DNA of 64,000 nucleotides from a virus, in the IMG/VR virus record IMGVR_UViG_3300022865_000557, positions 28,841 through 92,840 of that record. The stretch is one strand, 5' to 3'. The number at the start of each line of letters is the position of its first letter. Position 1 is the stretch's first letter. Below are positions 1 to 64,000 of the stretch, piece after piece. The position numbers and the translations under genes were made by a program. The notes beneath the pieces are model-generated. The model had not been told where the DNA came from. It saw nothing but the letters and a program-made list of their open reading frames with translations, and searched no databases.

Positions 1-233
1 CACCAGTATTGAAGTATCGTCCAATTGTTACAGGCGAGGGCGATGAAAGAATCACAGTGAAACTGTGGAGAGAAACACTACCTGTGCGCAATGATGATAA
101 GGTTATGATCTGTGGCAACATGCGTTTCAACGAAGACATGATTAAATGGTGTAAGCACATGGGCATGTCAGAAGGCACACTTAAGAACCCAGGCGGGTAT
201 GTGCTAGAACGAGCCTTTATTGACCCGTCGTAA
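1..233 (+). CDS. Ferredoxin-NADP(+) reductase, C-terminal part (partial)
   Basis: The reading frame is open from the left edge and ends at 233, so only the C-terminal ~77 residues are visible. The text KVMICGN followed by a PGGYVLERAF ending matches the NADP-binding end of the bacterial ferredoxin/flavodoxin-NADP reductase (Fpr) family, in which this region binds the pyridine nucleotide. The family moves electrons between NADPH and ferredoxin or flavodoxin in the cytoplasm. In this phage it could feed the radical SAM and Fe-S proteins encoded nearby; that is inference. The last 17 bases overlap the convergent gene at 217-1113. The FAD-binding half lies outside the window, so completeness cannot be judged. 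Confidence 0.72.
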   Translation, partial: PVLKYRPIVTGEGDERITVKLWRETLPVRNDDKVMICGNMRFNEDMIKWCKHMGMSEGTLKNPGGYVLERAFIDPS

Positions 234-1113
234 CATTCACAAATGTGAACTTGCTTATCAAACTAAAGTTGTTTGGTTGAACCATTATATCACCTAAGGG
301 GTAACTACCTTGATAATCGGTTGGGCTTTTACCCAACCATGACTTAAATTTATCATGTTGGAAAAATCTACTCCTGGAATCATCTATGTCTATTTCTAAT
401 CCACCAGAGATTATAGGTGGAGGTCTCACATCTGATTGTGCAGGGTCATCGTGATCTGCAAATGCAGTAATAAAATCCTTACCTAGTATATCCTTTTTAA
501 TCCAAACATTGTGCCCGTGCAATCTTAGGTCTTTCATCATACTGTCGGGTATCTCTTGGTCTACATCATCTTGATAAACTGTGCAGTCGTCGTATTGTGA
601 TGCCACTGGTGTAACTTCTACGCTACCTAAGAAAATGTTGAAATCACTTCTATTAGGAGTTACAACATATTCTTCGAGCTTGTGAATAGTTTGATTTAGT
701 AAATTAAACAGATAATTGATTTCTTGATTTTCCCATGGGATGTAATCGAATTGGGCATCACCTGTACTCTCCCATCTATCCCGAGACTCAGTTGCTGTTA
801 CTAGGTATCTATGCAGTCTATTGAGAAACTTCTGTGTTTCGATATCAAGTTTCTGTAAAAGTTGTTTGTCAACAGATTCAGGCAACGGTATAATAGAATT
901 AACTTTGTCGAAGACTGCTGTCAATTGATTTATTGTAGTTTCTGTGGAATCATCTTTTGGTATTACATACGGCCAGTATCTTTTATTTGGGGTAAACTGA
1001 TACTTTTTACTAACCTTTAAGAAATGTTCTAACCAAAAATTTGCGAAGTCGGTGTCTAATAGTTTAAATACAAATGGCCCTAAGTCAGTAGAAAAATTTA
1101 TATACTTCGACAT
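217..1113 (-). CDS. Conserved hypothetical phage protein
   Basis: 298-residue acidic, aromatic-rich soluble protein that I do not recognise. It has no signal peptide, membrane segment or nucleotide-binding loop. I prefer the ATG at 1113 over a TTG at 1131, because a T4-late-like box (AATAAATA, minus strand 1126-1119) ends five bases before it and would overlap a TTG-initiated reading frame. It runs convergent to the reductase gene and divergent from the radical SAM gene at 1162. The arrangement suggests late expression, perhaps a virion protein, but nothing in the sequence proves that. Confidence 0.6.
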   Translation of the reverse strand: MSKYINFSTDLGPFVFKLLDTDFANFWLEHFLKVSKKYQFTPNKRYWPYVIPKDDSTETTINQLTAVFDKVNSIIPLPESVDKQLLQKLDIETQKFLNRLHRYLVTATESRDRWESTGDAQFDYIPWENQEINYLFNLLNQTIHKLEEYVVTPNRSDFNIFLGSVEVTPVASQYDDCTVYQDDVDQEIPDSMMKDLRLHGHNVWIKKDILGKDFITAFADHDDPAQSDVRPPPIISGGLEIDIDDSRSRFFQHDKFKSWLGKSPTDYQGSYPLGDIMVQPNNFSLISKFTFVNVTTGQ

Positions 1114-1118
1114 CCTAA

Positions 1119-1126
1119 TATTTATT
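1119..1126 (-). promoter_or_regulatory. T4-late-like promoter box AATAAATA
   Basis: On the minus strand AATAAATA ends five bases upstream of the ATG at 1113. T4-type late promoters carry TATAAATA in the -10 position, so the expected +1 falls on or next to the start codon. Inferred from motif and spacing only. Confidence 0.45.
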
Positions 1127-1153
1127 GACAACTAGTTTGCCAGGCACTAAAAT
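1125..1153 (+). promoter_or_regulatory. Sigma70-type promoter for the radical SAM gene
   Basis: TTGACA at 1125-1130, 17-base spacer, TAAAAT at 1148-1153. The ATG of the downstream gene lies at 1162, eight bases after the -10, so the leader is zero to about two bases. It overlaps the late box of the divergent gene on the other strand. Confidence 0.6.
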
Positions 1154-1161
1154 AAAATTAT

Positions 1162-2346
1162 ATGAAAAAAACAAATTTGCATTGCGCCCTGTCTCATATG
1201 AACATGGCCATCCAAAATGAGACCGACTACTGTAGTTGTAACGTCAACACAGAGAGTTGGAAAGACAATCAACATGATGTTATGAGAGTACCCACGTCTC
1301 CACCAAAAACAGCGTGGAACAGTTACACAAGGAAAATGATTAAAATTGCATTAGACAAGGGAGTTAAGCACCCTGGATGCAGTCCCTGTTGGCAAGCTGA
1401 AGATGCTGGTCGTGTATCGGTCCGACAACAGTTTAATTTGGCACTAGACGGAATACAACCTTTAGAGAATCAACCCAGATCCATTATATTAAAACCAGGA
1501 AACGTGTGTAACATGGCTTGCCGTATGTGCAACCCTGCTACTAGCACCAGGTGGTATCAAGATGCATACAAGTTAGAAGAACCTGATGTTGACTACAACG
1601 AGTACACAAAGAAATTTGAAATAATTAGAAACAGTTTCGGAAAACAAAACACTGAATTTTGGGATACTCTTAAAGAATGGATACCTGAGTTACGTGTGAT
1701 TTACATTTATGGCGGGGAACCATTCATGAATCCGCAAACCTGGGATTGGTTAGAGCATGGTATTAAAGTAGGCGCCGCTAAAGATATATACATTGGTTTA
1801 ACGACCAACCTAATGATATGGAATGAAAAATACTTAGATATTTTAAAACAATATAAAGCAGTTGATTTAAACGTAAGCCTAGACTCATCGGATGCAACAG
1901 AAATGGAATATGTTAGGCACTTAGCAGATGCAGATACCTTGTTCAGAAATGGCAAAAAGGTAAATGATTATTTTGCAAGTTACGATAATGTGTCTCCATG
2001 TATAACGTATACACTAACATCATTGAACATGCACAATATAGATTATCATGCGCAACGACTAAAAGAATTGACTGGAATAGACAAGTTGATATTCAATAAT
2101 GTGTATACTCCCGAGATCTACGACTTTAGACACTTACCAAACCCAATCAAAGAAGAACTAAAAAGTGAAATTAAAGACCCAGAAGTAAACAGCATAATAA
2201 ATCAAATTATCCCAGGGTGTGATAAACTGTGGCCTGAATTTTGTGCGCATACAGACAAGTTAGATGCAATACGAGGGCAAAGTTTTCGGGAGGCTTTTCC
2301 GGAGTGGTGGGCTAAGTTAGAACCATATTGGTATAACTATGAGTAA
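1162..2346 (+). CDS. Radical SAM protein (SPASM/twitch-type)
   Basis: 394 residues. The radical SAM CxxxCxxC motif is Cys116, Cys120, Cys123 (CNMACRMC), followed by a GGEP motif near 184-187 that contacts S-adenosylmethionine. Before the barrel there is a Cys-rich section (CSC near 24-26; GCSPCW with Cys73 and Cys76) like the accessory Fe-S region in the other radical SAM proteins of this window. The family binds [4Fe-4S], cleaves SAM and starts radical chemistry on a substrate. Here the substrate is unknown; SPASM/twitch proteins often modify peptides or small molecules. It has its own near-leaderless sigma70 promoter and overlaps the next gene by eight bases. Confidence 0.88.
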   Translation: MKKTNLHCALSHMNMAIQNETDYCSCNVNTESWKDNQHDVMRVPTSPPKTAWNSYTRKMIKIALDKGVKHPGCSPCWQAEDAGRVSVRQQFNLALDGIQPLENQPRSIILKPGNVCNMACRMCNPATSTRWYQDAYKLEEPDVDYNEYTKKFEIIRNSFGKQNTEFWDTLKEWIPELRVIYIYGGEPFMNPQTWDWLEHGIKVGAAKDIYIGLTTNLMIWNEKYLDILKQYKAVDLNVSLDSSDATEMEYVRHLADADTLFRNGKKVNDYFASYDNVSPCITYTLTSLNMHNIDYHAQRLKELTGIDKLIFNNVYTPEIYDFRHLPNPIKEELKSEIKDPEVNSIINQIIPGCDKLWPEFCAHTDKLDAIRGQSFREAFPEWWAKLEPYWYNYE

Positions 2347-2893
2347 AACACTACTATACTGCACAGGATACAGTACGTCAGATCTTGATTGGGAAAAACG
2401 TTGGCGTAGATGGTACAACTATCACAAACAACAAGGCCTACAGTTTGATCAACTTTTAATAGTGGACAATGGTAGTCCAGAGCTTCCAGGCTGGGGCGAT
2501 AACAGAATAATTTACAATCTTGATCGACCTTGGTTTGCAAACAAGGATATCATAATATATCGTTACGAAGATACGATAGATACTGATGACCACCTAATCA
2601 GATCTGCACAAGTTGCTAAAGAATATACCACACTGTATGGTTTTGACAAATTGCTACACATGGAATCTGATGTGTACATTTTAAGCAAACGATTGGCTAA
2701 ATTTATTAATGAACAAGACTTGGTAACTTTCCCTGGTGAACTATGTGCAGATTACATAGGAGACAACTACGGCCAGACTCATGACGTACTACCAAACAAT
2801 ATAGATTATGCTACTGGAATTGGTGAAGATTGGGACGATGTACACCAAAAACATCTTGACAAGAAGCGTAATTACACATATAATAGAACTTAA
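2339..2893 (+). CDS. Putative glycosyltransferase (GT-A-like)
   Basis: 184 residues beginning with a beta strand, then LLIVDNGSP, a typical GT-A nucleotide-sugar-binding start. HMESDVYIL (near residues 102-110) could supply the metal-binding acidic pair. It overlaps the radical SAM gene by eight bases and is probably co-translated. The acceptor is unknown and the family assignment rests on fold-level motifs, so a non-catalytic relative is possible. Confidence 0.55.
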   Translation: MSKTLLYCTGYSTSDLDWEKRWRRWYNYHKQQGLQFDQLLIVDNGSPELPGWGDNRIIYNLDRPWFANKDIIIYRYEDTIDTDDHLIRSAQVAKEYTTLYGFDKLLHMESDVYILSKRLAKFINEQDLVTFPGELCADYIGDNYGQTHDVLPNNIDYATGIGEDWDDVHQKHLDKKRNYTYNRT

Positions 2894-2919
2894 GAAATTA
2901 GGAAAGTTGTAGTAGTAAC

Positions 2920-3009
2920 GGAAGTGTGGCCGAGTGGCTTAAGGCGGGAGATTACTAATCTCTTGTACGTGCAAACGTACCGTGGGTTCGAATCCTACCA
3001 CTTCCGCCA
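2920..3009 (+). tRNA. tRNA-Ser (anticodon ACU, reads AGU)
   Basis: The acceptor stem GGAAGTG/CACTTCC, D-arm, long class II variable arm (GTACGT...ACGTAC), T-arm with TTCGAAT and encoded CCA fold well. The anticodon stem GGAGA/TCTCT encloses the loop TTACTAA, giving anticodon ACT at positions 34-36. Serine AGY tRNAs normally have GCU; A at the wobble position is unusual. First of three tRNAs. Confidence 0.93.
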
Positions 3010-3039
3010 AATGTTTTAACAAGATACAATGGAGATAGT

Positions 3040-3195
3040 ATGACAGTTAATAAGAAGAACAGCCCATTAACATATGAATCAGGCAAGCTAAGACTCGGTC
3101 CATTAAGCACAGGAAAACTAGAAGAAATGTTGAAAACTTGTAGACCAAGACACAAGAACAAAATTATTAACGAGATAGCAAAGAGAAGTAAATAA
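3040..3195 (+). CDS. Small basic conserved phage protein
   Basis: 51-residue protein beginning MTVNKKNSPLTYESG and ending KRSK. The ATG at 3040 follows a GGAG at 3031-3034. It lies between two tRNA genes. It is Lys-rich with a predicted helical second half and no Cys or membrane segment. I do not recognise a function; position and ribosome binding site make it credible despite its length. Confidence 0.6.
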   Translation: MTVNKKNSPLTYESGKLRLGPLSTGKLEEMLKTCRPRHKNKIINEIAKRSK

Positions 3196-3201
3196 ACGCA
3201 T

Positions 3202-3278
3202 GCTGGTGTAGCTCAGTTGGTAGTAGCGCCTGCTTTGTAAGCAGGATGTCGGGAGTTCGAGTCTCTCCTCCAGCACCA
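3202..3278 (+). tRNA. tRNA-Thr (anticodon UGU)
   Basis: Full cloverleaf with acceptor GCTGGTG/CTCCAGC (one T-T mismatch), D-loop AGTTGGTAGTA, anticodon stem CCTGC/GCAGG with loop TTTGTAA giving TGT, T-loop TTCGAGT, and encoded CCA at 3276-3278. Reads ACA, a frequent codon in this window. Confidence 0.95.
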
Positions 3279-3283
3279 ACCTT

Positions 3284-3358
3284 GTCCGGTTCGTCTATCG
3301 GTTAGGACTCGGGATTTTCATTCCCGCAAGAGGGGTTCGACTCCCCTACCGGATGCCA
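3284..3358 (+). tRNA. tRNA-Glu (anticodon UUC)
   Basis: Acceptor GTCCGGT/ACCGGAT with a G-U first pair, anticodon stem CGGGA/TCCCG around TTTTCAT giving TTC, T-loop TTCGACT, discriminator G and encoded CCA at 3356-3358. Reads GAA. It lies five bases after the Thr tRNA, so the two are probably processed from one transcript. Confidence 0.95.
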
Positions 3359-3375
3359 AGTATAAGGAAACACTA

Positions 3376-3600
3376 ATGAAAAATGGATTGCGTTGGTTCG
3401 GCTTCATACTAGCAATGGTTAGTGCTTTCCTTTTAAGCGGAGGTAATCCTGATGTGCAATGGATGGGCTGGGCAGTTGGTACAGTTAGTTCTGCAATGTG
3501 GGTTTACTTTGGTTTTAAGGATAGTGATACTCCTAGAGCATTAATGGAAGTAATGTATTTGTTACTTGCGATGAGAGGAATATATAATTGGGTAATCTAA
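3376..3600 (+). CDS. Small multi-pass membrane protein
   Basis: 74 residues with three likely membrane helices (near 5-20, 30-47 and 55-73) and a Trp-rich C-terminus GIYNW. AAGGAAA gives a ribosome binding site before the ATG. The layout and the WVYFGF turn resemble the separate 77-residue membrane protein at 32249-32482. Function unknown; the ending is reminiscent of small transporter-like proteins but too short to assign. Confidence 0.6.
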   Translation: MKNGLRWFGFILAMVSAFLLSGGNPDVQWMGWAVGTVSSAMWVYFGFKDSDTPRALMEVMYLLLAMRGIYNWVI

Positions 3601-3616
3601 ATAATAAAGGAACAGT

Positions 3617-4207
3617 ATGTCACTAGTACCAATGGTAATTGAAACAACGTCAAAAGGCGAACGTGCTTATGATATCTACAGTAGATTACTCAAAGAGCGT
3701 ATTATTATGCTGAATGGTCCTGTGGAAGATAACATGAGTAATTTAATTGTTAGCCAACTGCTGTTCCTAGAATCAGAAGACCCAGACAAGGATATTAATT
3801 TATTTGTTAACAGTCCAGGTGGTGTTATTACAGCAGGCATGGCTATATACGATACCATGCAGTTTATCAAATGTGATGTAGCAACCTATGTGATTGGACA
3901 AGCATGTTCAATGGGGTCATTCCTAGCACAAGCAGGAGCGCCAGGCAAGCGTCACATGTTGCCCTATGCTAGACACATGATTCATCAGCCCAGTGGCGGC
4001 ACACGCGGTATGCAGAGTGATATAGAAATACAGTACAAAGAAATTACCAAGATGAAAGAAATACTCACAGAGTTGTATGTTAAACACAACACAGCAGGCA
4101 AGACATATGACGACTTTGAGATTGACATGGACCGTGATACATTCATGAGTTCAGAAGAATCATTGGAATACGGATTAATAGACAAAATTATTGACAAAAG
4201 GCCATAA
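3617..4207 (+). CDS. clpP: ATP-dependent Clp protease proteolytic subunit
   Basis: 196 residues, close to bacterial ClpP length. The serine protease triad is visible: Ser98 in QACSMGS, His123 in HMIHQPSGG and Asp170 in EIDMDRD. The SPGG oxyanion segment (66-69) is also present. ClpP forms a barrel that degrades proteins threaded in by ClpA or ClpX. The same window encodes a ClpA-type unfoldase with a ClpP-docking-like IGF loop (43114-45381), so a phage-coded ClpAP machine is plausible. AAGGAA precedes the ATG; a TCTAAATA late-like box overlaps the stop of the previous gene at 3596-3603. Confidence 0.95.
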
Positions 4208-4228
4208 TAAACCCGGATTATTAGCTGA

Positions 4229-4927
4229 ATGGCAACTCAAGAGCAAAAAGAAAAACTGGTAGAAATACTCAAATTCACTTCATGTACATATACGATCAGT
4301 ATCTCAGGATACGGCAGGGAGCATGTGGTTGGATGTATTCCCAATCAGTCTAGTATCAAGTACCTAAAGGACAACAACATTCAGTGGGAGCATGCACTGT
4401 TTATGGATCTTGATGAGTGGGTAGACGATGGGCATAAACTACCAGACCATCCGTTAATCGACGATGATGGTGTGTATGCACGTGACTGGAGTGAGCTGGA
4501 TGACATTTGCCGTTGCTGGGGTGCTGAGCGAGGTGTTTACACCTATATATCAATTGACGATGAGAATGGCGATCCTGTAATTGAGTTCAGCACAGACTAC
4601 GAAACATTAACCAATTTGGGTGTGAGTTACGAGTCGGAATCTGAGGTAGATATAGATAATGTAGAGAAGGCACAACAGTATAGAAAAAAAGGACGCTGGA
4701 TTGCAGAAGTCTGCAATTTCGAAGAAGGAACGTTTTTTGTGGGTGATATAGAACTAACACAACCGTTTGACATCACAAAACTATTAGTGTATGCTTCAAC
4801 TATAAACGAATCACCAGACATTATTAATGGTGTTAGTTACGATAATAATCCAATTGACTACCTTGACAATAACATTATTAACAATAGTATCGAAAGCAAT
4901 CTTATTGATTTAGATGAATGGACATGA
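4229..4927 (+). CDS. Conserved hypothetical acidic protein
   Basis: 232 residues, strongly acidic, with several Asp-rich turns and an Asn-rich C-terminus ending LIDLDEWT. No known catalytic motif, signal or membrane segment. There is no clear Shine-Dalgarno before the ATG; a TTGACA lies at 4191-4196 but the -10 is weak. Not recognised beyond being phage-like. Confidence 0.6.
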   Translation: MATQEQKEKLVEILKFTSCTYTISISGYGREHVVGCIPNQSSIKYLKDNNIQWEHALFMDLDEWVDDGHKLPDHPLIDDDGVYARDWSELDDICRCWGAERGVYTYISIDDENGDPVIEFSTDYETLTNLGVSYESESEVDIDNVEKAQQYRKKGRWIAEVCNFEEGTFFVGDIELTQPFDITKLLVYASTINESPDIINGVSYDNNPIDYLDNNIINNSIESNLIDLDEWT

Positions 4928-4928
4928 A

Positions 4929-5363
4929 ATGCAAACACTTAAAGTAGGATTCACCTGCAGTACGTTTGATTTACTTCATGCCGGGCATGTGACCATGTTA
5001 GAAGATGCGAGAAGTCAATGTGACTATTTGATATGTGGATTACAGGTTGACCCTACCCTGGATCGTCCAGAAAAGAACTCACCTATACAGTCTGTGGTGG
5101 AACGATATACACAGCTCAAAGCATTATCTTGTGTAGATGAAATAGTTCCGTATGCTTACGAACGTGACTTAGAAGATATACTCAGCATGTACAATATTGA
5201 TGTGCGTATACTAGGTGATGAGTATGCTACCAAAGACTTCACAGGTAAAGACATCTGTAAACAGCGTGGCATACAGCTATACTTTAACAAGCGTGAACAC
5301 AGATTCAGTTCAAGCGAACTGCGTCAACGAGTAGCGGCTAAAGAGAAGTCTTCTTCTTCTTAG
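4929..5363 (+). CDS. Glycerol-3-phosphate cytidylyltransferase-like nucleotidyltransferase
   Basis: 144 residues from the ATG at 4929; an upstream in-frame ATG at 4914 would overlap the previous gene further. FDLLHAGH (HxGH at residues 17-20) is the nucleotide-binding signature of the cytidylyltransferase superfamily. ERYTQLKAL, LGDEYA and the RFSSSELR ending match the TagD/CTP-dependent branch, which makes CDP-glycerol-type activated compounds. In a phage this may serve surface or nucleotide-sugar chemistry. The 3' end overlaps the convergent Lys-rich gene by 26 bases. Confidence 0.82.
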   Translation: MQTLKVGFTCSTFDLLHAGHVTMLEDARSQCDYLICGLQVDPTLDRPEKNSPIQSVVERYTQLKALSCVDEIVPYAYERDLEDILSMYNIDVRILGDEYATKDFTGKDICKQRGIQLYFNKREHRFSSSELRQRVAAKEKSSSS

Positions 5364-5520
5364 TGGTTGACTTGGCTTTAGTTGGTTTGTACACATCAGT
5401 TATTTCAGTTGATTCCATTGGTATTGCTTTTGCCTTTTGTTTTTCTTTCGCTTCTCTTTTGGCTTGCATTTCTGCTGGAGTTATTGTGTTGCCTTTAACT
5501 TTAAAAACCATGATCGACAT
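5338..5520 (-). CDS. Small Lys-rich protein
   Basis: 60 residues; the C-terminus is almost pure Lys/Thr/Ser (KSTTKKKKTSL), as in nucleic-acid-binding tails. AAAGGAA precedes the ATG. A perfect TATAAATA late box lies 19 bases upstream on the minus strand (5547-5540), which makes this frame more credible than the open frame opposite it. It may bind DNA or RNA; no fold is recognised. Confidence 0.65.
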   Translation of the reverse strand: MSIMVFKVKGNTITPAEMQAKREAKEKQKAKAIPMESTEITDVYKPTKAKSTTKKKKTSL

Positions 5521-5533
5521 TTCCTTTAATTGT

Positions 5534-5547
5534 TATAAGTATTTATA
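5534..5547. promoter_or_regulatory. Divergent overlapping late promoter boxes
   Basis: The stretch reads TATAAGTA on the plus strand (5534-5541) and TATAAATA on the minus strand (5547-5540), a near-palindrome. The plus box ends five bases before the ATG at 5547; the minus box serves the Lys-rich gene at 5520. The exact TATAAATA match to the T4 late consensus makes this the clearest late promoter in the window. Confidence 0.6.
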
Positions 5548-5786
5548 TGCTGGTCGATCATTATCATCCCTTCAGGTTCCATGCAACAGTGCCATGGCCT
5601 GGACAACCAGACAATCCACAAGTGGATTGGGTATGGGGTATTGGGCAAATTGAAGACTGGTTGCAACAGTGCATTGGTTCTAGGCATCAACTATGGGCAT
5701 ACGATGATTGCCCTGCAACGTATCAATTAGGAGTAGCATTCAAGTGGGACAAGGATCGAACACTTTTTGTATTAACTTGGTCATAA
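5547..5786 (+). CDS. Small Trp-rich hypothetical protein
   Basis: 79 residues with seven Trp and a charged core, no membrane segment. It starts five bases after a late-like box and stops four bases before the radical SAM gene, so the two are probably co-expressed. It has no Shine-Dalgarno, consistent with leaderless translation. Function unknown. Confidence 0.55.
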   Translation: MLVDHYHPFRFHATVPWPGQPDNPQVDWVWGIGQIEDWLQQCIGSRHQLWAYDDCPATYQLGVAFKWDKDRTLFVLTWS

Positions 5787-5790
5787 ACTA

Positions 5791-6948
5791 ATGGCAGAGC
5801 TCAACAAAGAGTTCTTCTGCCCAGCTCCCTTTGCAGGAGGTTACGTTGACGTAAAGAAGATAGCATATCCTTGCTGTAAAATACGTGTAACAGAATTTGA
5901 AAATGATCCAGGTTGCGACTTAACTAAAAACAACCTATCAACAGCATATCATAGTAAATCTTTTAAAGATCTGAGGGAACAGTTCGAAAACAATGAGAAA
6001 CCTGATCAATGTCAGGAATGTTGGCGTGCCGAAGACGCAGGTTGTGAGAGTGAAAGAAATCACCTAACTAAGTTAATCACTACTGATACAAACAGTTTGA
6101 ATTCGGCTAACGTAGGACTTAAAAAGTTACAAATAGTGCCGAGTATCACCTGCAATTTCAAATGTAGAATTTGCGACAGTAATTTTAGTTCAGCTATTGC
6201 TATGGAAGAAATAAAATTTGCAGAGGCCGCAAATAAAGAAAAACTTTTATTAAATTTGCAAAATCGCAGTCTAATAGACATAGAATACACTAAAAGAATA
6301 TTGCAAGACAGTTTATCTGGTTTGACAATGTTACAAGTATTGGGTGGCGAGCCGACACTGATGAAAAACTTGCCAGAGCTACTAGAGTATATAATTGCAC
6401 AAGGAGATCACAAACACATAGACCTTGCAATTAACACCAATGGCAGTATTTGGTCTGACCGTTTAACGGAAATACTACAAAAATTTAAAAGTTGTAAAAT
6501 GCTAATTAGCATAGATGCTTTTGGTAAAAGATTTGAAGATCAACGTGGGGGTTGTTGGCAAGATATTGAAGATAATTTCGACAGATGGTTGACTGTTCCA
6601 AACGTTTCTGTAATAATAACAGCAACAGTCAGCATACAAAATGTATTATATGTAGATGAAATTGTAGACTTTGTAAAAAGTAAAGGAGTTTTTGTAGGTT
6701 GGAATTATGTAGATGACCCTAGTGAATTATCCATAGATAACTTAACACAGACGGCAAAAGACTTGGTATACTTGAAGTACATAAATCACGAATCTAACGA
6801 GTTGCATGGTATTGCTACTCGGGTAATGCAAACTCCAGCAGTGTCTGGACAGAAATTTATTAGCCTAATGGACCTTTACGATTTACGTAGAGGTACTAAC
6901 TTTAAACAATCACATGGAGAGATATATGATGCAATGTCAGCTAAGTAG
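5791..6948 (+). CDS. Radical SAM protein (twitch-type)
   Basis: 385 residues. The N-terminal section has FCPAPF (Cys10), YPCCK (Cys28, Cys29) and CQECWRAEDAGC (Cys74, Cys77, Cys84), probable auxiliary Fe-S or metal ligands. The SAM-radical motif is CNFKCRIC (Cys121, Cys125, Cys128), followed by GGEPTL at 185-190 and NTNGS. It shares the CxxCW-AEDAG element with the gene at 1162, so the two are related. Substrate unknown. The four-base gap after the small Trp-rich gene makes that protein a candidate partner. Confidence 0.88.
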   Translation: MAELNKEFFCPAPFAGGYVDVKKIAYPCCKIRVTEFENDPGCDLTKNNLSTAYHSKSFKDLREQFENNEKPDQCQECWRAEDAGCESERNHLTKLITTDTNSLNSANVGLKKLQIVPSITCNFKCRICDSNFSSAIAMEEIKFAEAANKEKLLLNLQNRSLIDIEYTKRILQDSLSGLTMLQVLGGEPTLMKNLPELLEYIIAQGDHKHIDLAINTNGSIWSDRLTEILQKFKSCKMLISIDAFGKRFEDQRGGCWQDIEDNFDRWLTVPNVSVIITATVSIQNVLYVDEIVDFVKSKGVFVGWNYVDDPSELSIDNLTQTAKDLVYLKYINHESNELHGIATRVMQTPAVSGQKFISLMDLYDLRRGTNFKQSHGEIYDAMSAK

Positions 6949-6967
6949 TTTTATAGGAGACGCAATA

Positions 6968-7354
6968 GTGAACTGGAAAGAACGACTTGTAGGAGCAGTG
7001 GGTAGTTTAATAGCAATATGTTTATTGATGTGGTTGATCATTGCAACCATTCCTGCACATGCAGGAGTAACAGGAACAGCCGCACCAGGATCAGGTGCTA
7101 ACGTAAAGCCAGCAGGTGAACTGGTAATTAAGAACAACTACTGTGTAGCATGCCACAATGTAAATGTTAAAATGGTAGGTCCGGCATTTAAAGACATAGC
7201 CGCAAAGTACACAGAAGCTGACAGAGAGTATTTGGTTGAAAAGATACTCAAAGGCAGTATGGGTGTATGGGGTCAGATTCCTATGCCACCAAATGCTGTA
7301 GACCAACAGCAAGCAAATCAAGCAATTACTTGGATCCTAAGCCTTGAAAAATAG
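6968..7354 (+). CDS. Secreted class I cytochrome c (c551/c552-like)
   Basis: 128 residues from a GTG at 6968 preceded by AGGAG; an ATG at 6914 would overlap the previous gene. Residues 7-32 form a signal sequence or membrane anchor ending IPAHA. The haem c motif CVACH is Cys59, Cys62, His63, and Met106 in IPMPP is the likely sixth ligand, as in Pseudomonas-type c551. The protein should act in the periplasm as a one-electron carrier to oxidases or other acceptors and needs the host cytochrome c maturation system. A phage-encoded cytochrome c suggests that infection tunes host respiration. Confidence 0.88.
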   Translation: MNWKERLVGAVGSLIAICLLMWLIIATIPAHAGVTGTAAPGSGANVKPAGELVIKNNYCVACHNVNVKMVGPAFKDIAAKYTEADREYLVEKILKGSMGVWGQIPMPPNAVDQQQANQAITWILSLEK

Positions 7355-7355
7355 G

Positions 7356-7384
7356 TTGACTTTGCTACCAAAAGAGTCTATAAT
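7356..7384 (+). promoter_or_regulatory. Strong sigma70-type promoter
   Basis: TTGACT at 7356-7361, 17-base spacer, TATAAT at 7379-7384. It lies just after the cytochrome stop and should drive the genes from 7417. The -10 is the left half of a perfect 20-base palindrome. Confidence 0.75.
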
Positions 7385-7398
7385 ATACGTATATTATA
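7379..7398. repeat. Perfect 20-base palindrome over the -10 and +1 region
   Basis: TATAATATAC is followed directly by its reverse complement GTATATTATA. It covers the -10 and the expected start site near 7391, so it could be an operator for a repressor or simply an AT-rich melting region. Confidence 0.6.
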
Positions 7399-7416
7399 AA
7401 CACAAACAATAAAACT

Positions 7417-7758
7417 ATGACATTCTTAGACCTTATATTTTTTATCATGCTTGGTTATCTAATCTGGAATCTATTTGCCAGTTATGTGCTAAAGCAAAAG
7501 CTATCAGCGTATGTTGCTGGCATGGAGCAAGCACGGGTTGGTGTTAAGGCACTGGAAGAAAAAGTAATGATAGTTAAAACAGAAATAATACAGTTCGAAC
7601 AAGATAAAGAACTTGTGTTATTATATGATCGCAACAACAGTTTCCTAGGACAAGGACCAACTGAAGATGAAGCCATTGATAGCATTCGCAAGGAGTACCC
7701 TACTGAAACTTTTGTTTTAGTAGATGCTGATACTAAACTAAGCGAGCCTGCAGTATGA
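7417..7758 (+). CDS. Membrane-anchored small protein
   Basis: 113 residues. A membrane helix lies near 4-24, followed by a coiled-coil-like stretch (residues 28-68) and a small alpha/beta tail with GQGPTEDEA. First gene after the promoter at 7356, no good Shine-Dalgarno. It overlaps the next gene by four bases (ATGA). Function unknown; the soluble part probably faces the cytoplasm. Confidence 0.6.
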   Translation: MTFLDLIFFIMLGYLIWNLFASYVLKQKLSAYVAGMEQARVGVKALEEKVMIVKTEIIQFEQDKELVLLYDRNNSFLGQGPTEDEAIDSIRKEYPTETFVLVDADTKLSEPAV

Positions 7759-8138
7759 CCATGCACTTAGAAGGCCCGTGGCTCAGTACCACAGGCAAAA
7801 GCAAGCGTAAACACAAGTACCGTACAGCAGAGGCCGCACAACAAGCAAGAAAAAATTCAGAAAATTGGAAGCAGTTGCTGGACAAGCATAACGTGCCGGA
7901 ACCTGCTAAACGTGTACCCAAGCGTTTGGAAAAAAGTGTTTACGTTGAGACAAAGGGGTATCGCAGGGAGACACCGCACATACCGAGTCTGAGTACGGGT
8001 GTTGGCACAGCAGTGAAAGCGCCTGACAAGGTATACACAGGCAACAAAATTATAGGCATAGGCACACTGCACAAATCAAATGCAGTTCCTGTGTTTAGTA
8101 ATGAAGATGCAATAGCCATCAGCAAAATGAGGAGATAG
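7755..8138 (+). CDS. Conserved basic phage protein
   Basis: 127 residues, rich in Lys/Arg, beginning [15 protein letters not shown]; the second ATG at 7761 is an equally good start. I recall similar [13 protein letters not shown] openings from marine T4-like phages, without known function. It sits between a membrane protein and the IF-1 homologue and is translationally coupled to the former. Confidence 0.6.
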
Positions 8139-8139
8139 A

Positions 8140-8358
8140 TTGGCAAAGGAAGAACTACTAACATTCGAAGGTGAAATAACAGACCTTCTACCAAACGCAA
8201 GTTTTCGTGTTAAGTTAGAAAACGATCACGAAATTATAGCCACACTTGCTGGCAAACTAAGACGATTTAACATTAGAGTAGCACTTGGTGACAAGGTTGA
8301 TATTGAAATGAGTCCATATGATTTAAACCGCGGACGCATAGTATATCGCACTAAATAG
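8140..8358 (+). CDS. infA: Translation initiation factor IF-1 homologue
   Basis: 72 residues, the same length as E. coli IF-1. It follows the family from end to end: MAKEE start, [42 protein letters not shown]-1 is an OB-fold protein that binds the 30S A site during initiation. The start is TTG at 8140 with GAGGAG just upstream; no ATG is available at the conserved N-terminus. The key basic and aromatic positions of the OB fold are kept, so it is probably functional. A phage IF-1 could favour phage mRNAs, notably leaderless ones, but that is inference. Confidence 0.9.
8350..8357 (+). promoter_or_regulatory. Late-like box ACTAAATA
   Basis: Lies inside the last codons of the IF-1 gene and ends five bases before the ATG of the superoxide dismutase gene at 8363. 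Same box-to-ATG spacing as several other genes here. Confidence 0.4.
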
Positions 8359-8362
8359 TAGT

Positions 8363-8944
8363 ATGCTTACTACAGAACTTATACCCAATCAGACGTACAC
8401 TTCAGAGGATACTACTTGTCCTCGAACTAAAGCGGCGGCTTGCCAATGTGAGTCTGTTAATGCAATCTCAGAGGATCAAGATTTTACACAAGCAGTATGT
8501 GAACTAGACCACAGTGACAAAGTCAAAGGTACTATTCTTTTAGTTAGCAAACCTGGAAAAGGCACACTGATCCGAGGACAAATAACGGGCCTTGAACCCG
8601 GAGAGCACGGGTTTCACATACACGAGTATGGTGATCTAAGCAACGGATGCGAAAGTGCTGGGGCTCATTACAATCCAGACGGTGTAGACCACGGTGACAT
8701 CAGCAAAGGACATGTAGGCGATCTAGGTAATGTTGTTGCCAATGACAAAGGTGTTGCTGACTTTATAATAAAAGCACCTCGGGTGGATCTAACAGGAGAT
8801 CGGAGTGTTGTAGGTAGAGCAATAGTAATACATAGCAAAAAAGATGATCTTGGAAAAGGCGGAGACGAAGAATCATTGAAGACCGGAAATGCTGGTGATC
8901 GACTGGCATGTGGAGTTATAGTCTTACGTGGTTCTGATGATTAG
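8363..8944 (+). CDS. sodC: Cu/Zn superoxide dismutase
   Basis: 193 residues. All metal ligands of the family can be placed: His85 and His87 (HIHEYGD), His102 (GAHYNP), His110, His117 and Asp120 (GHVGDLGN), His157 (VIHS). The disulfide pair Cys96/Cys183 and active-site Arg180 (GDRLACG) are also present. It dismutates superoxide to oxygen and peroxide. The first ~45 residues are an extension with three Cys and no clear signal peptide, so the location may be cytoplasmic or virion. A late-like box just before the ATG suggests late expression. The gene is complete and probably active. Confidence 0.93.
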   Translation: MLTTELIPNQTYTSEDTTCPRTKAAACQCESVNAISEDQDFTQAVCELDHSDKVKGTILLVSKPGKGTLIRGQITGLEPGEHGFHIHEYGDLSNGCESAGAHYNPDGVDHGDISKGHVGDLGNVVANDKGVADFIIKAPRVDLTGDRSVVGRAIVIHSKKDDLGKGGDEESLKTGNAGDRLACGVIVLRGSDD

Positions 8945-8989
8945 TGATGTCTATCTAATGGTCAATGGTATTTTTGTATTGGAGAATTT

Positions 8990-9139
8990 ATGAATACTAA
9001 AGGAATATGCAGAGCATGCTTGCATGCCGCACACTGTGGACACAGTTGTGTAGATGAAGACTGCGACTACTGCACAGAATGTTATTGTGAAAAATGCAAC
9101 CCTATAAAGGAAGAACATTATGGAAATATTAACAGTTGA
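8990..9139 (+). CDS. Cys-rich mini-protein (probable metal or Fe-S binder)
   Basis: 49 residues containing nine Cys in CxxC, CxxxC and CxC spacings between residues 7 and 36, plus several His. GGAG precedes the ATG at 8990. Its last 20 bases overlap the start of the ErpA/IscA-like gene, so the two are translationally coupled. The spacing suggests two metal sites, zinc or iron-sulfur. Known families were not identified; a client or partner of the neighbouring Fe-S carrier is a reasonable inference. Confidence 0.7.
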
Positions 9140-9452
9140 ACAAAGCGCAACAAGTAAACTAAAAGAACTTATCGCAGAAGAAGACAACCCAAACCTTAAA
9201 CTGCGTATATTTGTGCAAGGTGGCGGCTGTAGTGGCTTCCAATATGGGTTTACATTCGACGAAGACACTGCTGATGATGATTACAGCATAGATGCCGGTG
9301 ACGGAGTTGGTATTCTAATAGATCATATGAGTGCAGAATACCTTAAAGGTTCCACAATCAAGTTCACAAAGGATTTGATGAGCCAAAGTTTTGCTATTGT
9401 CAACCCTAATGCTACAGCAACTTGCGGATGTGGAAGCAGTTTTAACGCATAA
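9120..9452 (+). CDS. erpA: A-type iron-sulfur carrier (ErpA/IscA-like)
   Basis: 110 residues, standard family length. [11 protein letters not shown] with Cys37 and the C-terminal CGCGSSF with Cys102 and Cys104 are the three cluster ligands. The overall text is closer to ErpA than to IscA. These proteins hand [4Fe-4S] or [2Fe-2S] clusters to apo-proteins; here candidate clients are the four radical SAM enzymes. Translation overlaps the Cys-rich mini-protein. HesB/IscA-like genes are known in marine T4-like phages. Confidence 0.92.
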
Positions 9453-9481
9453 CCCCCCAAAACCTTAAACTTTATAACTGC

Positions 9482-9489
9482 CATAAATA
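9482..9489 (+). promoter_or_regulatory. Late-like box CATAAATA before the tail-fibre genes
   Basis: CATAAATA lies 19 bases before the ATG at 9509, with a GAGGATG ribosome binding region between. Likely late promoter of the structural block to 21230. Confidence 0.5.
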
Positions 9490-9508
9490 CTCTGTATGAG
9501 GATGATTT

Positions 9509-12500
9509 ATGGCACAACAAATAATTGATATCGGAACGTCCGCAGGTGACGGGACCGGTGACGAACTTCGAATAGCGTTTGATAAAGCAAATGATAACTT
9601 TACTGAACTATACTCTACCGCCGAAAACAGTGGACTAACTTATTCGAATGTATCTACCATCACAAGTGGATCAGGTACAGACGCTAGATTTACAGTCAAT
9701 CGTTACGCTAACACCTATACTGTTGATATTATTAACAGTGCTGGTAACAACTATGCTGTATCAGATACACTAACGATATTTGGTAACGCACTAGGTGGCA
9801 CGTCGGGCGTAAATGATGTAACTCTTACAGTCCTCACACTAGGAAACGCAACAGTAGGAAACATTGCTACCATAAGCAATGTTGGTGCTCCTGCTAATCC
9901 AGTTCTCACTGTCAACGGGCAGACTGGAGATGTAACACTAGACGTAAACGATATTGCAAATGCCGCAAGCAAAGGTTATGTAACCAATGCTATAAACGGT
10001 AACATTGCAACCTTAAGCTCAAGCTTCAACAGTGTTAACGCCAACGTTACCGCGGCAAACAGTGCCATATCAACTCATACAAGTCAGATACAAACACTAG
10101 ACGCCAACGTTGGTACACTATGGGGCAACGTAGGAGGATTGGCCGCTACTAGAGCAACCATAAGTTATGTCGACACCAGCATCAACAACGCACTAAGCTC
10201 AAATGCTATTCTTGCCAACGTTACTAGTATCAATGCTAATGTTACTGCCGCAAATGTAAACATTGAAAACAACAGAGCCAATTTGGTAATATTCCGTGCT
10301 AACTTAGGTGTGCAGGATCTGCTGTTGGATGCGCTTGATGCTAATGTAGGCACAATTGTTGGCAATACCAGTACTACATTCTACACACTGGTGGCCAATG
10401 CCGCTACACAAAGTGTTGCAATTACCAACAATCTTAATCAGATAAACAACTTATTCAGCAATGCTGGGGTACAAGCAGACTCAATTAACAATCTAACTGC
10501 TAATGCCGCTACACAAGGTGCCAAGCTCGATTCGATCGATGCAAACTTGGGTGTGGCAACAACCAATATCTCAGCATTACAAAGCAACACTGGTGTTACA
10601 ACAAACGAAGTTAACCTACTTCGTGCAAACATCACAGCCGCCAATGCAACTATTGGAAGCAACGATGCAGACATACTAGCAATTAATGCTAACTTGGGTT
10701 TGAGATCAACTGAGATTATTTCGTTAGATGCCAACCTTGGCACAGCAACAACCAATATCACAAGCCTTACCAGTAATGCCGCTACGCAGGCCACTAGCAT
10801 TAACACACTTACTAGTAATGCCGCTACACAAGCAACTAGTATTGACACCTTAACTGCTAACGCAGGCACACAGGCTACTAGTATTGTTACACTCACATCA
10901 AACGCCTCGGCACAAAGTGTTGCACTTGTTGACCTGCAAAACAATGCAGGCGTACAAGGCGATAGTATTCGCACAATTGATGCCAATCTTGGCACGGTTG
11001 TTGGTACAACTATCCCTGCTATTGATGCTAACTTAGGAGCGTATCAAACAACTATTAACGCTAACCTGGGCACAAGAACAACTGAAATACAAACACTAGA
11101 TGCTAACGTAGGTTACATCAGAACAAACTATGCAAACACTGCAACCAGCGCAACATTCACAGGCAATGTGGGTGCTTCCTATCTACTAGCAACTGCCAAT
11201 GTTAAAATTGACGGTGTACTTGAAGTTGGATTAGCACCAAGTTTATCTTGGCCCAACGAAGGTGCTGTGTTTACAGGTAACATAAATGCTGGTTACGAAA
11301 TAGTTACACAGAACAAGAGTACTGGTACGAGCGCAACATCAAATTATGTTGCATACGCTAATGATGCTATACTTGGTAGTGGAGCTACCAAATACGTAGC
11401 TGTTGGCATAAACAACAGCACATTTACAGGAAACTTTATACCTGCAGGGGTTGACAGCAAGATAGTACAATATGCACACGACGGATATTTCCAAACCGTT
11501 GGAGGCAATGCCCAGGTACAATCAGACACAGGCGTAGTTTTACAAGCAAACACAGCTTTGGCAAAACTAAACAAAGACGGCAACTTCCAACTTGTTACTG
11601 GTAACTTAACGTTTGCTGACAGTACTATACAGTCAAGTGCATTTACTGGAGGAACCTGGGCAGCCGTAGATGCTAATATCGGTGGCATAAGTGACGGAGT
11701 TACCGTTAACAGCAACGCTATATTTGCAATTAGAGCAAACACTGGATCATTCCAGACTTATGCTAACTTAAATATCAGCCAAATTAATGCAAACATGGCG
11801 GCTGCTAATGCTGTTATTGCAACCGTTGATACTGCGGCAATAGCGGCAATTAATGCAAATGTAACCGCGGCAAATGTAAACATTGCAACACTTGATGCCA
11901 ATATTGGTGTAGTAGTTGGTACAACTATACCAGGCATAAATGCCAACTTAGGTACTGTAGTTGGTACAACTATCCCAGCTATTGATGCTAATTTAGGAAC
12001 AGCAACTACAAATATTACAACTGTGAATGCTAACGTAACTGCCGCAAACTTAGCAATTACCACTGTGAATAATAATGTAACTGCCGCAAACTTAGCAATT
12101 ACAACAATTGATGCTAATGTAGGTACAATTGTAGGCACAACTATTCCTGCTATTGATGCAAACATTGGTACTACTGTTGGTACAACTATCCCAGCAATTG
12201 ATGCTAATGTAGGTACAATTGTAGGCACAACTATTCCTGCTATTGATGCTAATGTAGGTACAATTGTAGGCACAACCATACCGTCACTTGCAACTTTGTC
12301 AAGTTTCAATACACTTGATGCCAATGTTGGTGTGGTAGTTGGTACAACTATACCAGGTATAAATGCTAACTTGGGAATTGTAGTTGGCACCACTATACCA
12401 GCTATTGATGCTAACTTGGGCACAACTGTTGGCACAACTATCCCAGCAATTGATGCTAACTTAGGCACAGCAACAACTAATATAACAACACTTGATGCTA

Positions 12501-14746
12501 ACGTAGGCACAACTGTTGGCACAACCCTACCAACACTAAATGCAAATATTGGAGCATACCAAACTTACGCTAATGCTAATTTTAGTGGTAGCACCTATGG
12601 TGATGCTAATGTAGCCGCTTATAACGGTAACATGAACAACCTGGGCACAGTTACTACAGGAACAATAAACGCAACTACTGGTAATATTACAAACCTTGGT
12701 GCCACACTGACTACAGTCGCGCAACCAAATATCACAAGTGTAGGGCAGTTGACCTCACTGAATGTGTTTGGCAACGCCATTGTTAACGGTAACTTAACGG
12801 TTGCAAACCTAAACAGTATTGCAAGTCACACAATTAACGTACAAGACCCATTGTTGTACTTGACTGCAAATACAGTATATCCATACAACTACGACATTGG
12901 TACGTTTAGTCAATTCGTTGGTGGGTCCGCTAATGTTTATCAACACACAGGTGTTGTGCGTGATTACACCGACAGCACTTGGAAAGTATTCAGTAATGTT
13001 GATGCAGAACCTGGTGCAACAATAAACTGGGCAGACACAGACATAATATGGGATAGATTAAGAGTTGGTAACTTAACAATTGCCAACACCACAGCATCAA
13101 CAACCTCCACAACTGGAGCATTGATACTTGCAGGTGGTGCTGGCGTAGCAGGAGCAATTAATTCCGCAGGAAACGTTGGAGCTCCGCATGTAAATGCTAC
13201 AACCTCAATACAAGCACCCACTATCAATGCCGCTACAAGTTTAACAGCAGTAGCCGCAACAATCAGTGCTAATGCAAGTGTAAATCATCTTAATGCTACA
13301 ACATCAATACAAGCACCCACTATCAATGCCGCTACTGCACTTACAGCAGTAGCCGCAACAATCAGTGCAAATGCAAGTGTAAACCATCTTAATGCTACAA
13401 CCTCAATACAAGCACCCACTATCAATGCCGCTACTGCACTTACAGCAGTAGCCGCTACAATTAGTGCTAACGTAGGTGCAAGTCATGTAAACGTAACAAA
13501 CTCATTGCAAGCTACTACTGTTAACGGTGATACAGTAAATGCTGGCACATTACAAATTGGTGCCGGTAGTATTACTGCTACAGCGGCAGAGCTTAACGTT
13601 CTTGATAATGCTGTAGCAGATACCGTAGTAAGTAGTAAGGGTGTAATTTACAGTTCAGCAGGTAATATCAGAGCAAATGCATTTAACACAACTGGAAGTT
13701 TACAAGCAGTTACAGTAAACGCTACTGGAAACGTAGGCGGAGTACACTTGAATGCAACCACAAGTGTACAAGCACCAACTATTAATGCCGCTACAAGTTT
13801 AACAGCCGTGGCTGCAACGATTAGTGCTAACGCCGCTGTAAATCACTTGAATGCAACTACAAGCGTACAAGCACCAACTATCAACGCCGCTACAAGTTTA
13901 ACAGCAGTGGCTGCAACAATCAGTGCAAATGCAAGTGTAAATCACTTGAATGCAACCACAAGTGTACAAGCACCAACTATTAATGCCGCTACAGCACTTA
14001 CAGCAGTGGCCGCAACAATCAGTGCTAACTTAGCCGCAAGTCATGTAAATGTAACCAACACAGTACAAGCTGCCACAGTAAACGGAACCACAGCAGTAAC
14101 GGGAGCCGCAGGTACGTTCAGTGCTAATGTAGGTGCCAATCATGTCATTGCCTCAACAAGCATGCAGGCACCAACTATTAATGCCGCTACAGCACTTACA
14201 GCAGTGGCCGCAACAATCAGTGCAAATGCAAGTGTAAATCACTTGAATGCAACCACAAGTGTACAAGCACCAACTATTAATGCCGCTGGAAACGTAAGCG
14301 CGATACACGGAAACTTCAGTGGCAACGTTTCAGCGACATACTTTGCAGGTACTGCTACTGGAGCTCTATATGCTGACTTGGCAGAGAATTATCAGGCAGA
14401 TACTACATACGATCCAGGTACTGTATTGGTATTTGGCGGTGAACAGGAAGTTACAGTTACAACTGTATCACATGATGAAAGAGTAGCAGGTATTGTTAGT
14501 ACAAATCCAGCCTACTTGATGAACACAGGCGGCGGAAGTGTTGCAGTTGGACTTACAGGACGTTTACCGTGTATGGTTCAAGGACCAGTTAACAAAGGTA
14601 CACTGCTAGTAACAAGCGCGACGCCAGGTGTTGCTGTAGCATTGGACAGGACACAGTATCAGCCGGGATGTGTTATTGGTAAGAGCTTAGAAATAATTGA
14701 AGACAACTCTGTTGCACTAATTGAAGTAGCAGTAGGTAGATACTAA
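9509..14746 (+). CDS. Giant repeat-built tail-fibre/structural protein
   Basis: 1745 residues. The N-terminus has the GTSAGDGTGDELRIAF...NDNF element seen in T4-like structural proteins and shared with the next gene. Residues ~170-1030 are dozens of short LDANVGT/IPAIDANLG-type repeats, likely beta-helix or trimeric coiled structure. Residues ~1230-1600 are 33-residue repeats. The C-terminus (ALYADLAENYQADTTYDPGT onwards) matches the Peptidase_G2-like self-cleaving chaperone end of fibres. It probably forms a trimeric host-binding fibre. Internal DNA repeats allow length change by recombination. Minus-strand open frames opposite are artefacts of the repeats. Confidence 0.85.
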   Translation: MAQQIIDIGTSAGDGTGDELRIAFDKANDNFTELYSTAENSGLTYSNVSTITSGSGTDARFTVNRYANTYTVDIINSAGNNYAVSDTLTIFGNALGGTSGVNDVTLTVLTLGNATVGNIATISNVGAPANPVLTVNGQTGDVTLDVNDIANAASKGYVTNAINGNIATLSSSFNSVNANVTAANSAISTHTSQIQTLDANVGTLWGNVGGLAATRATISYVDTSINNALSSNAILANVTSINANVTAANVNIENNRANLVIFRANLGVQDLLLDALDANVGTIVGNTSTTFYTLVANAATQSVAITNNLNQINNLFSNAGVQADSINNLTANAATQGAKLDSIDANLGVATTNISALQSNTGVTTNEVNLLRANITAANATIGSNDADILAINANLGLRSTEIISLDANLGTATTNITSLTSNAATQATSINTLTSNAATQATSIDTLTANAGTQATSIVTLTSNASAQSVALVDLQNNAGVQGDSIRTIDANLGTVVGTTIPAIDANLGAYQTTINANLGTRTTEIQTLDANVGYIRTNYANTATSATFTGNVGASYLLATANVKIDGVLEVGLAPSLSWPNEGAVFTGNINAGYEIVTQNKSTGTSATSNYVAYANDAILGSGATKYVAVGINNSTFTGNFIPAGVDSKIVQYAHDGYFQTVGGNAQVQSDTGVVLQANTALAKLNKDGNFQLVTGNLTFADSTIQSSAFTGGTWAAVDANIGGISDGVTVNSNAIFAIRANTGSFQTYANLNISQINANMAAANAVIATVDTAAIAAINANVTAANVNIATLDANIGVVVGTTIPGINANLGTVVGTTIPAIDANLGTATTNITTVNANVTAANLAITTVNNNVTAANLAITTIDANVGTIVGTTIPAIDANIGTTVGTTIPAIDANVGTIVGTTIPAIDANVGTIVGTTIPSLATLSSFNTLDANVGVVVGTTIPGINANLGIVVGTTIPAIDANLGTTVGTTIPAIDANLGTATTNITTLDANVGTTVGTTLPTLNANIGAYQTYANANFSGSTYGDANVAAYNGNMNNLGTVTTGTINATTGNITNLGATLTTVAQPNITSVGQLTSLNVFGNAIVNGNLTVANLNSIASHTINVQDPLLYLTANTVYPYNYDIGTFSQFVGGSANVYQHTGVVRDYTDSTWKVFSNVDAEPGATINWADTDIIWDRLRVGNLTIANTTASTTSTTGALILAGGAGVAGAINSAGNVGAPHVNATTSIQAPTINAATSLTAVAATISANASVNHLNATTSIQAPTINAATALTAVAATISANASVNHLNATTSIQAPTINAATALTAVAATISANVGASHVNVTNSLQATTVNGDTVNAGTLQIGAGSITATAAELNVLDNAVADTVVSSKGVIYSSAGNIRANAFNTTGSLQAVTVNATGNVGGVHLNATTSVQAPTINAATSLTAVAATISANAAVNHLNATTSVQAPTINAATSLTAVAATISANASVNHLNATTSVQAPTINAATALTAVAATISANLAASHVNVTNTVQAATVNGTTAVTGAAGTFSANVGANHVIASTSMQAPTINAATALTAVAATISANASVNHLNATTSVQAPTINAAGNVSAIHGNFSGNVSATYFAGTATGALYADLAENYQADTTYDPGTVLVFGGEQEVTVTTVSHDERVAGIVSTNPAYLMNTGGGSVAVGLTGRLPCMVQGPVNKGTLLVTSATPGVAVALDRTQYQPGCVIGKSLEIIEDNSVALIEVAVGRY
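12107..12286 (+). repeat. Four tandem 45-bp repeats in the fibre gene
   Basis: Units begin at 12107, 12152, 12197 and 12242 and encode a 15-residue IDANVGTIVGTTIPA-type unit. Related, less regular copies continue on both sides (about 11930-12530). Confidence 0.85.
13193..14290 (+). repeat. 99-bp (33-residue) repeat array in the fibre gene
   Basis: Copies starting at 13193, 13292 and 13391 are exactly 99 bases apart. A second group follows near 13751, 13850 and 13949, and another ends near 14290. They encode units containing QAPTINAAT and AVAATISAN. Near-identity between copies indicates recent duplication. Confidence 0.85.
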
Positions 14747-14774
14747 ACAAGTAAATATTAAAAACGGATAAAAA

Positions 14775-16739
14775 ATGGCGTACATTAACATTAACACAGG
14801 AGCAGTAGCAAACGACGGAACCGGTGATACTATACGGTCTGCGTTTGGAACTGTTAATGACAATTTTCAAACATTTAACGAAGGGCTATTTGCAGGCACA
14901 AGACAAAGCATAATCAGTGCCGCAAGTGTAACTGGTGGGTACATTGTATCCAACACCTATGTCCTTGCTTCATCTTATGTTAATGCAGACAGTATTGTGG
15001 GCAACACAGTTACCAGTTATGGTAATTTGTTTGTTAGCCAGGACGGTGCAACCATTGTAGGTAATGTTACTATTGTGGGTAACTTGAGTGTTAGTGGCTC
15101 ACAATCCAGCAGTGCAAGTCAAAACACAAGTGCTCCTATTTTGGACCTACACTTTGATGGTGGTGGACTCAGCAGTGACGACGGCAAAGATATTGGTATT
15201 GCCGCACAATACTATGATGTTGCTGAAAAGAAATTCTTCCTTGGATGGCAGAACACTTCAGAAAGTTTAGTCTACTTAGACAACACAACTGTTGCGTCAA
15301 ATGTTGTTACAGCAGGCACACCAGGTAATGTACAGTTTGGTCAATTGATGTTGAGCAACACACTGTCATCAACTTCGAGCACAACAGGTGCATTAATAGT
15401 TAAAGGTGGCACAGGTGTTGCTGGTAATGTACACATTGCTGGAAACTTAGTAACTGCCAACACAGGTACAGTCAGTACAGGCAATATTACCGTTAGAGGC
15501 TTCCATGTTGGAAACATGAACTTTAGTGGTGCAGACACGATTTATATTAACGGTAGTCCAGTTGTAACTTCAGCTGGTGCGTTCAATGGTGGTACTGTTG
15601 GACTAGCGACTACATTCCAATCAGCAACAGCTTCAACCAGTAAAACAACTGGTGCTGTGATTATTACAGGTGGATTGGGTGTGTCGGGTAATACCTTTGT
15701 AAGTGACATACACGCTGTTGGCACCAATGCGGCATTCCGTGGAAACCTATTAGGTACACTGAAAACAAATGCACAACCAAGTGTTACCAGTTTAGGTACA
15801 CTAACAAGTTTAGTAACTTCAGGAATCTTTACTTCTGGTGGTAACGTAATGCCAAGTGTTACTAATACACATTGGTTGGGCGACAAGAACACAGCCAGAT
15901 GGGCACAAGTACATGCAGGTACATTAGATGTAACCACTATTGCAAGTGCTCCGCAATTTAGTGGTATTCCTAATTTTACAGCAAATGCTGTATATACTAG
16001 TGGAACAGCATCTAGTAGTAAAACTAGCGGTGCTATCGTAGTCACTGGATCAGGTGGTGTTGGCGTTGGCGGAGATGTGCGATCAGCCAAGTTATACGTT
16101 GATGCTGGCGTTTTTTGGTCAGGCAACAGTGCTCCATTTGCTAGTGTAGGCGGAGCAGATACACAGGTACAGTTTAACGATAACGGTACTCTTGGTGGTG
16201 ACGCAGGATTAATTTTTAATAAAACAACAAACGATTTAACTAGCACAGGAAACATAGCCGCAAATCATGTAAATGTAACTAACACAGTGCAAGGTAATAT
16301 AGTTAATGCAGTGACTGCTATAACAAGTAATACAGGTGTGTTTACTGGTAATGTATCTGCAAGCTACTTAATAGGTACATCAACACAAGCTCTATATGCT
16401 GACTTGGCTGAGAAATATACCACGGACCAAGTCTATGCACCAGGTACAGTTGTTGTAGTTGGTGGCACAGCAGAAGTAACAGCAAGTTCAGAAGGTCAAC
16501 GAGCAATTGGTGTTATATCTACAGCACCAGCGTTCTTAATGAACAAAGATGGAGATGGACAAGCAGTTGCACTAAAAGGGCGTGTACCATGTCGTGTAGT
16601 AGGTGCAGTTGCCAAAGGTGACGAGCTAGTACCGGCAGACAACGGATGTGCAAAAGTAGGCGACAGTAGAGTATTTGGTGTTGCACTAGACACCAGCGCA
16701 GAAACTGTAGAAAGAGTTATTGAAATAGTGGTGTTATAA
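14775..16739 (+). CDS. Tail-fibre/structural protein, paralogue of the giant fibre
   Basis: 654 residues. It has the same N-terminal GDGTGDTIRSAF...NDNF element and the same C-terminal ALYADLAEKY...PGTVVVVGG...GRVPCRV domain (Peptidase_G2-like) as the 1745-residue gene, but a different, shorter middle with Gly/Ser/Thr-rich repeats (TSGAIVVTGSGGV type). The two probably arose by duplication with exchange of the shaft. It may form a second fibre or an adjoining segment. An AGTAAATA box lies at 14750-14757. Confidence 0.82.
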   Translation: MAYININTGAVANDGTGDTIRSAFGTVNDNFQTFNEGLFAGTRQSIISAASVTGGYIVSNTYVLASSYVNADSIVGNTVTSYGNLFVSQDGATIVGNVTIVGNLSVSGSQSSSASQNTSAPILDLHFDGGGLSSDDGKDIGIAAQYYDVAEKKFFLGWQNTSESLVYLDNTTVASNVVTAGTPGNVQFGQLMLSNTLSSTSSTTGALIVKGGTGVAGNVHIAGNLVTANTGTVSTGNITVRGFHVGNMNFSGADTIYINGSPVVTSAGAFNGGTVGLATTFQSATASTSKTTGAVIITGGLGVSGNTFVSDIHAVGTNAAFRGNLLGTLKTNAQPSVTSLGTLTSLVTSGIFTSGGNVMPSVTNTHWLGDKNTARWAQVHAGTLDVTTIASAPQFSGIPNFTANAVYTSGTASSSKTSGAIVVTGSGGVGVGGDVRSAKLYVDAGVFWSGNSAPFASVGGADTQVQFNDNGTLGGDAGLIFNKTTNDLTSTGNIAANHVNVTNTVQGNIVNAVTAITSNTGVFTGNVSASYLIGTSTQALYADLAEKYTTDQVYAPGTVVVVGGTAEVTASSEGQRAIGVISTAPAFLMNKDGDGQAVALKGRVPCRVVGAVAKGDELVPADNGCAKVGDSRVFGVALDTSAETVERVIEIVVL

Positions 16740-19700
16740 ATGAGCACAATTACATGGGTAACCGCTAAAGGTGATTTGGGAACAATACCTGAATCCCAGT
16801 ACTTTAAGTTACAATTATCAGCAACAGACAGCGACAGTCAACCATTAACTTATAGTTTAATTGCAGGTGAGCTTCCAGGTGGAATGTACATAACACGTGC
16901 AGGTGAATTCCGCGGTGCTCCGACGATTCTTAGTGCAGTTAACCAAAGCAAAGCATATAGTTTTACTGCCAGAGCCTCCAATGACGACGGTGACGTCGCA
17001 GATAGATCCTTTACACTAACAGTCAGCAATGCAGTTGGCCCACAAATTTTCCCACGTCCGGACTTGATTGGTGCATTCTTTGATGGCGAATTTTTAAGTT
17101 ATCAATTTGTAACTATAAATGACAACCCTAGTGCCACAGCAACTTACAAAGTGGTCCAAGGTGACCTACCTCCAGGCACAACACTAAGTTCAACAGGATT
17201 ACTATCTGGCTATGTTGATATCATTGCCGCTAATATTGATGATCTAGGATACGAAGCGGCTGCATACGAAACAATTATTTTTGATGCATTACCTGAAAGC
17301 ACAGACAAATACTTTAATTTTAGAGTAGAAGTTACTGATGGTGGAAAATTTGATACAGTAGATGTTAGAACATTAATTGTAAGCAAGTCAAACTTTACTG
17401 CTGATAACGATATCACCGTTGTCAATAATACATTTATTACAATTGATCATGATAACCGTTATCGTCCAATCATACTTAACGCTCCGGATAGCCTTCCTGC
17501 ACGTGTAGCCGGGGACACACTTGCTTACAAATTCCTTGCATACGACCCAGAGGCAAAAGACGTACAATGGGAAGTTGCAGAACTTGCTTTTAGTGGATTA
17601 GATCAACTTGATACCCCTGTAATACAAACACTTAATGGTGACGGTAGTACTGGACCTTACACACTAGACACCGCGGCTGCCGCAGTTGACATCAGTGTAA
17701 GAATAAACGATACGATATATCTTCCCACTATAGACTATACCACGTCAGGGACAAACTTAACGTTTACAAGTCTAACACCTAGTGCCAGTGATGTAATCAC
17801 TGTTCTATATATTGCGCCAGGTACTGGTTTTGATTCATTGCTGTTTGATCAAGGTGCTGAAGGACTACCGATCGGGTTAACAATTAACCGAGACACAGGT
17901 TGGCTGTTTGGTACCTTGCCTACCCAGACTGAAGAAACTAAAACATACAATGTATCTGTCAGAGCATTCAGAGAACTAGATCCAGGGGTAAAGAGTGACC
18001 CTGTTGTATTCAGCATAACAGTACAACGTACTCTGAACGAACAAATTATATGGAACACTAATGAAAATTTAGGCATAATGGATAACGGTGCTGTAAGTAA
18101 ACTATCTATTAGCGCATACAATACATTAGGTAAAGAATTAGAATACAGTACAGTTTACCAGCCTTATCGTAGAATCCCACAAGGTTTAAAAGTACTGAGT
18201 ACCGGAAACTTAGTAGGGCGTGTTTCTTTTAGATACTTTAGTTTAGATGCGGCAGTAGGATATCTGCCAGTGACCAGCACAACAGATTTAGAAGTAGGAA
18301 TGAGTGTGCAAGGCATAGGCGTAGCGGCAGGGTGTAAGATAACTGCAATAGTAGATAGTAAAACTGTAGAGGTGCAACCAGCAATTTATGTTGTGCAAGG
18401 AACGCTGTTAACATTCAGTAACGACACTACAACCAAAGTAAGATCTACAACAAGTAATGCAATTACCACAGCTATAGACAGTGGTACAACGACGTTTGAT
18501 CAGAATTGTAGGTTTACTGTAAAAGCAACAACACGAGATGGTACAAGCAGTGCTACTAAGAGCTTTAGGGTGTTTATCAAGTCTAGAAACTTAGCACCTT
18601 ACGAAAATCTATATCTAAAAGCATTGCCAGATAATACAGAAAGAAGATCATATGTTAATACTGTGACAAATCCTTCTTTTGTTCCGCCTGCAAATGTGTA
18701 TAGACCAGATGATGCTTACTTTGGAATACAAAAAAATATTAAATTCTTATTCTCAGCTGGTTTAAGTGTTGCACAAGCATCTGAAATGGTGTCGACTATA
18801 GCACTTAATCATTATACAAAAAGTATTAACTTCGGTGCAATTAAAACAGCTAGAGCATTGGACTCAAGCGGAAATGTAGAATACGAAGTGGTATATGCAG
18901 ACATTATTGACAATCAAATGTTTGCAGGAAATAGTCCACCGCTTAGTACTACACTCACAAACACTAACCCATACATTCAAAACGGTGTTGAGTATGGTAA
19001 TACCATTTATACCAATAGCTTTACTAACATGCAAAAGCGATTAGAAACAGGTTTAGGTTATACCAACAGCGGTGCTTTGCCCCGTTGGATGACCAGTGTA
19101 CAAACCAATGGTAAGGTATTGGGGCTTATTAGAGCAGTGCCATTGGTTTACACAAACCCAGGTGCATCCGAACTAATAGCGTATAGACTAAGGAATAGTG
19201 GGTTTACTTTAAATACTATCCCATTCACGGTGGACAGATATCAATGGGATAACTCACTAAGTAAGTTCTTTGACACTACGACTAATAAGTTCTTACCTAG
19301 CAGAGACACAACGTTTGATAAGTTAGTAGATCTTAATGCAGGAACGGATGTAATCACAACATCAGTTGTAGGCTCAGTTACTAATGCAAATGCTATTGTT
19401 GTTTCGGATAACCTAAAAATTGGTTATGGCTGGACGTTATCAAGTGTAGATACGTTATCGTCTGGTATAGACGATAATGTGTTTATAACCAACGTACAAG
19501 AAAACGTGGGCTCACAAAACTTAACATTAAGTGCAAATATTACTGCATCAGCAGGCGCAGGGATCAAATTCAATGGTACCGCTTCAGTTGACTATGCAGT
19601 TAGCAAATCGTTTAATAGCATAGACAGTGAGTTACTAAGTAGAGTAAAATTGCTAGGACTTATAGACGGTGTTACTAACATTCAACCATTTGAAAAAATA

Positions 19701-20261
19701 ATCTTTGCTAAACAATTTGGGTTTGACACTGAAGCAGTCAACGACGGTTGGGTCCGCGGTGATGGTACAACATTCATATATGGATATTTAGAAAAACAGT
19801 CAGGATTAAGTTCTGTAAACCAGCGGGGCGGAGTGTGGCAAATAACATACGAAACAATACCAGATGAAGGTTTTGACGAATCGATAGGGTTTGATGAAAC
19901 TATACCTGGTTTTGAACATTCAAGACTGGATGCAGGTAGTGACCAAGAAATAAGATTAGAGTTTATAAGCGAAATATTTGTAAATCAAACAGTAAAAGTT
20001 CGCGGCGGTCGAACATACCCATCGTCTACATTACAATATACATTTGATGGAGGAGAGGCTACACCAACTTTCTTAGTGTTTTCAGAGGCGCAAGGAACTG
20101 AAACAACATTTGATGGTGGCAGTATGACTAGCAAAGAAGGAGATCCTACTGTAGGAGGTGTTCGTGGGGGCACAGCTTTCAGTAATAATAGAGACAAATA
20201 TATGGAACCTGAAACAGAGGATAAATATATCAAGTTCCCACAGAATGGAGTATTTGTATAA
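16740..20261 (+). CDS. Large structural protein with Ig/cadherin-like repeats
   Basis: 1173 residues, start directly after the previous stop. The N-terminal ~450 residues contain several putative Ig (He_PIG-like) repeats: ITWVT...LGTIPES, LTYSLIAGELPGG, and a second set near 360-440 with LPIGLTINRDTGWLFG. The rest has mixed beta-rich domains and a LVGRVSFRYF segment. Such proteins are surface-exposed fibre or baseplate attachments in marine T4-like phages. No enzymatic motif is seen. Confidence 0.75.
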   Translation: MSTITWVTAKGDLGTIPESQYFKLQLSATDSDSQPLTYSLIAGELPGGMYITRAGEFRGAPTILSAVNQSKAYSFTARASNDDGDVADRSFTLTVSNAVGPQIFPRPDLIGAFFDGEFLSYQFVTINDNPSATATYKVVQGDLPPGTTLSSTGLLSGYVDIIAANIDDLGYEAAAYETIIFDALPESTDKYFNFRVEVTDGGKFDTVDVRTLIVSKSNFTADNDITVVNNTFITIDHDNRYRPIILNAPDSLPARVAGDTLAYKFLAYDPEAKDVQWEVAELAFSGLDQLDTPVIQTLNGDGSTGPYTLDTAAAAVDISVRINDTIYLPTIDYTTSGTNLTFTSLTPSASDVITVLYIAPGTGFDSLLFDQGAEGLPIGLTINRDTGWLFGTLPTQTEETKTYNVSVRAFRELDPGVKSDPVVFSITVQRTLNEQIIWNTNENLGIMDNGAVSKLSISAYNTLGKELEYSTVYQPYRRIPQGLKVLSTGNLVGRVSFRYFSLDAAVGYLPVTSTTDLEVGMSVQGIGVAAGCKITAIVDSKTVEVQPAIYVVQGTLLTFSNDTTTKVRSTTSNAITTAIDSGTTTFDQNCRFTVKATTRDGTSSATKSFRVFIKSRNLAPYENLYLKALPDNTERRSYVNTVTNPSFVPPANVYRPDDAYFGIQKNIKFLFSAGLSVAQASEMVSTIALNHYTKSINFGAIKTARALDSSGNVEYEVVYADIIDNQMFAGNSPPLSTTLTNTNPYIQNGVEYGNTIYTNSFTNMQKRLETGLGYTNSGALPRWMTSVQTNGKVLGLIRAVPLVYTNPGASELIAYRLRNSGFTLNTIPFTVDRYQWDNSLSKFFDTTTNKFLPSRDTTFDKLVDLNAGTDVITTSVVGSVTNANAIVVSDNLKIGYGWTLSSVDTLSSGIDDNVFITNVQENVGSQNLTLSANITASAGAGIKFNGTASVDYAVSKSFNSIDSELLSRVKLLGLIDGVTNIQPFEKIIFAKQFGFDTEAVNDGWVRGDGTTFIYGYLEKQSGLSSVNQRGGVWQITYETIPDEGFDESIGFDETIPGFEHSRLDAGSDQEIRLEFISEIFVNQTVKVRGGRTYPSSTLQYTFDGGEATPTFLVFSEAQGTETTFDGGSMTSKEGDPTVGGVRGGTAFSNNRDKYMEPETEDKYIKFPQNGVFV

Positions 20262-21230
20262 ATGACAAGCCAAGTAAACCCAAATAATGTCGACGGTACA
20301 TATCCGGTCGCTGGTCAAGATAATGACAGCCAAGGTTTCCGCGATAATTTCACAAACATACGTAACAATCTTACTTTTGCTAAAGCTGAGTTAGAAGACT
20401 TACAAAACAAAGCAGTACTAAAGTCTGCTTTAACCAATACCACGCTCAGTAATGATCTGGCTGGTAATGTTATAACCAACGCCTCATTGACTAGTTGGAG
20501 AGAAACATACAATAATGTTGGTTCAGTAAGTGGTGCTACTACTATTGATTTTGCTAACGGCAACTATCAAAAGATTACCTTAGGTGGTGCTACAACACTA
20601 GCATTTACTTTCCCGTCAAACAGTTCCGGGCAAAAAGCCAAAATTGCAGTTTGGGTCAATGTAAGCAATATCGCTCATACACTTACACTGCCAGCGGCAG
20701 TTTCGTTAGGTGACAAAGATACCGTTGCCGGTATTAGTGGTAGTGTTATAACATTTAATGCTGACGAGATAGCAAATTCAAATGATTACTTGTTTGAGTT
20801 TAGCACAGTTGATGCCGGTACTACAATTGAAATACAAGATCTAACCAGAAACAGAAACGCAGTAAACAGTGGACTAACCGTAAAAGGTAACCTAACTACC
20901 CAAGATGGTACAATTAGTCCAAACTATGCTTACCATACAGTTGCAAATGGTGCAAACTTATTTGTTAACAACGAAGTAAGAACCTATCATATTGATACAG
21001 CAAATTCCGCAACTATTGCCAATCTTTATGTTACTGTTCCAACCGTTGCGTTAGACGGTCAAGAACTTACATTGTCTTTCCACTCGAACATTACTACATT
21101 AACTGTTCAAAACTTTGCTGGCAACACTGCTGGCGCTGTTAAGTGGGTAGGAACTGGTACAGCCTTAACTGGCAATGTTGCTGTTAACTTACAATACAGC
21201 ACTGGTGTAACAGCTTGGTTAAGAACATAA
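20262..21230 (+). CDS. Structural/fibre-tip protein
   Basis: 322 residues, directly following the Ig-repeat gene. The N-terminus NPNNVDGTYPVAGQDNDSQG with GFRDNFTNIRNNL is a variant of the attachment element found at the start of the two fibre genes. The rest is Asn/Thr/Gly-rich beta structure, probably a trimeric tip. Last gene of the late structural block; a terminator-like hairpin follows at 21253. Confidence 0.7.
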   Translation: MTSQVNPNNVDGTYPVAGQDNDSQGFRDNFTNIRNNLTFAKAELEDLQNKAVLKSALTNTTLSNDLAGNVITNASLTSWRETYNNVGSVSGATTIDFANGNYQKITLGGATTLAFTFPSNSSGQKAKIAVWVNVSNIAHTLTLPAAVSLGDKDTVAGISGSVITFNADEIANSNDYLFEFSTVDAGTTIEIQDLTRNRNAVNSGLTVKGNLTTQDGTISPNYAYHTVANGANLFVNNEVRTYHIDTANSATIANLYVTVPTVALDGQELTLSFHSNITTLTVQNFAGNTAGAVKWVGTGTALTGNVAVNLQYSTGVTAWLRT

Positions 21231-21249
21231 GTTAATTTACACAAATCAG

Positions 21250-21279
21250 TTGACTCCTAGTGGTGTTTTAGTATATACT
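21250..21279 (+). promoter_or_regulatory. Sigma70-type promoter for mazG
   Basis: TTGACT at 21250-21255, 18-base spacer, TATACT at 21274-21279. The ATG lies at 21305. The promoter sits inside the terminator-like hairpin 21253-21296. Confidence 0.65.
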
Positions 21280-21304
21280 ATTGCATAACTAGGAGTTTTC
21301 TTTT
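21253..21304 (+). terminator. Hairpin plus T-run; also covers the mazG ribosome binding site
   Basis: ACTCCTAGT (21253-21261) pairs perfectly with ACTAGGAGT (21288-21296) and is followed by TTTTCTTTT. It can end read-through from the tail-fibre operon. The right arm contains the AGGAG used by mazG. Confidence 0.55.
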
Positions 21305-21712
21305 ATGCAAATTGATTTGAACAAGTATCAAGACTTTGTTCGTGAAGTAACTTCAGCAGAGTCAAACTATCCAGACAAGTTAGTAGAACGGCTGACTGAC
21401 ATTAATACCAATACAACAGTTAATCCAAGTTTGTTGTTAACAGCCGCAATGGGGTTGGCCGCAGAGTGTGGCGAATTTACAGAAATACCCAAAAAGATTG
21501 TGTTCCAGGGCAAACCAGTAAACGAAGAAAACATCTTTCACATGAAACGTGAACTAGGTGATATCATGTGGTATTGGATTAATGCTTGCAGAGCGTTGAA
21601 CTTAGATCCAAATGATGTGATTGCAGAAAATGTAAATAAATTAAAAGCACGTTACCCCGGTGGTGAGTTTGATGCATTTCATTCTGAAAACCGTAAACAA
21701 GGTGACTTGTAA
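21305..21712 (+). CDS. mazG: MazG-like nucleotide pyrophosphohydrolase
   Basis: 135 residues. GLAAECGEFTE (Glu54, Glu57) and KRELGDIMWY (Glu83, Asp86) form the four-acid metal site of the MazG superfamily, which hydrolyses nucleoside triphosphates or ppGpp-like compounds. It is a common auxiliary gene in marine phages. It has its own promoter and an AGGAG nine bases before the ATG; both are embedded in a hairpin. Confidence 0.88.
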   Translation: MQIDLNKYQDFVREVTSAESNYPDKLVERLTDINTNTTVNPSLLLTAAMGLAAECGEFTEIPKKIVFQGKPVNEENIFHMKRELGDIMWYWINACRALNLDPNDVIAENVNKLKARYPGGEFDAFHSENRKQGDL

Positions 21713-21726
21713 ACTGGAGATGTATA

Positions 21727-21972
21727 ATGCATCCGCTGATAGATAAATTAGACGGCCTAAGCGACGAAGAAGTACAGAAAAAACACAGTGATATTATGCA
21801 GAGGTTAAACCAAGCATACAGCATGGGCAATCAACAGATGATTAACCAATTGAACATGATTATGGAATCATACCAAGATGAGCTGAATAAGCGCAACAAA
21901 AAAATGTTGGATGACTTGGCTGGTAAAGACGACAAGTTCAAAGACTTAATTGATATTGGTAAGAAAAGATGA
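21727..21972 (+). CDS. Small helical phage protein
   Basis: 81 residues, charged, with long amphipathic helices likely to form a coiled coil (residues 12-60). Ribosome binding GGAG precedes the ATG. Four-base overlap with the next gene. Likely co-transcribed with mazG. Function unknown. Confidence 0.65.
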   Translation: MHPLIDKLDGLSDEEVQKKHSDIMQRLNQAYSMGNQQMINQLNMIMESYQDELNKRNKKMLDDLAGKDDKFKDLIDIGKKR

Positions 21973-22595
21973 ACATATGGCCGAATATTACTTCAGCCAA
22001 CGACATTCCTGGTTGGACTACGGATGTCCAACATGAACTTTATAAAGATGTAGCTAATCTTTTGCCCCAAGTTCCTAATGTATTAGAAATAGGATGTGGG
22101 TGGGGCAGAAGTACTTGGGCCTGGCTAAATGTTTTGCCATCCGACACTAAGTTCTTCATTCTTGACACTTTTGGGTTGACCAACGAGTACTTATTTTTTG
22201 CATCGAAATTAATTGATAACAAAGAAGAATTTTATCAATATGCTCGATATGTAGAAAAAGAAAATATCCAACATCGTGACATATTTGATAAAATTATTCA
22301 ACAACACCCAAAGTTTTATTTGATTGAAAAAATCTGGCAAGAAAATACCATAGACTGGTTTGGCGGCAAAGATGTTATAACAGATTGGGATTTAGTTTAT
22401 TACGATGGAGACCATGATTATCAGGCAGTCAAGGATATGCTTAGATTATTTGAACATGTTCCAGTAGTGTGTGGAGATGATTATGCTCCTGATTTTCAAG
22501 GCACTATAGACGCCATAACGGAATATGCTAATGAAAAAACTTGTTCTGTGGAAATATTACCAGGACGTTTTTGGATGATAAAAAATGAAGTATGA
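21969..22595 (+). CDS. Class I SAM-dependent methyltransferase
   Basis: 208 residues. Motif I VLEIGCGWGRST (residues ~38-49) binds S-adenosylmethionine, and DLVYYDGDHDYQAV is the typical post-motif strand of the Methyltransf_24-like group, which methylates small molecules or sugars. Overlaps both neighbours by a few bases. Target unknown. Confidence 0.8.
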   Translation: MNIWPNITSANDIPGWTTDVQHELYKDVANLLPQVPNVLEIGCGWGRSTWAWLNVLPSDTKFFILDTFGLTNEYLFFASKLIDNKEEFYQYARYVEKENIQHRDIFDKIIQQHPKFYLIEKIWQENTIDWFGGKDVITDWDLVYYDGDHDYQAVKDMLRLFEHVPVVCGDDYAPDFQGTIDAITEYANEKTCSVEILPGRFWMIKNEV

Positions 22596-23097
22596 TAAGT
22601 TTGGTGTAGCAGTTGCAGAAGTAGACGAACTATGTGACTTGCTATACAAAAATCCACAAGCAAGTATAGAACAAATATTTGTAAATGATCCTGCGCAGTT
22701 TAACAGTGCAGTTGATAACTTGTTTGCTGGATTTAATAAACTAAAAGAGTACACCAGTACAGATTTAGATGTAGAAGAGTTTGATCGAAAGATGCAAGAC
22801 AGTTGGGATATGCCTGCAGAGTATCTGAACTTGGATATTGCCAAATGGTTAATTGAACAATGTAATACAGATCAAGAAGTAGAACGTGTAGGAAAGGAAT
22901 TGTTGATGTATCAGGAACGTGGTATGTTTGATTTGTTAAAACAAATAAAGTATATCATAGACACCTGGAGGAAAAACGATGTTGTTTGGGGAGTGGGCAG
23001 AGGTTCAAGTGTAGCCAGTTACGTACTGTATTTGTTAGGCGCCCACAAGATAAACAGTATAAAGTATAATCTCGACATCCACGAATTCTTACGGTAA
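22585..23097 (+). CDS. Orphan fragment resembling DNA polymerase III alpha (DnaE) palm
   Basis: 170 residues. The last ~70 residues align by eye with the DnaE palm entry: ERVGKELLMYQERG...WGVGRGSSVASYVLYLLG (GRGS at 138-141), then YNLDIHEFLR. In DnaE the next residues carry the catalytic PDIDIDF acids. This protein stops just before them, so it cannot polymerise DNA. The N-terminal ~95 residues are not recognised. The phage already has a B-family polymerase, so this may bind host polymerase III parts or nucleotides. It overlaps the methyltransferase gene by 11 bases. Confidence 0.65.
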   Translation: MKYDKFGVAVAEVDELCDLLYKNPQASIEQIFVNDPAQFNSAVDNLFAGFNKLKEYTSTDLDVEEFDRKMQDSWDMPAEYLNLDIAKWLIEQCNTDQEVERVGKELLMYQERGMFDLLKQIKYIIDTWRKNDVVWGVGRGSSVASYVLYLLGAHKINSIKYNLDIHEFLR

Positions 23098-23121
23098 ATA
23101 TCAGCGCATAAGGAGATAAAA

Positions 23122-23532
23122 ATGCCAAAAGTATACAGAACAGCAAACGGAAAACAAGTTAACATGGATTCACTGTTGGCTGCAAACGAAAGCGAAATAG
23201 CGATAGGCAATATGGGTATCAATGCCAGAGGAGACCAACTGGGCCCAGGTGGTGTAATAGAAAAAACCAAAGACAAGGTAATGCAGGACTATTACAAATT
23301 AAATACGCCTGTAGCAACGGATAATCCTCCACAACCAAAAGAACCTGTAAACAATAAAAAAGAACTAGTAGATGATTGGGTAGAACCTGCACCAGACGTA
23401 ACGCCAGAGGAACCCAAAACCAGACCAATGATTAGAGGTAGTCTTGCATCAGCAGTTACAGAAACTAAAGCAGATCAAGATCTGGTACCAAAGAAACCAG
23501 AGCCACCAAAGAAAAAAGTTAGTCGATTTTAA
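23122..23532 (+). CDS. Conserved T4-like marine phage protein
   Basis: 136 residues, beginning MPKVYRTANGKQVNMDSL. IAIGNMGINARGDQLG is followed by a Pro/Lys-rich low-complexity tail. I recall homologues in T4-like cyanophages, without known function. AAGGAGA lies eight bases before the ATG, and a GGTAAATA box overlaps the previous stop (23093-23100). Possibly a minor virion protein. Confidence 0.65.
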   Translation: MPKVYRTANGKQVNMDSLLAANESEIAIGNMGINARGDQLGPGGVIEKTKDKVMQDYYKLNTPVATDNPPQPKEPVNNKKELVDDWVEPAPDVTPEEPKTRPMIRGSLASAVTETKADQDLVPKKPEPPKKKVSRF

Positions 23533-23596
23533 GTGAATCTATTACAAACTTACATTAGTTAAATTTATTACAACATAACTCAATAAGGAAATACAC

Positions 23597-24016
23597 ATGG
23601 CAGTAGAGAATCCATTCGATCAAAACATTGGATATCAATTTCGTCTCGACTTCGAAGGCAAGACAATTAAACCGCTACACAACAATATAATTGTTCGTGA
23701 TATGAGCTTCGAAGGACGTACACTAGACAGTGGTATTGTGCTATTAGGTGATGACGGCAAAACAGATGGTATACGTCCACGTTGGGCAAAGGTATATGCT
23801 GTGGGCCCAACACAAACAGAGATCACCGTGGGACAGTGGGTACTATTAGAACACGGACGATGGAGTCGTGGTATTAAGATTGCAAAAGACGGTGAAGAAT
23901 TTACTATACGTAGAGCTGATCCAGATGCAATCATGATGGTCAGTGACGAAGAGCCTAATTCAGAATCAATTGCAAACTCTGTACATGCAGAACGCAAAAC
24001 TAGAGACTACGCATAG
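23597..24016 (+). CDS. GroES/gp31-like co-chaperonin
   Basis: 139 residues. PLHNNIIVRD, SGIVLLGD (mobile-loop area), RWAKVYAVGP and VGQWVLLEHGRW follow the GroES beta-barrel. T4 gp31 replaces GroES on host GroEL to fold the capsid protein, and the same role is likely here. AAGGAAA precedes the ATG. The 64 bases before it are AT-rich without a clear promoter. Confidence 0.85.
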   Translation: MAVENPFDQNIGYQFRLDFEGKTIKPLHNNIIVRDMSFEGRTLDSGIVLLGDDGKTDGIRPRWAKVYAVGPTQTEITVGQWVLLEHGRWSRGIKIAKDGEEFTIRRADPDAIMMVSDEEPNSESIANSVHAERKTRDYA

Positions 24017-24029
24017 CGTGAGTGGAGCG

Positions 24030-24278
24030 ATGATTATAGATTGGAGTGTAGAAAAGATTACACACGAACTTAGGAAATGCAACCGTGCAATGCACGACAA
24101 GTATGCAACAGGATTTGAAACTTGGGGTTGCAAACAAGACCTATATCGTGTAAAATTTATACTAGATGAAATGCTAGAAGAAGCGTCCACTTATACTGGA
24201 GAACAGGAGTGGCTCGACGAAATGGAAAAGGAAAAAGTATGGCGAACGCTAAAAAAACAAAACACCCAGACCCGGTAA
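24030..24278 (+). CDS. Small hypothetical protein
   Basis: 82 residues from the ATG at 24030 (GGAG just upstream); an in-frame GTG at 24018 is an alternative, and an ATG at 23943 would overlap the co-chaperonin heavily. Helical, charged, with two Cys and a pattern of conserved-looking Trp. Overlaps the next gene by 40 bases. I recognise no family. Confidence 0.55.
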   Translation: MIIDWSVEKITHELRKCNRAMHDKYATGFETWGCKQDLYRVKFILDEMLEEASTYTGEQEWLDEMEKEKVWRTLKKQNTQTR

Positions 24279-24415
24279 AACACAAAAACATCAGTTTTGC
24301 TAAAAGCGCAATTAGAATTGTTGCTGGTCTATTCTTGATGAGTGGACAAGTTTGGTGGGCAGGTGCAGGATTTGTAGTAGCAGAATTATTGGGCGTATAT
24401 GAGGAAATGGTATAA
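24239..24415 (+). CDS. Small membrane protein
   Basis: 58 residues from the ATG at 24239 after AAGGAAAAA; an upstream ATG at 24209 is possible. A basic N-terminus (KKTKHPDPVKHK) is followed by two short hydrophobic segments (near 24-36 and 38-50). Stop and next start overlap by one base. Function unknown. Confidence 0.5.
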   Translation: MANAKKTKHPDPVKHKNISFAKSAIRIVAGLFLMSGQVWWAGAGFVVAELLGVYEEMV

Positions 24416-25215
24416 TGCAGTTGGACTTTGGTCTAAAGAAGTGTTATCGCCTCAGTCTTGAAGACTATGGCTACCCAGGAGACGTTTGCTACTGGCTACG
24501 TATGGATCACTTTAAAGACGGCAGTCCAGAATGGCAAGTGCTGTTTGAATACTACATGCGACAGCAACATTGGGACAAGTGGATTACTCCTGGCATGACC
24601 TGTATTGACATCGGTGGACATAGTGGCGACACTGCTGTACCAATGGCAGTTCTCAGTCGCGGCACAGTGTTGAGCAGTGAGCCGAATCCAACCATTTATC
24701 CATACCTGGAAATGAACTGTAGAATGAATGATCACTTGGCAACTATGATACCAGTTATGGATGCAGTGTCTAGTAGTAATGAGGCCATGGTTACTTTTGG
24801 TGACCATCAAAACATGATGTGCAATGGAGGAATTGTCAAGCAGGCTGATCTAGGAACACAGCAGAACATAGATAAGAAAACAGGTGACACAATTCAGGTC
24901 AGTACCATGACACTGGAAACAATGCTTAATCAGCATCTAACCAAAGAACAACAAGACGCAATTGGATTTATCAAAACAGATACAGAGGGACATGATATCG
25001 AAATCATTGCAAGCAGTAGAGATATTCTGTTAAAGTATAAACCTGTGCTGTTCACTGAATGGTTTTCGTCATACAGTCCGTGGGCCAGCAAAAAACTGTT
25101 TGAAACCATTGAAGATTGTGGATACGTAGCATTCAACCCTGAAACCATGGCAGAAGTAGATCCTAGCACACGCACTTGCGAAGACTTGCTCTGCTTACAT
25201 AAAGATAACTTATGA
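24415..25215 (+). CDS. FkbM-family methyltransferase
   Basis: 266 residues. CIDIGGHSGDTAVPM is motif I, SSEPNPTIYPYLEMNC the second acidic region, and GFIKTDTEGHDIEII the characteristic FkbM motif. The family methylates sugar or polyketide hydroxyls; in phages it accompanies glycosylation or surface genes. It overlaps the clamp loader gene by four bases, so it shares an operon with replication genes. Confidence 0.85.
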   Translation: MQLDFGLKKCYRLSLEDYGYPGDVCYWLRMDHFKDGSPEWQVLFEYYMRQQHWDKWITPGMTCIDIGGHSGDTAVPMAVLSRGTVLSSEPNPTIYPYLEMNCRMNDHLATMIPVMDAVSSSNEAMVTFGDHQNMMCNGGIVKQADLGTQQNIDKKTGDTIQVSTMTLETMLNQHLTKEQQDAIGFIKTDTEGHDIEIIASSRDILLKYKPVLFTEWFSSYSPWASKKLFETIEDCGYVAFNPETMAEVDPSTRTCEDLLCLHKDNL

Positions 25216-26132
25216 AAGAACTTTGGACTGAAAAATATAGACCCAACACACTAGATGGTTATGTGTTTACTGATCCTAACACCAGGGAACAGATTGAATA
25301 CATGGTTAAAGAAAAATCAATCCCACACTTGTTGTTGACTGGTCCTGCTGGTACTGGCAAAACAACACTAGCAAAAATTCTAGTTAACGTGTTGGACATT
25401 GATGATTATGACTTCTTACAGGTCAACGCAAGTAGAGACAATGGTGTAGACTTTTTGAAGAGCAAGATTGAGGGCTTTGTTAGCACACTGCCGTTTGGCG
25501 AATTGAAGATTGTGCTGTTAGATGAGGCAGACTATTTGTCGCACAATGCACAAGCAATCTTGCGTGGACTTATGGAAACATATCAAAGTCAGGCAAGATT
25601 TATACTTACTGCCAACTTGGCACACAAGATCATTACGCCACTGAAAAGCAGAAGCACACAGATTGTTATAGACAAAACAGACACAACAGAGTTTACAACA
25701 AGAGCCGCACAGGTACTGTTAGGCGAAGGCGTTGAGTTTGACATCGATACGCTGGACAGCTATGTAAAAGCAACATATCCAGACTTGCGAAACTGTTTGA
25801 AGATGTTACAAATGAACAGTGTAACTGGTAAACTGATTATTAACAACAGCAAGGACAGTGGCACCGGTGATTACAAACTGGAAGTTGTTGAACTGTTCAA
25901 AGCAGGTAAGATTAGAGAAGGCAGGCAGAAACTGTGTGCTAGTGCCAGTGCAGATGAAATGGAAGAACTGTTTACTTGGATGTATCAGAACTTGGAACTG
26001 TGGAGTGCTACTCCAGAAGGACAAGATGAAGCTATACTGGCAATACGCAAGGGTGCAGTGAATCACAGTCTGGTTGCAGACTTTGAAATCAATTTAAGTG
26101 CAACACTAACGGAATTAGGTCAAATATCATGA
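25212..26132 (+). CDS. Sliding clamp loader ATPase (T4 gp44-like)
   Basis: 306 residues. Walker A GPAGTGKT (44-51), Walker B VLLDEADYL (DEAD at 104-107), sensor 1 FILTAN and the SRC-type LKSRSTQ motif identify an AAA+ clamp loader small/large subunit of the RFC/gp44 group. It opens the sliding clamp (encoded at 56368) and loads it at primer ends. The small partner gp62 is not evident in the following gene. Confidence 0.92.
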   Translation: MKELWTEKYRPNTLDGYVFTDPNTREQIEYMVKEKSIPHLLLTGPAGTGKTTLAKILVNVLDIDDYDFLQVNASRDNGVDFLKSKIEGFVSTLPFGELKIVLLDEADYLSHNAQAILRGLMETYQSQARFILTANLAHKIITPLKSRSTQIVIDKTDTTEFTTRAAQVLLGEGVEFDIDTLDSYVKATYPDLRNCLKMLQMNSVTGKLIINNSKDSGTGDYKLEVVELFKAGKIREGRQKLCASASADEMEELFTWMYQNLELWSATPEGQDEAILAIRKGAVNHSLVADFEINLSATLTELGQIS

Positions 26133-26476
26133 AAGGCATATTTTTAATAGCAAAGTACACACAAAGACCAAAGAATCCTAATATGACACACCTCAAAGGT
26201 TATATGCAGGACCCAGGCAACTGGCAATGGGACGAGCAAGTGCAGGTTGCTAACAAGGTTAGAACCAAAGACCTAATAGGGTCGCAGGTTGTTCTTAATC
26301 TAATAGACGGAGAAGTTGTGCGCAACAGTTTAAGCACTACCAAAGACTTTCCGTCCTTGTTCCAACATTACTATAAAGACTACACGCAGTACATACACGA
26401 TGCAGTCAAGTCGATCAATCCTAACTTAGAACTAGTAGTACCGGAAGCCCAAGATGAAAAAGTTGCAACTGAGTGA
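26129..26476 (+). CDS. Hypothetical protein following the clamp loader
   Basis: 115 residues, four-base overlap with the clamp loader. It occupies the place of gp62 in T4 but I cannot match it to gp62. KVRTKDLIGSQVVLNL looks like a small beta domain. The C-terminus overlaps the cupin gene by 23 bases. Clamp-loader accessory role is possible only by position. Confidence 0.55.
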   Translation: MKGIFLIAKYTQRPKNPNMTHLKGYMQDPGNWQWDEQVQVANKVRTKDLIGSQVVLNLIDGEVVRNSLSTTKDFPSLFQHYYKDYTQYIHDAVKSINPNLELVVPEAQDEKVATE

Positions 26477-26777
26477 TGCTGGTGACAGAGGATGGTTTAT
26501 TGGGGACTTCGAAAAAGCACTAGTTCGTACAAAGGACTTTGAAGCATGCTGGCAAGAGAATCCTGCAGGCAAAGTGGACACTCCGCACAAGCACAAAATA
26601 ATAACAGAACTACAATTGGTCACTGAAGGACTAATGATAATTAACGATGTAGCGTTCGGTCCTGGCGATGTTTATCTAAGCGAACCTGGAGAAGAATACA
26701 GAGCTTACTACATTAAAGATACCAAAGTAGTAGCAATTAAGTTCCCTAGTATACCCGACGATAAATATCTTATATGA
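26454..26777 (+). CDS. Cupin-like small protein
   Basis: 107 residues. DTPHKHKIITE supplies His and Glu in the HxH...E spacing of cupin motif 1, and FGPGDVYLSEPGEEY is the motif 2 turn. A single small beta-barrel that may bind a metal or a sugar. Overlapping starts and stops on both sides place it in the clamp loader operon. Confidence 0.6.
   Translation: MKKLQLSDAGDRGWFIGDFEKALVRTKDFEACWQENPAGKVDTPHKHKIITELQLVTEGLMIINDVAFGPGDVYLSEPGEEYRAYYIKDTKVVAIKFPSIPDDKYLI
26760..26767 (+). promoter_or_regulatory. Late-like box GATAAATA
   Basis: Overlaps the last codons of the cupin gene and ends six bases before the ATG at 26774, the spacing expected for leaderless late transcription. Confidence 0.35.
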
Positions 26778-27010
26778 GCGACATGTTTAAAGTTATGCGA
26801 GCAAAGAAAAAGCGTCCCGTGGACCCTAATGCTCCGCCTCGTCCTAATCTACTAAGTCAAGATAAAAAACTTAGAGAGCAGGAACAAACAGTGCAACATC
26901 TACATTCAGAAGTTTCGTATCTAAAAGATAAACTCAGTAGTTTGGAAATAAAACTACGAACTCAAGACAATCTAGTTTCACAAATGCTTTCAAGATTAAT
27001 GAAGAAATGA
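26774..27010 (+). CDS. Small coiled-coil protein
   Basis: 78 residues. A basic N-terminus (RAKKKRPVDPNAPPRPN) is followed by a clear heptad pattern (residues 35-75, LHSEVSYLKDKLSSLEIKL type), so a parallel coiled coil is likely. Four-base overlaps with both neighbours. Function unknown. Confidence 0.65.
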   Translation: MSDMFKVMRAKKKRPVDPNAPPRPNLLSQDKKLREQEQTVQHLHSEVSYLKDKLSSLEIKLRTQDNLVSQMLSRLMKK

Positions 27011-27528
27011 ATTCACTTTATATCGATATGGACGGTGTGGTCGCAGACTTTGACCGTTATGCACATCAAAAACTAGGAATTGGACCTAGTGAAGGGAAAT
27101 ACCCACAAAACGTGTGGAAAGTACTGATAGAGAACCCTAGACTATATAGGGATTTAAAACCCACTCCTTATGCTACAGAATTATACGATTTGTGCCACAA
27201 AACAGCAAAAAAACTAGACTATAGGGTCGCTTTTTTAACTGCTATACCCAGGAAGAATGATGTACAGTACGCTATGTATGATAAGGTAAACTGGGTCCAA
27301 AAGAATTTTCCAGACACTCCTGTGTTCTTTGGACCTTATAGTAGAGACAAACAGAATCATTGTCGTACTGGTGACATCTTAATTGACGATAGATCAGATA
27401 ACATTCAAGAATGGAAAGACGCGGGTGGTGTTGGGATACTGCACAAGGACTACGACGTCACTGTTAAAAAACTAAAAGGTTTTGTGGACTTTCATGCACA
27501 TTTGCCACAAGTCTCGTTGCAACTGTAG
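27007..27528 (+). CDS. 5'(3')-deoxyribonucleotidase-like HAD phosphatase
   Basis: 173 residues. The HAD nucleophile pair is Asp7 and Asp9 in YIDMDGVVADFD. FLTAIPR is motif II and DILIDDRSDNI motif IV. This matches the NT5C/phage 5'-nucleotidase family, which dephosphorylates dNMPs and may balance nucleotide pools. It converges on the radical SAM gene with a 37-base overlap. Confidence 0.85.
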   Translation: MNSLYIDMDGVVADFDRYAHQKLGIGPSEGKYPQNVWKVLIENPRLYRDLKPTPYATELYDLCHKTAKKLDYRVAFLTAIPRKNDVQYAMYDKVNWVQKNFPDTPVFFGPYSRDKQNHCRTGDILIDDRSDNIQEWKDAGGVGILHKDYDVTVKKLKGFVDFHAHLPQVSLQL

Positions 27529-28487
27529 ATCCTACCTTCTTTAATAGAGTCTATCTTCCAGGACTCTTCAATTTTTATAAACCAGTTAATTGCATTTTCT
27601 ATGCCAATCTCATTAGCATTATTATTTTCTAATATTTTTCTTAACTGAACGTTACTAGGATTGCCTGTGTTGTTACGTGGATAAAACCCTAACCAACAAC
27701 ATGGGTATACTTCCCCGGTTGCTGTTATGTATATTTCGTTATTATTTTTTGCATGACAGTCAATTATAGGTTTTGTAACTGTTTCGGTTAGTGTAATCTC
27801 TGGCAGATCGGTATAGTAAACATGTTGTGCATACAATTCGTCGAAGTCTGTCGAATCACGATAATCACCAAGCACATGACTTAATTTACCTTCTCTGTTG
27901 AATACTGGTCCTACATTGCGGCCAGCATCAGCCACCCAAAAATGTGCAAAGCCCATATCGTTTGCTAAGGTTTCAGCTAACTCACGTTGATGGACATTAT
28001 GATCAAATGGGATCCACGCCCACACAGCACGGCCACCTGCTGATATAAACTTTTTGGCGTTTTCTAATATCAAGTTAAAGTCTGTATATTGTCTGTACAA
28101 GTGATGTGTGTCAGCCAACCCATCAATTCTAAAATCAACAGTAACACCCAGTTCACCCAATCGAGTCCACCAATTTGGACGACCACTGGCATTGGTACTG
28201 ATTTCTATTCTCAGTTTTGGATTTGTTTCTTTAAAGTATTCAACAATAGCAAGTCCATCACGTGCGGTTATGAAGTCACCATAGTTGCCGTTGATTAACA
28301 CATTATCTATTTGTTGTAGAAATTGCGGGGTGAAGATTGTTTTGGCTTGTACCAAAGTCATATCTGTCACAGGGTAGGTATCTATTATGTCAACCCCGTG
28401 AAAGTTACGGGGGCATTCTGGGCAAGCGGCGTTGCACCTGGTTGATATTTCCAGGTGCAAACTCCGTATATCTTTATATTCAATCAT
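27492..28487 (-). CDS. Radical SAM protein
   Basis: 331 residues. STRCNAACPECPRN gives the CxxxCxxC triad Cys18, Cys22, Cys25, close to the N-terminus, so unlike the other three copies there is no Cys-rich leader. The C-terminal ~60 residues carry CHAKNN, YPCCWLGFYP, and a final CNETCGKC, which resembles a SPASM/twitch auxiliary cluster. Substrate unknown. A CATAAATA box ends six bases before the ATG. Confidence 0.88.
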   Translation of the reverse strand: MIEYKDIRSLHLEISTRCNAACPECPRNFHGVDIIDTYPVTDMTLVQAKTIFTPQFLQQIDNVLINGNYGDFITARDGLAIVEYFKETNPKLRIEISTNASGRPNWWTRLGELGVTVDFRIDGLADTHHLYRQYTDFNLILENAKKFISAGGRAVWAWIPFDHNVHQRELAETLANDMGFAHFWVADAGRNVGPVFNREGKLSHVLGDYRDSTDFDELYAQHVYYTDLPEITLTETVTKPIIDCHAKNNNEIYITATGEVYPCCWLGFYPRNNTGNPSNVQLRKILENNNANEIGIENAINWFIKIEESWKIDSIKEGRIYSCNETCGKCA

Positions 28488-28493
28488 TCATGA

Positions 28494-28501
28494 TATTTAT
28501 G
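28494..28501 (-). promoter_or_regulatory. Late-like box CATAAATA (minus strand)
   Basis: Six bases separate the box from the ATG at 28487. It sits in the 20-base gap after the phoH stop. Confidence 0.45.
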
Positions 28502-28507
28502 ATGTAG

Positions 28508-29239
28508 TTACTCCTCTCCGTATAATCTAAGAACTTCAGCCACAGCAGGATGTCTACGTACATCCGTTACTGCAAACTCTACACCAGCAATATATCGACT
28601 TTTAAAGTTTGTCATTAAACTTTGAAAATCCAATAATCCGTTGTCCTTGGCCCTACGGTCGGCCTGCTGTGTGTCACCTGTTACAACCATCTTAGAGTTC
28701 TCACCTAAACGAGTCAACAGCATCTTCATCTGACTTGGTGTCGCGTTTTGCATTTCGTCTGCAATAATCCACGAGTTTTTAAATGTCCGTCCTCGCATGT
28801 ATGCTAGTGGAGCAATCTCTATATACTTTTCTTCTAGCAAACGGGCTACCTCTTGTGGTCTGTAATACTCTTCTATAATATCAAAAATTGGCCTTGTCCA
28901 CGGCTCCATTTTTTGGTCCAGTGTGCCTGGTAAGAATCCATGTTGCTCATCATCAACACCAACTGCTGGTCTTGTTATAAGAATTTTGGAACACTCACCT
29001 GCTCTGAATGCTTTTAGTGCGGCCAATACTGCTAACATGGTTTTGCCTGTACCAGCAGGGCCTGACGCAAATACTATTAGACGTTGGTCGTTTTCTAATA
29101 GATCTACATATTTTTCTTGGTTAAGTGATTTGGGGACTAACTGTATAGGACTTTTTCTTTTTTGATATGACTTGTAATCATTACTTTTGGTATTTGTTAC
29201 TACCTCTAATTGTACTGCCTTGCGACGTTGTTTACTCAA
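28508..29239 (-). CDS. phoH: PhoH-like P-loop ATPase
   Basis: 243 residues. Walker A GPAGTGKT is at residues 60-67, LITRPAVGVDDEQHGFLPG is the family motif, and IIADEMQNAT the Walker B. PhoH proteins are RNA-helicase-like ATPases very common in marine phages. The start is TTG at 29239 with AGGAGG six bases upstream. The 121 bases before it are AT-rich; no clear promoter was found. Confidence 0.92.
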   Translation of the reverse strand: MSKQRRKAVQLEVVTNTKSNDYKSYQKRKSPIQLVPKSLNQEKYVDLLENDQRLIVFASGPAGTGKTMLAVLAALKAFRAGECSKILITRPAVGVDDEQHGFLPGTLDQKMEPWTRPIFDIIEEYYRPQEVARLLEEKYIEIAPLAYMRGRTFKNSWIIADEMQNATPSQMKMLLTRLGENSKMVVTGDTQQADRRAKDNGLLDFQSLMTNFKSRYIAGVEFAVTDVRRHPAVAEVLRLYGEE

Positions 29240-29360
29240 TCTAACCTCCTTGTTGCTTGAAATGTATGGGTTACGGTGTCCGGCCCATAAAAATATTTAA
29301 CAGTTAGATTTTTTTATTTAATACTACTACATAATAATTTAATTCCTGTATAAGTAACGA

Positions 29361-29885
29361 TCACTCACTTGTCCAGACTGCATAGATTCTATTCTTATAT
29401 CCACTGTCTCGTTTACACACTTCTACACGATAGCCCCATTGCGGCGCCATTAGATAGTGATCTACTTCACGCCAAGGATAAAACTGTATCTGGTATTGCA
29501 TTTGGTTATTGTGGTCGTAGTTGCCAGGATTACACCGCCAGTATATTCTGGACTTGGGTTTCATTAGCCGCATGATTCTGCCAATCTGATATTCTACCAC
29601 AGTTTTATCGCCAAAGTTTAAACTGCCCAAACAGAATGCAACATCAAAGCGTTGATCTGTATCAAAGAATTCTATTTGTTCTTTGTGGTCTGCGGCATCA
29701 TTTGCAGGGTCAATACCCACTATGTTTTTAATTAGGTCTTTGTATGGATGATATCCGCAACCTACGTCAAGTACCCATTCATCGGCTTGTATTTCATTTG
29801 CCAAGTTAAAACCTGTTTCACCAAAGCCTGATGTGCTGGGTTTCCAAACTGACGCAAAATATTCGTTAAGTAATTTTTGATTCAT
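29361..29885 (-). CDS. Class I SAM-dependent methyltransferase
   Basis: 174 residues from the ATG at 29885; a TTG at 29891 is two codons earlier. Motif I is VLDVGCGYHPYKD, followed by IVGIDPAND and FCLGSLNFGD. Target unknown. AAGGAT precedes the ATG. It faces the sulfotransferase-like gene across a short divergent promoter region. Confidence 0.78.
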   Translation of the reverse strand: MNQKLLNEYFASVWKPSTSGFGETGFNLANEIQADEWVLDVGCGYHPYKDLIKNIVGIDPANDAADHKEQIEFFDTDQRFDVAFCLGSLNFGDKTVVEYQIGRIMRLMKPKSRIYWRCNPGNYDHNNQMQYQIQFYPWREVDHYLMAPQWGYRVEVCKRDSGYKNRIYAVWTSE

Positions 29886-29913
29886 TGACAATCCTTGATA
29901 ATTACAGTATACT
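29885..29913 (+). promoter_or_regulatory. Near-consensus sigma70 promoter, leaderless
   Basis: TTGACA at 29885-29890, 17-base spacer, TATACT at 29908-29913. The ATG at 29920 follows six bases after the -10, exactly where +1 is expected. It should drive the operon from 29920 rightward. Confidence 0.75.
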
Positions 29914-29919
29914 TATATT

Positions 29920-30504
29920 ATGATAATACCTGAACACATATTCTTTACTGGTGTACCCGGATCCCGTTGGAGTGGTATAGCACAAACTATTGAAACCATA
30001 CCTGGATTTAATACCAGTGACCGTACCCCAGAACGATCATACGACCATCATGCTTACAGTGGGCACAAAGGTGCATACTTTGGCAAGGGCATGGAGTTTG
30101 ACGCTAATCTTAATAGAGGTATAGACTACATAAACCAAGCGTGGCCAGAACCCGGAGGCCACAAGTTAGTTAAGAGTCATAACTGGGCGTATTTTGCAAG
30201 ATGGCTTAAAATTAACCATCCGCACAGTTGGGTAATGCTGGTATATAGATCAGACTTAGCCAGTTACACTTGGTGGCACGAAGCAGGTGGCTTCCAGATA
30301 AAGTACCCTTGCTACGATTGGTACGAAAACAGTGCTAAGATGATGATGGAAATACAGAAACAAAATACAGGTATCTTAGAATATGCATACGAAGCAGGTG
30401 CAACATGGGAATACTTTACTCCAGACTGGATTGAACGTGAGTTTGGACATGCTGTTGACGTTCCTACTATACACAAAGACATATTGGTAACTATAATAAA
30501 ATGA
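29920..30504 (+). CDS. Sulfotransferase-like P-loop protein
   Basis: 194 residues. IFFTGVPGSRWSG resembles the 5'-phosphosulfate-binding loop of PAPS sulfotransferases, and VMLVYRSDLASYTWW the 3'-phosphate-binding Arg/Ser region. The donor loop is non-standard, so catalytic activity is uncertain. First gene of a long overlapping operon, with no Shine-Dalgarno and the ATG at the predicted +1. Confidence 0.55.
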   Translation: MIIPEHIFFTGVPGSRWSGIAQTIETIPGFNTSDRTPERSYDHHAYSGHKGAYFGKGMEFDANLNRGIDYINQAWPEPGGHKLVKSHNWAYFARWLKINHPHSWVMLVYRSDLASYTWWHEAGGFQIKYPCYDWYENSAKMMMEIQKQNTGILEYAYEAGATWEYFTPDWIEREFGHAVDVPTIHKDILVTIIK

Positions 30505-31037
30505 TTTTTAAAACAAGTAAGGAACTTATTGTTAATCCAACACAAGGGTTGTATAAATGGGCAAAGATCTTCAACAGGTTACAAAGAAGATTCTTTGAAG
30601 GGCAATACGATCAATTGCGTAGAGAAAGGCAAATACACGACTTTCTGTACCTAAACGAATACACGAAACCTCATTACATAACGGATACTGATGTATTTGT
30701 AAATGACCCCAAGTACGACATAGATGAAGCAGACATTATTGTAATTACAGATCAGAAGTTCAGCAGATCTCCATGTCCTGCTATTGTGGACAATGTTAAA
30801 AATCTATTAGATCGGTGTCCGCTGTACTTGTGTCTTAATAGATGCTATGTGAACATTGACGACAGTTACCACGACACTACACTAGACTCTAACTTTACGT
30901 TGGCAATAACACAGTGGTTAAAGAAATCGCTTGATGCAGACATCACGGATTTAAGTTTAAACTATGTGGATTACGGAAATGCCTTTACTTGGGCTGTTCC
31001 TGACAGACACTATTTTATAAGAAAGCGCAATGCCTAA
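30501..31037 (+). CDS. Hypothetical protein
   Basis: 178 residues, four-base overlap with the previous gene. Mixed alpha/beta with an acidic, Asp/Tyr-rich middle and a Cys pair (CPLYLCLNRC). I do not recognise it. Its place between sulfotransferase-like and Rossmann-like genes suggests an accessory role in the same pathway. Confidence 0.55.
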   Translation: MIFKTSKELIVNPTQGLYKWAKIFNRLQRRFFEGQYDQLRRERQIHDFLYLNEYTKPHYITDTDVFVNDPKYDIDEADIIVITDQKFSRSPCPAIVDNVKNLLDRCPLYLCLNRCYVNIDDSYHDTTLDSNFTLAITQWLKKSLDADITDLSLNYVDYGNAFTWAVPDRHYFIRKRNA

Positions 31038-31719
31038 ATTACTAGAGTTCTTTGAAGAACAACCAATAAAGTCAGATTGGCGTACACAGTATATTAGATA
31101 TAGACTGGGGCGTCTGAAACATCAGTATTGGCTATGGAATCGAAAGAATCCAAGCAAGGCATTGATCGACGAGTATGATTATGCTATACTAGAAAACTGT
31201 CAGCCGGGCACTACAGTGTTTTTTGCGAGTTCTGGATACTACTTGAAAGACATATACCCAGAGATCGAAGTTGTAGAAATGCACCCAGTAGTAAAAACAT
31301 TTTATCCGTCTGTGCATATCTGCAGTGATAGAGACAATTTAGAAAATTTATCTATACGTGCAGATAACTTTGCTGTAGTGAACAACCGAGGCGATATATG
31401 GACAGAAGCGCACAACATAGCAAAGTATTGTAAGCAGTACACAAAGATAATGAATCCTGGCTGTAGATTTTTTTACAGTTTTAGAGACACACAAGTATCG
31501 GATATCAACAGGTTAACAATTAACTTAGAAGATTACTTTCTTGATTGGGCACAGAATGTCGCAAAAGATAACGATATGCAATTAGTTTGGCACAATATTG
31601 ATTTTAGAAAGAAACAAGCTCAACCTGACGGCAGTTATGATGCTTTAGAAAATCCAGATACCACAAACGGAAATTTAAAGTTTTGGTTTGTGTATAAAGG
31701 GGAACCATGGAAAATGTAA
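31030..31719 (+). CDS. Hypothetical protein, possibly Rossmann-like
   Basis: 229 residues. TTVFFASSGYYLKDIYPEIEVVEMHP has the strand-loop-strand and acidic end of a SAM-binding Rossmann fold but lacks the GxGxG motif. FFYSFRDTQVSD follows. A divergent methyltransferase is possible. Overlaps both neighbours. Confidence 0.5.
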   Translation: MPKLLEFFEEQPIKSDWRTQYIRYRLGRLKHQYWLWNRKNPSKALIDEYDYAILENCQPGTTVFFASSGYYLKDIYPEIEVVEMHPVVKTFYPSVHICSDRDNLENLSIRADNFAVVNNRGDIWTEAHNIAKYCKQYTKIMNPGCRFFYSFRDTQVSDINRLTINLEDYFLDWAQNVAKDNDMQLVWHNIDFRKKQAQPDGSYDALENPDTTNGNLKFWFVYKGEPWKM

Positions 31720-32252
31720 CAACCTATTTTATTGTAGCATACGCTGGCGGCACTGCTGGCGATTTGATCACAGCATTACTGAATCCTACGGATGTGCAGT
31801 TAGATGGTGCCAGGGTGATAGTCCCAGATCATAGAATAAAATTAAAAAAGCCAGGTAGATTTCAAGATGACGTAGCCAAAGATAAGTATATACAAGAGTT
31901 TAAGAACACAGTTAGTTTATCAAGTCACGATCTAGAATACCATATCAGAAATCATCACCCATTCATTGGCATAACTGTCAGGTATAAATTAGCATACTGG
32001 GCTGCCAACCGATTTAAAGAATTGCATAGCGATCGTATATGGGAACAGTTAGGAAACGGTACAGTAGAAGACTATGCCGAAGATTTGCTTGATATCAGTA
32101 AATCGTTGATTACAAAAAATGCAAGTCATGTTTTACAGTTGGAAGATATCGCGAATGGCTTAGCCATCGAAAAACTAAGAGAGTTTTCTACAATACCAAA
32201 ACAGTCAGAAGAATTTTATGATTCCTGGTTGCAAGCGAACGGATTCAAATGA
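31707..32252 (+). CDS. Hypothetical protein (sulfotransferase-like start)
   Basis: 181 residues. YFIVAYAGGTAGDLITALL is a glycine-rich N-terminal loop after a first strand, reminiscent of phage sulfotransferase/P-loop relatives, and the gene at 35108 starts in a similar way (IDFIGGTHGHYLSFL). Remaining sequence is helical. No clear catalytic residues. In the overlapping operon. Confidence 0.5.
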   Translation: MENVTTYFIVAYAGGTAGDLITALLNPTDVQLDGARVIVPDHRIKLKKPGRFQDDVAKDKYIQEFKNTVSLSSHDLEYHIRNHHPFIGITVRYKLAYWAANRFKELHSDRIWEQLGNGTVEDYAEDLLDISKSLITKNASHVLQLEDIANGLAIEKLREFSTIPKQSEEFYDSWLQANGFK

Positions 32253-32482
32253 AAAGAGATCACATTTGGTACATTAAATACGCTAGTGCAATTGTAATAC
32301 TAATTGCAATGGTTTTCCATGTTAACGGTTGGACACCCTGGAACAGTTTTTTACAACTGGTGGGTGCGTGTGGGTGGATGTACGTTGGGTACCGTTGGCG
32401 GGAGTGGTCAATGTTATTGAACTTTATACCACAAATTTTTATAATAATTCCAATATTAACATACACGTACTACTTTAAGTAA
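32249..32482 (+). CDS. Small membrane protein
   Basis: 77 residues with three membrane helices and a GWMYVGYRW turn, similar in layout to the 74-residue protein at 3376. Overlaps the previous gene by four bases. The two may be distant paralogues. Function unknown. Confidence 0.55.
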   Translation: MKRDHIWYIKYASAIVILIAMVFHVNGWTPWNSFLQLVGACGWMYVGYRWREWSMLLNFIPQIFIIIPILTYTYYFK

Positions 32483-32491
32483 GGATTTGCA

Positions 32492-33166
32492 ATGGCTGCA
32501 ATGCTACACGTTAAAAATGAATTTGTTACACAAGACCGTTGGCCGTTAAAGCTAACTAAATTAGAACCCAATGAACAGCGTAGTTTTCCTGCAACCGACG
32601 GAACATACTATGTGCTACTACGTAATGCCACGTACCTAAGTAACGATGCAGTCTTTTATCACGTTATGGGAGCGTTTGGAGTTAACAACGAATTTACCAT
32701 CGAGTGCAATCAAGATAGTCACGCCGTGGTAATAGAGTACAAAGGCATACACTTATTAGAAAATCGTTACTACCTGCAAAATGATCTCGGTGTTGGAAAT
32801 TTAAGTTACATGGATGGTGGTACAAATACTACAGCAGTTAACCCTAGTAGGCTAGGAGATCCTGTAGTTAACTACGTGCATTTCCCAAACAAAATGTATC
32901 AAACACTGCATACACATCCTAGTCATCGTATCGGACTGATACTGCGTGGCAGTGGTCATATTGAGTTAGATAATGACGAAATATTTGATATCGAAACAGG
33001 AGATGTTTTTTGGATGCCACGCAATACACTGCACAACTTCTGCTGTCAAAAAGGTGAGCATGTTGAGTTATTTGTATTTGCACCCGATTCAGGCACAGGC
33101 CCAACAGACGAAGTTAATCCATTAAAAATTAGGACCTACGTTGGACAGCAACGCTATGCAAAATAA
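32492..33166 (+). CDS. Cupin-domain protein
   Basis: 224 residues. The C-terminal half has a full cupin: HTHPSHRIGLILRGSG (motif 1, two His) and GDVFWMPRNTLHNF (motif 2, His). The N-terminal half is another beta-rich unit, probably a degenerate cupin, giving a bicupin. May bind a metal and a small organic ligand or sugar. AAGGA precedes the ATG. Confidence 0.72.
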   Translation: MAAMLHVKNEFVTQDRWPLKLTKLEPNEQRSFPATDGTYYVLLRNATYLSNDAVFYHVMGAFGVNNEFTIECNQDSHAVVIEYKGIHLLENRYYLQNDLGVGNLSYMDGGTNTTAVNPSRLGDPVVNYVHFPNKMYQTLHTHPSHRIGLILRGSGHIELDNDEIFDIETGDVFWMPRNTLHNFCCQKGEHVELFVFAPDSGTGPTDEVNPLKIRTYVGQQRYAK

Positions 33167-33860
33167 AAAATTATTAATAACCACGGGCCCGCAAGGGTCA
33201 GGCAACCACTTGTTTGGCAGACTGTTGAGTCTACATCCTGATGTCGAAGGGTGGGAAGAACTGGTAGACAAGTACTGGGTACCAAGTGACTTAGAGCCGT
33301 TTGCTGAATACTGGGTCTACCCAGAAAGACTTACAGCAGAAAAGTTTACAGGCAAGAACTATTTCCTTGCTAATGTTAGTTGCCCGTTTATGTATGATGG
33401 TGTACGCTATGTGCCTAAAATATTAGAAGTTGCTGACCGTAGCCGTGAACTAGGTGTAGATGTTGAAATTGCTATTATTGTGCGTGATCAAAACATAAAT
33501 GCTGAACAGCAAAAACGTGTGCGTGGAGAAGTAACAACACCTATAGCACAGGACTACTACTACAACACGCTACTTGCAAGTGACCACAGTGTGCATTTTT
33601 TAGACCACGAAGCATTTTTCCTGCACAAACAGCATTACTTGAAGTGGATCAGTAAAATTTTAAACTTCCCTGTCGAAGTTAATCAAAATAAGATAAATAA
33701 ATTTATAGATACAGATGCAAACCACAAGTACGTGAAGTATGTACAAGAATATTGGTTAGATCAAGAAGTATGGTCAGGCATCCAATCTAAATCTTCCCGT
33801 GGCTTAAACCAAAAAAACATAAATAATATTGTATCGATACAGAGGAGTATACAAAAATGA
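33156..33860 (+). CDS. P-loop sulfotransferase/kinase-like protein
   Basis: 234 residues from the ATG at 33156; a TTG 15 bases earlier is less likely. LLITTGPQGSGNHLFGRLL is a phosphate-binding loop of the sulfotransferase type, and VEIAIIVRDQNINAEQQ the later Arg-containing segment. Candidate PAPS-dependent sulfotransferase. It precedes the di-iron gene with a four-base overlap. Confidence 0.6.
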   Translation: MQNKKLLITTGPQGSGNHLFGRLLSLHPDVEGWEELVDKYWVPSDLEPFAEYWVYPERLTAEKFTGKNYFLANVSCPFMYDGVRYVPKILEVADRSRELGVDVEIAIIVRDQNINAEQQKRVRGEVTTPIAQDYYYNTLLASDHSVHFLDHEAFFLHKQHYLKWISKILNFPVEVNQNKINKFIDTDANHKYVKYVQEYWLDQEVWSGIQSKSSRGLNQKNINNIVSIQRSIQK

Positions 33861-34552
33861 ACGCAAAGAAATTCGTAGAAGACATTGTTGCTGACAACCA
33901 AGCACTTTTCCGTGCTAGTCAACTCAACGTTAAGTCCTACTTTGACAGCAAGCCAGATCAGTCTGAATTAGTAGAACATTTCATCGGTCGTATGGTTAAC
34001 GAGCGTATGAACATGGTAGAAATTGCTCAACAGGTTGCTAACATGCCTGCTGATGCAGATGCAGAAGAACTACAACTTTTAACAAAACAAGCTCACGATG
34101 AAGCTGTACACTTTAAACTAGTTAAAGATGTTATTGAGCACATCACAGGCGAAGAGTTAGACGTTAACGCCGCTATTGCCGCTGAACAAGCAAAGCCAAC
34201 TGCTAAAGGTGCAAGCCTTTTAGCTAAGTATGGTGCTGACACAGATCCAGCCGCTCTTGCTGCCTATCAGTTAGTAGCTGAAGGTCGTGCAGAAGCAGTT
34301 TGGGACCAAATGGCAGATTCAATTGAAGACGAATTCATCTCAAGTGCATACGCAAAAATTGCACGTGACGAAGGATTCCACGCAACAATTGGAGCACGTA
34401 AGTTGGCGTCATTGGCTGGTAGCGATGACGAGCAAGCACGTATTTTAGGCTTAGTTGCTGAAATGCGTAAAGACCTTTATCAAGTAAGTTGCTTAAACAC
34501 AACTCCTACAGAAGAAGGTCGTCAACTTGTAGCAGACGCTTACGGTTGGTAA
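33857..34552 (+). CDS. Ferritin-like di-iron carboxylate protein
   Basis: 231 residues, all-helical. The two-iron signature Glu49, Glu82xxHis85 (AHDEAVHF), Glu142, Glu172xxHis175 (RDEGFHA) fits the E/ExxH/E/ExxH pattern of ferritin-like oxidases and oxygenases. It may be an oxygen-using hydroxylase or an oxidoreductase acting on a small substrate of this operon, or an iron store. Length and single domain fit an oxygenase better than bacterioferritin. AGAGGAG gives a strong ribosome binding site. Confidence 0.78.
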   Translation: MNAKKFVEDIVADNQALFRASQLNVKSYFDSKPDQSELVEHFIGRMVNERMNMVEIAQQVANMPADADAEELQLLTKQAHDEAVHFKLVKDVIEHITGEELDVNAAIAAEQAKPTAKGASLLAKYGADTDPAALAAYQLVAEGRAEAVWDQMADSIEDEFISSAYAKIARDEGFHATIGARKLASLAGSDDEQARILGLVAEMRKDLYQVSCLNTTPTEEGRQLVADAYGW

Positions 34553-34553
34553 T

Positions 34554-35111
34554 ATGCGTATAGGACTTAGTCAAAGAGTCCTGTTGCACAAAAATAGAGC
34601 GTATGATTCACTAGATCAAGGTTGGTACCGATATCTAAAGGATCATACGCTCTTTGCTGTCCCAAATAATCCAGATCAATTAGACTTTGGGAAACTTTCA
34701 AAAGAACTAGATGCTTTTATTATCACAGGCGGTGATGATAGCACAGTTCGTAGAGTGACAGAGACCAGATTAGCCACACACATGTTAGCCAAACATAAAC
34801 CTATAATAGGTATATGCCATGGAGCCTTCTTGCTAACAGAATTAATGGGCGGAAAGTTAATGGAAGTAGAGCAACATACAGACACAGAGCATGTTGTTAA
34901 CTACTTTGGTGACTTAAAAACAGTAAACAGTTTCCACTCTTGGGGAATAGTAGAACCGCACAACACAGCGACCACATTAGTAACAGACTTGAATGGCAAT
35001 TGCGAAGCATGGATAGACAACAGAGCACCATTAGCTGGAATAGTATGGCACCCAGAGCGTATGCAAGATCCTTGGATTCCAGACGAGATATCTACATTTT
35101 TTAATATATGA
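34554..35111 (+). CDS. Class I glutamine amidotransferase-like protein
   Basis: 185 residues. The nucleophile Cys88 lies in IGICHGAFLL and the His166/Glu168 pair in IVWHPERM, the full GATase/peptidase C26 triad. FIITGGDDSTV is the oxyanion-side strand. The family releases ammonia from glutamine or cleaves gamma-glutamyl bonds; no synthetase domain is fused. It sits between the di-iron protein and an unknown gene, so it may aminate or de-glutamylate their substrate. Confidence 0.8.
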   Translation: MRIGLSQRVLLHKNRAYDSLDQGWYRYLKDHTLFAVPNNPDQLDFGKLSKELDAFIITGGDDSTVRRVTETRLATHMLAKHKPIIGICHGAFLLTELMGGKLMEVEQHTDTEHVVNYFGDLKTVNSFHSWGIVEPHNTATTLVTDLNGNCEAWIDNRAPLAGIVWHPERMQDPWIPDEISTFFNI

Positions 35112-36106
35112 ATATAGAAATAGATTTTATTGGGGGGACCCATGGCCATTATCTATCATTTTTAATTAATAAATTATTGTTGGGTGATAAAATACCAATG
35201 GATCATCCTTTTACTGATTTAGGAACAGCACACAGTTTCAGCGATCTAAATATGCTTGTCGCATGCGGCCATTGGAGTGCGCCTAATTTAAACAAAAAGC
35301 AATGGTGGGTTGAAGGCAAACCACTCACCTTAAGTGACAATATTATTAGAATAACAGTTGAGGAAGAGGATCAACTGCCTATTATTCAACTTCAGTTTCA
35401 CAGAGGTGGTGATAGGGGGTGCGACCCAGCTTTCTTACAAACCAATACCTATCATAAATTAAAAGGGAGAAAAATAGGGTTAGGTGATACTATGCTCGCA
35501 GATATTAATATAATGTATAACAACGTTGATTATAATAACGCCGACACTGTTTTTTCTGCTGACTGCTGGGAGGATGCGCTAACGCAAGAGGGTAAATTAT
35601 TTTGTCTAGACAAACAAAACCCTGATTGCCCTAAGAACATATTAAGGGATTATTTTAAAAACATGTTTAATCAAATAACACCCACAAATCATAATAATGG
35701 GTTTCAAAAATGCTTAAGAATATACAACCCTGCCTGGCCCAATTTGGCTGGCAAAAATATATATCATCTACCATATCAAAGTTTCTATGATCAAACTAAG
35801 TTTATAGCAGAAATTAACAAGATTAAAGAATACTTTAATTTAAATTTTAAAAGTTTTAATATAGAAAACTTACACACTACTTTTCTTAATAAACAACCGT
35901 ATAAGGATAGCAAGGAAAAGGTTGCAATAATAATAAGCAACATACTACAAAACAAAGACTACAAGATACATGAGTTAGATGTTATTCATGAAGGCTATAT
36001 TAACAGCCAAATTGAAAAATTAATTAAGATAAAATTGCCCATAGGCCCTGTTAATTTCCCCACAACTGTTAACAACCTAGTAAAACAATACAGGCTAAAT
36101 AAGTAG
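35108..36106 (+). CDS. Hypothetical protein with glycine-rich N-terminal loop
   Basis: 332 residues, four-base overlap with the amidotransferase. IDFIGGTHGHYLSFLINK resembles the N-terminus at 31707. The last ~200 residues are Asn/Lys-rich and AT-rich at the DNA level compared with neighbours. I do not recognise a family; a sugar- or sulfate-transfer role is a guess from context. Confidence 0.5.
   Translation: MNIEIDFIGGTHGHYLSFLINKLLLGDKIPMDHPFTDLGTAHSFSDLNMLVACGHWSAPNLNKKQWWVEGKPLTLSDNIIRITVEEEDQLPIIQLQFHRGGDRGCDPAFLQTNTYHKLKGRKIGLGDTMLADINIMYNNVDYNNADTVFSADCWEDALTQEGKLFCLDKQNPDCPKNILRDYFKNMFNQITPTNHNNGFQKCLRIYNPAWPNLAGKNIYHLPYQSFYDQTKFIAEINKIKEYFNLNFKSFNIENLHTTFLNKQPYKDSKEKVAIIISNILQNKDYKIHELDVIHEGYINSQIEKLIKIKLPIGPVNFPTTVNNLVKQYRLNK
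36094..36101 (+). promoter_or_regulatory. Late-like box GCTAAATA
   Basis: Twenty bases before the ATG at 36122, overlapping the last codons of the previous gene. Confidence 0.3.
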
Positions 36107-36121
36107 TACTGGAATACATTT

Positions 36122-36697
36122 ATGGAAAAAAAGAATTTACATATTAAAGATGCTATAGAAAATACTAAAGCTCTTCAAATGACTGATAGTTCAGTTGCAA
36201 CACTGTTAGACTTTGAACGTGTAATTGACGAACTTGACTGTTATGCGTTTGCTAATTGGAAAAACGGAGAACTGGTAGAAGGTCCGAAGTACGAGCGTTA
36301 CTTTGTTACCTGCACCTTTATGTGGCCTTATAAGGCAATGCCTGACCCACGTGCCGGCGAGCGTCTACTAGATTACGGTTGTAAAGTTAAATATCGTAAA
36401 GACGTATTTGAATATCCAATAAAAGTAAAAAGTCCAGATGACTTTACACCTGGCACCAAGATGCCTAAATTATCCAAGACACCAATTTGGCTAGTTGAAA
36501 TTGTTATGCCTAAACAACTTATGCAAGAGATTAATCAAGGCAGTGTTGAACTTATTAGTGGTAGCGTTGACGCAGAGGACATTGAAGCAAGTTACGAAGA
36601 AGGCTTAGACGACAACATGTACAAAACAGACGGCCAGGCACAAGGAACTGCTAGTAGTGGTGCAGATGACAACCCAGACGGACAGATGAATGACTAA
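36122..36697 (+). CDS. Conserved hypothetical phage protein
   Basis: 191 residues. An alpha/beta N-terminal 140 residues and an acidic, Gly/Asp/Ser-rich tail (SSGADDNPDGQMND). No enzyme motif. Eight-base overlap with the next gene. Looks like a virion or assembly protein, without proof. Confidence 0.55.
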   Translation: MEKKNLHIKDAIENTKALQMTDSSVATLLDFERVIDELDCYAFANWKNGELVEGPKYERYFVTCTFMWPYKAMPDPRAGERLLDYGCKVKYRKDVFEYPIKVKSPDDFTPGTKMPKLSKTPIWLVEIVMPKQLMQEINQGSVELISGSVDAEDIEASYEEGLDDNMYKTDGQAQGTASSGADDNPDGQMND

Positions 36698-37238
36698 ACT
36701 ATTTGAAGGCTTAGAGCAAAACGACCTAGCACGATTAGTTGCACCGTCTTTACATTTTGACGAGTACGAAAGCAAAATGGGCAAGGATGAAGATGTTTGT
36801 GTTGTAAGTTATAAAGTAACTGGGAAGTTACCTGCACAGGATCTTGTTAACTTTATAGAAAAAGGTTACGAGTGGTGTATTGATGCTGACATTAGTGCTG
36901 GTGAATTAGAAGATGGCGATTACTTGGTATTCGTTGAAATAGAACGCACAAAAGATTTACCTGATCAGGTTATGCAAATGGTCAATGACGTCCTTAATCT
37001 CACAGGACAAAAAATTGGTGAGTGGAAGATGCGTATTCGTTCAGATAAAACAGACCATGAGTTGACTGAAGAAAACATTGCGCAGATGGTCCCATTAAGT
37101 AAACAGGATTATCGTGCAAGATATGGCACAGATAAAAAACTCGACGAAATGCGTACTGCCGCTGGCGTTACAGTAAACACCAAAGCTGAAAAGAACGACC
37201 GCACACAAAAATTACGAGCCCAGGCCGGAATCCTTTAA
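36690..37238 (+). CDS. Conserved hypothetical phage protein
   Basis: 182 residues, acidic, followed by a basic C-terminus (KAEKNDRTQKLRAQAGIL). Overlaps the preceding gene and is probably its partner. No recognised motif. Confidence 0.55.
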   Translation: MTKLFEGLEQNDLARLVAPSLHFDEYESKMGKDEDVCVVSYKVTGKLPAQDLVNFIEKGYEWCIDADISAGELEDGDYLVFVEIERTKDLPDQVMQMVNDVLNLTGQKIGEWKMRIRSDKTDHELTEENIAQMVPLSKQDYRARYGTDKKLDEMRTAAGVTVNTKAEKNDRTQKLRAQAGIL

Positions 37239-37241
37239 ATA
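37234..37241 (+). promoter_or_regulatory. Late-like box TTTAAATA
   Basis: Contains the TAA stop of the preceding gene and ends five bases before the ATG at 37247. Confidence 0.4.
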
Positions 37242-37246
37242 ACTGC

Positions 37247-38128
37247 ATGATTGATTTAGTCACGGTGGTCTATCGACTTGAGATATCTCTCCTTGAGTTA
37301 CAAGCCAAATCCATTGACACATACTTCGAAGATAACTTCATAAACAGTATAACTGTTGTTGTGAACGACAACGACAGTGTTTGTGATCTAATAGACAAGT
37401 CGTGGTGGGGGAAGTATAAACACATAGTAACAATAGTTCCTTATTCTGTTTACGGATACACATGTAGGATAAACGGATGGGAGAATCAACAGTTGTGTAA
37501 ACTATTATCTGTTTCACGTTGCTTGATGCCGTGGGTTATAATATTAGATGCTAAGACACTGTTTGTTAAGCCTTGCACATCTCAGCTTATGTTTACTGGC
37601 GATAAATGTAATTCACGTCTAATAAACATATTTCCTCAATTTGTAGAAGCACAACAATCTTTAGAAAAGATGTTTGATATATCTTTTACAAAAGCAATCG
37701 GACCTGGTGGTGTTCCGTTTGTAATGCACACCGATACTGTTAGAAGTATGATCGCATACATAGAGTCAAATTTTGAAACAACATTTGATGACTTTTTCCA
37801 AACCAAATGCAGATACCCGGACTTAATTACTGAATTTTATCTTTATTCAGCTTATGTACAATATCGATACGGAAATAGTACTTTGCTTTATTCTAACACA
37901 CAAGACTGGGATTGCGTAAATTTGGCAGACTGGCAGGTCGACGAATTTGATAGAATATATCACGAAATGAGTTTGCCTACAACATTAACGGTATCAGTAC
38001 ATGCACAAGCATGGAATCTATTATCACAGCAACAAAAGTTCCTATACCTCGAACTACTAGAATCTAAAAAAATAATAAATGACCCCAAACACACCCTTGA
38101 TAAACTAAATACAGTTGTTATCAATTAA
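37247..38128 (+). CDS. Glycosyltransferase-like protein (DUF6492 type)
   Basis: 293 residues. The first strand LVTVVYRLE, the acidic WVIILDAKTLFVKP segment and the GGVPFVMHTD element match the DUF6492 glycosyltransferase-like family. Sugar donor and acceptor unknown. Starts five bases after a late-like box, no Shine-Dalgarno. Confidence 0.6.
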   Translation: MIDLVTVVYRLEISLLELQAKSIDTYFEDNFINSITVVVNDNDSVCDLIDKSWWGKYKHIVTIVPYSVYGYTCRINGWENQQLCKLLSVSRCLMPWVIILDAKTLFVKPCTSQLMFTGDKCNSRLINIFPQFVEAQQSLEKMFDISFTKAIGPGGVPFVMHTDTVRSMIAYIESNFETTFDDFFQTKCRYPDLITEFYLYSAYVQYRYGNSTLLYSNTQDWDCVNLADWQVDEFDRIYHEMSLPTTLTVSVHAQAWNLLSQQQKFLYLELLESKKIINDPKHTLDKLNTVVIN

Positions 38129-38139
38129 AGGGTGAGAAA

Positions 38140-38514
38140 ATGCGATTATTAGTAACCATGTTGCTCACAGCAACATTGTTGGGTTGCTCTACAGTAGACA
38201 AAGCACAAACACAATTTTATACATGGATGCCCAAAGATCATGACGTGATGATGTTTGACCGTCTTGTGAGTATAGACTTGGCGATTGAGCGTATCAACTG
38301 TGATGCACCAGACTGGTTTTATATACAAGGTATGGTTGATCATTTAGAACGTTATGCACAATATCGTTATGATCAACAACTGGAAAACTTACAAGGATTA
38401 AGTGCGCACATAACCAAACTGTCCACAAACACAAATCCTGTATTTTGTAAAATAGGTAAGAAAACAGCCAACAGCAGAATTGATGCTGTTGCAAAAGCAT
38501 GGAGGAATAGATAA
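38140..38514 (+). CDS. Small lipoprotein
   Basis: 124 residues. The signal peptide MRLLVTMLLTATLLGCS has a lipobox LLGC, so Cys16 is probably lipidated and the protein anchored in the outer or inner membrane. The remainder is helical with two further Cys. It opens the lysis region and could help membrane disruption or superinfection exclusion. Confidence 0.7.
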   Translation: MRLLVTMLLTATLLGCSTVDKAQTQFYTWMPKDHDVMMFDRLVSIDLAIERINCDAPDWFYIQGMVDHLERYAQYRYDQQLENLQGLSAHITKLSTNTNPVFCKIGKKTANSRIDAVAKAWRNR

Positions 38515-38708
38515 TGGCCAAGCATGAACTAGAAGAAACAATAGAACAGATATCAGAAGAATACAAAGCAGGTAACCTCAACAAGGACGAACGTGATTAC
38601 TTGCTAACAGAAATACGAGATGTACAGGCAGCAGAGAGTTGCGCAGGAAACGAAAATCTATTACGTAACATTGTAAAGAGTTGCAATGTTGCTATGTCAA
38701 TTTTATAG
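38514..38708 (+). CDS. Small acidic helical protein
   Basis: 64 residues, one-base overlap with the lipoprotein gene. Highly charged first half, two Cys near the C-terminus. Function unknown. Confidence 0.5.
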   Translation: MAKHELEETIEQISEEYKAGNLNKDERDYLLTEIRDVQAAESCAGNENLLRNIVKSCNVAMSIL

Positions 38709-38716
38709 GATAACAA

Positions 38717-39181
38717 ATGAAACTATCAAAGAACTTTTCACTTCAAGAATTTACAAAATCACAAACAGCACTAAGACAAGGCATTGACAATACACCCAAT
38801 GACGAACATTTAAAAGCCGCCCAGGGACTATTTGAAAACGTGGTACAAAAAGTTAGAGATAACTTTGGTCCTACTGTTATCAACAGTGGCTATCGTGGCC
38901 AAGCCTTAAATGAAGCAGTAGGTGGAAGCAGTCGTTCACAGCATTGCAAAGGTGAAGCGGTGGATATCGAAGTTCCTGGTGTGCCAAACGCAGAAGTTGC
39001 ACAATGGATCGTGGACAACACAGACTTTGACCAAGTGATCCTGGAGTTTTACACACCAGGTATTCCTGATTCAGGTTGGGTACATGTAAGTTATAACTCA
39101 AAGACTTTTCAACGTAAAAGCATTCTCACAGCACTAAAAGAAGATGGTAAAACTGTGTACAAGCAAGGGTTAGTTACGTAA
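38717..39181 (+). CDS. Endolysin: M15-family D-Ala-D-Ala peptidase
   Basis: 154 residues. Zinc ligands His76 (SQHCKGEAVDIE), Asp83 and His123 (WVHVSY), with Glu110 as likely general base, are the M15/VanY pattern. It cleaves peptidoglycan peptides to lyse the host. No signal peptide, so export depends on the holin. It lies in a lysis cluster with spanins and a holin candidate. Confidence 0.88.
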   Translation: MKLSKNFSLQEFTKSQTALRQGIDNTPNDEHLKAAQGLFENVVQKVRDNFGPTVINSGYRGQALNEAVGGSSRSQHCKGEAVDIEVPGVPNAEVAQWIVDNTDFDQVILEFYTPGIPDSGWVHVSYNSKTFQRKSILTALKEDGKTVYKQGLVT

Positions 39182-39182
39182 C

Positions 39183-39869
39183 ATGAATACTGTTATAGTA
39201 GAACCTAACGCATATACAGGTTCTTACCTGGTGCAAACCATTGCCTTAAACTTAACACAACCGGATTTATCAATGAAGTCTGTCAGTGAGGAACTTGAAG
39301 ATATATTTGATAACTCGAGTAGACATTTTGTTAACAACATGATAAGTCTACACATAGAAGAAAGATGGTTAAATCGTGTTCTTGTATCAGTTGACAATTT
39401 ATCTATTTTGCGCACAAGACTCTTAACCAAACTTACCGAAGAAAATTTTAAAGTTTTATACATCACATACGAAAAAGATGATATAATTGCGCTGAGAAAA
39501 AAAAGGCACACAGTAGAAAAATTAGATGATTTTGATATAGAGAAACATCTGTCAGCGATGTCAGAAAAGATGTATAATTTTTGTAGGGCAGATAGTCATC
39601 CAACCTGGGAAGAATTCAAGGCCGGAGATATTCATCCAGAATTTTTATGTAACCCCAATGACGTTGATATAGTCAACGATCCGTTAAGTGATTGGGTGTA
39701 TGATGTACCAAGTAAGAACGAGCTTTGTCACGAAATTAAATTTAATAGCATTTTAAATGGTTATGATATCGTTAATGACATAGCAAATTTTTTAAAAGTA
39801 AAAAACATAACAGATCAAAAATCTCTATTAGACGAATATAGAGAAAAATTTTTCGAAGTAGACTATTAG
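39183..39869 (+). CDS. Hypothetical protein
   Basis: 228 residues directly after the endolysin. Charged alpha/beta protein with an LIEERW-type helical centre and no membrane segment. Its start NTVIVEPNAYTGSYLVQ is not diagnostic. I recognise no family. Confidence 0.5.
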   Translation: MNTVIVEPNAYTGSYLVQTIALNLTQPDLSMKSVSEELEDIFDNSSRHFVNNMISLHIEERWLNRVLVSVDNLSILRTRLLTKLTEENFKVLYITYEKDDIIALRKKRHTVEKLDDFDIEKHLSAMSEKMYNFCRADSHPTWEEFKAGDIHPEFLCNPNDVDIVNDPLSDWVYDVPSKNELCHEIKFNSILNGYDIVNDIANFLKVKNITDQKSLLDEYREKFFEVDY

Positions 39870-39878
39870 GATAAAATT

Positions 39879-40385
39879 ATGTTAGGAACAGCAAAGTCAG
39901 TAGGATTTATCATTAAGTTAGTTCTTATACTACTCATCCTGGGTGGTATTGGGTACGGCTTGTGGTATGTAACAGGACTGCGAGCTAATCTTGCTGTAAG
40001 CCAAGAAAACGGCCGCAAGATGGAACAGGCAATGCAGGAACAGCAAGAAGCAATAGCACAGATGCAACGTGAAGCAGAACAAATAAAAGAAATTAACAAA
40101 GATCTTGATACTAAGATCAAAGCACAACAAGCAGACTATAAAACACTAGAAAATAAGTTTGAAACAACAAAGAGTGGCAAGAAGCGTGACTTTGGCGGAA
40201 CAGCAGTTAAAAAGCCAGGGCTTGTTGAAAGGGCCATCAACAACGGATCACTGGATGCTATGAGATGTTTAGAAATAGCGTCAGGTGGTACATTAACAGA
40301 AGCGGAGAAAAATGCTACAAAGAAAAGCAAATCAAACAGTATTTGCCCGAGTTTGGCAAATCCCAACTATACTCCTCCTCGTTAG
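39879..40385 (+). CDS. Inner-membrane spanin (Rz-like)
   Basis: 168 residues. An N-terminal membrane helix (residues 8-30) is followed by a long Gln/Glu-rich coiled coil (residues 40-100) and a C-terminus with RCLEIA and a Cys near the end. This is the usual i-spanin layout. With the overlapping lipoprotein it should fuse inner and outer membranes in the last lysis step. Confidence 0.72.
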   Translation: MLGTAKSVGFIIKLVLILLILGGIGYGLWYVTGLRANLAVSQENGRKMEQAMQEQQEAIAQMQREAEQIKEINKDLDTKIKAQQADYKTLENKFETTKSGKKRDFGGTAVKKPGLVERAINNGSLDAMRCLEIASGGTLTEAEKNATKKSKSNSICPSLANPNYTPPR

Positions 40386-40743
40386 TAGTATAGCAGGGTG
40401 TGCTACATTTAGTCTCTTTGACAAAGAGCCTGATGTAAAGCCAATTGAGGTAGTAACCAAGCCGGTAGAAAAAACACCGCTGGATTTACCTATGCCTGAC
40501 CCATTAAAATTAGAATCAGTGAAATGGCGTATTGTAACACCAGAAAACATTGACAAAGTATGGGAAGAGCTTGGCGCAGAAGGCGGCAATGTTGTGCTGT
40601 TTGCATTATCAGAAAACGGGTATAAAACACTTAGTCTAAACTTTGCGCAGATACGTAACTTTATCTTAACGCAGAATGAAATGCTGATAAAATACAAATT
40701 GTATTATGAACCACCGAAGAAAGCAGAAGAAGTAGAAAAATAA
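40312..40743 (+). CDS. Outer-membrane spanin lipoprotein (Rz1-like)
   Basis: 143 residues, starting inside the i-spanin gene in another frame (74-base overlap), as with Rz/Rz1. The signal sequence ends with the lipobox SIAGC. A Pro-rich linker (PLDLPMPDP) is followed by a conserved domain with VVLFALSENGYK. GGAG precedes the ATG. Longer than classical Rz1, but this extended form is typical of T4-like marine phages. Confidence 0.72.
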   Translation: MLQRKANQTVFARVWQIPTILLLVSSIAGCATFSLFDKEPDVKPIEVVTKPVEKTPLDLPMPDPLKLESVKWRIVTPENIDKVWEELGAEGGNVVLFALSENGYKTLSLNFAQIRNFILTQNEMLIKYKLYYEPPKKAEEVEK

Positions 40744-40767
40744 AAATATGAAAAGGAGCTTAACACA

Positions 40768-41544
40768 ATGGCCACCAAACCATTACTACAGGAAACGATA
40801 CCACAGCGTTCGTTAATATTTGCACAACTAGCACAAATCGCCTACGACGAGCTTGCAGATGCAAAGAAAAAAGCCAGGAAACTGGGCTTTACCACAGTAG
40901 AATTTTACGACTTTGACGGTGCGCAGGCTTATCGTTTTCAAAACAAACACGACTTAGTTATTGCTTGTCGCGGCACACAGCCAACAGAATTTAACGACAT
41001 CAAAGCAGACCTACGTGCGTTGCCTATCATGGCAGAGACCATTGGGCGTGTACACAAAGGCTTTAAGAAAGAAGTAGACGAGCTTTGGCCAATGATACTA
41101 GAAGATATCAGTCGCACAGTTAACACAAACAATACACTGTGGTTTTGTGGACATAGCCTAGGAGCCGCAATGGCAACCATCATGGCGTCAAGGTGTTTTT
41201 ATGAGCGTAACATACAAAACCCATACGAGTTATACACATATGGTTCACCACGGGTAGGATGGCGCAAGTATGTTAAAACACTAGGAGTAAAACACATACG
41301 TTGGCAAAACAACAACGATATTGTTACTCGTGTGCCACTATGGTGTATGGGATATGTACACCACGGTGAAAGACACTACATGAACGCATACGGCCAAGTA
41401 CGCAATCCGTCAGGATGGCAACTTGTAAAAGATCGCTTCCGCGGCATGTGGATGGGACTTAAACAAGGCAAAATAGACAACTTTGGAGATCATTCAATGG
41501 TTGAGTATGTTGCCAACTTAGAAAACTATAACAAGAACATATAA
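40768..41544 (+). CDS. Class 3 lipase
   Basis: 258 residues. The nucleophile elbow GHSLGAA gives Ser130, Asp184 lies in NNDIVTRVP and His242 in DHSMVEY, a complete lipase class 3 triad. CRGTQ is the oxyanion strand. It hydrolyses acyl glycerols or phospholipids. There is no signal peptide. Its place between spanins and the holin-like gene suggests help with membrane break-up at lysis. AAGGAG precedes the ATG. Confidence 0.85.
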   Translation: MATKPLLQETIPQRSLIFAQLAQIAYDELADAKKKARKLGFTTVEFYDFDGAQAYRFQNKHDLVIACRGTQPTEFNDIKADLRALPIMAETIGRVHKGFKKEVDELWPMILEDISRTVNTNNTLWFCGHSLGAAMATIMASRCFYERNIQNPYELYTYGSPRVGWRKYVKTLGVKHIRWQNNNDIVTRVPLWCMGYVHHGERHYMNAYGQVRNPSGWQLVKDRFRGMWMGLKQGKIDNFGDHSMVEYVANLENYNKNI

Positions 41545-41557
41545 AGGAGATAAGTAA

Positions 41558-41902
41558 ATGGCAGATAAGAAAACAGTTACAATCGATTCAGATCTAGCGA
41601 CTAAATTGGACGCTAACGGAGACGGACACATCTCCGCAGAAGAAATGGCAATGGATCTTGAATTTAAACGCAAGCGTTTAGAAGATGCAGATGCAATGCG
41701 TGACGCACAACGTAACATGGCATGGTTTGCACTATTTGGAATGTTGTTGTATCCATTCTCAGTAGTCATTGCTGAATTGATTGGTCTTGGCAAGGCCAGC
41801 GGAGTGTTGGGCGATATGGCTCCAACATACTTTGTTTCAGTTGCCGCTATTGTTGCTGCCTTTTATGGCAAGAGTGCGTTTGAGAGCAAAAACACAAAAT
41901 AG
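41558..41902 (+). CDS. EF-hand membrane protein, holin candidate
   Basis: 114 residues. LDANGDGHISAEE (near 18-30) is a good EF-hand calcium loop, followed by a charged helix and two membrane segments (near 52-71 and 84-103). Two-helix size and the neighbouring lysis genes suggest a holin; calcium binding might set its timing. AAAGGAGA precedes the ATG. Confidence 0.65.
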   Translation: MADKKTVTIDSDLATKLDANGDGHISAEEMAMDLEFKRKRLEDADAMRDAQRNMAWFALFGMLLYPFSVVIAELIGLGKASGVLGDMAPTYFVSVAAIVAAFYGKSAFESKNTK

Positions 41903-41911
41903 GAGGCCTAA

Positions 41912-42097
41912 ATGGCAGGACGTAAGGACATTGTATATCTAATACCAGAAGGTGAAACTCGAAGTAGTCACACGTATCACTATACTTTACAAAAGACTAA
42001 GAACTTAAAAAGTCAAAAAGTAAAGTTTCGCAAGTATAACCCTGTTAAGCGCAAGCATGAAATGTTTGTGGAAGTAAAGGCACCGGGACACAACTAG
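41912..42097 (+). CDS. Ribosomal protein bL33 homologue
   Basis: 61 residues, basic. From residue 24 it follows bacterial bL33: YTLQKTKNLKSQKVKFRKYNP then VKRKHEMFVEVK, against the YTTTKN...LKKFDPVVRQHVIYKEAK pattern of cellular bL33. It is of the Cys-free type with a slightly longer N-terminus. bL33 sits near the E site of the 50S subunit. AGGAGG lies just before the ATG. It may replace the host protein in infected-cell ribosomes; with IF-1 it indicates translation remodelling. It ends at a strong terminator. Confidence 0.8.
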   Translation: MAGRKDIVYLIPEGETRSSHTYHYTLQKTKNLKSQKVKFRKYNPVKRKHEMFVEVKAPGHN

Positions 42098-42103
42098 TAA
42101 CAC

Positions 42104-42139
42104 AACAGGGCAAGTCTTAGTTGACTATGCCCTGTTTTT
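42104..42139 (+). terminator. Intrinsic terminator after the lysis/bL33 block
   Basis: AACAGGGCA (42104-42112) pairs with TGCCCTGTT (42128-42136); inside it AGTC pairs with GACT, and TTTTT follows. The right side overlaps the promoter for the next gene. Confidence 0.75.
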
Positions 42140-42149
42140 ATAATATAAT
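42121..42149 (+). promoter_or_regulatory. Sigma70 promoter inside the terminator
   Basis: TTGACT at 42121-42126, 17-base spacer, TATAAT at 42144-42149. The -35 lies in the hairpin loop and arm and the spacer holds the T-run. The next ATG is at 42159, giving a leader of only a few bases. Confidence 0.75.
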
Positions 42150-42158
42150 AGTATCTTA

Positions 42159-42263
42159 ATGAAAATGCAGACACAAATAAAACTCCTGTTATGGCTAGTA
42201 ATAGCCTTTATGTCGCTAGGATTAAGTTTTATACTCTGGTTATTATATAAGATACTTTCATGA
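42159..42263 (+). CDS. Small membrane peptide upstream of dnaJ
   Basis: 34 residues, almost entirely one hydrophobic helix with a basic start (MKMQTQIK). It begins about three bases after the predicted +1 and overlaps the dnaJ ATG by four bases (ATGA). It may be a real membrane peptide or a leader that couples translation of dnaJ. Confidence 0.5.
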   Translation: MKMQTQIKLLLWLVIAFMSLGLSFILWLLYKILS

Positions 42264-43099
42264 CCCATTATCAAACACTAGGCGTAGCAGAAAATACCTC
42301 CCAAGATGATATCAAAAAAGCATATCGCAAACTCGCGATGCAACATCATCCTGACCGCAATAATGGTGACGATACAAAATTCAAAGAAATACAAATTGCA
42401 TACGATGCTGTAGGTGACGAACAAAAACGTCAGCAGTATGACATGCAAAGACAAAATCCAGGTGGCATTAGGTTTAACATCAATAATGGACAACATCCAG
42501 ACATTGATGAGATGTTGCGTAACTTTGGCTTTGGGTTTGCAAGAGGGCAAGATCCTTTTAGTGGTTTTAAGCAACCTAGAAAGAATAAAGACCTACGAGT
42601 AGAATTAGTAGTGCCGTTAAGTAGTACACTAGACGCACAAACTAAGACAATAAGTGTGCAAACAACCAATGGCCAAAGGCAAACGGTTAATGTAAAACTT
42701 CCTAGAGGAATAGTACCCGGAAGCACTATTAAATACCCACAACTAGGCGATAGTTTTTTTGAACAGTTGCCACAAGGTGATTTATACATCCAAGTGCAAG
42801 TGCAAAACGACACAGACTTTGCTGTCAATGGGTTAGACTTGTACAACGCCATTGACATAAATGCAATAGATGCTATAATAGGTACTAAGATAAGTGTTAC
42901 AAGTATAAGTGGCAAAACATTTGAAATGAACATCCCTGCAGGTACACAGCATGGCAAGAAGTTTAAGATTCCCAGCAACGGGCTGTATACAATGAATCAA
43001 TCTAGTAGGGGAAGTTTGATAATAGTTATTAACATAGTTATTCCGACAGATTTAACTGGTGAGCAACTGCAAACTTTACGCACAATCAATAACCTTTAG
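42260..43099 (+). CDS. DnaJ/CbpA-type co-chaperone
   Basis: 279 residues. An N-terminal J domain with His30-Pro31-Asp32 (QHHPDR) is followed by a Gly/Phe linker and a C-terminal substrate-binding region with two beta domains (RVELVVPLSSTL, VKLPRGIVPGSTI). There is no zinc-finger domain, so it is CbpA-like. It should stimulate host DnaK ATPase. Next to a ClpA-type unfoldase it forms a proteostasis pair. Confidence 0.88.
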   Translation: MTHYQTLGVAENTSQDDIKKAYRKLAMQHHPDRNNGDDTKFKEIQIAYDAVGDEQKRQQYDMQRQNPGGIRFNINNGQHPDIDEMLRNFGFGFARGQDPFSGFKQPRKNKDLRVELVVPLSSTLDAQTKTISVQTTNGQRQTVNVKLPRGIVPGSTIKYPQLGDSFFEQLPQGDLYIQVQVQNDTDFAVNGLDLYNAIDINAIDAIIGTKISVTSISGKTFEMNIPAGTQHGKKFKIPSNGLYTMNQSSRGSLIIVINIVIPTDLTGEQLQTLRTINNL

Positions 43100-43100
43100 C

Positions 43101-43108
43101 ACTAAATA
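43101..43108 (+). promoter_or_regulatory. Late-like box ACTAAATA
   Basis: Ends five bases before the ATG of the ClpA-like gene at 43114; the leader would be about zero. Confidence 0.45.
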
Positions 43109-43113
43109 TTTTT

Positions 43114-45381
43114 ATGTTACAAACAAATCCTGAAATAGACTATGTAGTACAAGAAGCAACAAAACTAGCAAAGAGCTACGAGCATGAATACATCACAGTA
43201 GAACATGTAATGTTAGCCATGATTAGATACGAGCCGCTATGCGTTCTGTTTGAAAAATCTCAAATCGATGTAAAAACAATAGATGCAGATTTAAGCCTTT
43301 ATATTTCTGAACAAGAAGATTTAGTGGTCCAAGGTTGTGAACCAAGAAAAACACATGCGCTCGAAAGAGTATTTAACAGAGCTTTGACTCAACTATTGTT
43401 TAGCGGGCGCACACAGCTACAGTTAATGGACTTGCTGTTAAGTATACAATCAGAAACAAATAGTTTTGCACAGTACTTTGCTGTAAAGCACGGGCTGACA
43501 CGTGAAAAAATGTTAGAACTGTTTGCACTTGTTAATGCAGATGGCGAAAATAAGAAAGTAGTTAATGCAAGCAAAGCAGAAAGAATTTTAGAACACTATT
43601 GTGACAACCTTAACAAAAAGGTAGCAGAAGGAAAGATAGACCCTGTCATTGGCAGAGAATTTGAGACAAACGAGATCATAGAAGTTATGGCTCGTAAGAA
43701 TAAAAATAATGTGTTACTAATTGGAGATCCGGGTGTAGGCAAGACTGCAATTGCAGAAGGGCTTGCACTAGCAATCGAAGCAAATACTGTTCCGGAGTTC
43801 TTACAAGGTTACGTTGTTTACAATCTTGACATAGGCTCGTTGCTTGCTGGTAGCAGGTACAGAGGAGACTTTGAAGAAAAAGTACAAGAAGTTATTAAAG
43901 CCTTAACTGTTAAAGGGAAGGCAATACTGTTCATTGATGAAGCACACCAAATGAAAGGTGCAGGCTCTACAGGGGCAAACGCAAGTGTAGATTTCAGTAA
44001 CATGATAAAGCCTGCGATCGGCAAAGGCAAGATCAAAGTAATGGCTTCTACAACGTGGGAAGAGTATTCAAATAGTTTCGAAAAGGATCGTGCATTGATG
44101 CGCAGATTCCAGCGTATTACTGTTGATGAGCCTACAGCAGAAGTAGCAAAAGAAATACTTACAGGGCTGAAAAGTGTATTTGAAAAGTTCCATGGTGGTA
44201 CAGTAACAAATGCTTCAATTGATGCGGCCGTTGATCTTAGTGTCAGATACCAAACAGATAAAAAACTGCCAGACAAGGCAATTGATTTAATCGACAGCAC
44301 ATGTGCCAGGTTAAAACTTAGCACTGCTATTTGGACAGTTACTAGAGCTGATATTATTGACAGCATTGCTAAGATGACTAAGATTCCTGCTGACCAAATT
44401 GGAAACCAGAAAGCAATTGTCAACTTCGAAGCGATTATAAAAGAAAAACTGTACGGACAGGATCAAGCAGTTGACACTGTATTGGAAAAAATATATGTAA
44501 GTAGAGCTGGCTTGAAAGCAATTAACAAGCCCGTTGGTAGTTTCTTGTTTACAGGACCAACAGGCACAGGCAAAACAGAACTTGCTAAACTGTTAGCAGA
44601 AAACCTAGGCATGAAGTTATTACGTTACGACATGAGCGAATACCAAGAACGTCACACTGTAGCAAAGTTAGTTGGCGCACCTCCAGGGTACGTAGGCTAC
44701 GATGACGGAAACTTAGGTGGTGGTATGCTTATTAGTGATATCGAAAAGAATCCAAACAGTGTTATATTAATGGATGAGATAGAAAAAGCACATCCAGACG
44801 TTACTAATGTGCTATTGCAGATGATGGATGAAGGAATGATTACCTCAAGCAACGGTAAGAAAGCAAATTGTCGTAACACAGTTATTATCCTTACCAGTAA
44901 CCTGGGTGCCGCAGACAACGAAAATAACACAATAGGCTTTGGTGACGAACTACAAAAAACAGGCGAGGATGACAAAGCAGTTAAGAAGTACTTTGCTCCT
45001 GAATTTAGGAATAGACTAGACGGGACTGTGAAGTTCAAGAAACTTGACGAACTAAGCATGCGTAAGATCGTAACAAAGTATCTAGTAGAAATTAATGATT
45101 TACTACTAGATAAAAATCTAAAGGTTAAACTTACAGAACCAGCAATAGGTGAACTTGTTGAACAAGGATTTGATCCCAAGATGGGAGCAAGGCCATTGCA
45201 ACGCAAAATGAACGAAGAAATAAAAGTTCCATTGAGTAAAAAAATGTTGTTTGAGCCCATTGTGCCCGGTAGCATTATAACTGTAGACTTTCGAGATGAT
45301 AAATTTACCTTTATTGTAGACTCACCAGAAAACACAACACACAAAGTAGACGATGATGGATTTATTATACTGGAAGAATAG
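43114..45381 (+). CDS. clpA: ClpA-type AAA+ unfoldase
   Basis: 755 residues. A Clp N-domain (1-145) is followed by two AAA+ modules: Walker A GDPGVGKT (204-211) with Walker B LFIDEA (272-277), and Walker A GPTGTGKT (481-488) with Walker B LMDEIE (552-557). Pore loops SRYRG and GYVGYDDG are present. There is no ClpB-type middle coiled coil. NTIGFGDEL (IGF at 607-609) falls where ClpA has its IGL ClpP-docking loop. A phage ClpP is encoded at 3617, so a phage-specific ClpAP protease is likely. Confidence 0.9.
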   Translation: MLQTNPEIDYVVQEATKLAKSYEHEYITVEHVMLAMIRYEPLCVLFEKSQIDVKTIDADLSLYISEQEDLVVQGCEPRKTHALERVFNRALTQLLFSGRTQLQLMDLLLSIQSETNSFAQYFAVKHGLTREKMLELFALVNADGENKKVVNASKAERILEHYCDNLNKKVAEGKIDPVIGREFETNEIIEVMARKNKNNVLLIGDPGVGKTAIAEGLALAIEANTVPEFLQGYVVYNLDIGSLLAGSRYRGDFEEKVQEVIKALTVKGKAILFIDEAHQMKGAGSTGANASVDFSNMIKPAIGKGKIKVMASTTWEEYSNSFEKDRALMRRFQRITVDEPTAEVAKEILTGLKSVFEKFHGGTVTNASIDAAVDLSVRYQTDKKLPDKAIDLIDSTCARLKLSTAIWTVTRADIIDSIAKMTKIPADQIGNQKAIVNFEAIIKEKLYGQDQAVDTVLEKIYVSRAGLKAINKPVGSFLFTGPTGTGKTELAKLLAENLGMKLLRYDMSEYQERHTVAKLVGAPPGYVGYDDGNLGGGMLISDIEKNPNSVILMDEIEKAHPDVTNVLLQMMDEGMITSSNGKKANCRNTVIILTSNLGAADNENNTIGFGDELQKTGEDDKAVKKYFAPEFRNRLDGTVKFKKLDELSMRKIVTKYLVEINDLLLDKNLKVKLTEPAIGELVEQGFDPKMGARPLQRKMNEEIKVPLSKKMLFEPIVPGSIITVDFRDDKFTFIVDSPENTTHKVDDDGFIILEE

Positions 45382-46081
45382 AGCTAGTCAGACAGAAATT
45401 CTGTCTACACACAAGAAGTTTTACAAGGCGTTCTTGTACAAAATGACTGTGTTTGCTCCTGGATGTCGTAGTATACTATGTCCGGACATTGCAGGAAGTT
45501 TAAAAAGCAGAAAAGAACTGGTAATAGGTCACTACAACTACGGTGGTAGTTGGTACAGTCCAAAAGTGCAAGAATGGGTTAGTCAAGCAGATATAACTCA
45601 GTTAAAAACGCTACAAGAAATGAGGATGCGCAGTCACTCACACAATATTAAAGTGCGTGTCGAGGAACCATACGTGGACATTTATGCATGCACTGAGGAA
45701 AAGTTAAAAGAGCTGTGTGAACTGCTGGATAACCCCAGTTCAGTTAAAAGCGTTAGTGGTCCACAGAGCAAACAAGCAGAAACGCTACTTGTTGACAACA
45801 AGATCTTACGAAAACGTAAGCCCAAGTGGCGTTACAAAATTGCCCTCAAGGATAAAAAATTCAGCAAAGACATCAAAGAATCTATATGGAATTATCTATT
45901 AGGGATCGGTGAGGAAATACACATGCCAAACATGGCACAACACCAGTTAACCAAAGATCACGAATGGATTTGGGGTTGTTATTTTTACACTAACGATTCT
46001 GGCGTTGTGAATATGTTAAGATTAATTGACCCAGACATGGTTAGAGAAGTTTCCGAGATGGTACAAGTAGGTGATAAATAG
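45353..46081 (+). CDS. Conserved hypothetical protein
   Basis: 242 residues; overlaps the ClpA end by 29 bases. Basic in the middle (RKRKPKWRYKIALKDKK), with CPDIAGS and a C-terminal acidic end. It may bind nucleic acid. Not recognised as a known family. Its coupling to clpA could hint at an adaptor role, without direct evidence. Confidence 0.5.
   Translation: MMDLLYWKNRASQTEILSTHKKFYKAFLYKMTVFAPGCRSILCPDIAGSLKSRKELVIGHYNYGGSWYSPKVQEWVSQADITQLKTLQEMRMRSHSHNIKVRVEEPYVDIYACTEEKLKELCELLDNPSSVKSVSGPQSKQAETLLVDNKILRKRKPKWRYKIALKDKKFSKDIKESIWNYLLGIGEEIHMPNMAQHQLTKDHEWIWGCYFYTNDSGVVNMLRLIDPDMVREVSEMVQVGDK
46073..46080 (+). promoter_or_regulatory. Late-like box GATAAATA
   Basis: At the stop of the previous gene; the next ATG (46102) follows after an AAGGAAA ribosome binding site. 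Confidence 0.35.
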
Positions 46082-46101
46082 TTAAAATTAAGGAAACAAC
46101 A

Positions 46102-46266
46102 ATGGCTAAAGTACATGAAGAAGTTTTAGTTATCACCGTAAGCAAACTAGTAAAAGATGACACGACCCCTGAATCAGTTGTAAGTGCAGACATACAAACA
46201 CAATTAGCAGAAGTTGCAGAACAGTTACTAGGCGAAGGTGTAATAGTTGAAGTAAGCAAAGCATAA
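46102..46266 (+). CDS. Small acidic protein
   Basis: 54 residues, beta-alpha layout (EEVLVITVSKL...QLAEVAEQLLG...VIVEVSKA). AAGGAAA before the ATG and a late-like box support it. Function unknown. Confidence 0.6.
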   Translation: MAKVHEEVLVITVSKLVKDDTTPESVVSADIQTQLAEVAEQLLGEGVIVEVSKA

Positions 46267-46295
46267 ATTTAATACAATCAAATAGAAAGAGTTCA

Positions 46296-47252
46296 ATGGC
46301 AAAAAAGAAACCAGGAAAGTCCTCACAGGCTAGTGCGGTTGCGGCAATCAAAGCGGCAGCCGAGAAGCCAGCAACATCCTCCCCACAGGCTAATGCAGTA
46401 GACATGATCAAAGCGGCAGCCGCTAAACGTCAAGAAGAACAACAGCAACAACAAGTTAACAGTGCAGTTCCACAAGGACAGCAGTTTGACTTTTCGAAAT
46501 GTCATCTGCACATTGGTATTCCCTGTTATGGTGGAATGGTAAGTGAACCCACTATGACAAGTTTGTTAAGATTTATTCTACTTGCACAACAGGCAGGACT
46601 TAACTGGTCTCTAGATACCATGGTTAACGAGTCATTAGTAACACGAGCACGTAACAACTTGATGGCCAAAATGATGACCAACAAGAGTGCTACACACTTT
46701 ATGTTTATCGATGCTGATATTAGATTCCAGCCAGAGTCCATTCTACAAATGATGGCTTGCAACAAAGAAGTTATTGGCGGACTGTATCCTAAGAAAGCAT
46801 TGCCGGTAAACTATGTAATTAACCTTAAGCCTGAAACCAAAGTACAAGGCGATGTCTTTACTGTGGACACAATGGGCACTGGTTTCTTATTATTCAAGAA
46901 AGAAGTATACCAGAAGTTATGTGATGCGCATCCAGAATGCAAGTACGTTGATGACGTTGGATTAGGTAAGCAATTTGAACCTACCATGTACAGTATCTTT
47001 GACTGTAAAATTGACGAAAAAGGACACTACCTCAGTGAGGACTGGTTGTTCTGTAGACGTTGGTCAGCAATTGGTGGTGAGATTTGGGCACACGGTAAAG
47101 TGTTGCTTAACCATATTGGACACTATGAATTTACAGGTGATCTCAGCAAGATGCCAGACTTTGCTAGGAATGAACACGTGCCAGGTGGTGGAGTGTTAAA
47201 CGATGCTATCGATATGGCCAGCAGGGGTCAAAAGGCAACAATTAACGGATAA
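46296..47252 (+). CDS. Glycosyltransferase-like protein (GT-A)
   Basis: 318 residues. Two copies of an Ala-rich SSQAxAVxxIKAAA element (residues 7-48) form a linker, then HIGIPCYGG, LVTRARNNL and FIDADIRF, the DxD-containing core of a GT-A glycosyltransferase. Such proteins are conserved in T4-like cyanophages. Target unknown, possibly a virion or DNA sugar. Confidence 0.72.
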   Translation: MAKKKPGKSSQASAVAAIKAAAEKPATSSPQANAVDMIKAAAAKRQEEQQQQQVNSAVPQGQQFDFSKCHLHIGIPCYGGMVSEPTMTSLLRFILLAQQAGLNWSLDTMVNESLVTRARNNLMAKMMTNKSATHFMFIDADIRFQPESILQMMACNKEVIGGLYPKKALPVNYVINLKPETKVQGDVFTVDTMGTGFLLFKKEVYQKLCDAHPECKYVDDVGLGKQFEPTMYSIFDCKIDEKGHYLSEDWLFCRRWSAIGGEIWAHGKVLLNHIGHYEFTGDLSKMPDFARNEHVPGGGVLNDAIDMASRGQKATING

Positions 47253-47260
47253 GGGCTATA

Positions 47261-47746
47261 ATGGCTGAAACAGAAAAGCTAAAATTTAGAATTGGTTTAA
47301 GTGGAACTAACCCAGACAAACAGCCGCAATATCGAATCGGTATAAATGGCAAAGGCAAAGTGTTTGGTGTACTTAGTACTGGTGTTAGCGAGACAGAGTA
47401 TGTAGAGTTCGAATCATCAGTAACAGAAGGCCCACAATGTTTGGAAATAGAACTGCTTAACAAAGGTTATGGCGATACTGTAACAGACGAAAACGGAGAA
47501 ATAATTAGCGATTTTCTCCTTAATATAGATAGTATTGAGATAGATGAAATTGATTTAGGTACACTCAAATGGACCCTAAGTGAATATTATCCGATTTATC
47601 CGCGTGATTATGTAAATCATGTTTTAGCAGAAACAGGCAACAAGCCAGACGAAGTTGTTAAAAGTTGTGTAAACATGGGATGGAACGGCAAATGGACACT
47701 GCCGTTCGAAAGCCCATTTTACATTTGGCTACTAGAGAACTTGTAA
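47261..47746 (+). CDS. Carbohydrate-binding-module-like protein
   Basis: 161 residues, beta-rich, with LLNIDSIEIDEIDLG and NMGWNGKWTLPFESPFYIWLLENL. The calcium-dependent xylan-binding CBM layout is likely, and similar proteins are known in T4-like marine phages. It may decorate the capsid or bind glycans. The protein at 49194 has a related layout. Confidence 0.55.
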   Translation: MAETEKLKFRIGLSGTNPDKQPQYRIGINGKGKVFGVLSTGVSETEYVEFESSVTEGPQCLEIELLNKGYGDTVTDENGEIISDFLLNIDSIEIDEIDLGTLKWTLSEYYPIYPRDYVNHVLAETGNKPDEVVKSCVNMGWNGKWTLPFESPFYIWLLENL

Positions 47747-47775
47747 GCTAAATATAGCAATAGAGCGGAAGATCA

Positions 47776-48678
47776 ATGTTTATTGCTAATTTATTTGAAA
47801 ACTATGTAAAAGAGAACAACGGCCCGGAAGTGGTAGTGGTATATCCAGGCCGTTTTCAACCTTTTCACTTAGGACACAAAGAAGTGTTTAACTCACTCCA
47901 AAACAAATTTGGACGTGATAATGTTTATATTGCAACCAGCAACAAAACAGACGGCGCTAAAAGCCCATTTAACTTTTCCGACAAAACCATATTCATGAAT
48001 GCGGCTGGTGTACCTAGTGATCGCATTATAGAAGTTTCAAACCCATACGCTTTACCCCAGCAATTCAACCCAGAAAATACTATCTTTGTTGCAGTAGTAG
48101 GTAGTCCCGACAAGAATAGACTCAATCCAGATTCAACTAAAAAAGACGGTTCGCCAAGTTATTTCAAGATGTTTGATAGTTTTGAAAAAGCTGAAACCGC
48201 AGATCGACATGGCTATGTAATCATTGCAGACGAACGCAATAAACAGATCACCTTAGGTGACGAAACTGTCGATGTTAGCCACGGCACACAGACTAGAGCC
48301 GCTTGGAACGCAGTTAGAAAAGATCCGAAACTGCGTTCCCAATTTTTAAAACAAATGTATGGCAGAGACGATCCAGAAGTTGGTCGTGTACTGGATAAGA
48401 TTACCGAAACAGTGAATGAGATGGGTGGTGTAGGTGTAATTGCAAGCAAAGGGCAAGCAAAAGATCCACGCTATAGTATGAGCTTAACCAAAGACATTAG
48501 ACCAGGTGAAACCAATAGACAGTTAGCGAAGATGGGACTGGGCGCAAAAGTCACCAGTCTCGGCGAAGAGATTGCAACACTTAAAGAAAAGTGGAGTGCA
48601 AAGTACAAGAAAAGTATCGACTGTAATAACCCTAAGGGATTTAGTCAAAAAGCACATTGTGCAGGGAAGAAAAAATGA
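47776..48678 (+). CDS. Nucleotidyltransferase (NMN-adenylyltransferase-like), possibly capsid-targeted
   Basis: 300 residues. After a short MFIANLFEN start, VVVYPGRFQPFHLGHKEVFNSL gives the HxGH nucleotidyltransferase motif of the NadM/CoaD superfamily, with VGSPDKNRL later. The C-terminal ~50 residues end WSAKYKKSIDCNNPKGFS then QKAHCAGKKK, a small basic Cys-containing domain typical of phage internal proteins. LFE near residue 8 could be a gp21-type cleavage site. It probably makes or salvages NAD-like compounds. A GCTAAATA box lies at 47747-47754. Confidence 0.72.
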   Translation: MFIANLFENYVKENNGPEVVVVYPGRFQPFHLGHKEVFNSLQNKFGRDNVYIATSNKTDGAKSPFNFSDKTIFMNAAGVPSDRIIEVSNPYALPQQFNPENTIFVAVVGSPDKNRLNPDSTKKDGSPSYFKMFDSFEKAETADRHGYVIIADERNKQITLGDETVDVSHGTQTRAAWNAVRKDPKLRSQFLKQMYGRDDPEVGRVLDKITETVNEMGGVGVIASKGQAKDPRYSMSLTKDIRPGETNRQLAKMGLGAKVTSLGEEIATLKEKWSAKYKKSIDCNNPKGFSQKAHCAGKKK

Positions 48679-49082
48679 GAATATTAGAAATTATAGAAGA
48701 AGCAAAATCAAGTTGCCCTATTGCAACACAAGACTTAGAAGTTAACACTGTTAATAGAGACTTTGCACAAGAAAAGTATAACTACGGTCCACTTAATATT
48801 GATGAGCCTGGCAATTATTGGGAAGGTGTTGCAAAAGAATGGGACACTACTGTAGAAGCCGCTAAAGAATCACTTTGCGGAAACTGTGTAGCATTCGATA
48901 TAAGTCCACGCATGGAAGACTGCATGCCGGGTCCCGTGAGCGAAGATGGTGGTAGACTAGGTTACTGTTGGATGCACCAATTCAAATGCCACAGTCTAAG
49001 AACATGCCACACATGGGCAAAAGGCGGTCCAATTACTGACGACGAAGTTAGCTATGACTGGGACAAAAGAAGCAATGACTAA
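48675..49082 (+). CDS. HiPIP-like Cys-rich protein, possibly capsid-targeted
   Basis: 135 residues from the ATG at 48675 (ATGA overlap, AGGGAAG upstream). It starts MRILEIIEEAKS, a possible T4-type capsid-targeting start with an IxE cleavage site. The second half has CGNCVAFD, DCMPG, GYCWMHQFKC and RTCHTW, whose spacing resembles high-potential iron-sulfur proteins. It may carry a [4Fe-4S] cluster. Similar proteins occur in T4-like marine phages. Confidence 0.6.
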   Translation: MRILEIIEEAKSSCPIATQDLEVNTVNRDFAQEKYNYGPLNIDEPGNYWEGVAKEWDTTVEAAKESLCGNCVAFDISPRMEDCMPGPVSEDGGRLGYCWMHQFKCHSLRTCHTWAKGGPITDDEVSYDWDKRSND

Positions 49083-49194
49083 CACTGCAACAGAACAATG
49101 GTCATGCAGTGGTGGCAACGAGAGCTGGGATGGGCACCCGTTGGTATATATACCAATTGGTAAACCTTGTCCTTATTGCGGAAATAGAGAGTAA
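49075..49194 (+). CDS. Mini zinc-ribbon protein (zf-CHCC-like)
   Basis: 39 residues. WSCSGGN, GHPLVYIP and CPYCGNRE reproduce the Cys-His-Cys-Cys layout of the zf-CHCC family, known from a respiratory complex I subunit and small bacterial proteins. It overlaps the previous and next genes by a few bases. The four ligands suggest one zinc. Role in a phage unknown. Confidence 0.65.
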   Translation: MTNTATEQWSCSGGNESWDGHPLVYIPIGKPCPYCGNRE

Positions 49195-49523
49195 TGGATA
49201 CCACACAACATCGAACTATGACGTTTGATGTTAAAGCGGCCTGGCATGATGAGCCTCCTCCAGTTTATAGAATATTTGTTGATGGTCACTTGATCACCGA
49301 ACGTACATTTGTATGGGCAGGTCACGAAACATATATAAAAGAAAATCTTGTGTGTGATTTACCGCCTGGCACACATGTGGTAAAAATTGAAAATGTGTCA
49401 ACACATGGTGAATTTAAACTAAACAATCTGCTAATAGACAACAAAGAACAACCCGAACAGCCAGGAAAAGACGGGTACGATCTCAAGCAGTGGACTTTCG
49501 TTTGCGATCTTAAACAGAGCTAA
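49194..49523 (+). CDS. Small beta-sandwich protein (CBM-like)
   Basis: 109 residues. PVYRIFVDGHLITERTF, ENLVCDLPPGTHVVKIENV and FKLNNLLIDN form the strand pattern of a calcium-dependent carbohydrate-binding module. TAATG overlap with the zinc-ribbon gene. Possibly a capsid decoration protein. Confidence 0.55.
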   Translation: MDTTQHRTMTFDVKAAWHDEPPPVYRIFVDGHLITERTFVWAGHETYIKENLVCDLPPGTHVVKIENVSTHGEFKLNNLLIDNKEQPEQPGKDGYDLKQWTFVCDLKQS

Positions 49524-49526
49524 ATA
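49519..49526 (+). promoter_or_regulatory. Late-like box GCTAAATA
   Basis: Contains the TAA stop of the previous gene; the next ATG is at 49549. Confidence 0.35.
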
Positions 49527-49548
49527 TAACTATTACAGGTATTAAACT

Positions 49549-50043
49549 ATGAAAACTAAAGATTTTATTAACGAAGCAGATTGTGCTATAGCCAACGATG
49601 CAGAAGTAATGCACCGAGATCACGAAGTACAGATGGCACGTGGTCAGTTATATAATGCCGCACAATATGCTATCGAACTTCATCGCATGCTTAAAAACAT
49701 AAGTGAAAGAGAAGGACTTGAAGGTTGGGTCCAAGCAAAAATTACCAAAGCAACTGATTATCTAAGTAGTGTTAAGCATCACTTAGAATATGAGCAAGTT
49801 AGCCAATCATCAGATGCTATGATGGATTTTGTTCCAGAAGGTGCAGAATATGCAATGGACAAGATACTAGACGAAACAGCAAGTGCAGGTGCCACAGGTG
49901 CAGGCTCTGTTGCTACAGCACCAACTGGTGATGGTGGTACAGGATTTGAAAAAGCAATTGGTCTTGGTAGAACACCGAACACCTACAAAAACAGTAGCAA
50001 GCAGGGCAAAGTTAAATTTGGCAAAGGCGTGTACAACAAATGA
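49549..50043 (+). CDS. Putative internal virion protein with capsid-targeting start
   Basis: 164 residues. The start MKTKDFINEAD closely matches the T4 internal-protein capsid-targeting sequence (MKTYQEFIAEA type), including the INE/A site for the gp21-like protease. The middle is helical, the end is Gly/Thr-rich and basic (KQGKVKFGKGVYNK). Probably packaged in the head and injected. Final effector function unknown. Confidence 0.62.
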   Translation: MKTKDFINEADCAIANDAEVMHRDHEVQMARGQLYNAAQYAIELHRMLKNISEREGLEGWVQAKITKATDYLSSVKHHLEYEQVSQSSDAMMDFVPEGAEYAMDKILDETASAGATGAGSVATAPTGDGGTGFEKAIGLGRTPNTYKNSSKQGKVKFGKGVYNK

Positions 50044-50597
50044 GCTCGATGAAAGATCTACTGGAAAAAATGGACGACAACTATCCATTTGCTGGCGAAA
50101 AGGCAACGCCTAAACAAATACCTGGTGATCAAGTTCGTGGTACAGACGCAGTTAAGATTGCCAAGCGTACAGTTCCTTACCAAAAGCACCCACTCCAGGG
50201 AAAACTTGTAGGTGGTGGTGCCGCTGAAGAGTCTGTAGAGCAAATCGCAGAACAGTTACGCAAAGAGCTTGAAGAGTATGGTGCTCCTGGATCAGGGATG
50301 AGCCGTGGGTCAAGTATGGACCGAACAGAAGTTTCACAGTTACGCAGAGATCAAAAAGCACAACAACAGCAAGCTGATTCGCAAGAAGATAATCTTGAAA
50401 AACAAATTAAGGGGTTGACACAGCAATCACTGGCAGTATCAAAACAACCAGTGGCTCCACCTAATCCAAACGATCCAGCATCTGTTGCACAGTTTGCCGC
50501 GGCAAGTAATCAAAAGAGGGCAGAGAAGCAACAACTAGCACTGCAAAGAAGAGCTCTTAACCAACAGAAGAAACAGTTCACTCAGTATAGCGAGTAA
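50040..50597 (+). CDS. Putative internal/scaffold-associated protein
   Basis: 185 residues; four-base overlap with the preceding gene. The start MSSMKDLLEKMDD may be another targeting start. VEQIAEQLRKELEEYG is a helical region, then a long Gln/Ala-rich coiled coil. Likely an assembly-core or internal protein; no enzyme motif. Confidence 0.55.
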   Translation: MSSMKDLLEKMDDNYPFAGEKATPKQIPGDQVRGTDAVKIAKRTVPYQKHPLQGKLVGGGAAEESVEQIAEQLRKELEEYGAPGSGMSRGSSMDRTEVSQLRRDQKAQQQQADSQEDNLEKQIKGLTQQSLAVSKQPVAPPNPNDPASVAQFAAASNQKRAEKQQLALQRRALNQQKKQFTQYSE

Positions 50598-50602
50598 TCA
50601 CA

Positions 50603-51394
50603 GTGTATATTAATAACTTCACAAAAAATAAAAAGCAAAAGCCAGCACCTATTGTAGATAAGTCTACACAATATCAACTTGATAGAAATGCAAATCTTGC
50701 AACTGGCACAATAGGTGATGCATATGGTTCACTTAGTCAACCAAAAAGCACTACGCCACAAGCATATACTCCCCCAGTTAAGACAGTAACAAAGGGGTCA
50801 AAGCAAACAGTAAAACCAGTTAAGTTTAATCCCAGGGGCGGACCCATAATTGCACGTAATGGATCAAAGCAAACAGCAGGATCAACGCAAACAGTAAAAC
50901 CAGTTAAGTTTAATCCCAGGGGCGGACCCATAATTGCACGTGAAGAAATGGAAGAGTTTATAGAGTTTATTGATTCACACGACAATGAAATTATGACCGA
51001 AGCACAGTTTGATGAAGCCGCAGGTGAGAAAGACGCTTGCTACCATAAGGTCAAGAGTCGTTACAAAGTGTGGCCTAGTGCATACGCAAGTGGTGCATTA
51101 GTACAGTGCCGTAAAAAAGGTGCTAAGAACTGGGGCAACAGTAAAAAGAAAAGCAACGAAAATGTAGAAATGGATAGCAAATTGGATGTTGACAAGTTGT
51201 TAACTAGCCTTAGAAATAGTAAAACCACTAATAGTGACAGACTTGCAGATGCAATTGAAATGCGGTTCATGCATAACATGACCTTTAAAGAGATAGGTGA
51301 AGAATTAAATGTTGGTCCTAGTAGAGCCGCTACGATTATTGAAAAGGCACTACGTTTGCTAAGGTGGCATGCCGCTAGGTCACCTGGGTCGTAA
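50603..51394 (+). CDS. Fusion of a DUF5872-like domain with a sigma-70 region 4-like helix-turn-helix
   Basis: 263 residues from a GTG at 50603 without good Shine-Dalgarno. Residues 1-115 are Pro/Lys-rich with two identical 18-residue repeats. DACYHKVKSRYKVWPSAYAS (about 136-155) with QCRKKGAKNW is a DUF5872-like phage domain. The C-terminal ~60 residues, AIEMRFMHNMTFKEIGEEL then NVGPSRAATIIEKALRLLRW, match sigma-70 region 4, which binds the -35 element. Possibly a transcription regulator carried in the head. An internal ATG at 51171 could give the sigma part alone. Confidence 0.65.
   Translation: MYINNFTKNKKQKPAPIVDKSTQYQLDRNANLATGTIGDAYGSLSQPKSTTPQAYTPPVKTVTKGSKQTVKPVKFNPRGGPIIARNGSKQTAGSTQTVKPVKFNPRGGPIIAREEMEEFIEFIDSHDNEIMTEAQFDEAAGEKDACYHKVKSRYKVWPSAYASGALVQCRKKGAKNWGNSKKKSNENVEMDSKLDVDKLLTSLRNSKTTNSDRLADAIEMRFMHNMTFKEIGEELNVGPSRAATIIEKALRLLRWHAARSPGS
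50804..50941 (+). repeat. Perfect 54-bp direct repeat within the sigma-like fusion gene
   Basis: Copies 50804-50857 and 50888-50941 are identical over 54 bases (18 codons, QTVKPVKFNPRGGPIIAR), 84 bases apart and in frame. Identity at every base indicates a recent duplication. Confidence 0.9.
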
Positions 51395-51422
51395 AAAAAA
51401 CTTAATTAGGCATAGAATAGAA

Positions 51423-52025
51423 ATGAGACTAACAGACTTTATCACAGAAAAATGCTGGAAAGGCTACGAAAAGAAGGGCATGAAAACCATGTTCGGCAAA
51501 CGTGTGCCTAACTGTGTTAAAAATGAATCTGCAGATGCAGTATCACTAGACGAGCATGGCAACTTGATATTTGAAGATGGTGTTAGTGAAGACCTAAAGA
51601 AATGGTTCAAAGAGAAGTGGGTCCGCTTTGGTCCAGATGGTAAGATACGTGGCGACTGTGCGAGAGGATCAAGCAAAGAAGGTAAGCCAAAGTGTTTACC
51701 ACAATCAAAAGCACAAGCACTAGGCAAGAAAGGCCGTTCAAGCAGTGCGGCTAAAAAGCGTAGAGAAGATCCCAAAAAGAATCGCAAAGGCAAAGCCAAG
51801 AACGTTGCTACTAAGACACGTGGTATGAAAGAACAAGGACCACCTGATTACAGCACTGGTAAGTCAGCTGATCAAAAAGGAATAAGCCCTAGGACAGTTG
51901 GTAAAGTAATACTAGACCCAGAAGGTACTGCACGAGAGGCTGGCGGTAGGGTATTACAAAAAGGCATGAATGCAGTTAAGTGCGCAATTACCCAAGATCC
52001 AACCTACTGCAACCTATCCAAATAA
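51423..52025 (+). CDS. Basic internal protein with capsid-targeting-like start (DUF6321-like)
   Basis: 200 residues from the ATG at 51423. It starts MRLTDFITEKCW with an ITE cleavage-type site, followed by KKGMKTMFGKRVPNCVKNE. The centre (FGPDGKIRGDCA, KPKCLPQSKAQALGKKGR, KKNRKGKAK) is the basic, Lys/Arg-rich DUF6321-like domain. Very likely nucleic-acid-binding and packaged. Role after injection unknown. Confidence 0.62.
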   Translation: MRLTDFITEKCWKGYEKKGMKTMFGKRVPNCVKNESADAVSLDEHGNLIFEDGVSEDLKKWFKEKWVRFGPDGKIRGDCARGSSKEGKPKCLPQSKAQALGKKGRSSSAAKKRREDPKKNRKGKAKNVATKTRGMKEQGPPDYSTGKSADQKGISPRTVGKVILDPEGTAREAGGRVLQKGMNAVKCAITQDPTYCNLSK

Positions 52026-52038
52026 TATCCTAAACCTC

Positions 52039-52067
52039 TTGTTTTATTAGTTCAGATACTGTATAAT
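52039..52067 (+). promoter_or_regulatory. Sigma70-type promoter
   Basis: TTGTTT (weak -35) at 52039-52044, 17-base spacer, TATAAT at 52062-52067. The downstream ATG is at 52096 with AGGAGA upstream. Confidence 0.6.
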
Positions 52068-52095
52068 AGTATACTTTACTAACAGGAGATCAGTA

Positions 52096-52356
52096 ATGTC
52101 ATCAAGAATGTTCAGTTCAGAGCAAAAAGCAAAACTCACACAGGTTGTTAACGAAGGTATTGCAGTAATGCAAGAAGTAGAAGATCTCAGCGCAGGTTTG
52201 AGTGATACAATCAAAGCAGTTGCAGAAGAAATGGAAATTAAACCCAGTATTCTTAAGAAAGCTGTGCGTATTGCATTTAAATCCAAACTCACAGACGAAA
52301 ACGCTGATCACGAAGATCTAAACACGATTCTCGAAACTGTCGGCCGTACCCTTTAA
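52096..52356 (+). CDS. DsbA-like double-strand DNA-binding protein (tentative)
   Basis: 86 residues, acidic, helical. Length, position before the polymerase and the AVAEEMEIKPSILKKAVRIAFKSK pattern recall the T4 DsbA family, which binds late promoter DNA. The match is not strong enough to be sure. AGGAGA ribosome binding site. Confidence 0.5.
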   Translation: MSSRMFSSEQKAKLTQVVNEGIAVMQEVEDLSAGLSDTIKAVAEEMEIKPSILKKAVRIAFKSKLTDENADHEDLNTILETVGRTL

Positions 52357-52365
52357 TTGAAAAAC

Positions 52366-52638
52366 ATGAAGAAGTTTTGGGTCAGCAGTTACACAAGTGA
52401 TCGCACAGCATTTTATCTCGAGCTGATTAGTTTTATAACAACTGTCGGTGCAAGTGCTTTATTGGCCGCAACAGCAGATTCTCCCAACATGCTCTTGGTA
52501 TACCCTGGTTTCTTTGTAGGGTGTATCACAGGTGCAATTGCATATCTACGTAGAAGTTTACCTTTTCCGTTTTTATTGACCAGCTGGTTCGCATGTGTTA
52601 ACATATTCGGATACGGTGTAGCATCAGGATGGTGGTAA
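52366..52638 (+). CDS. Small membrane protein
   Basis: 90 residues from the ATG at 52366. Three membrane helices (near 15-35, 40-58, 65-85) with a Trp at the end. Placed between the DsbA-like gene and DNA polymerase. Function unknown. Confidence 0.55.
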   Translation: MKKFWVSSYTSDRTAFYLELISFITTVGASALLAATADSPNMLLVYPGFFVGCITGAIAYLRRSLPFPFLLTSWFACVNIFGYGVASGWW

Positions 52639-52639
52639 T

Positions 52640-55303
52640 ATGAGTTACATAGACGCATTATTTGATAGAAAAGCAGATCGCATACATGTCGTGGAGCGTG
52701 TCAATGGGGAACGTGTATACAAAGAGTTTCCTGCTAACTATGTGTTCTACTATGATGATCCCAAGGGCAAGTTCCGTACAGTGTATGGTAGCCCTGTGAA
52801 TAGGTTCAGTACACGCAACGGCAAAGAGTTTCAAAAAGAAATGCGTGTGAACGGCGGAAAGAGATTATGGGAATCGGATATTAATCCAGTGTTCCGCTGT
52901 TTAGAAGAAAACTACCTGGGACAACAATCACCTAAACTGCAAACATGCTTCTTTGATATTGAGGTCGACTTTGACCCTGAACGTGGATTCAGTCCACCTA
53001 GTGATCCGTTCAATGCAGTAACTGCAATTACTGTGTACAACGACTGGATGGACAAGTTGATCACACTGGCTATTCCTCCCAAAGGACTTAGCTGGGAAAG
53101 TGCAGAAGAACTATGCAAAGACTTCGAAAACTGTTTCTTATTCGAACGTGAAGAAGAACTGTTGGGCACATTCTTAGATTTAATTGAAGATGCTGACATA
53201 CTGTCGGGTTGGAACAGTGAAGGTTTTGATATTCCTTACTTGGTCATGCGCATAAAGCGTGTACTTAGCAACGATGACAATAGACGTTGGTGCCTATGGG
53301 GGCAACTACCCAAGCAACGCACATTTGAACGTTTTGGTGCAGAGAATCTAACATTTGATTTAATAGGCAGAGTGCATATGGACTATATGCAACTGTATCG
53401 CAAATACACATACGAAGAACGTCACAGTTATTCACTAGATGCAATTGGTGAACACGAACTAGGTGAACGTAAAACACAATACGAAGGCTCACTTGATCAG
53501 TTGTATAACAAAGACTTCAAGACCTTTATTGAGTACAATCGACAGGATACCGCGTTGCTAGGCAAGATGGACAAGAAGTTACGTTTTTTAGATCTTGCAA
53601 ACGAACTAGCGCATGATAATACCGTACTGCTACAAACAACAATGGGTGCAGTGGCAGTTACAGAGCAGGCTATTATTAATGAGGCACATCAGCGTGGTAT
53701 GGTTGTACCTAATAGGAAAGGAAAAGAAGAACATGGAGAAACGCAAGCGGCAGGTGCCTATGTTGCTCATCCCAAAAAAGGGATGCACGACTGGATCGGA
53801 GCAATCGACATCAACTCACTCTATCCCAGTGCTATTAGGGCCCTCAACATGGCGCAAGAAAGCATCATCGGACAACTCAGACCGATAATGACAGACAGGT
53901 ACATCAAGGAAAAACAGGACGCTGGAAAGAGTTTTGCTGATAGTTGGGAAAACATGTTCGGTAGCCTTGAGTATCAAGCGGTAATGAATGGAGAGCCTGG
54001 CACAGAGATTACTGTAGACTGGGAAGCAGATGGTAGCAGTGATATAATGAGTGCCGCTGACATTTGGAGACTGATATTTGACAGTAACAAACCTTGGATG
54101 ATCAGTGCTAACGGTACTATATTCAGTTATGAAAAAAAGGCTATTGTACCAGGATTGTTAGAACGTTGGTATGCCGAACGTAAAGAACTACAAGCAAAGA
54201 AGCGTGACGCTGAGTCCGATGATGATATTGCATTCTGGGATAAACGACAGTTGGTTAAGAAGATTAACTTGAACAGTTTGTATGGCGCTATTCTTAATCC
54301 AGGTTGTAGATTCTTTGACAAACGTATTGGACAAAGTACTACACTATCCGGTCGTATCATTGCCAAGCACATGGATGCGTTTGTTAACGAAGCCATAACA
54401 GGTGTATATGATCACACTGGTGATGCAGTTGTGTATGGTGATACTGATTCTTGTTACTTCACTGCATGGCCCGCTATTAAAGATGATGTCGAAAGCGGTA
54501 AAATGGAATGGAACAAAGACATTGCTACACAAGTGTATGATAGCATCTCAGACCAACTTAATGAAAGTTTTCCATTGTTCATGGAAAAAGCCTGTCACTG
54601 CCCACGTGAAAATGGCGCATTGATCAAAGGTGGTAGAGAGATTACTGCAACTAAAGGCTTGTACATTAAGAAGAAGCGTTATGCGGCACTGATATATGAC
54701 ATGGAAGGTACTAGACTCGACGGCGGCGGCAAACCAGGCAAAGTTAAAGCCATGGGACTTGACTTGAAGCGAAGTGATACTCCGCCGGTTGTACAGAATT
54801 TCCTAAGTGATATACTACTTGGTGTACTAACAGGATCAACCAAAGAACAGATATATGATAAGGTTCGCGACTTTAAAATTGCATTCCAACAGCGTCCAGC
54901 ATGGGAAAAAGGTACTCCCAAGCGTGTAAACAATCTAACCAAGTACACTGCCGCTGAAAAAGCGCAAGGCAAAGCAAACATGCCTGGCCATGTAAGAGCC
55001 GCAATGAACTGGAACTATCTCAAACGCATGCATGGTGACAACTACAGTCAAAACATTGTTGATGGTATGAAAACTATTGTGTGCAAACTTAAAGAGAACC
55101 CAATGGGTTACAAGAGTGTAGGGTATCCAACAGATGTTTCACATATCCCACAGTGGTTTAAGGACTTGCCATTTGATGATGCACTAATGGAGGCAACTAT
55201 TGTGGATCAGAAAGTAGAGAACCTATTAAGTGTACTTAAATGGGATATTCCTGCACATACCAACATCAAAACAACATTTGACGACTTGTTCAGCTTCGAA
55301 TAA
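52640..55303 (+). CDS. B-family DNA polymerase (T4 gp43-like)
   Basis: 887 residues, full length for the family. The 3'-5' exonuclease motifs are FFDIEVDF (Asp106, Glu108), NSEGFDIPYL and YNRQDTALL. The polymerase motifs are DINSLYPSAIR (about residue 390), KINLNSLYGAIL (about 542) and YGDTDSC (about 599). It is the replicative enzyme of the phage and works with the clamp at 56368 and loader at 25212. No intein or split is seen. AATAAATA overlaps its stop codon. Confidence 0.97.
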   Translation: MSYIDALFDRKADRIHVVERVNGERVYKEFPANYVFYYDDPKGKFRTVYGSPVNRFSTRNGKEFQKEMRVNGGKRLWESDINPVFRCLEENYLGQQSPKLQTCFFDIEVDFDPERGFSPPSDPFNAVTAITVYNDWMDKLITLAIPPKGLSWESAEELCKDFENCFLFEREEELLGTFLDLIEDADILSGWNSEGFDIPYLVMRIKRVLSNDDNRRWCLWGQLPKQRTFERFGAENLTFDLIGRVHMDYMQLYRKYTYEERHSYSLDAIGEHELGERKTQYEGSLDQLYNKDFKTFIEYNRQDTALLGKMDKKLRFLDLANELAHDNTVLLQTTMGAVAVTEQAIINEAHQRGMVVPNRKGKEEHGETQAAGAYVAHPKKGMHDWIGAIDINSLYPSAIRALNMAQESIIGQLRPIMTDRYIKEKQDAGKSFADSWENMFGSLEYQAVMNGEPGTEITVDWEADGSSDIMSAADIWRLIFDSNKPWMISANGTIFSYEKKAIVPGLLERWYAERKELQAKKRDAESDDDIAFWDKRQLVKKINLNSLYGAILNPGCRFFDKRIGQSTTLSGRIIAKHMDAFVNEAITGVYDHTGDAVVYGDTDSCYFTAWPAIKDDVESGKMEWNKDIATQVYDSISDQLNESFPLFMEKACHCPRENGALIKGGREITATKGLYIKKKRYAALIYDMEGTRLDGGGKPGKVKAMGLDLKRSDTPPVVQNFLSDILLGVLTGSTKEQIYDKVRDFKIAFQQRPAWEKGTPKRVNNLTKYTAAEKAQGKANMPGHVRAAMNWNYLKRMHGDNYSQNIVDGMKTIVCKLKENPMGYKSVGYPTDVSHIPQWFKDLPFDDALMEATIVDQKVENLLSVLKWDIPAHTNIKTTFDDLFSFE

Positions 55304-55334
55304 ATACCTATGTACAATTACATAGTGATATTCA

Positions 55335-56318
55335 ATGAACCTCGTAGATCTTGTAAACACCAAAAACTCCCTCAGAAGTGGGCCTGACCTAGCTCCATTA
55401 TCTGCCGAGCTTGATAAAATTACCAAGCACTACCAAGATATTATTCTAGGTGTTGATCCTAGATTTACCGGATCTGTAAACATTTCTATAGATCATTATC
55501 AAACAATTAAAGATCAATTAGCCTTACACCAACCCAAGATTGAGCAGACAATTGCGGATATTGATGCAGAAATACTGAAACAAAGTCAAAAGTTTTTTAC
55601 AGAAAGTTATGCACTTGAGCGTGAGCTAAAGAGTGACTTTGATTCTTACGGAATGTTAACGCAAAATCTTAGAACAATGCGACACTGGCGGAATATTAGA
55701 TTAGACCAAACTGGTAGTCCAGATATGCACATGCTAGGAGTAATTCGAAAACATGTAGAACATAGATATCCTGTACTAGAGATAGGTTGCCGCGACGGGG
55801 ACTGGACTAAATTTTTAGTTGCTGGTGATCCATTATACATATCTGATTACACAGAAGAGTTTATGCATAATGCAGTGCACCAGTTTACGAAACAGTACAT
55901 TCCTAGAGTCAGGCAGTACCAAATAAAAGACAACAACATAAACGATCTGCCAGAAAATCAATTTGGTTTTGTTCTTAGTTACAACTTCTTTAATTATCTT
56001 GCATTTGATACTATCAAACAATGGATGCGCAAAGCGCACACTTGGTTAAGGCCAGGTGGTATTATAATGTTTACCTACAATAATGCAGATCATGGTTACG
56101 GTGCAGCCATGGCTGAAAGTAGCGTACAAAGTTATTGTCCAATGAGCTTACTTGTGCCCATGTGCGAAAGTATTGGTTTACAGTATCACGATCATAGAGA
56201 TTACGTAAACACACCATTTACTCCAATGAGCTGGATACAATTCAAAAAGCCAGGAGAGCTGTCCACAGTAAAAGTAGCACAGGCGTTAGGGCAAATAAAA
56301 TTATACTCTGAGACTTGA
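55335..56318 (+). CDS. SAM-dependent methyltransferase
   Basis: 327 residues. The N-terminal ~130 residues are helical. YPVLEIGCRDGDWTKF is motif I, FVLSYNFFNYLAF motif II and AHTWLRPGGIIMFTYN motif III. It lies between polymerase and clamp. The target is unknown; DNA is possible but no specific DNA-MTase motif was found. A short hairpin (CTATGTA-CAAT-TACATAG, 55308-55325) lies in its leader. Confidence 0.78.
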   Translation: MNLVDLVNTKNSLRSGPDLAPLSAELDKITKHYQDIILGVDPRFTGSVNISIDHYQTIKDQLALHQPKIEQTIADIDAEILKQSQKFFTESYALERELKSDFDSYGMLTQNLRTMRHWRNIRLDQTGSPDMHMLGVIRKHVEHRYPVLEIGCRDGDWTKFLVAGDPLYISDYTEEFMHNAVHQFTKQYIPRVRQYQIKDNNINDLPENQFGFVLSYNFFNYLAFDTIKQWMRKAHTWLRPGGIIMFTYNNADHGYGAAMAESSVQSYCPMSLLVPMCESIGLQYHDHRDYVNTPFTPMSWIQFKKPGELSTVKVAQALGQIKLYSET

Positions 56319-56343
56319 TTTTCTAAATACAATCTGTTATAAT
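56315..56343 (+). promoter_or_regulatory. Sigma70 promoter for the sliding clamp
   Basis: TTGATT at 56315-56320 (overlapping the previous TGA stop), 17-base spacer, TATAAT at 56338-56343. The ATG at 56368 follows GGAGGT. Confidence 0.75.
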
Positions 56344-56367
56344 TAATCATCTTTAACGGAGGTACAA

Positions 56368-57087
56368 ATGAAAGATTATTTACAAGATATAGTAAAACAC
56401 ACACATGCTCTTGGCTTTATTGAGTTGGTAAAAGTCACAGGCACTGCAACAGAAACAAAAGTTGATGCAGTTAGCGAAGACAGAAGTGCTATTGTGCAGG
56501 CTCAGTTTCACAATCCGGTTCCAGATTTTGTTGGAACATTTGGTATGCCAAATCTAGGCAAACTAAACACAATTCTTAATATTCCAGAGTACAGCGAAGA
56601 TGCCAAACTTACAGTAAGCAAAACTGACGCTGGGCCAGCAGGTGTAAACTTTGAAAATGCCGCAGGTGACTTTAAGAACGATTACAGGTTTATGAGCAGT
56701 GAAATTGTAAACGACAAGCTCAAAGCAGTTAAGTTCCGAGGTGTTAAATGGGGCGTAGAGATTGAGCCAAGTGTAGCCAGTATTCAAAGACTAAAGCACA
56801 TGGCTAGTGCAAACAGCGAAGAAACTACTTTTATTGCAAAGACAGAAGACAACAAGTTGAAGTTCTACTTTGGCGATCACAGCACACATGCAGGTGACTT
56901 TGTGTTTGCACATGATGTTGAAGGTACACTGAGCAAAGGTTGGAATTGGCCTGTAGCCGCTGTTATCAGTATACTAAGTCTGTCAGGCGATAAGATGATT
57001 AAATTTAGTGATGAGGGAGCCGCACAGATCACTGTTGATTCAGGACTAGGTGTTTACAACTATATACTTCCAGCACAACAGAAGTAA
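56368..57087 (+). CDS. Sliding clamp (T4 gp45-like)
   Basis: 239 residues, close to T4 gp45 length. Beta-rich repeats, VDAVSEDRSAIVQAQF, RGVKWGVEIEPSVASIQRLK and the end GLGVYNYILPAQQ fit the trimeric phage clamp. It tethers DNA polymerase and, in T4, activates late transcription. Strong GGAGGT ribosome binding site and its own promoter fit early, high expression. Confidence 0.85.
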   Translation: MKDYLQDIVKHTHALGFIELVKVTGTATETKVDAVSEDRSAIVQAQFHNPVPDFVGTFGMPNLGKLNTILNIPEYSEDAKLTVSKTDAGPAGVNFENAAGDFKNDYRFMSSEIVNDKLKAVKFRGVKWGVEIEPSVASIQRLKHMASANSEETTFIAKTEDNKLKFYFGDHSTHAGDFVFAHDVEGTLSKGWNWPVAAVISILSLSGDKMIKFSDEGAAQITVDSGLGVYNYILPAQQK

Positions 57088-57764
57088 TGACACAACGGGT
57101 ACGTGATCGTTATTGGGAACGTAGAGGATATGTAAGTGGTACCTGTATGTTCCACGATCCCACTAGATTGTGTTACTTAAACATACCAAAGAATGCTAGT
57201 ACCTTCCTAAAAGAAAACCTTGTTGAGCAGGAATGGGTCATGTTGCATAACAGTGTCAGGCGTGTTCGTCGTGAGACTGTCGGAACTATAGTTATACTGC
57301 GTGACCCTATTGACCGTTGGTTTACAGGAATAGCACAGCATATCACAACAAACCTATTCTGCAAAGATTTTGGTAGTAGTCATTTTTTAGAACAGACAAA
57401 CGATCTGGTCAGTAACTTGATTGTAGACCAAGTGGTGTTCGATGATCATACAGAACAACAAAGTTGGTTCATTGAAGAATTTGGTCAATTTTTAATTAAC
57501 CCAACTTATTTTTATTGTGATCAACACCTAAACAAAAATTTAGATCATTACTTTAACACACATAATTTAAGTTACAGTTTGGCTAATAAACCGTTTAAAA
57601 ATGTCAGTGTAAACAACTTTGATAACAAAAATCTAATTGATTATTTTAAAAATATAGTTTATAATAATACTATGTATGAAATACATCTTGCAGAACATTA
57701 TCAACAAGATTATGATCTCATTTCAACAGTACAGTTTTATCGAGCGGGCGAACAAAATAAATAG
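57087..57764 (+). CDS. Sulfotransferase-like protein
   Basis: 225 residues; ATGA overlap with the clamp gene. LCYLNIPKNASTFLKENL is the 5'-phosphosulfate loop variant of the Sulfotransfer_2 family and VILRDPIDRWFTGIAQ its 3'-phosphate motif. Acceptor unknown, possibly a glycan. The end is Asn/Asp-rich and AT-rich. Confidence 0.72.
   Translation: MTQRVRDRYWERRGYVSGTCMFHDPTRLCYLNIPKNASTFLKENLVEQEWVMLHNSVRRVRRETVGTIVILRDPIDRWFTGIAQHITTNLFCKDFGSSHFLEQTNDLVSNLIVDQVVFDDHTEQQSWFIEEFGQFLINPTYFYCDQHLNKNLDHYFNTHNLSYSLANKPFKNVSVNNFDNKNLIDYFKNIVYNNTMYEIHLAEHYQQDYDLISTVQFYRAGEQNK
57756..57763 (+). promoter_or_regulatory. Late-like box AATAAATA
   Basis: Ends three bases before the ATG at 57767; part of the preceding stop region. 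Confidence 0.4.
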
Positions 57765-57766
57765 TT

Positions 57767-59275
57767 ATGTCCAAGGTAAAAACATCAACGAAAGATTGCA
57801 TGGATCAAGATAACCTAACAGCAAAACAAAACGACTACGCAATATTCTTGCCTGCCATTTCTGGCTTCTACGCAACATTTATAGGCAAACAACGTGTTAA
57901 CAACGATTATGTTGATGTTAACCGCATGCCTGCGGCTATTCAAGACATGGAACAAATGAATTGGTTAAATGATCAAAAAGGATTGTTTCCATACAAGTGG
58001 AGTTTGTATTCAGGTGGACATGCTAACTTAGATCTAGCAAAAGACGATCCCAAAGAGAATATGGTACGTGAACGTGATCCAAATACTCTAATGTTAGGTG
58101 ACTCTGGTGGTTTCCAAATTGGTAAAGGGCTTTGGGAAGGAGACTGGAAGGCTAACTCTGGCTGTCCTAAAGCACAAAAGAAAAGAGGGCTTGTACTTAA
58201 TTGGTTAGACAATACTGCTGATTACGGAATGGGGCTCGATATCCCGACTTGGGTTTTTAAAAATAAAGAGGCTAGTGACGCATGTCAAATAAAAACAATA
58301 CAACAAGCAGTAGACGCAACCAAATTCAACAACGAGTACTTCATCAAGCATCGCAAAGGCGTCAGCAATGGCGGAACCCGCTTCTTAAACGTTCTGCAAG
58401 GAAGTGATCACACCAGTGCAGACGAGTGGTATGAAGAGATGAAAGGATTCTGTGACCCCAATAAGTATCCAGACAGACACTTTGACGGCTGGGGAATGGG
58501 TGGACAAAACATGTGTGACGTACACTTGGTGTTAAAGCGGTTAGTTGCACTGCGTCACGATAACCTATTACAACAAGGTAAACATGATTGGATGCACTTC
58601 TTGGGAACAAGCAAACTTGAATGGGCGGTGTTATTAACTACCATACAACGTGCAGTTCGCAAATATGTAAACCCGAACTTTACAATAAGTTTCGATTGTG
58701 CATCACCTTTTTTAGCAACAGCAAATGGTCAAGTATATCATGAGATATCGTTACCACACGACGGCAAGTGGAGTTATAGAATGAGTCCAATAGCTGATGA
58801 TAGGAAATACTCATCAGACACAAGGCCTTACGGTAGTGCCGCACTACAAGATGGCCTTATTGGTACTTTCGAAGAAAGCCCTATGAGTTCGCGTACACAA
58901 ATGAAAGATGTTTGTGTTTACGCACCCGGTGATCTGAATAAGATAGGTAAAGAAGGCAAGACCAGTTGGGATAGTTTCAGTTATGCACTGTTAATGGGCC
59001 ACAATGTTTGGACACATATCGAAAGTGTGCAACGTGCAAACAGAGAGTTTGATGCAGGTAACTACCCACGTATGATGCGCAACAATACTGGTAGAGTATT
59101 GTTTAAAGATGTAGTAGACCGCATATTTGCAACACCTGACCGTGCTGAAGCAGACGAGATAATCCAAAGCCATAACAAATACTGGATGGAAATTATTGGA
59201 ACCAGAGGCAACACAGGAAAGAAAACTGTTTCGCCACAAGCACAATATGAAAACTTATTTGAGGAAGCCGCATAA
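57767..59275 (+). CDS. tRNA-guanine transglycosylase-like enzyme (DpdA-type candidate)
   Basis: 502 residues. LGDSGGFQIGKG (Asp112) is the TGT active-site motif, GWGMGGQN is the guanine-recognition loop and ISFDCASPF (Asp310) the likely nucleophile. The CxCxxC zinc site of cellular TGT is not visible, which fits phage DpdA enzymes. Those insert 7-deazaguanines into phage DNA in place of guanine and block restriction enzymes. No queuosine-precursor gene was recognised in this window, so the base may come from the host or from genes outside it. Confidence 0.78.
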   Translation: MSKVKTSTKDCMDQDNLTAKQNDYAIFLPAISGFYATFIGKQRVNNDYVDVNRMPAAIQDMEQMNWLNDQKGLFPYKWSLYSGGHANLDLAKDDPKENMVRERDPNTLMLGDSGGFQIGKGLWEGDWKANSGCPKAQKKRGLVLNWLDNTADYGMGLDIPTWVFKNKEASDACQIKTIQQAVDATKFNNEYFIKHRKGVSNGGTRFLNVLQGSDHTSADEWYEEMKGFCDPNKYPDRHFDGWGMGGQNMCDVHLVLKRLVALRHDNLLQQGKHDWMHFLGTSKLEWAVLLTTIQRAVRKYVNPNFTISFDCASPFLATANGQVYHEISLPHDGKWSYRMSPIADDRKYSSDTRPYGSAALQDGLIGTFEESPMSSRTQMKDVCVYAPGDLNKIGKEGKTSWDSFSYALLMGHNVWTHIESVQRANREFDAGNYPRMMRNNTGRVLFKDVVDRIFATPDRAEADEIIQSHNKYWMEIIGTRGNTGKKTVSPQAQYENLFEEAA

Positions 59276-59502
59276 TGTCATACCAGCTTAGACTAAACGA
59301 TTTAGAAGAAGCGCACGAAACCCTAAACCAACAGGTTAATAACCTACAAGGGAATGTGCATTGGAATGATTATCAATTAAACCAGCTTAAAAAAGAAAAA
59401 CTTAGAATCAAAGACGAAATATATCGTATTCAAAAATTAGACCAAGGACCAGACCCAGAGGACACAGATTATTATGATAGCACGGAAACAGACGACTACT
59501 GA
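59275..59502 (+). CDS. Small coiled-coil protein
   Basis: 75 residues; one-base overlap with the TGT-like gene. LEEAHETLNQQVNNLQ to LKKEKLRIKDEI is a coiled coil, the end is strongly acidic (DPEDTDYYDSTETDDY). Possibly a partner of the TGT-like enzyme. Unknown otherwise. Confidence 0.6.
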   Translation: MSYQLRLNDLEEAHETLNQQVNNLQGNVHWNDYQLNQLKKEKLRIKDEIYRIQKLDQGPDPEDTDYYDSTETDDY

Positions 59503-59710
59503 TAACCCAATACTAAAAGATGCATGTGAACTGTTTTGGATAGTTAAAGGGCACATACCATCATGCATGTACTACGACGATACTGTGGAAGATACATATA
59601 ATTCTTATTTTGATAGAGTATGGCGCTGGGATCCAAATGAAGTATATCTTAGACGTCAAGGTTTTGACCAAGCATACAAACAATTTTTAACAAACTGGCC
59701 GGAGGCATAA
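59474..59710 (+). CDS. Small hypothetical protein
   Basis: 78 residues, aromatic-rich (five Trp). Overlaps the previous gene by 29 bases and the next by one. In the operon of the TGT-like gene. Not recognised. Confidence 0.55.
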   Translation: MIARKQTTTDNPILKDACELFWIVKGHIPSCMYYDDTVEDTYNSYFDRVWRWDPNEVYLRRQGFDQAYKQFLTNWPEA

Positions 59711-60225
59711 TGAATCGAGAAGGACACGAACAAGCCACAATGTTCCTGGGAACAGAAGTAGAACACTCAGCAACCTATGGAATGAAAACATTATTTGTTG
59801 TTGGGCTTGTACCCGCAGAACAGGTATTACGAGAAGCACTCAGACATGACGTAGAACATATCTACTTGGGTGCTAATCAAAGTTTTGGAACCTGGGACGG
59901 CATATTGTCAGAATGGGACGTTTTAATTACCAGTTGCATTGACGAAGGTTATTGGGTAACACTGGACTATGATGTTAACGATCACAACGAGGTAATGTCA
60001 CTGGATCTCCAGGATTGTAATCGTTTTATTAGTATGATAAGTGTTAAACTGCCCAACATACGTAAATTAAATTACAATGCTACATTAAAGATTGACGATA
60101 GTGATTACGAAGCAACAAATCCTGGTGTATGGTGCCACAGCGTACACAGCTTACAAAAAAGAAAACTATTCACAGATTGGTCTAAATATACCAACGACCA
60201 AATAATCGAGGAGGAAGTAAAATGA
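59710..60225 (+). CDS. Conserved phage protein next to the TGT-like gene
   Basis: 171 residues. VEHIYLGANQSFGTWDG, WVTLDYDVNDH and ISVKLPNIRKLNYNATLKIDD are long regular strands that I recall from T4-like cyanophage proteins of unknown function. There is no Cys cluster, so it is not a radical SAM enzyme. Position suggests a link with base modification. Confidence 0.6.
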   Translation: MNREGHEQATMFLGTEVEHSATYGMKTLFVVGLVPAEQVLREALRHDVEHIYLGANQSFGTWDGILSEWDVLITSCIDEGYWVTLDYDVNDHNEVMSLDLQDCNRFISMISVKLPNIRKLNYNATLKIDDSDYEATNPGVWCHSVHSLQKRKLFTDWSKYTNDQIIEEEVK

Positions 60226-60428
60226 AAAAGCAAATCATTGACAATCTCAGAGCAAAGTACCAAAATCAAATTGCTATTGCAAGGACAAACGTTGAGTTGT
60301 TTATAGCAAGCCCACAGGGCGTTGCTGAACACATCGACTTTTCCGAAACTGTAGAAAAAGAATTGGAAAAAATTGCACATGCAAATGATATGCTAGAAGC
60401 ATTAGAGTACGTAAGCTCTGATGTTTGA
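60222..60428 (+). CDS. Small helical protein
   Basis: 68 residues, charged helices, GGAGGAAG upstream of the ATG. Four-base overlap with the previous gene. Its TGA stop lies within the -35 box of the next promoter. Function unknown. Confidence 0.6.
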   Translation: MKKQIIDNLRAKYQNQIAIARTNVELFIASPQGVAEHIDFSETVEKELEKIAHANDMLEALEYVSSDV

Positions 60429-60453
60429 CATTTCAATTAATTAGTTGTACAAT
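60425..60453 (+). promoter_or_regulatory. Consensus sigma70 promoter, leaderless
   Basis: TTGACA at 60425-60430, 17-base spacer, TACAAT at 60448-60453; six bases later the ATG at 60460. Same geometry as the promoter at 29885. Confidence 0.75.
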
Positions 60454-60459
60454 AACTAT

Positions 60460-60906
60460 ATGAACCAATCACAAAGAAATACCGTAGATCAAATCATGCA
60501 TCATGCACGTAGGGACATTTGGGTTACTTTCCAGAAAGAAGGTGTTCACATGTATCCAGGGGCTGACACAGATCCTAAACTTGCAACAGGTGGGTGGGAC
60601 GATGTTAGTTTCTTGGGCGTGCCACATAGACACATATTCCACTTTAGGGTAGGAATTGAAGTGTTCCACAACGACAGAGACATTGAATTTATTCAATTCA
60701 AGCGTTGGATGCAACGACTTTATGACGTCGAAGGCGTACTTGAATTAAATTATAAGTCTTGCGAAATGATTGCAGATGACTTGTACTTACAGATTGCAGA
60801 CCGTTACCCGGATCGTGTGGTTACAATTGAAGTAAGCGAAGATGGTGAGAATGGCTGCCAAATAACTTACAATACATCCCAACAAGCCCAAACAAAAATA
60901 TATTAA
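60460..60906 (+). CDS. Conserved hypothetical protein
   Basis: 148 residues from the ATG at 60460; a TTG at 60445 would lie within the promoter. A mixed alpha/beta protein with VPHRHIFHFRVGIEVFHNDRD and a helical part. It follows directly on the predicted +1 and has no Shine-Dalgarno, so it is probably translated as leaderless mRNA. Function unknown. Confidence 0.6.
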   Translation: MNQSQRNTVDQIMHHARRDIWVTFQKEGVHMYPGADTDPKLATGGWDDVSFLGVPHRHIFHFRVGIEVFHNDRDIEFIQFKRWMQRLYDVEGVLELNYKSCEMIADDLYLQIADRYPDRVVTIEVSEDGENGCQITYNTSQQAQTKIY

Positions 60907-62472
60907 ATGTTATTAGATCTTCTCCGGAAGGTATATGATTTTGATATGACCGTAGCGTTAGAAACCATTGCGACTATGCCTTCTTCTTTTTTATACAAAA
61001 AGATAAGTCCATTTATTAAACAACAATATCCTAACAACTACAAGTTCATATTTTTGAACAACAGTGATGTCAACCAAGAAGTATTACTGCACGTTATACA
61101 AACAATAGAATTGTGTAAGATTCCTAATGCATTTGTATTGGTCATTACTAATCAAACCAGAGTGCATGATTTTTTTGCAAGTAATAACATTGAAGTTAAA
61201 AAAAATAATATTCCTGACGAACTAGAAACAGGGAATTACACACCAACTTTTAATGTCCAAGAGAAACTTTGTCCTTATCCGTGGGCTGGCATTCATGTAG
61301 AGCCACAAGGTTACGTTAAGCCGTGCTGTGATTTTTATGGTTCATACTTAAAGCATAACGGTACTCTATTGGATGCTAGTAAAGATTCGTTTGAATACAT
61401 GCAAAATTCAAGCGACATGAAATTGATAAGGGAACAGTTTAGACAAGGCATAAAGCCAGAAGGATGTAAGAAGAACTGTTTAGATGCGCCAGAGGGCAAA
61501 TCTACCAGGTTTACGCATTCAAAGTACAAGCTGAACAATGTATACGGAGAAATAGACTGGGAAGGCGAAGGTGAGATGAAGTTTCTTAACGGACACTTCA
61601 GTAACTTGTGCAACCTCGGTTGTGTGATTTGTGAACCGCGATCTAGTTCGATACTGTCTGTAGAGGAACTTAAAGATTCACAGTACGCCAACATTAAACA
61701 AGATCCACGATATAAAAAGTTACAAATCCATCTAAACACATTAGACGAAAACAGCACTATATGGAAAGAACTGGATAAAAATATTTCAACTATACGTAAC
61801 TTTGAAATATTGGGTGGCGAACCACTGCTAAATAAAAATATCTTACGAGTCATCGAAAGATTAATTGATTCAGGGCATAGTAAACATTGTGTTTTTCAAA
61901 TTATAACCAATGGTACACAATTCCCTGATATATGCAACCAGTTACATCACTTTAAAGAGGTATTCATACACATAAGTGTAGACAACACAAACGAGCGATT
62001 TGAATATGAACGCTATTTGGGAAAATGGGATAAGTGGGTAAGTAACGTAAGCCAATTTGATAATTTAACAAAACAACACAATCATATTAAATTACATTTT
62101 GCAATAGCAGTAAGTATTTTAAATGCATTGTACTTGCCAGAACTGTTATCGCATATTTCAAGATACAACTACCAAACATTTTACTTTGGTGATGTACATA
62201 AACCGTCTCAGTTATCGTTGAACAACTTGACATTAGAAGCAAAAGATGTTCTAATAGAAAGACTATCAATGTTTACTGATCAATATCCAAAACTAAATTT
62301 TGTGCTGAACTTACTAAAAAATTCTAAACAAGTTGATGGAACAGAATTTTGTAACTTTATACAAAACAAAGATAAATTACGAAATTTAAACTTTATGGAT
62401 ACGCATGAGGAAATAGGAAATCTTATGGGATATTCATCTTTTAACATTCAAGGAGAAACAAATGGCCGCTAG
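60907..62472 (+). CDS. Radical SAM protein with extra N-terminal domain
   Basis: 521 residues. Residues 1-115 form a domain not found in the other copies. LCPYPWAGIHVEPQGYVKPCC (Cys122, 140, 141) and GCKKNC (187, 191) form the Cys-rich leader, and CNLGCVIC (Cys235, Cys239, Cys242) is the radical SAM motif. LGGEPLL follows near residue 300. Largest of the four copies. Substrate unknown. No Shine-Dalgarno; it starts directly after the previous stop. Confidence 0.88.
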   Translation: MLLDLLRKVYDFDMTVALETIATMPSSFLYKKISPFIKQQYPNNYKFIFLNNSDVNQEVLLHVIQTIELCKIPNAFVLVITNQTRVHDFFASNNIEVKKNNIPDELETGNYTPTFNVQEKLCPYPWAGIHVEPQGYVKPCCDFYGSYLKHNGTLLDASKDSFEYMQNSSDMKLIREQFRQGIKPEGCKKNCLDAPEGKSTRFTHSKYKLNNVYGEIDWEGEGEMKFLNGHFSNLCNLGCVICEPRSSSILSVEELKDSQYANIKQDPRYKKLQIHLNTLDENSTIWKELDKNISTIRNFEILGGEPLLNKNILRVIERLIDSGHSKHCVFQIITNGTQFPDICNQLHHFKEVFIHISVDNTNERFEYERYLGKWDKWVSNVSQFDNLTKQHNHIKLHFAIAVSILNALYLPELLSHISRYNYQTFYFGDVHKPSQLSLNNLTLEAKDVLIERLSMFTDQYPKLNFVLNLLKNSKQVDGTEFCNFIQNKDKLRNLNFMDTHEEIGNLMGYSSFNIQGETNGR

Positions 62473-62689
62473 TTGGCTAAAAAAATATCTCACAATGAAG
62501 CCAGAGGTTAATCAAATTTATGATGACCTTGACGCTTACCGTGAGTTCTGTGTTAAGCAAGGATACAACTTTGACGAACGACACCTATATCATGAGAAAA
62601 CGCCATGGGGAGAATATCAACGTGTGCTAAATGGTAAACGACCCAAGGATGCTTGGTACTTTGTAAAGAAACCTTACGTAAGTCGATGA
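62462..62689 (+). CDS. Small conserved phage protein
   Basis: 75 residues, overlapping the radical SAM gene end by 11 bases and the next ATG by four. DDLDAYREFCVKQGYNFDE and LYHEKTPWGEYQRVLNGKRP are conserved in marine T4-like phages to my memory. Function unknown. Confidence 0.6.
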   Translation: MAASWLKKYLTMKPEVNQIYDDLDAYREFCVKQGYNFDERHLYHEKTPWGEYQRVLNGKRPKDAWYFVKKPYVSR

Positions 62690-63762
62690 TATATCTAGTA
62701 GACTTAGAAGCAGTAGACACACGTTATACTAAACAGTGGAAGACTCATGTCCCAGAACTCCTACAAAGAGAACTGGACGAGCCTGTTACTGTTATAAGTG
62801 GCGGTGAGACACCACAAGCAACAACGCCAGGTGCGTTCTTAAACTTTGGTGGCACTAATGTGTACAAGTCTAAACAACTAGAACAAATAGGTGAACTATT
62901 TTGTTCTGGCAAAGTTAAAGACGGTGACTACTTCCTTTATACTGATGCTTGGAACCCTACTGTTATACAGTTAAAGTATATGGCAGAGTTGTTAGGTGTC
63001 AACATAAAGATAGGTGGGCTTTGGCATGCTGGTAGTTATGATCCAGAAGACTTTTTAGGAAGACTCATTGGTGACAAGCCTTGGGTCAGACACGCTGAAA
63101 AAAGCATGTACGAAGTGTTTGATCATAACTTCTTTGCTAGTGTATTTCATATTAAAATGTTTTACAGTGTACTCCATCATCCTTGGCAAATTACCTGGGC
63201 TGATGGAATGTTCAGTGATGGGAAGATAACTCGCACTGGTTGGCCTATGGAGTATATGGCAGATACTCTTGCGCCACATAACAACATACCCAAGCGGGAC
63301 TTGATACTTTTCCCACACAGGATTGCTCCAGAAAAACAACCTGAGATATTCCGAGACTTAAAGGCATCATTGCCACAGTACGAGTTTGTGATGTGTCAAG
63401 AGCAAGAACTTACAAAAAACGAATATCATAATCTGTTAGGTGAAGCTAAAATTGTTTTTAGTGCTAACTTACAAGAAACACTTGGAATAAGTTGGTACGA
63501 AGGAGCATTAGTGGGTGCTATTCCCATGGTGCCTGACAGGTTAAGTTATAGTGAGATGGCATTGCCTGAGTTTAAGTATCCAAGTGAATGGACTCAAAAC
63601 TTTGAAAATTACAGAGAACATAAACAGCAAGTCTGTGATACTATTGTAGACTATATAGAAAATTACGACAAGTACACTAACCTAGTTAATAAACAAGCAC
63701 TTAAACTTAAAGACGAGTACTTTGGTGCTGGTAAATTAATTTCAACAATCAAGAACAGATGA
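62686..63762 (+). CDS. Glycosyltransferase (GT-B-like)
   Basis: 358 residues from the ATG at 62686 (ATGA overlap). LILFPHRIAPEKQPEIF resembles the donor-domain entry of GT4 enzymes, and FSANLQETLGISWYEGALVGAIPMVP the C-terminal Glu-containing nucleotide-sugar site. Sugar and acceptor unknown. Coupled with the epimerase that follows. Confidence 0.75.
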   Translation: MIYLVDLEAVDTRYTKQWKTHVPELLQRELDEPVTVISGGETPQATTPGAFLNFGGTNVYKSKQLEQIGELFCSGKVKDGDYFLYTDAWNPTVIQLKYMAELLGVNIKIGGLWHAGSYDPEDFLGRLIGDKPWVRHAEKSMYEVFDHNFFASVFHIKMFYSVLHHPWQITWADGMFSDGKITRTGWPMEYMADTLAPHNNIPKRDLILFPHRIAPEKQPEIFRDLKASLPQYEFVMCQEQELTKNEYHNLLGEAKIVFSANLQETLGISWYEGALVGAIPMVPDRLSYSEMALPEFKYPSEWTQNFENYREHKQQVCDTIVDYIENYDKYTNLVNKQALKLKDEYFGAGKLISTIKNR

Positions 63763-64000
63763 AGGTAGTCATTACAGGTGGATGTGGTTATGTGGGTAGC
63801 CATGTTGCTAGAGCATTTACGCAACATGGCGCCGAAGTGTTTGTTATTGATAAAGAACGCAGACAACACACACTAAAAGGCATCAAGCACTTTAGACATG
63901 ATGACTTTGCTAGTCCTGGATCAATAGATCTAATTAAAGATTACGAACCAGACTACATTGTGCATTGTGCAGGTACCAGTCTGGTTGGTCCAAGTGTTAC
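63759..64000 (+). CDS. NAD-dependent sugar epimerase, N-terminal part (GalE-like, partial)
   Basis: Open to the right edge; 80 residues visible. VVITGGCGYVGSHVARAF is the NAD-binding GxxGxxG start of the extended SDR epimerase family, and IVHCAGTSLVGPSV the typical next strand. It may supply UDP-galactose-type donors to the preceding glycosyltransferase. ATGA overlap with that gene. Confidence 0.82.
   Translation, partial: MKVVITGGCGYVGSHVARAFTQHGAEVFVIDKERRQHTLKGIKHFRHDDFASPGSIDLIKDYEPDYIVHCAGTSLVGPSV

Follow-up and report, generated by a model that had tools for sequence, protein, structure and literature searches.

A short removable leader that seems to send several unrelated proteins into the head of a T4-like aquatic phage

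Gene content of the locus

The window analysed here comprises 64,000 nt of the record IMGVR_UViG_3300022865_000557 (positions 28,841-92,840), and a cluster of genes with leader-like N-termini lies within it at 47776-52025 (Table 1). A 221-kb record was found to represent the same phage, with 99.85-100% identity to the window. The source phage appears to be a large aquatic relative of T4, and a megablast comparison of window positions 40,000-60,000 with named phages gave no match. Our own gene calls came from a crude script.

Table 1. Genes, putative leaders, candidate cut sites (slash) and modules of the cluster
Feature	Position	Strand	Leader or site	Matrix rank (of 294)	Remark
NMNAT-like nucleotidyltransferase, 300 aa	47776..48678	+	MFIANLFE/N, 47776-47799	35
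Module A (WSAKYKKSIDCNNPKGFSQKAHCAGKKK)	48592..48675	+	LKE/K before it		C-terminal in 47776 product
Cys-rich protein, 135 aa	48675..49082	+	MRILEIIEE/A, 48675-48701 (IIE/E also a candidate)	7
109-aa protein	49194..49523	+		205	no leader
164-aa protein (module H)	49549..50043	+	MKTKDFINE/A, 49549-49575	1
Second candidate site in 49549 product	ends 49875	+	LDE/T		before ASAGATGAGSVATA
185-aa basic protein	50040..50597	+	MSSMKDLLE/K, or MKDLLE/K from 50049 (site end 50066)	83 (start 50049)
263-aa protein	50603..51394	+		238	starts with GTG; leader absent; carries module C and, C-terminally, sigma-70 region 4
Module C (KDACYHKV..NWGN)	51029-51139	+			in 50603 product
200-aa basic protein	51423..52025	+	MRLTDFITE/K, 51423-51449	6
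Module B (CWKGYEKKG..PNCVK)	51453-51521	+			in 51423 product, after leader
VSE/D site	51582-51590	+	VSE/D		in 51423 product, before module D (LKKWFKEKWVRF..)

The nucleotidyltransferase named in an earlier note on this DNA was confirmed in the 47776 product by a match over the cut-off to PF01467, the cytidylyltransferase-like fold family (E 2.6e-6, 28.1 bits, cut-off 21), while the match to archaeal NMNAT, TIGR01527 (E 2.2e-8, 33.8 bits), fell below the cut-off of 181.2. On the other hand, the HiPIP-like protein named there could not be sustained for the 48675 product, as the name comes only from GenBank names of homologues: no HiPIP model was found in Pfam at E <= 0.1, no NCBIfam family was obtained, and a PDB search with the Cys-rich protein gave nothing at E <= 1. 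A predicted structure of this family had a pLDDT of 52.9 and was set aside. The 50603 product matched Sigma70_r4 (E 8e-8, residues 212-254) and phrog_727 (E 2.9e-26), and the 49194 product had no match in Pfam or PHROGs at E 0.1. The cargo had also been said to include basic DNA-binding domains, and a basic character was verified for the products of 47776, 50049, 50603 and 51423 (pI 9.0-9.9) but not for those of 48675 (4.6) and 49549 (5.7). Related small modules, finally, were observed in two settings, either straight after a leader or within longer proteins behind [ILV]xE.

N-terminal leaders

All five leader-like N-termini reported earlier were found in place, each with [LI]xE inside the first nine leader residues, and the T4 sequence to which they had been likened, MKTYQEFIAEA, is indeed the N-terminus of ipII and ipIII. 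The longest frame of the 51423 gene begins at 51369, yet at least three homologues have a stop immediately before the equivalent Met. In order to rank the N-termini, a position matrix was trained only on the leaders of T4 IPII/IPIII and of cyanophage NMNATs, without any window sequence, and applied to all 294 genes of the 221-kb record with alternative starts tried. Three of the nine cluster genes fell within the top seven (ranks 1, 6 and 7; p = 6.6e-4), which is above chance, and a rank-sum test over all nine gave p = 0.021. Weaker ranks were obtained for 47776, 50049 and the gene at 52096 (rank 22), which lies outside the earlier set, and the low ranks of 49194, 50603 and a 46-codon frame at 49054 (rank 220) denote the absence of a leader. 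An implied tagging of the whole run was not supported, since 49194 and 50603, two genes of annotated size, have no leader.

By the matrix, the putative leaders of 49549, 51423 and 48675 are clear, whereas those of 47776 and 50049 are suggested by conservation. LFE[NS] was kept in 21/21 rows of 47776 extending to residue 1, four of them copies of this phage, and LLE[KS] in 23/23 rows of the 50040 gene, eight of them copies. The nearest homologues of 49549 carry the leaders MKPTEFIVE/N and MKTTEFIVE/N, and homologues of 51423 start with MRITDVITE/KC, MKYRELLE/AC or MLIEEILSE/KC. In the Cys-rich family the cargo is conserved from Cys14 on and the leaders vary between homologues; three of these had no clear leader, and two other named phages also have leaderless homologues.

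The simple pattern ^M.{3,8}[LI].E was matched by 23/294 genes and was rejected as too common alone, and the strict T4 IPIII spacing (hydrophobic residues in positions 4 and 7 and Glu in position 10) was matched by 0/294, the leader Glu of the window genes being at position 6, 8 or 9. However, this spacing is kept by IPII and IPIII and is absent from T4's own IPI and Alt, so it does not define the family. Among neighbour genes without a BLAST match to the queries, the leader pattern was found in 53/2,436, compared with 14.6 +/- 3.6 in shuffles, of which 0/500 reached 53; this count was made after removing 439 query homologues, some of the 53 are mutually related, and the pattern was chosen after examples had been seen. 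A first figure of 128/2,875 was inflated because the loci had been picked by leader-bearing queries. In a brief look along the window proteins, not used as evidence, [LI]xE occurred 2, 3, 3 and 5 times in the products of 50603, 51423, 49549 and 47776, against 1.7, 0.9, 1.3 and 1.5 expected.

Prohead protease and the destination of the leader

A gp21-like protease, whose presence had been proposed as a check, was found in the 221-kb record as an S77 (gp21-type) prohead protease (PF03420, E = 3.2e-27), with gp23 about 1.1 kb behind it. The lack of S77 and gp23 in the window's own 92.8-kb record is uninformative, because that record is a fragment. Of 28 IMG/VR contigs >100 kb, the search for both genes took in 26 that bear the modules; S77 was found in 14/26 and gp23 in the same 14, with neither in the other 12/26.

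It could also be proposed that the leader sends proteins to the neck, tail or baseplate, the cargo being structural and not injected, and in fact module-bearing genes lie between the small terminase and tail sheath genes in 3/4 cyanophages, S-PRM1 being the one that differs. However, the leader sequence matches T4 head-internal proteins, [ILV]xE is, according to a review passage, the site of a protease acting in the prohead, and the leader is borne by enzymes (NMNAT, SAM hydrolase, kinase), which renders such a destination quite unlikely.

Virion proteomes of related phages

The NMNAT of S-SCSM1, a virion protein detected by MS, starts with MKSFLQFLKEA, and 24/29 distinct N-termini of its homologues fit MK[SN][FLY]..FL.E[ASG]. 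The same virion proteome also includes a bead polyprotein, while S-SCSM1_30 (MKTFKQFMSES) matches the leader pattern yet bears no virion-protein label. In S-CREM2, a strict T4-type pattern matched 5/219 ORFs, and 5/5 were detected non-structural virion proteins (p 2.5e-5, a post hoc value since the pattern was written after the first output had been seen). By the earlier matrix, such proteins held five of the nine highest places (p = 0.002), or four of eight once the training family was removed (p = 0.009). One of the virion proteins, a cytidylyltransferase, starts with MKNFSSFLTEA. When all 28 non-structural or unknown virion proteins were compared with undetected ORFs by matrix rank, no shift was seen (p = 0.48), because most of them carry no leader. 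ORF12, annotated as Cas9, was left out of the count, because PLRFASFMAEAA is found 16 residues downstream of the start given in the annotation, with CTG as the codon for its Leu. Additionally, the S-CRM01 gene that is the counterpart of the kinase reported from S-CRM01 virions starts with MISFDQFLSEK.

These enzymes could instead be contaminants of CsCl preparations, their common N-termini serving other ends, for example efficient translation or localisation inside infected cells. The S-CREM2 authors concede that highly expressed proteins were possibly not separated from virions, and short leaders hold little information. Nevertheless, detection tracks the leader, both in the five post hoc strict matches and with a looser pattern (7/28 vs 8/167, p = 0.0017), and a translation signal cannot account for [ILV]xE at module junctions within long proteins, so that contamination is judged improbable to the same degree as a neck, tail or baseplate destination.

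Modules and their junctions

Module A was found directly after MK[TS]FKQFQE in SynMITS9220M01_096 and Bellamy_122, and across its 22 contexts, some of which are short leaders, E occupied P1 in 21/22 and I, L, V or M occupied P3 in 18/22. The modules of the 51423 product recur in cyanophage polyprotein-like genes. For module G, 86 contexts were collected from the loci of the 80 best among 581 relatives and, by chance, from other loci; seven unparsed ones, which also read ENFADG, were dropped, leaving 25 of leader type and 54 internal, the latter reduced to 47 by a redundancy filter. At these 47 internal junctions P1 was E in 47/47 and P3 was I/L/V/M in 36/47, vs 6-17 at P4-P16; in the 25 short leaders the values were 25/25 and 23/25, respectively. 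No constant spacing of [ILV]xE was found for module B, module C or the Cys-rich domain. The junction statistics are consistent with an L/I-x-E specificity. That the P1 Glu and P3 hydrophobic residue form part of the module folds, as a common helix start and not a protease site, is the least probable alternative: the Glu before NFADG is invariant in module G and could belong to the domain, but modules A, D and G differ in sequence and have [ILV]xE in common while other upstream positions vary, and stand-alone module G genes mostly have 8-9 residues before the module.

Proposed mechanism and implications

The T4-like capsid-targeting leader suggested by the earlier note agrees with the matrix ranks, the junction statistics and the virion proteomes of relatives, and sequence and these proteomes together lend T4-type targeting good support; for the five proteins of this phage, we infer targeting and cutting from their sequences. 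The best overall explanation, which we regard as probable, combines T4-type capsid-targeting leaders on unrelated, exchangeable cargo with cutting by S77, association of the cargo with DNA, and ejection. By means of a short removable leader, the prohead core would receive the NMNAT-like enzyme, the Cys-rich protein and the small basic proteins made of several modules. The S77 prohead protease would then cut after [LIV]xE and take the leader off; the same protease would probably separate modules within longer proteins. The mature proteins would remain with the DNA and probably be ejected into the host, in which the NMNAT could sustain NAD.

On a wider scale, it may be suggested, tentatively and with somewhat less than even confidence, that a head-cargo code is common to aquatic T4-like phages, in which a large set of exchangeable mini-domains and enzymes is loaded by T4-type leaders and many mini-domains are made as polyproteins cut in the head by the prohead protease at [ILV]xE, giving small, basic, Cys-containing products that would coat the DNA or travel with it. 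If so, injected effectors could be predicted in each genome from the leader alone. Should the leader mark packaged proteins, virion cargo would be readable from sequence in unculturable phages, and the virion NMNAT, SAM hydrolase and kinase of cyanophages would be likely cargo and not contaminants. T4-style targeting would then reach far past the T-even phages, a phage head protease might process polyproteins, and the tag might show which cargo phages bring into host cells.

Comparison with known systems

Among the open-access full texts searched, which include few subscription papers, capsid targeting in cyanophages was represented only by a T4 review, and an earlier account may exist in print. 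Related open-access papers concerned T4, SPN3US and other phages. The T4-like cyanophage virion enzymes (the S-SCSM1 NMNAT and the S-CREM2 cytidylyltransferase, SAM hydrolase and kinase) resemble the present proteins in their T4-type leader, MS detection being theirs; however, a targeting leader is not described in the sections consulted of the S-SCSM1 and S-CREM2 papers, and the S-CREM2 main text contains neither 'N-terminal' nor 'targeting'. In phiKZ-like phages and SPN3US, according to published passages, a protease related to gp21 cleaves head proteins behind a short motif whose last residue is Glu, but most named SPN3US propeptides exceed 100 residues (one has 20), whereas the window leaders have 6-9.

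The likeness to the gp21-cut T4 proteins IPI, IPII, IPIII and Alt lies in a leader of about 10 residues ending in [LI]xE and in a genome with an S77 protease and gp23; as in the T4 internal proteins, the cargo is variable and often basic. On the other hand, the window leaders are shorter than that of IPIII by one or more residues (MRLTDFITE vs MKTYQEFIAE), and, unlike in T4, the cargo is NMNAT-like, Cys-rich or multi-module, with the same modules also found inside long proteins behind [ILV]xE. The leaders and cargo described here would therefore belong to the known T4-type system, of which the cargo set and the internal [ILV]xE junctions appear to be a variation.

Head genes and nearest named relatives of the phage

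The window, part of a virus record of 92,840 bases, is matched over its entire length at 99.85-100% identity by positions 59,564-123,563 of IMGVR_UViG_3300022866_000322 (221,342 bases; hereafter the 221-kb record), and the two records were therefore treated as one phage. Judged by DNA polymerase, two jumbo phages come nearest among the named phages, Sinorhizobium phage Phosso (50.5%) and Agrobacterium phage Atu_ph07 (42.9%); Rak2-like phages, among them GAP32 and CBB, come next at ~41%. The gp21-like protease that the earlier note proposed to look for in the genome is present in the 221-kb record as an S77 prohead protease (PF03420, E 3.2e-27), in a single gene run with gp23 (PF07068, E 1.2e-98) and, by eye, portal, core and scaffold protein. 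In this gp23, a putative cut between ..KSLQE and TATAGS.. lies at the expected propeptide position.

Leaders in the gene run

It was verified that the five T4-like N-termini claimed in the earlier note are real, with [LI]xE in every one. In the T4 record, ipII and ipIII begin with MKTYQEFIAEA, Alt with MELITELFDE and gp22 with MLKEQLIAEA. According to a review (PMC9026906), gp21 cleaves after L/I-x-E and the 10 N-terminal residues of IPIII are enough, positions 4 and 7 having the greatest weight in targeting and positions 8 and 10 in processing. A position matrix built from the leaders of T4 IPII/IPIII and of cyanophage NMNAT, and containing no window sequence, ranked 49549 (genes being named by their start in the window) first, 51423 sixth and the Cys-rich 48675 seventh among 294 genes; three of the nine genes in the cluster thus occupy the seven highest ranks (p = 6.6e-4). 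Ranks were weaker for the NMNAT-like 47776 (35) and for 50049 (83), and were 205-238 for 49194, 49054 and 50603. Among homologues, LFE[NS] of 47776 is kept in 21/21 rows (four being copies of this phage) and LLE[KS] of 50049 in 23/23 (eight being copies).

Virion proteomes of related phages

CsCl-purified S-SCSM1 virions were reported to contain 45 phage proteins, including NMNAT (PMC9602691), whose N-terminus is MKSFLQFLKEA; the bead polyprotein SSCSM1_29 is also labelled a virion protein in GenBank. S-SCSM1_30, one of the two matches in that phage to the strict pattern given below, carries no such label, which counts against a link between leader and packaging. Among 29 distinct N-termini of NMNAT homologues, 24 match MK[SN][FLY]..FL.E[ASG], the remainder being one truncated, the ambiguous S-PRM1, one shifted variant (MQKSFKSFTQYITEA) and two without the pattern.

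S-CREM2 virions were reported to hold 52 proteins, 28 of them non-structural or unknown (PMC10665884). A strict pattern, ^M[KRQN].[FYL]..[FI][LIMFT].E, matches 5 of 219 S-CREM2 ORFs, every one at its annotated start (GTG for ORF14), and all five belong to those 28 as reported there (p = 2.5e-5, post hoc, as the pattern was written after the first output was seen). A looser pattern was found in 7/28 detected versus 8/167 undetected ORFs (p = 0.0017). Against such a link, the 28 reported proteins taken together showed no shift in matrix score (p = 0.48). For S-CRM01, the same paper reports a virion kinase sharing 32% identity with the S-CREM2 kinase; MISFDQFLSEK is the start of the S-CRM01 gene that shows 31.8% identity. 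A putative cytidylyltransferase was also reported from S-SM1 virions (PMC3037559). The S-CREM2 authors left contamination open as the source of such proteins (PMC10665884); the shared leader argues for packaging over contamination of the cyanophage virion enzymes.

A stretch like LGL.SDGHG.W.D was noticed by eye after the S-SCSM1 NMNAT leader and in S-CREM2 kinase ORF14, where a GFGYW form precedes the DGHG form, and ORF12 (annotated Cas9).

Leaders, cargo and module junctions

As far as the aligned genes indicate, leader and cargo change INDEPENDENTLY. In 18 aligned Cys-rich sequences (the window's and 17 others), the cargo is conserved from CPxxTQD onward, and the stretch ahead of it varies (MRILEIIEEA, MKLKDILIES, MKKFKLFEEF, MKSFFKFIKEQ, MKHVVPFINFINEN, MSKLYTFKQFLFET); in one contig the cargo lies within a 970-codon frame, with EVIIEAE ahead. 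No clear leader was found in the homologues of loci L078, L083 and L088, and leaderless homologues occur in a 33-kb phage and DSL-LC01. Among the small recurring domains (modules), A follows directly on MKTFKQFQE or MKSFKQFQE in two cyanophages and forms the C-terminus of the NMNAT-like protein in this phage. Modules B, C and D are joined to one another within cyanophage genes, which in 3/4 phages lie between small terminase and tail-sheath genes.

From the best 80 of 581 relatives and other loci, 86 distinct upstream contexts of module G were collected, of which seven were unparsed and dropped, 25 were short leaders and 54 lay within longer frames. In 47 non-redundant internal contexts, the residue before the candidate cut (P1) was Glu in 47/47 and P3 was I/L/V/M in 36/47, against a background of 6-17 of 47 at P4-P16; the 25 short leaders gave 25/25 and 23/25. 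Corresponding counts were 21 and 18 of 22 for module A and 12 and 11 of 15 for D, and weaker for B (7/22 and 8/22) and C (7/12 and 7/12); no site at a fixed distance was found for the Cys-rich module. Judging by these residues, the junction motif is that of T4 gp21, located where unrelated sequences meet a module.

A second leader-like run has possible starts MNILRSIMER, MHIKDIINES, MRASELYES and MRAREFVIEN, of which just MHIKDIINES (18) and MRAREFVIEN (34) reach the matrix top 40; the product of the MRAREFVIEN gene is module G, a basic protein of 65 aa. The gp23-like piece of 49549 also occurs in short genes, for example as MKISDIIQE followed by TATAGATSSGSITSV.

Features with coordinates or leader sequences
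Feature	Record	Position	Remark
CxxxCxxC-type proteins resembling radical SAM enzymes	window	1162-2346, 5791-6948, 27492-28487, 60907-62472	by eye
c-type-cytochrome-like, Cu/Zn superoxide-dismutase-like, IscA/HesB-like proteins	window	6914-9452	by eye
Piece of 49549 after LDE (TASAGATGAGSVATA)	window	49876-49920	resembles gp23 of 221-kb record past presumed cut (TATAGSTAAGNVATL)
50603, fusion of module C with sigma-70 region 4	window	50603-51394	virion-module-like protein
Second leader-like run, four genes	221-kb record (L001)	39,672-41,068 (L001 8949-10345)	outside window; genes include SprT-like and zinc-peptidase-like proteins, by eye
Bellamy_170, NMNAT with leader MKSLFQFLNEA	L144	3830-5017	leader upstream of annotated start, missed by annotation
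HiPIP-named gene, Actinomycetia phage DSL-LC01	L439	3659-4393	adjoins two genes named capsid maturation protease
LGL.SDGHG.W.D-like stretch	L440	10579-12846, 7704-10313	by eye
LGL.SDGHG.W.D-like stretch	L140	39407-40633	by eye
Cytidylyltransferase MKNFSSFLTEA	S-CREM2		strict match
Kinase MKRFDAFLTEE	S-CREM2		strict match
SAM hydrolase MKDFDSFLEE	S-CREM2		strict match
ORF13 MKDLHSFLTEQ	S-CREM2		strict match
ORF136 MQTFSMFFSED	S-CREM2		strict match

Generality of the leader

In 379 fetched loci, 2,875 genes had distinct N-termini, and 2,436 were kept after removal of 439 query homologues. The pattern M[KR].{1,4}[FIL][ILVM].E was found at the start of 53 of these, with 14.6 +/- 3.6 expected when residues 3-13 were shuffled, and 53 was reached in 0/500 trials. 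Leader-bearing proteins were more often basic (pI >9 in 54% versus 37%, query homologues still included). Of 28 contigs >100 kb, 26 were searched for S77 and gp23: 14 encode S77 and the same 14 gp23, and neither was found in the other 12, which may be fragments.

Possible roles of the cargo and comparison with T4

For the 47776 product, the closest match is NMNAT of the archaeal type (TIGR01527, E 2.2e-8, below cut-off; PDB 1m8j, E 0.0028). Packaged NMNAT could maintain NAD at infection onset, a role proposed by the cyanophage authors (PMC9602691, PMC10665884). The small size, Cys content and often basic character of the module proteins make DNA association plausible; 50603 has sigma-70 region 4 and no leader.

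In the proposed mechanism, the leader would target its cargo to the prohead core, cutting would occur after [LIV]xE, and the modules would thereby be released. The leader pattern, its conservation, the junction motif and the protease and capsid genes are seen in the sequence, and presence in virions was shown by others for relatives. Compared with T4 IPIII, the window leaders are shorter by at least one residue, and no gene of the 221-kb record matches the exact IPIII spacing. The sequence features of the T4 CTS (capsid-targeting sequence) system are found in that of this phage, which, judged by sequence, appears to work like its T4 counterpart.
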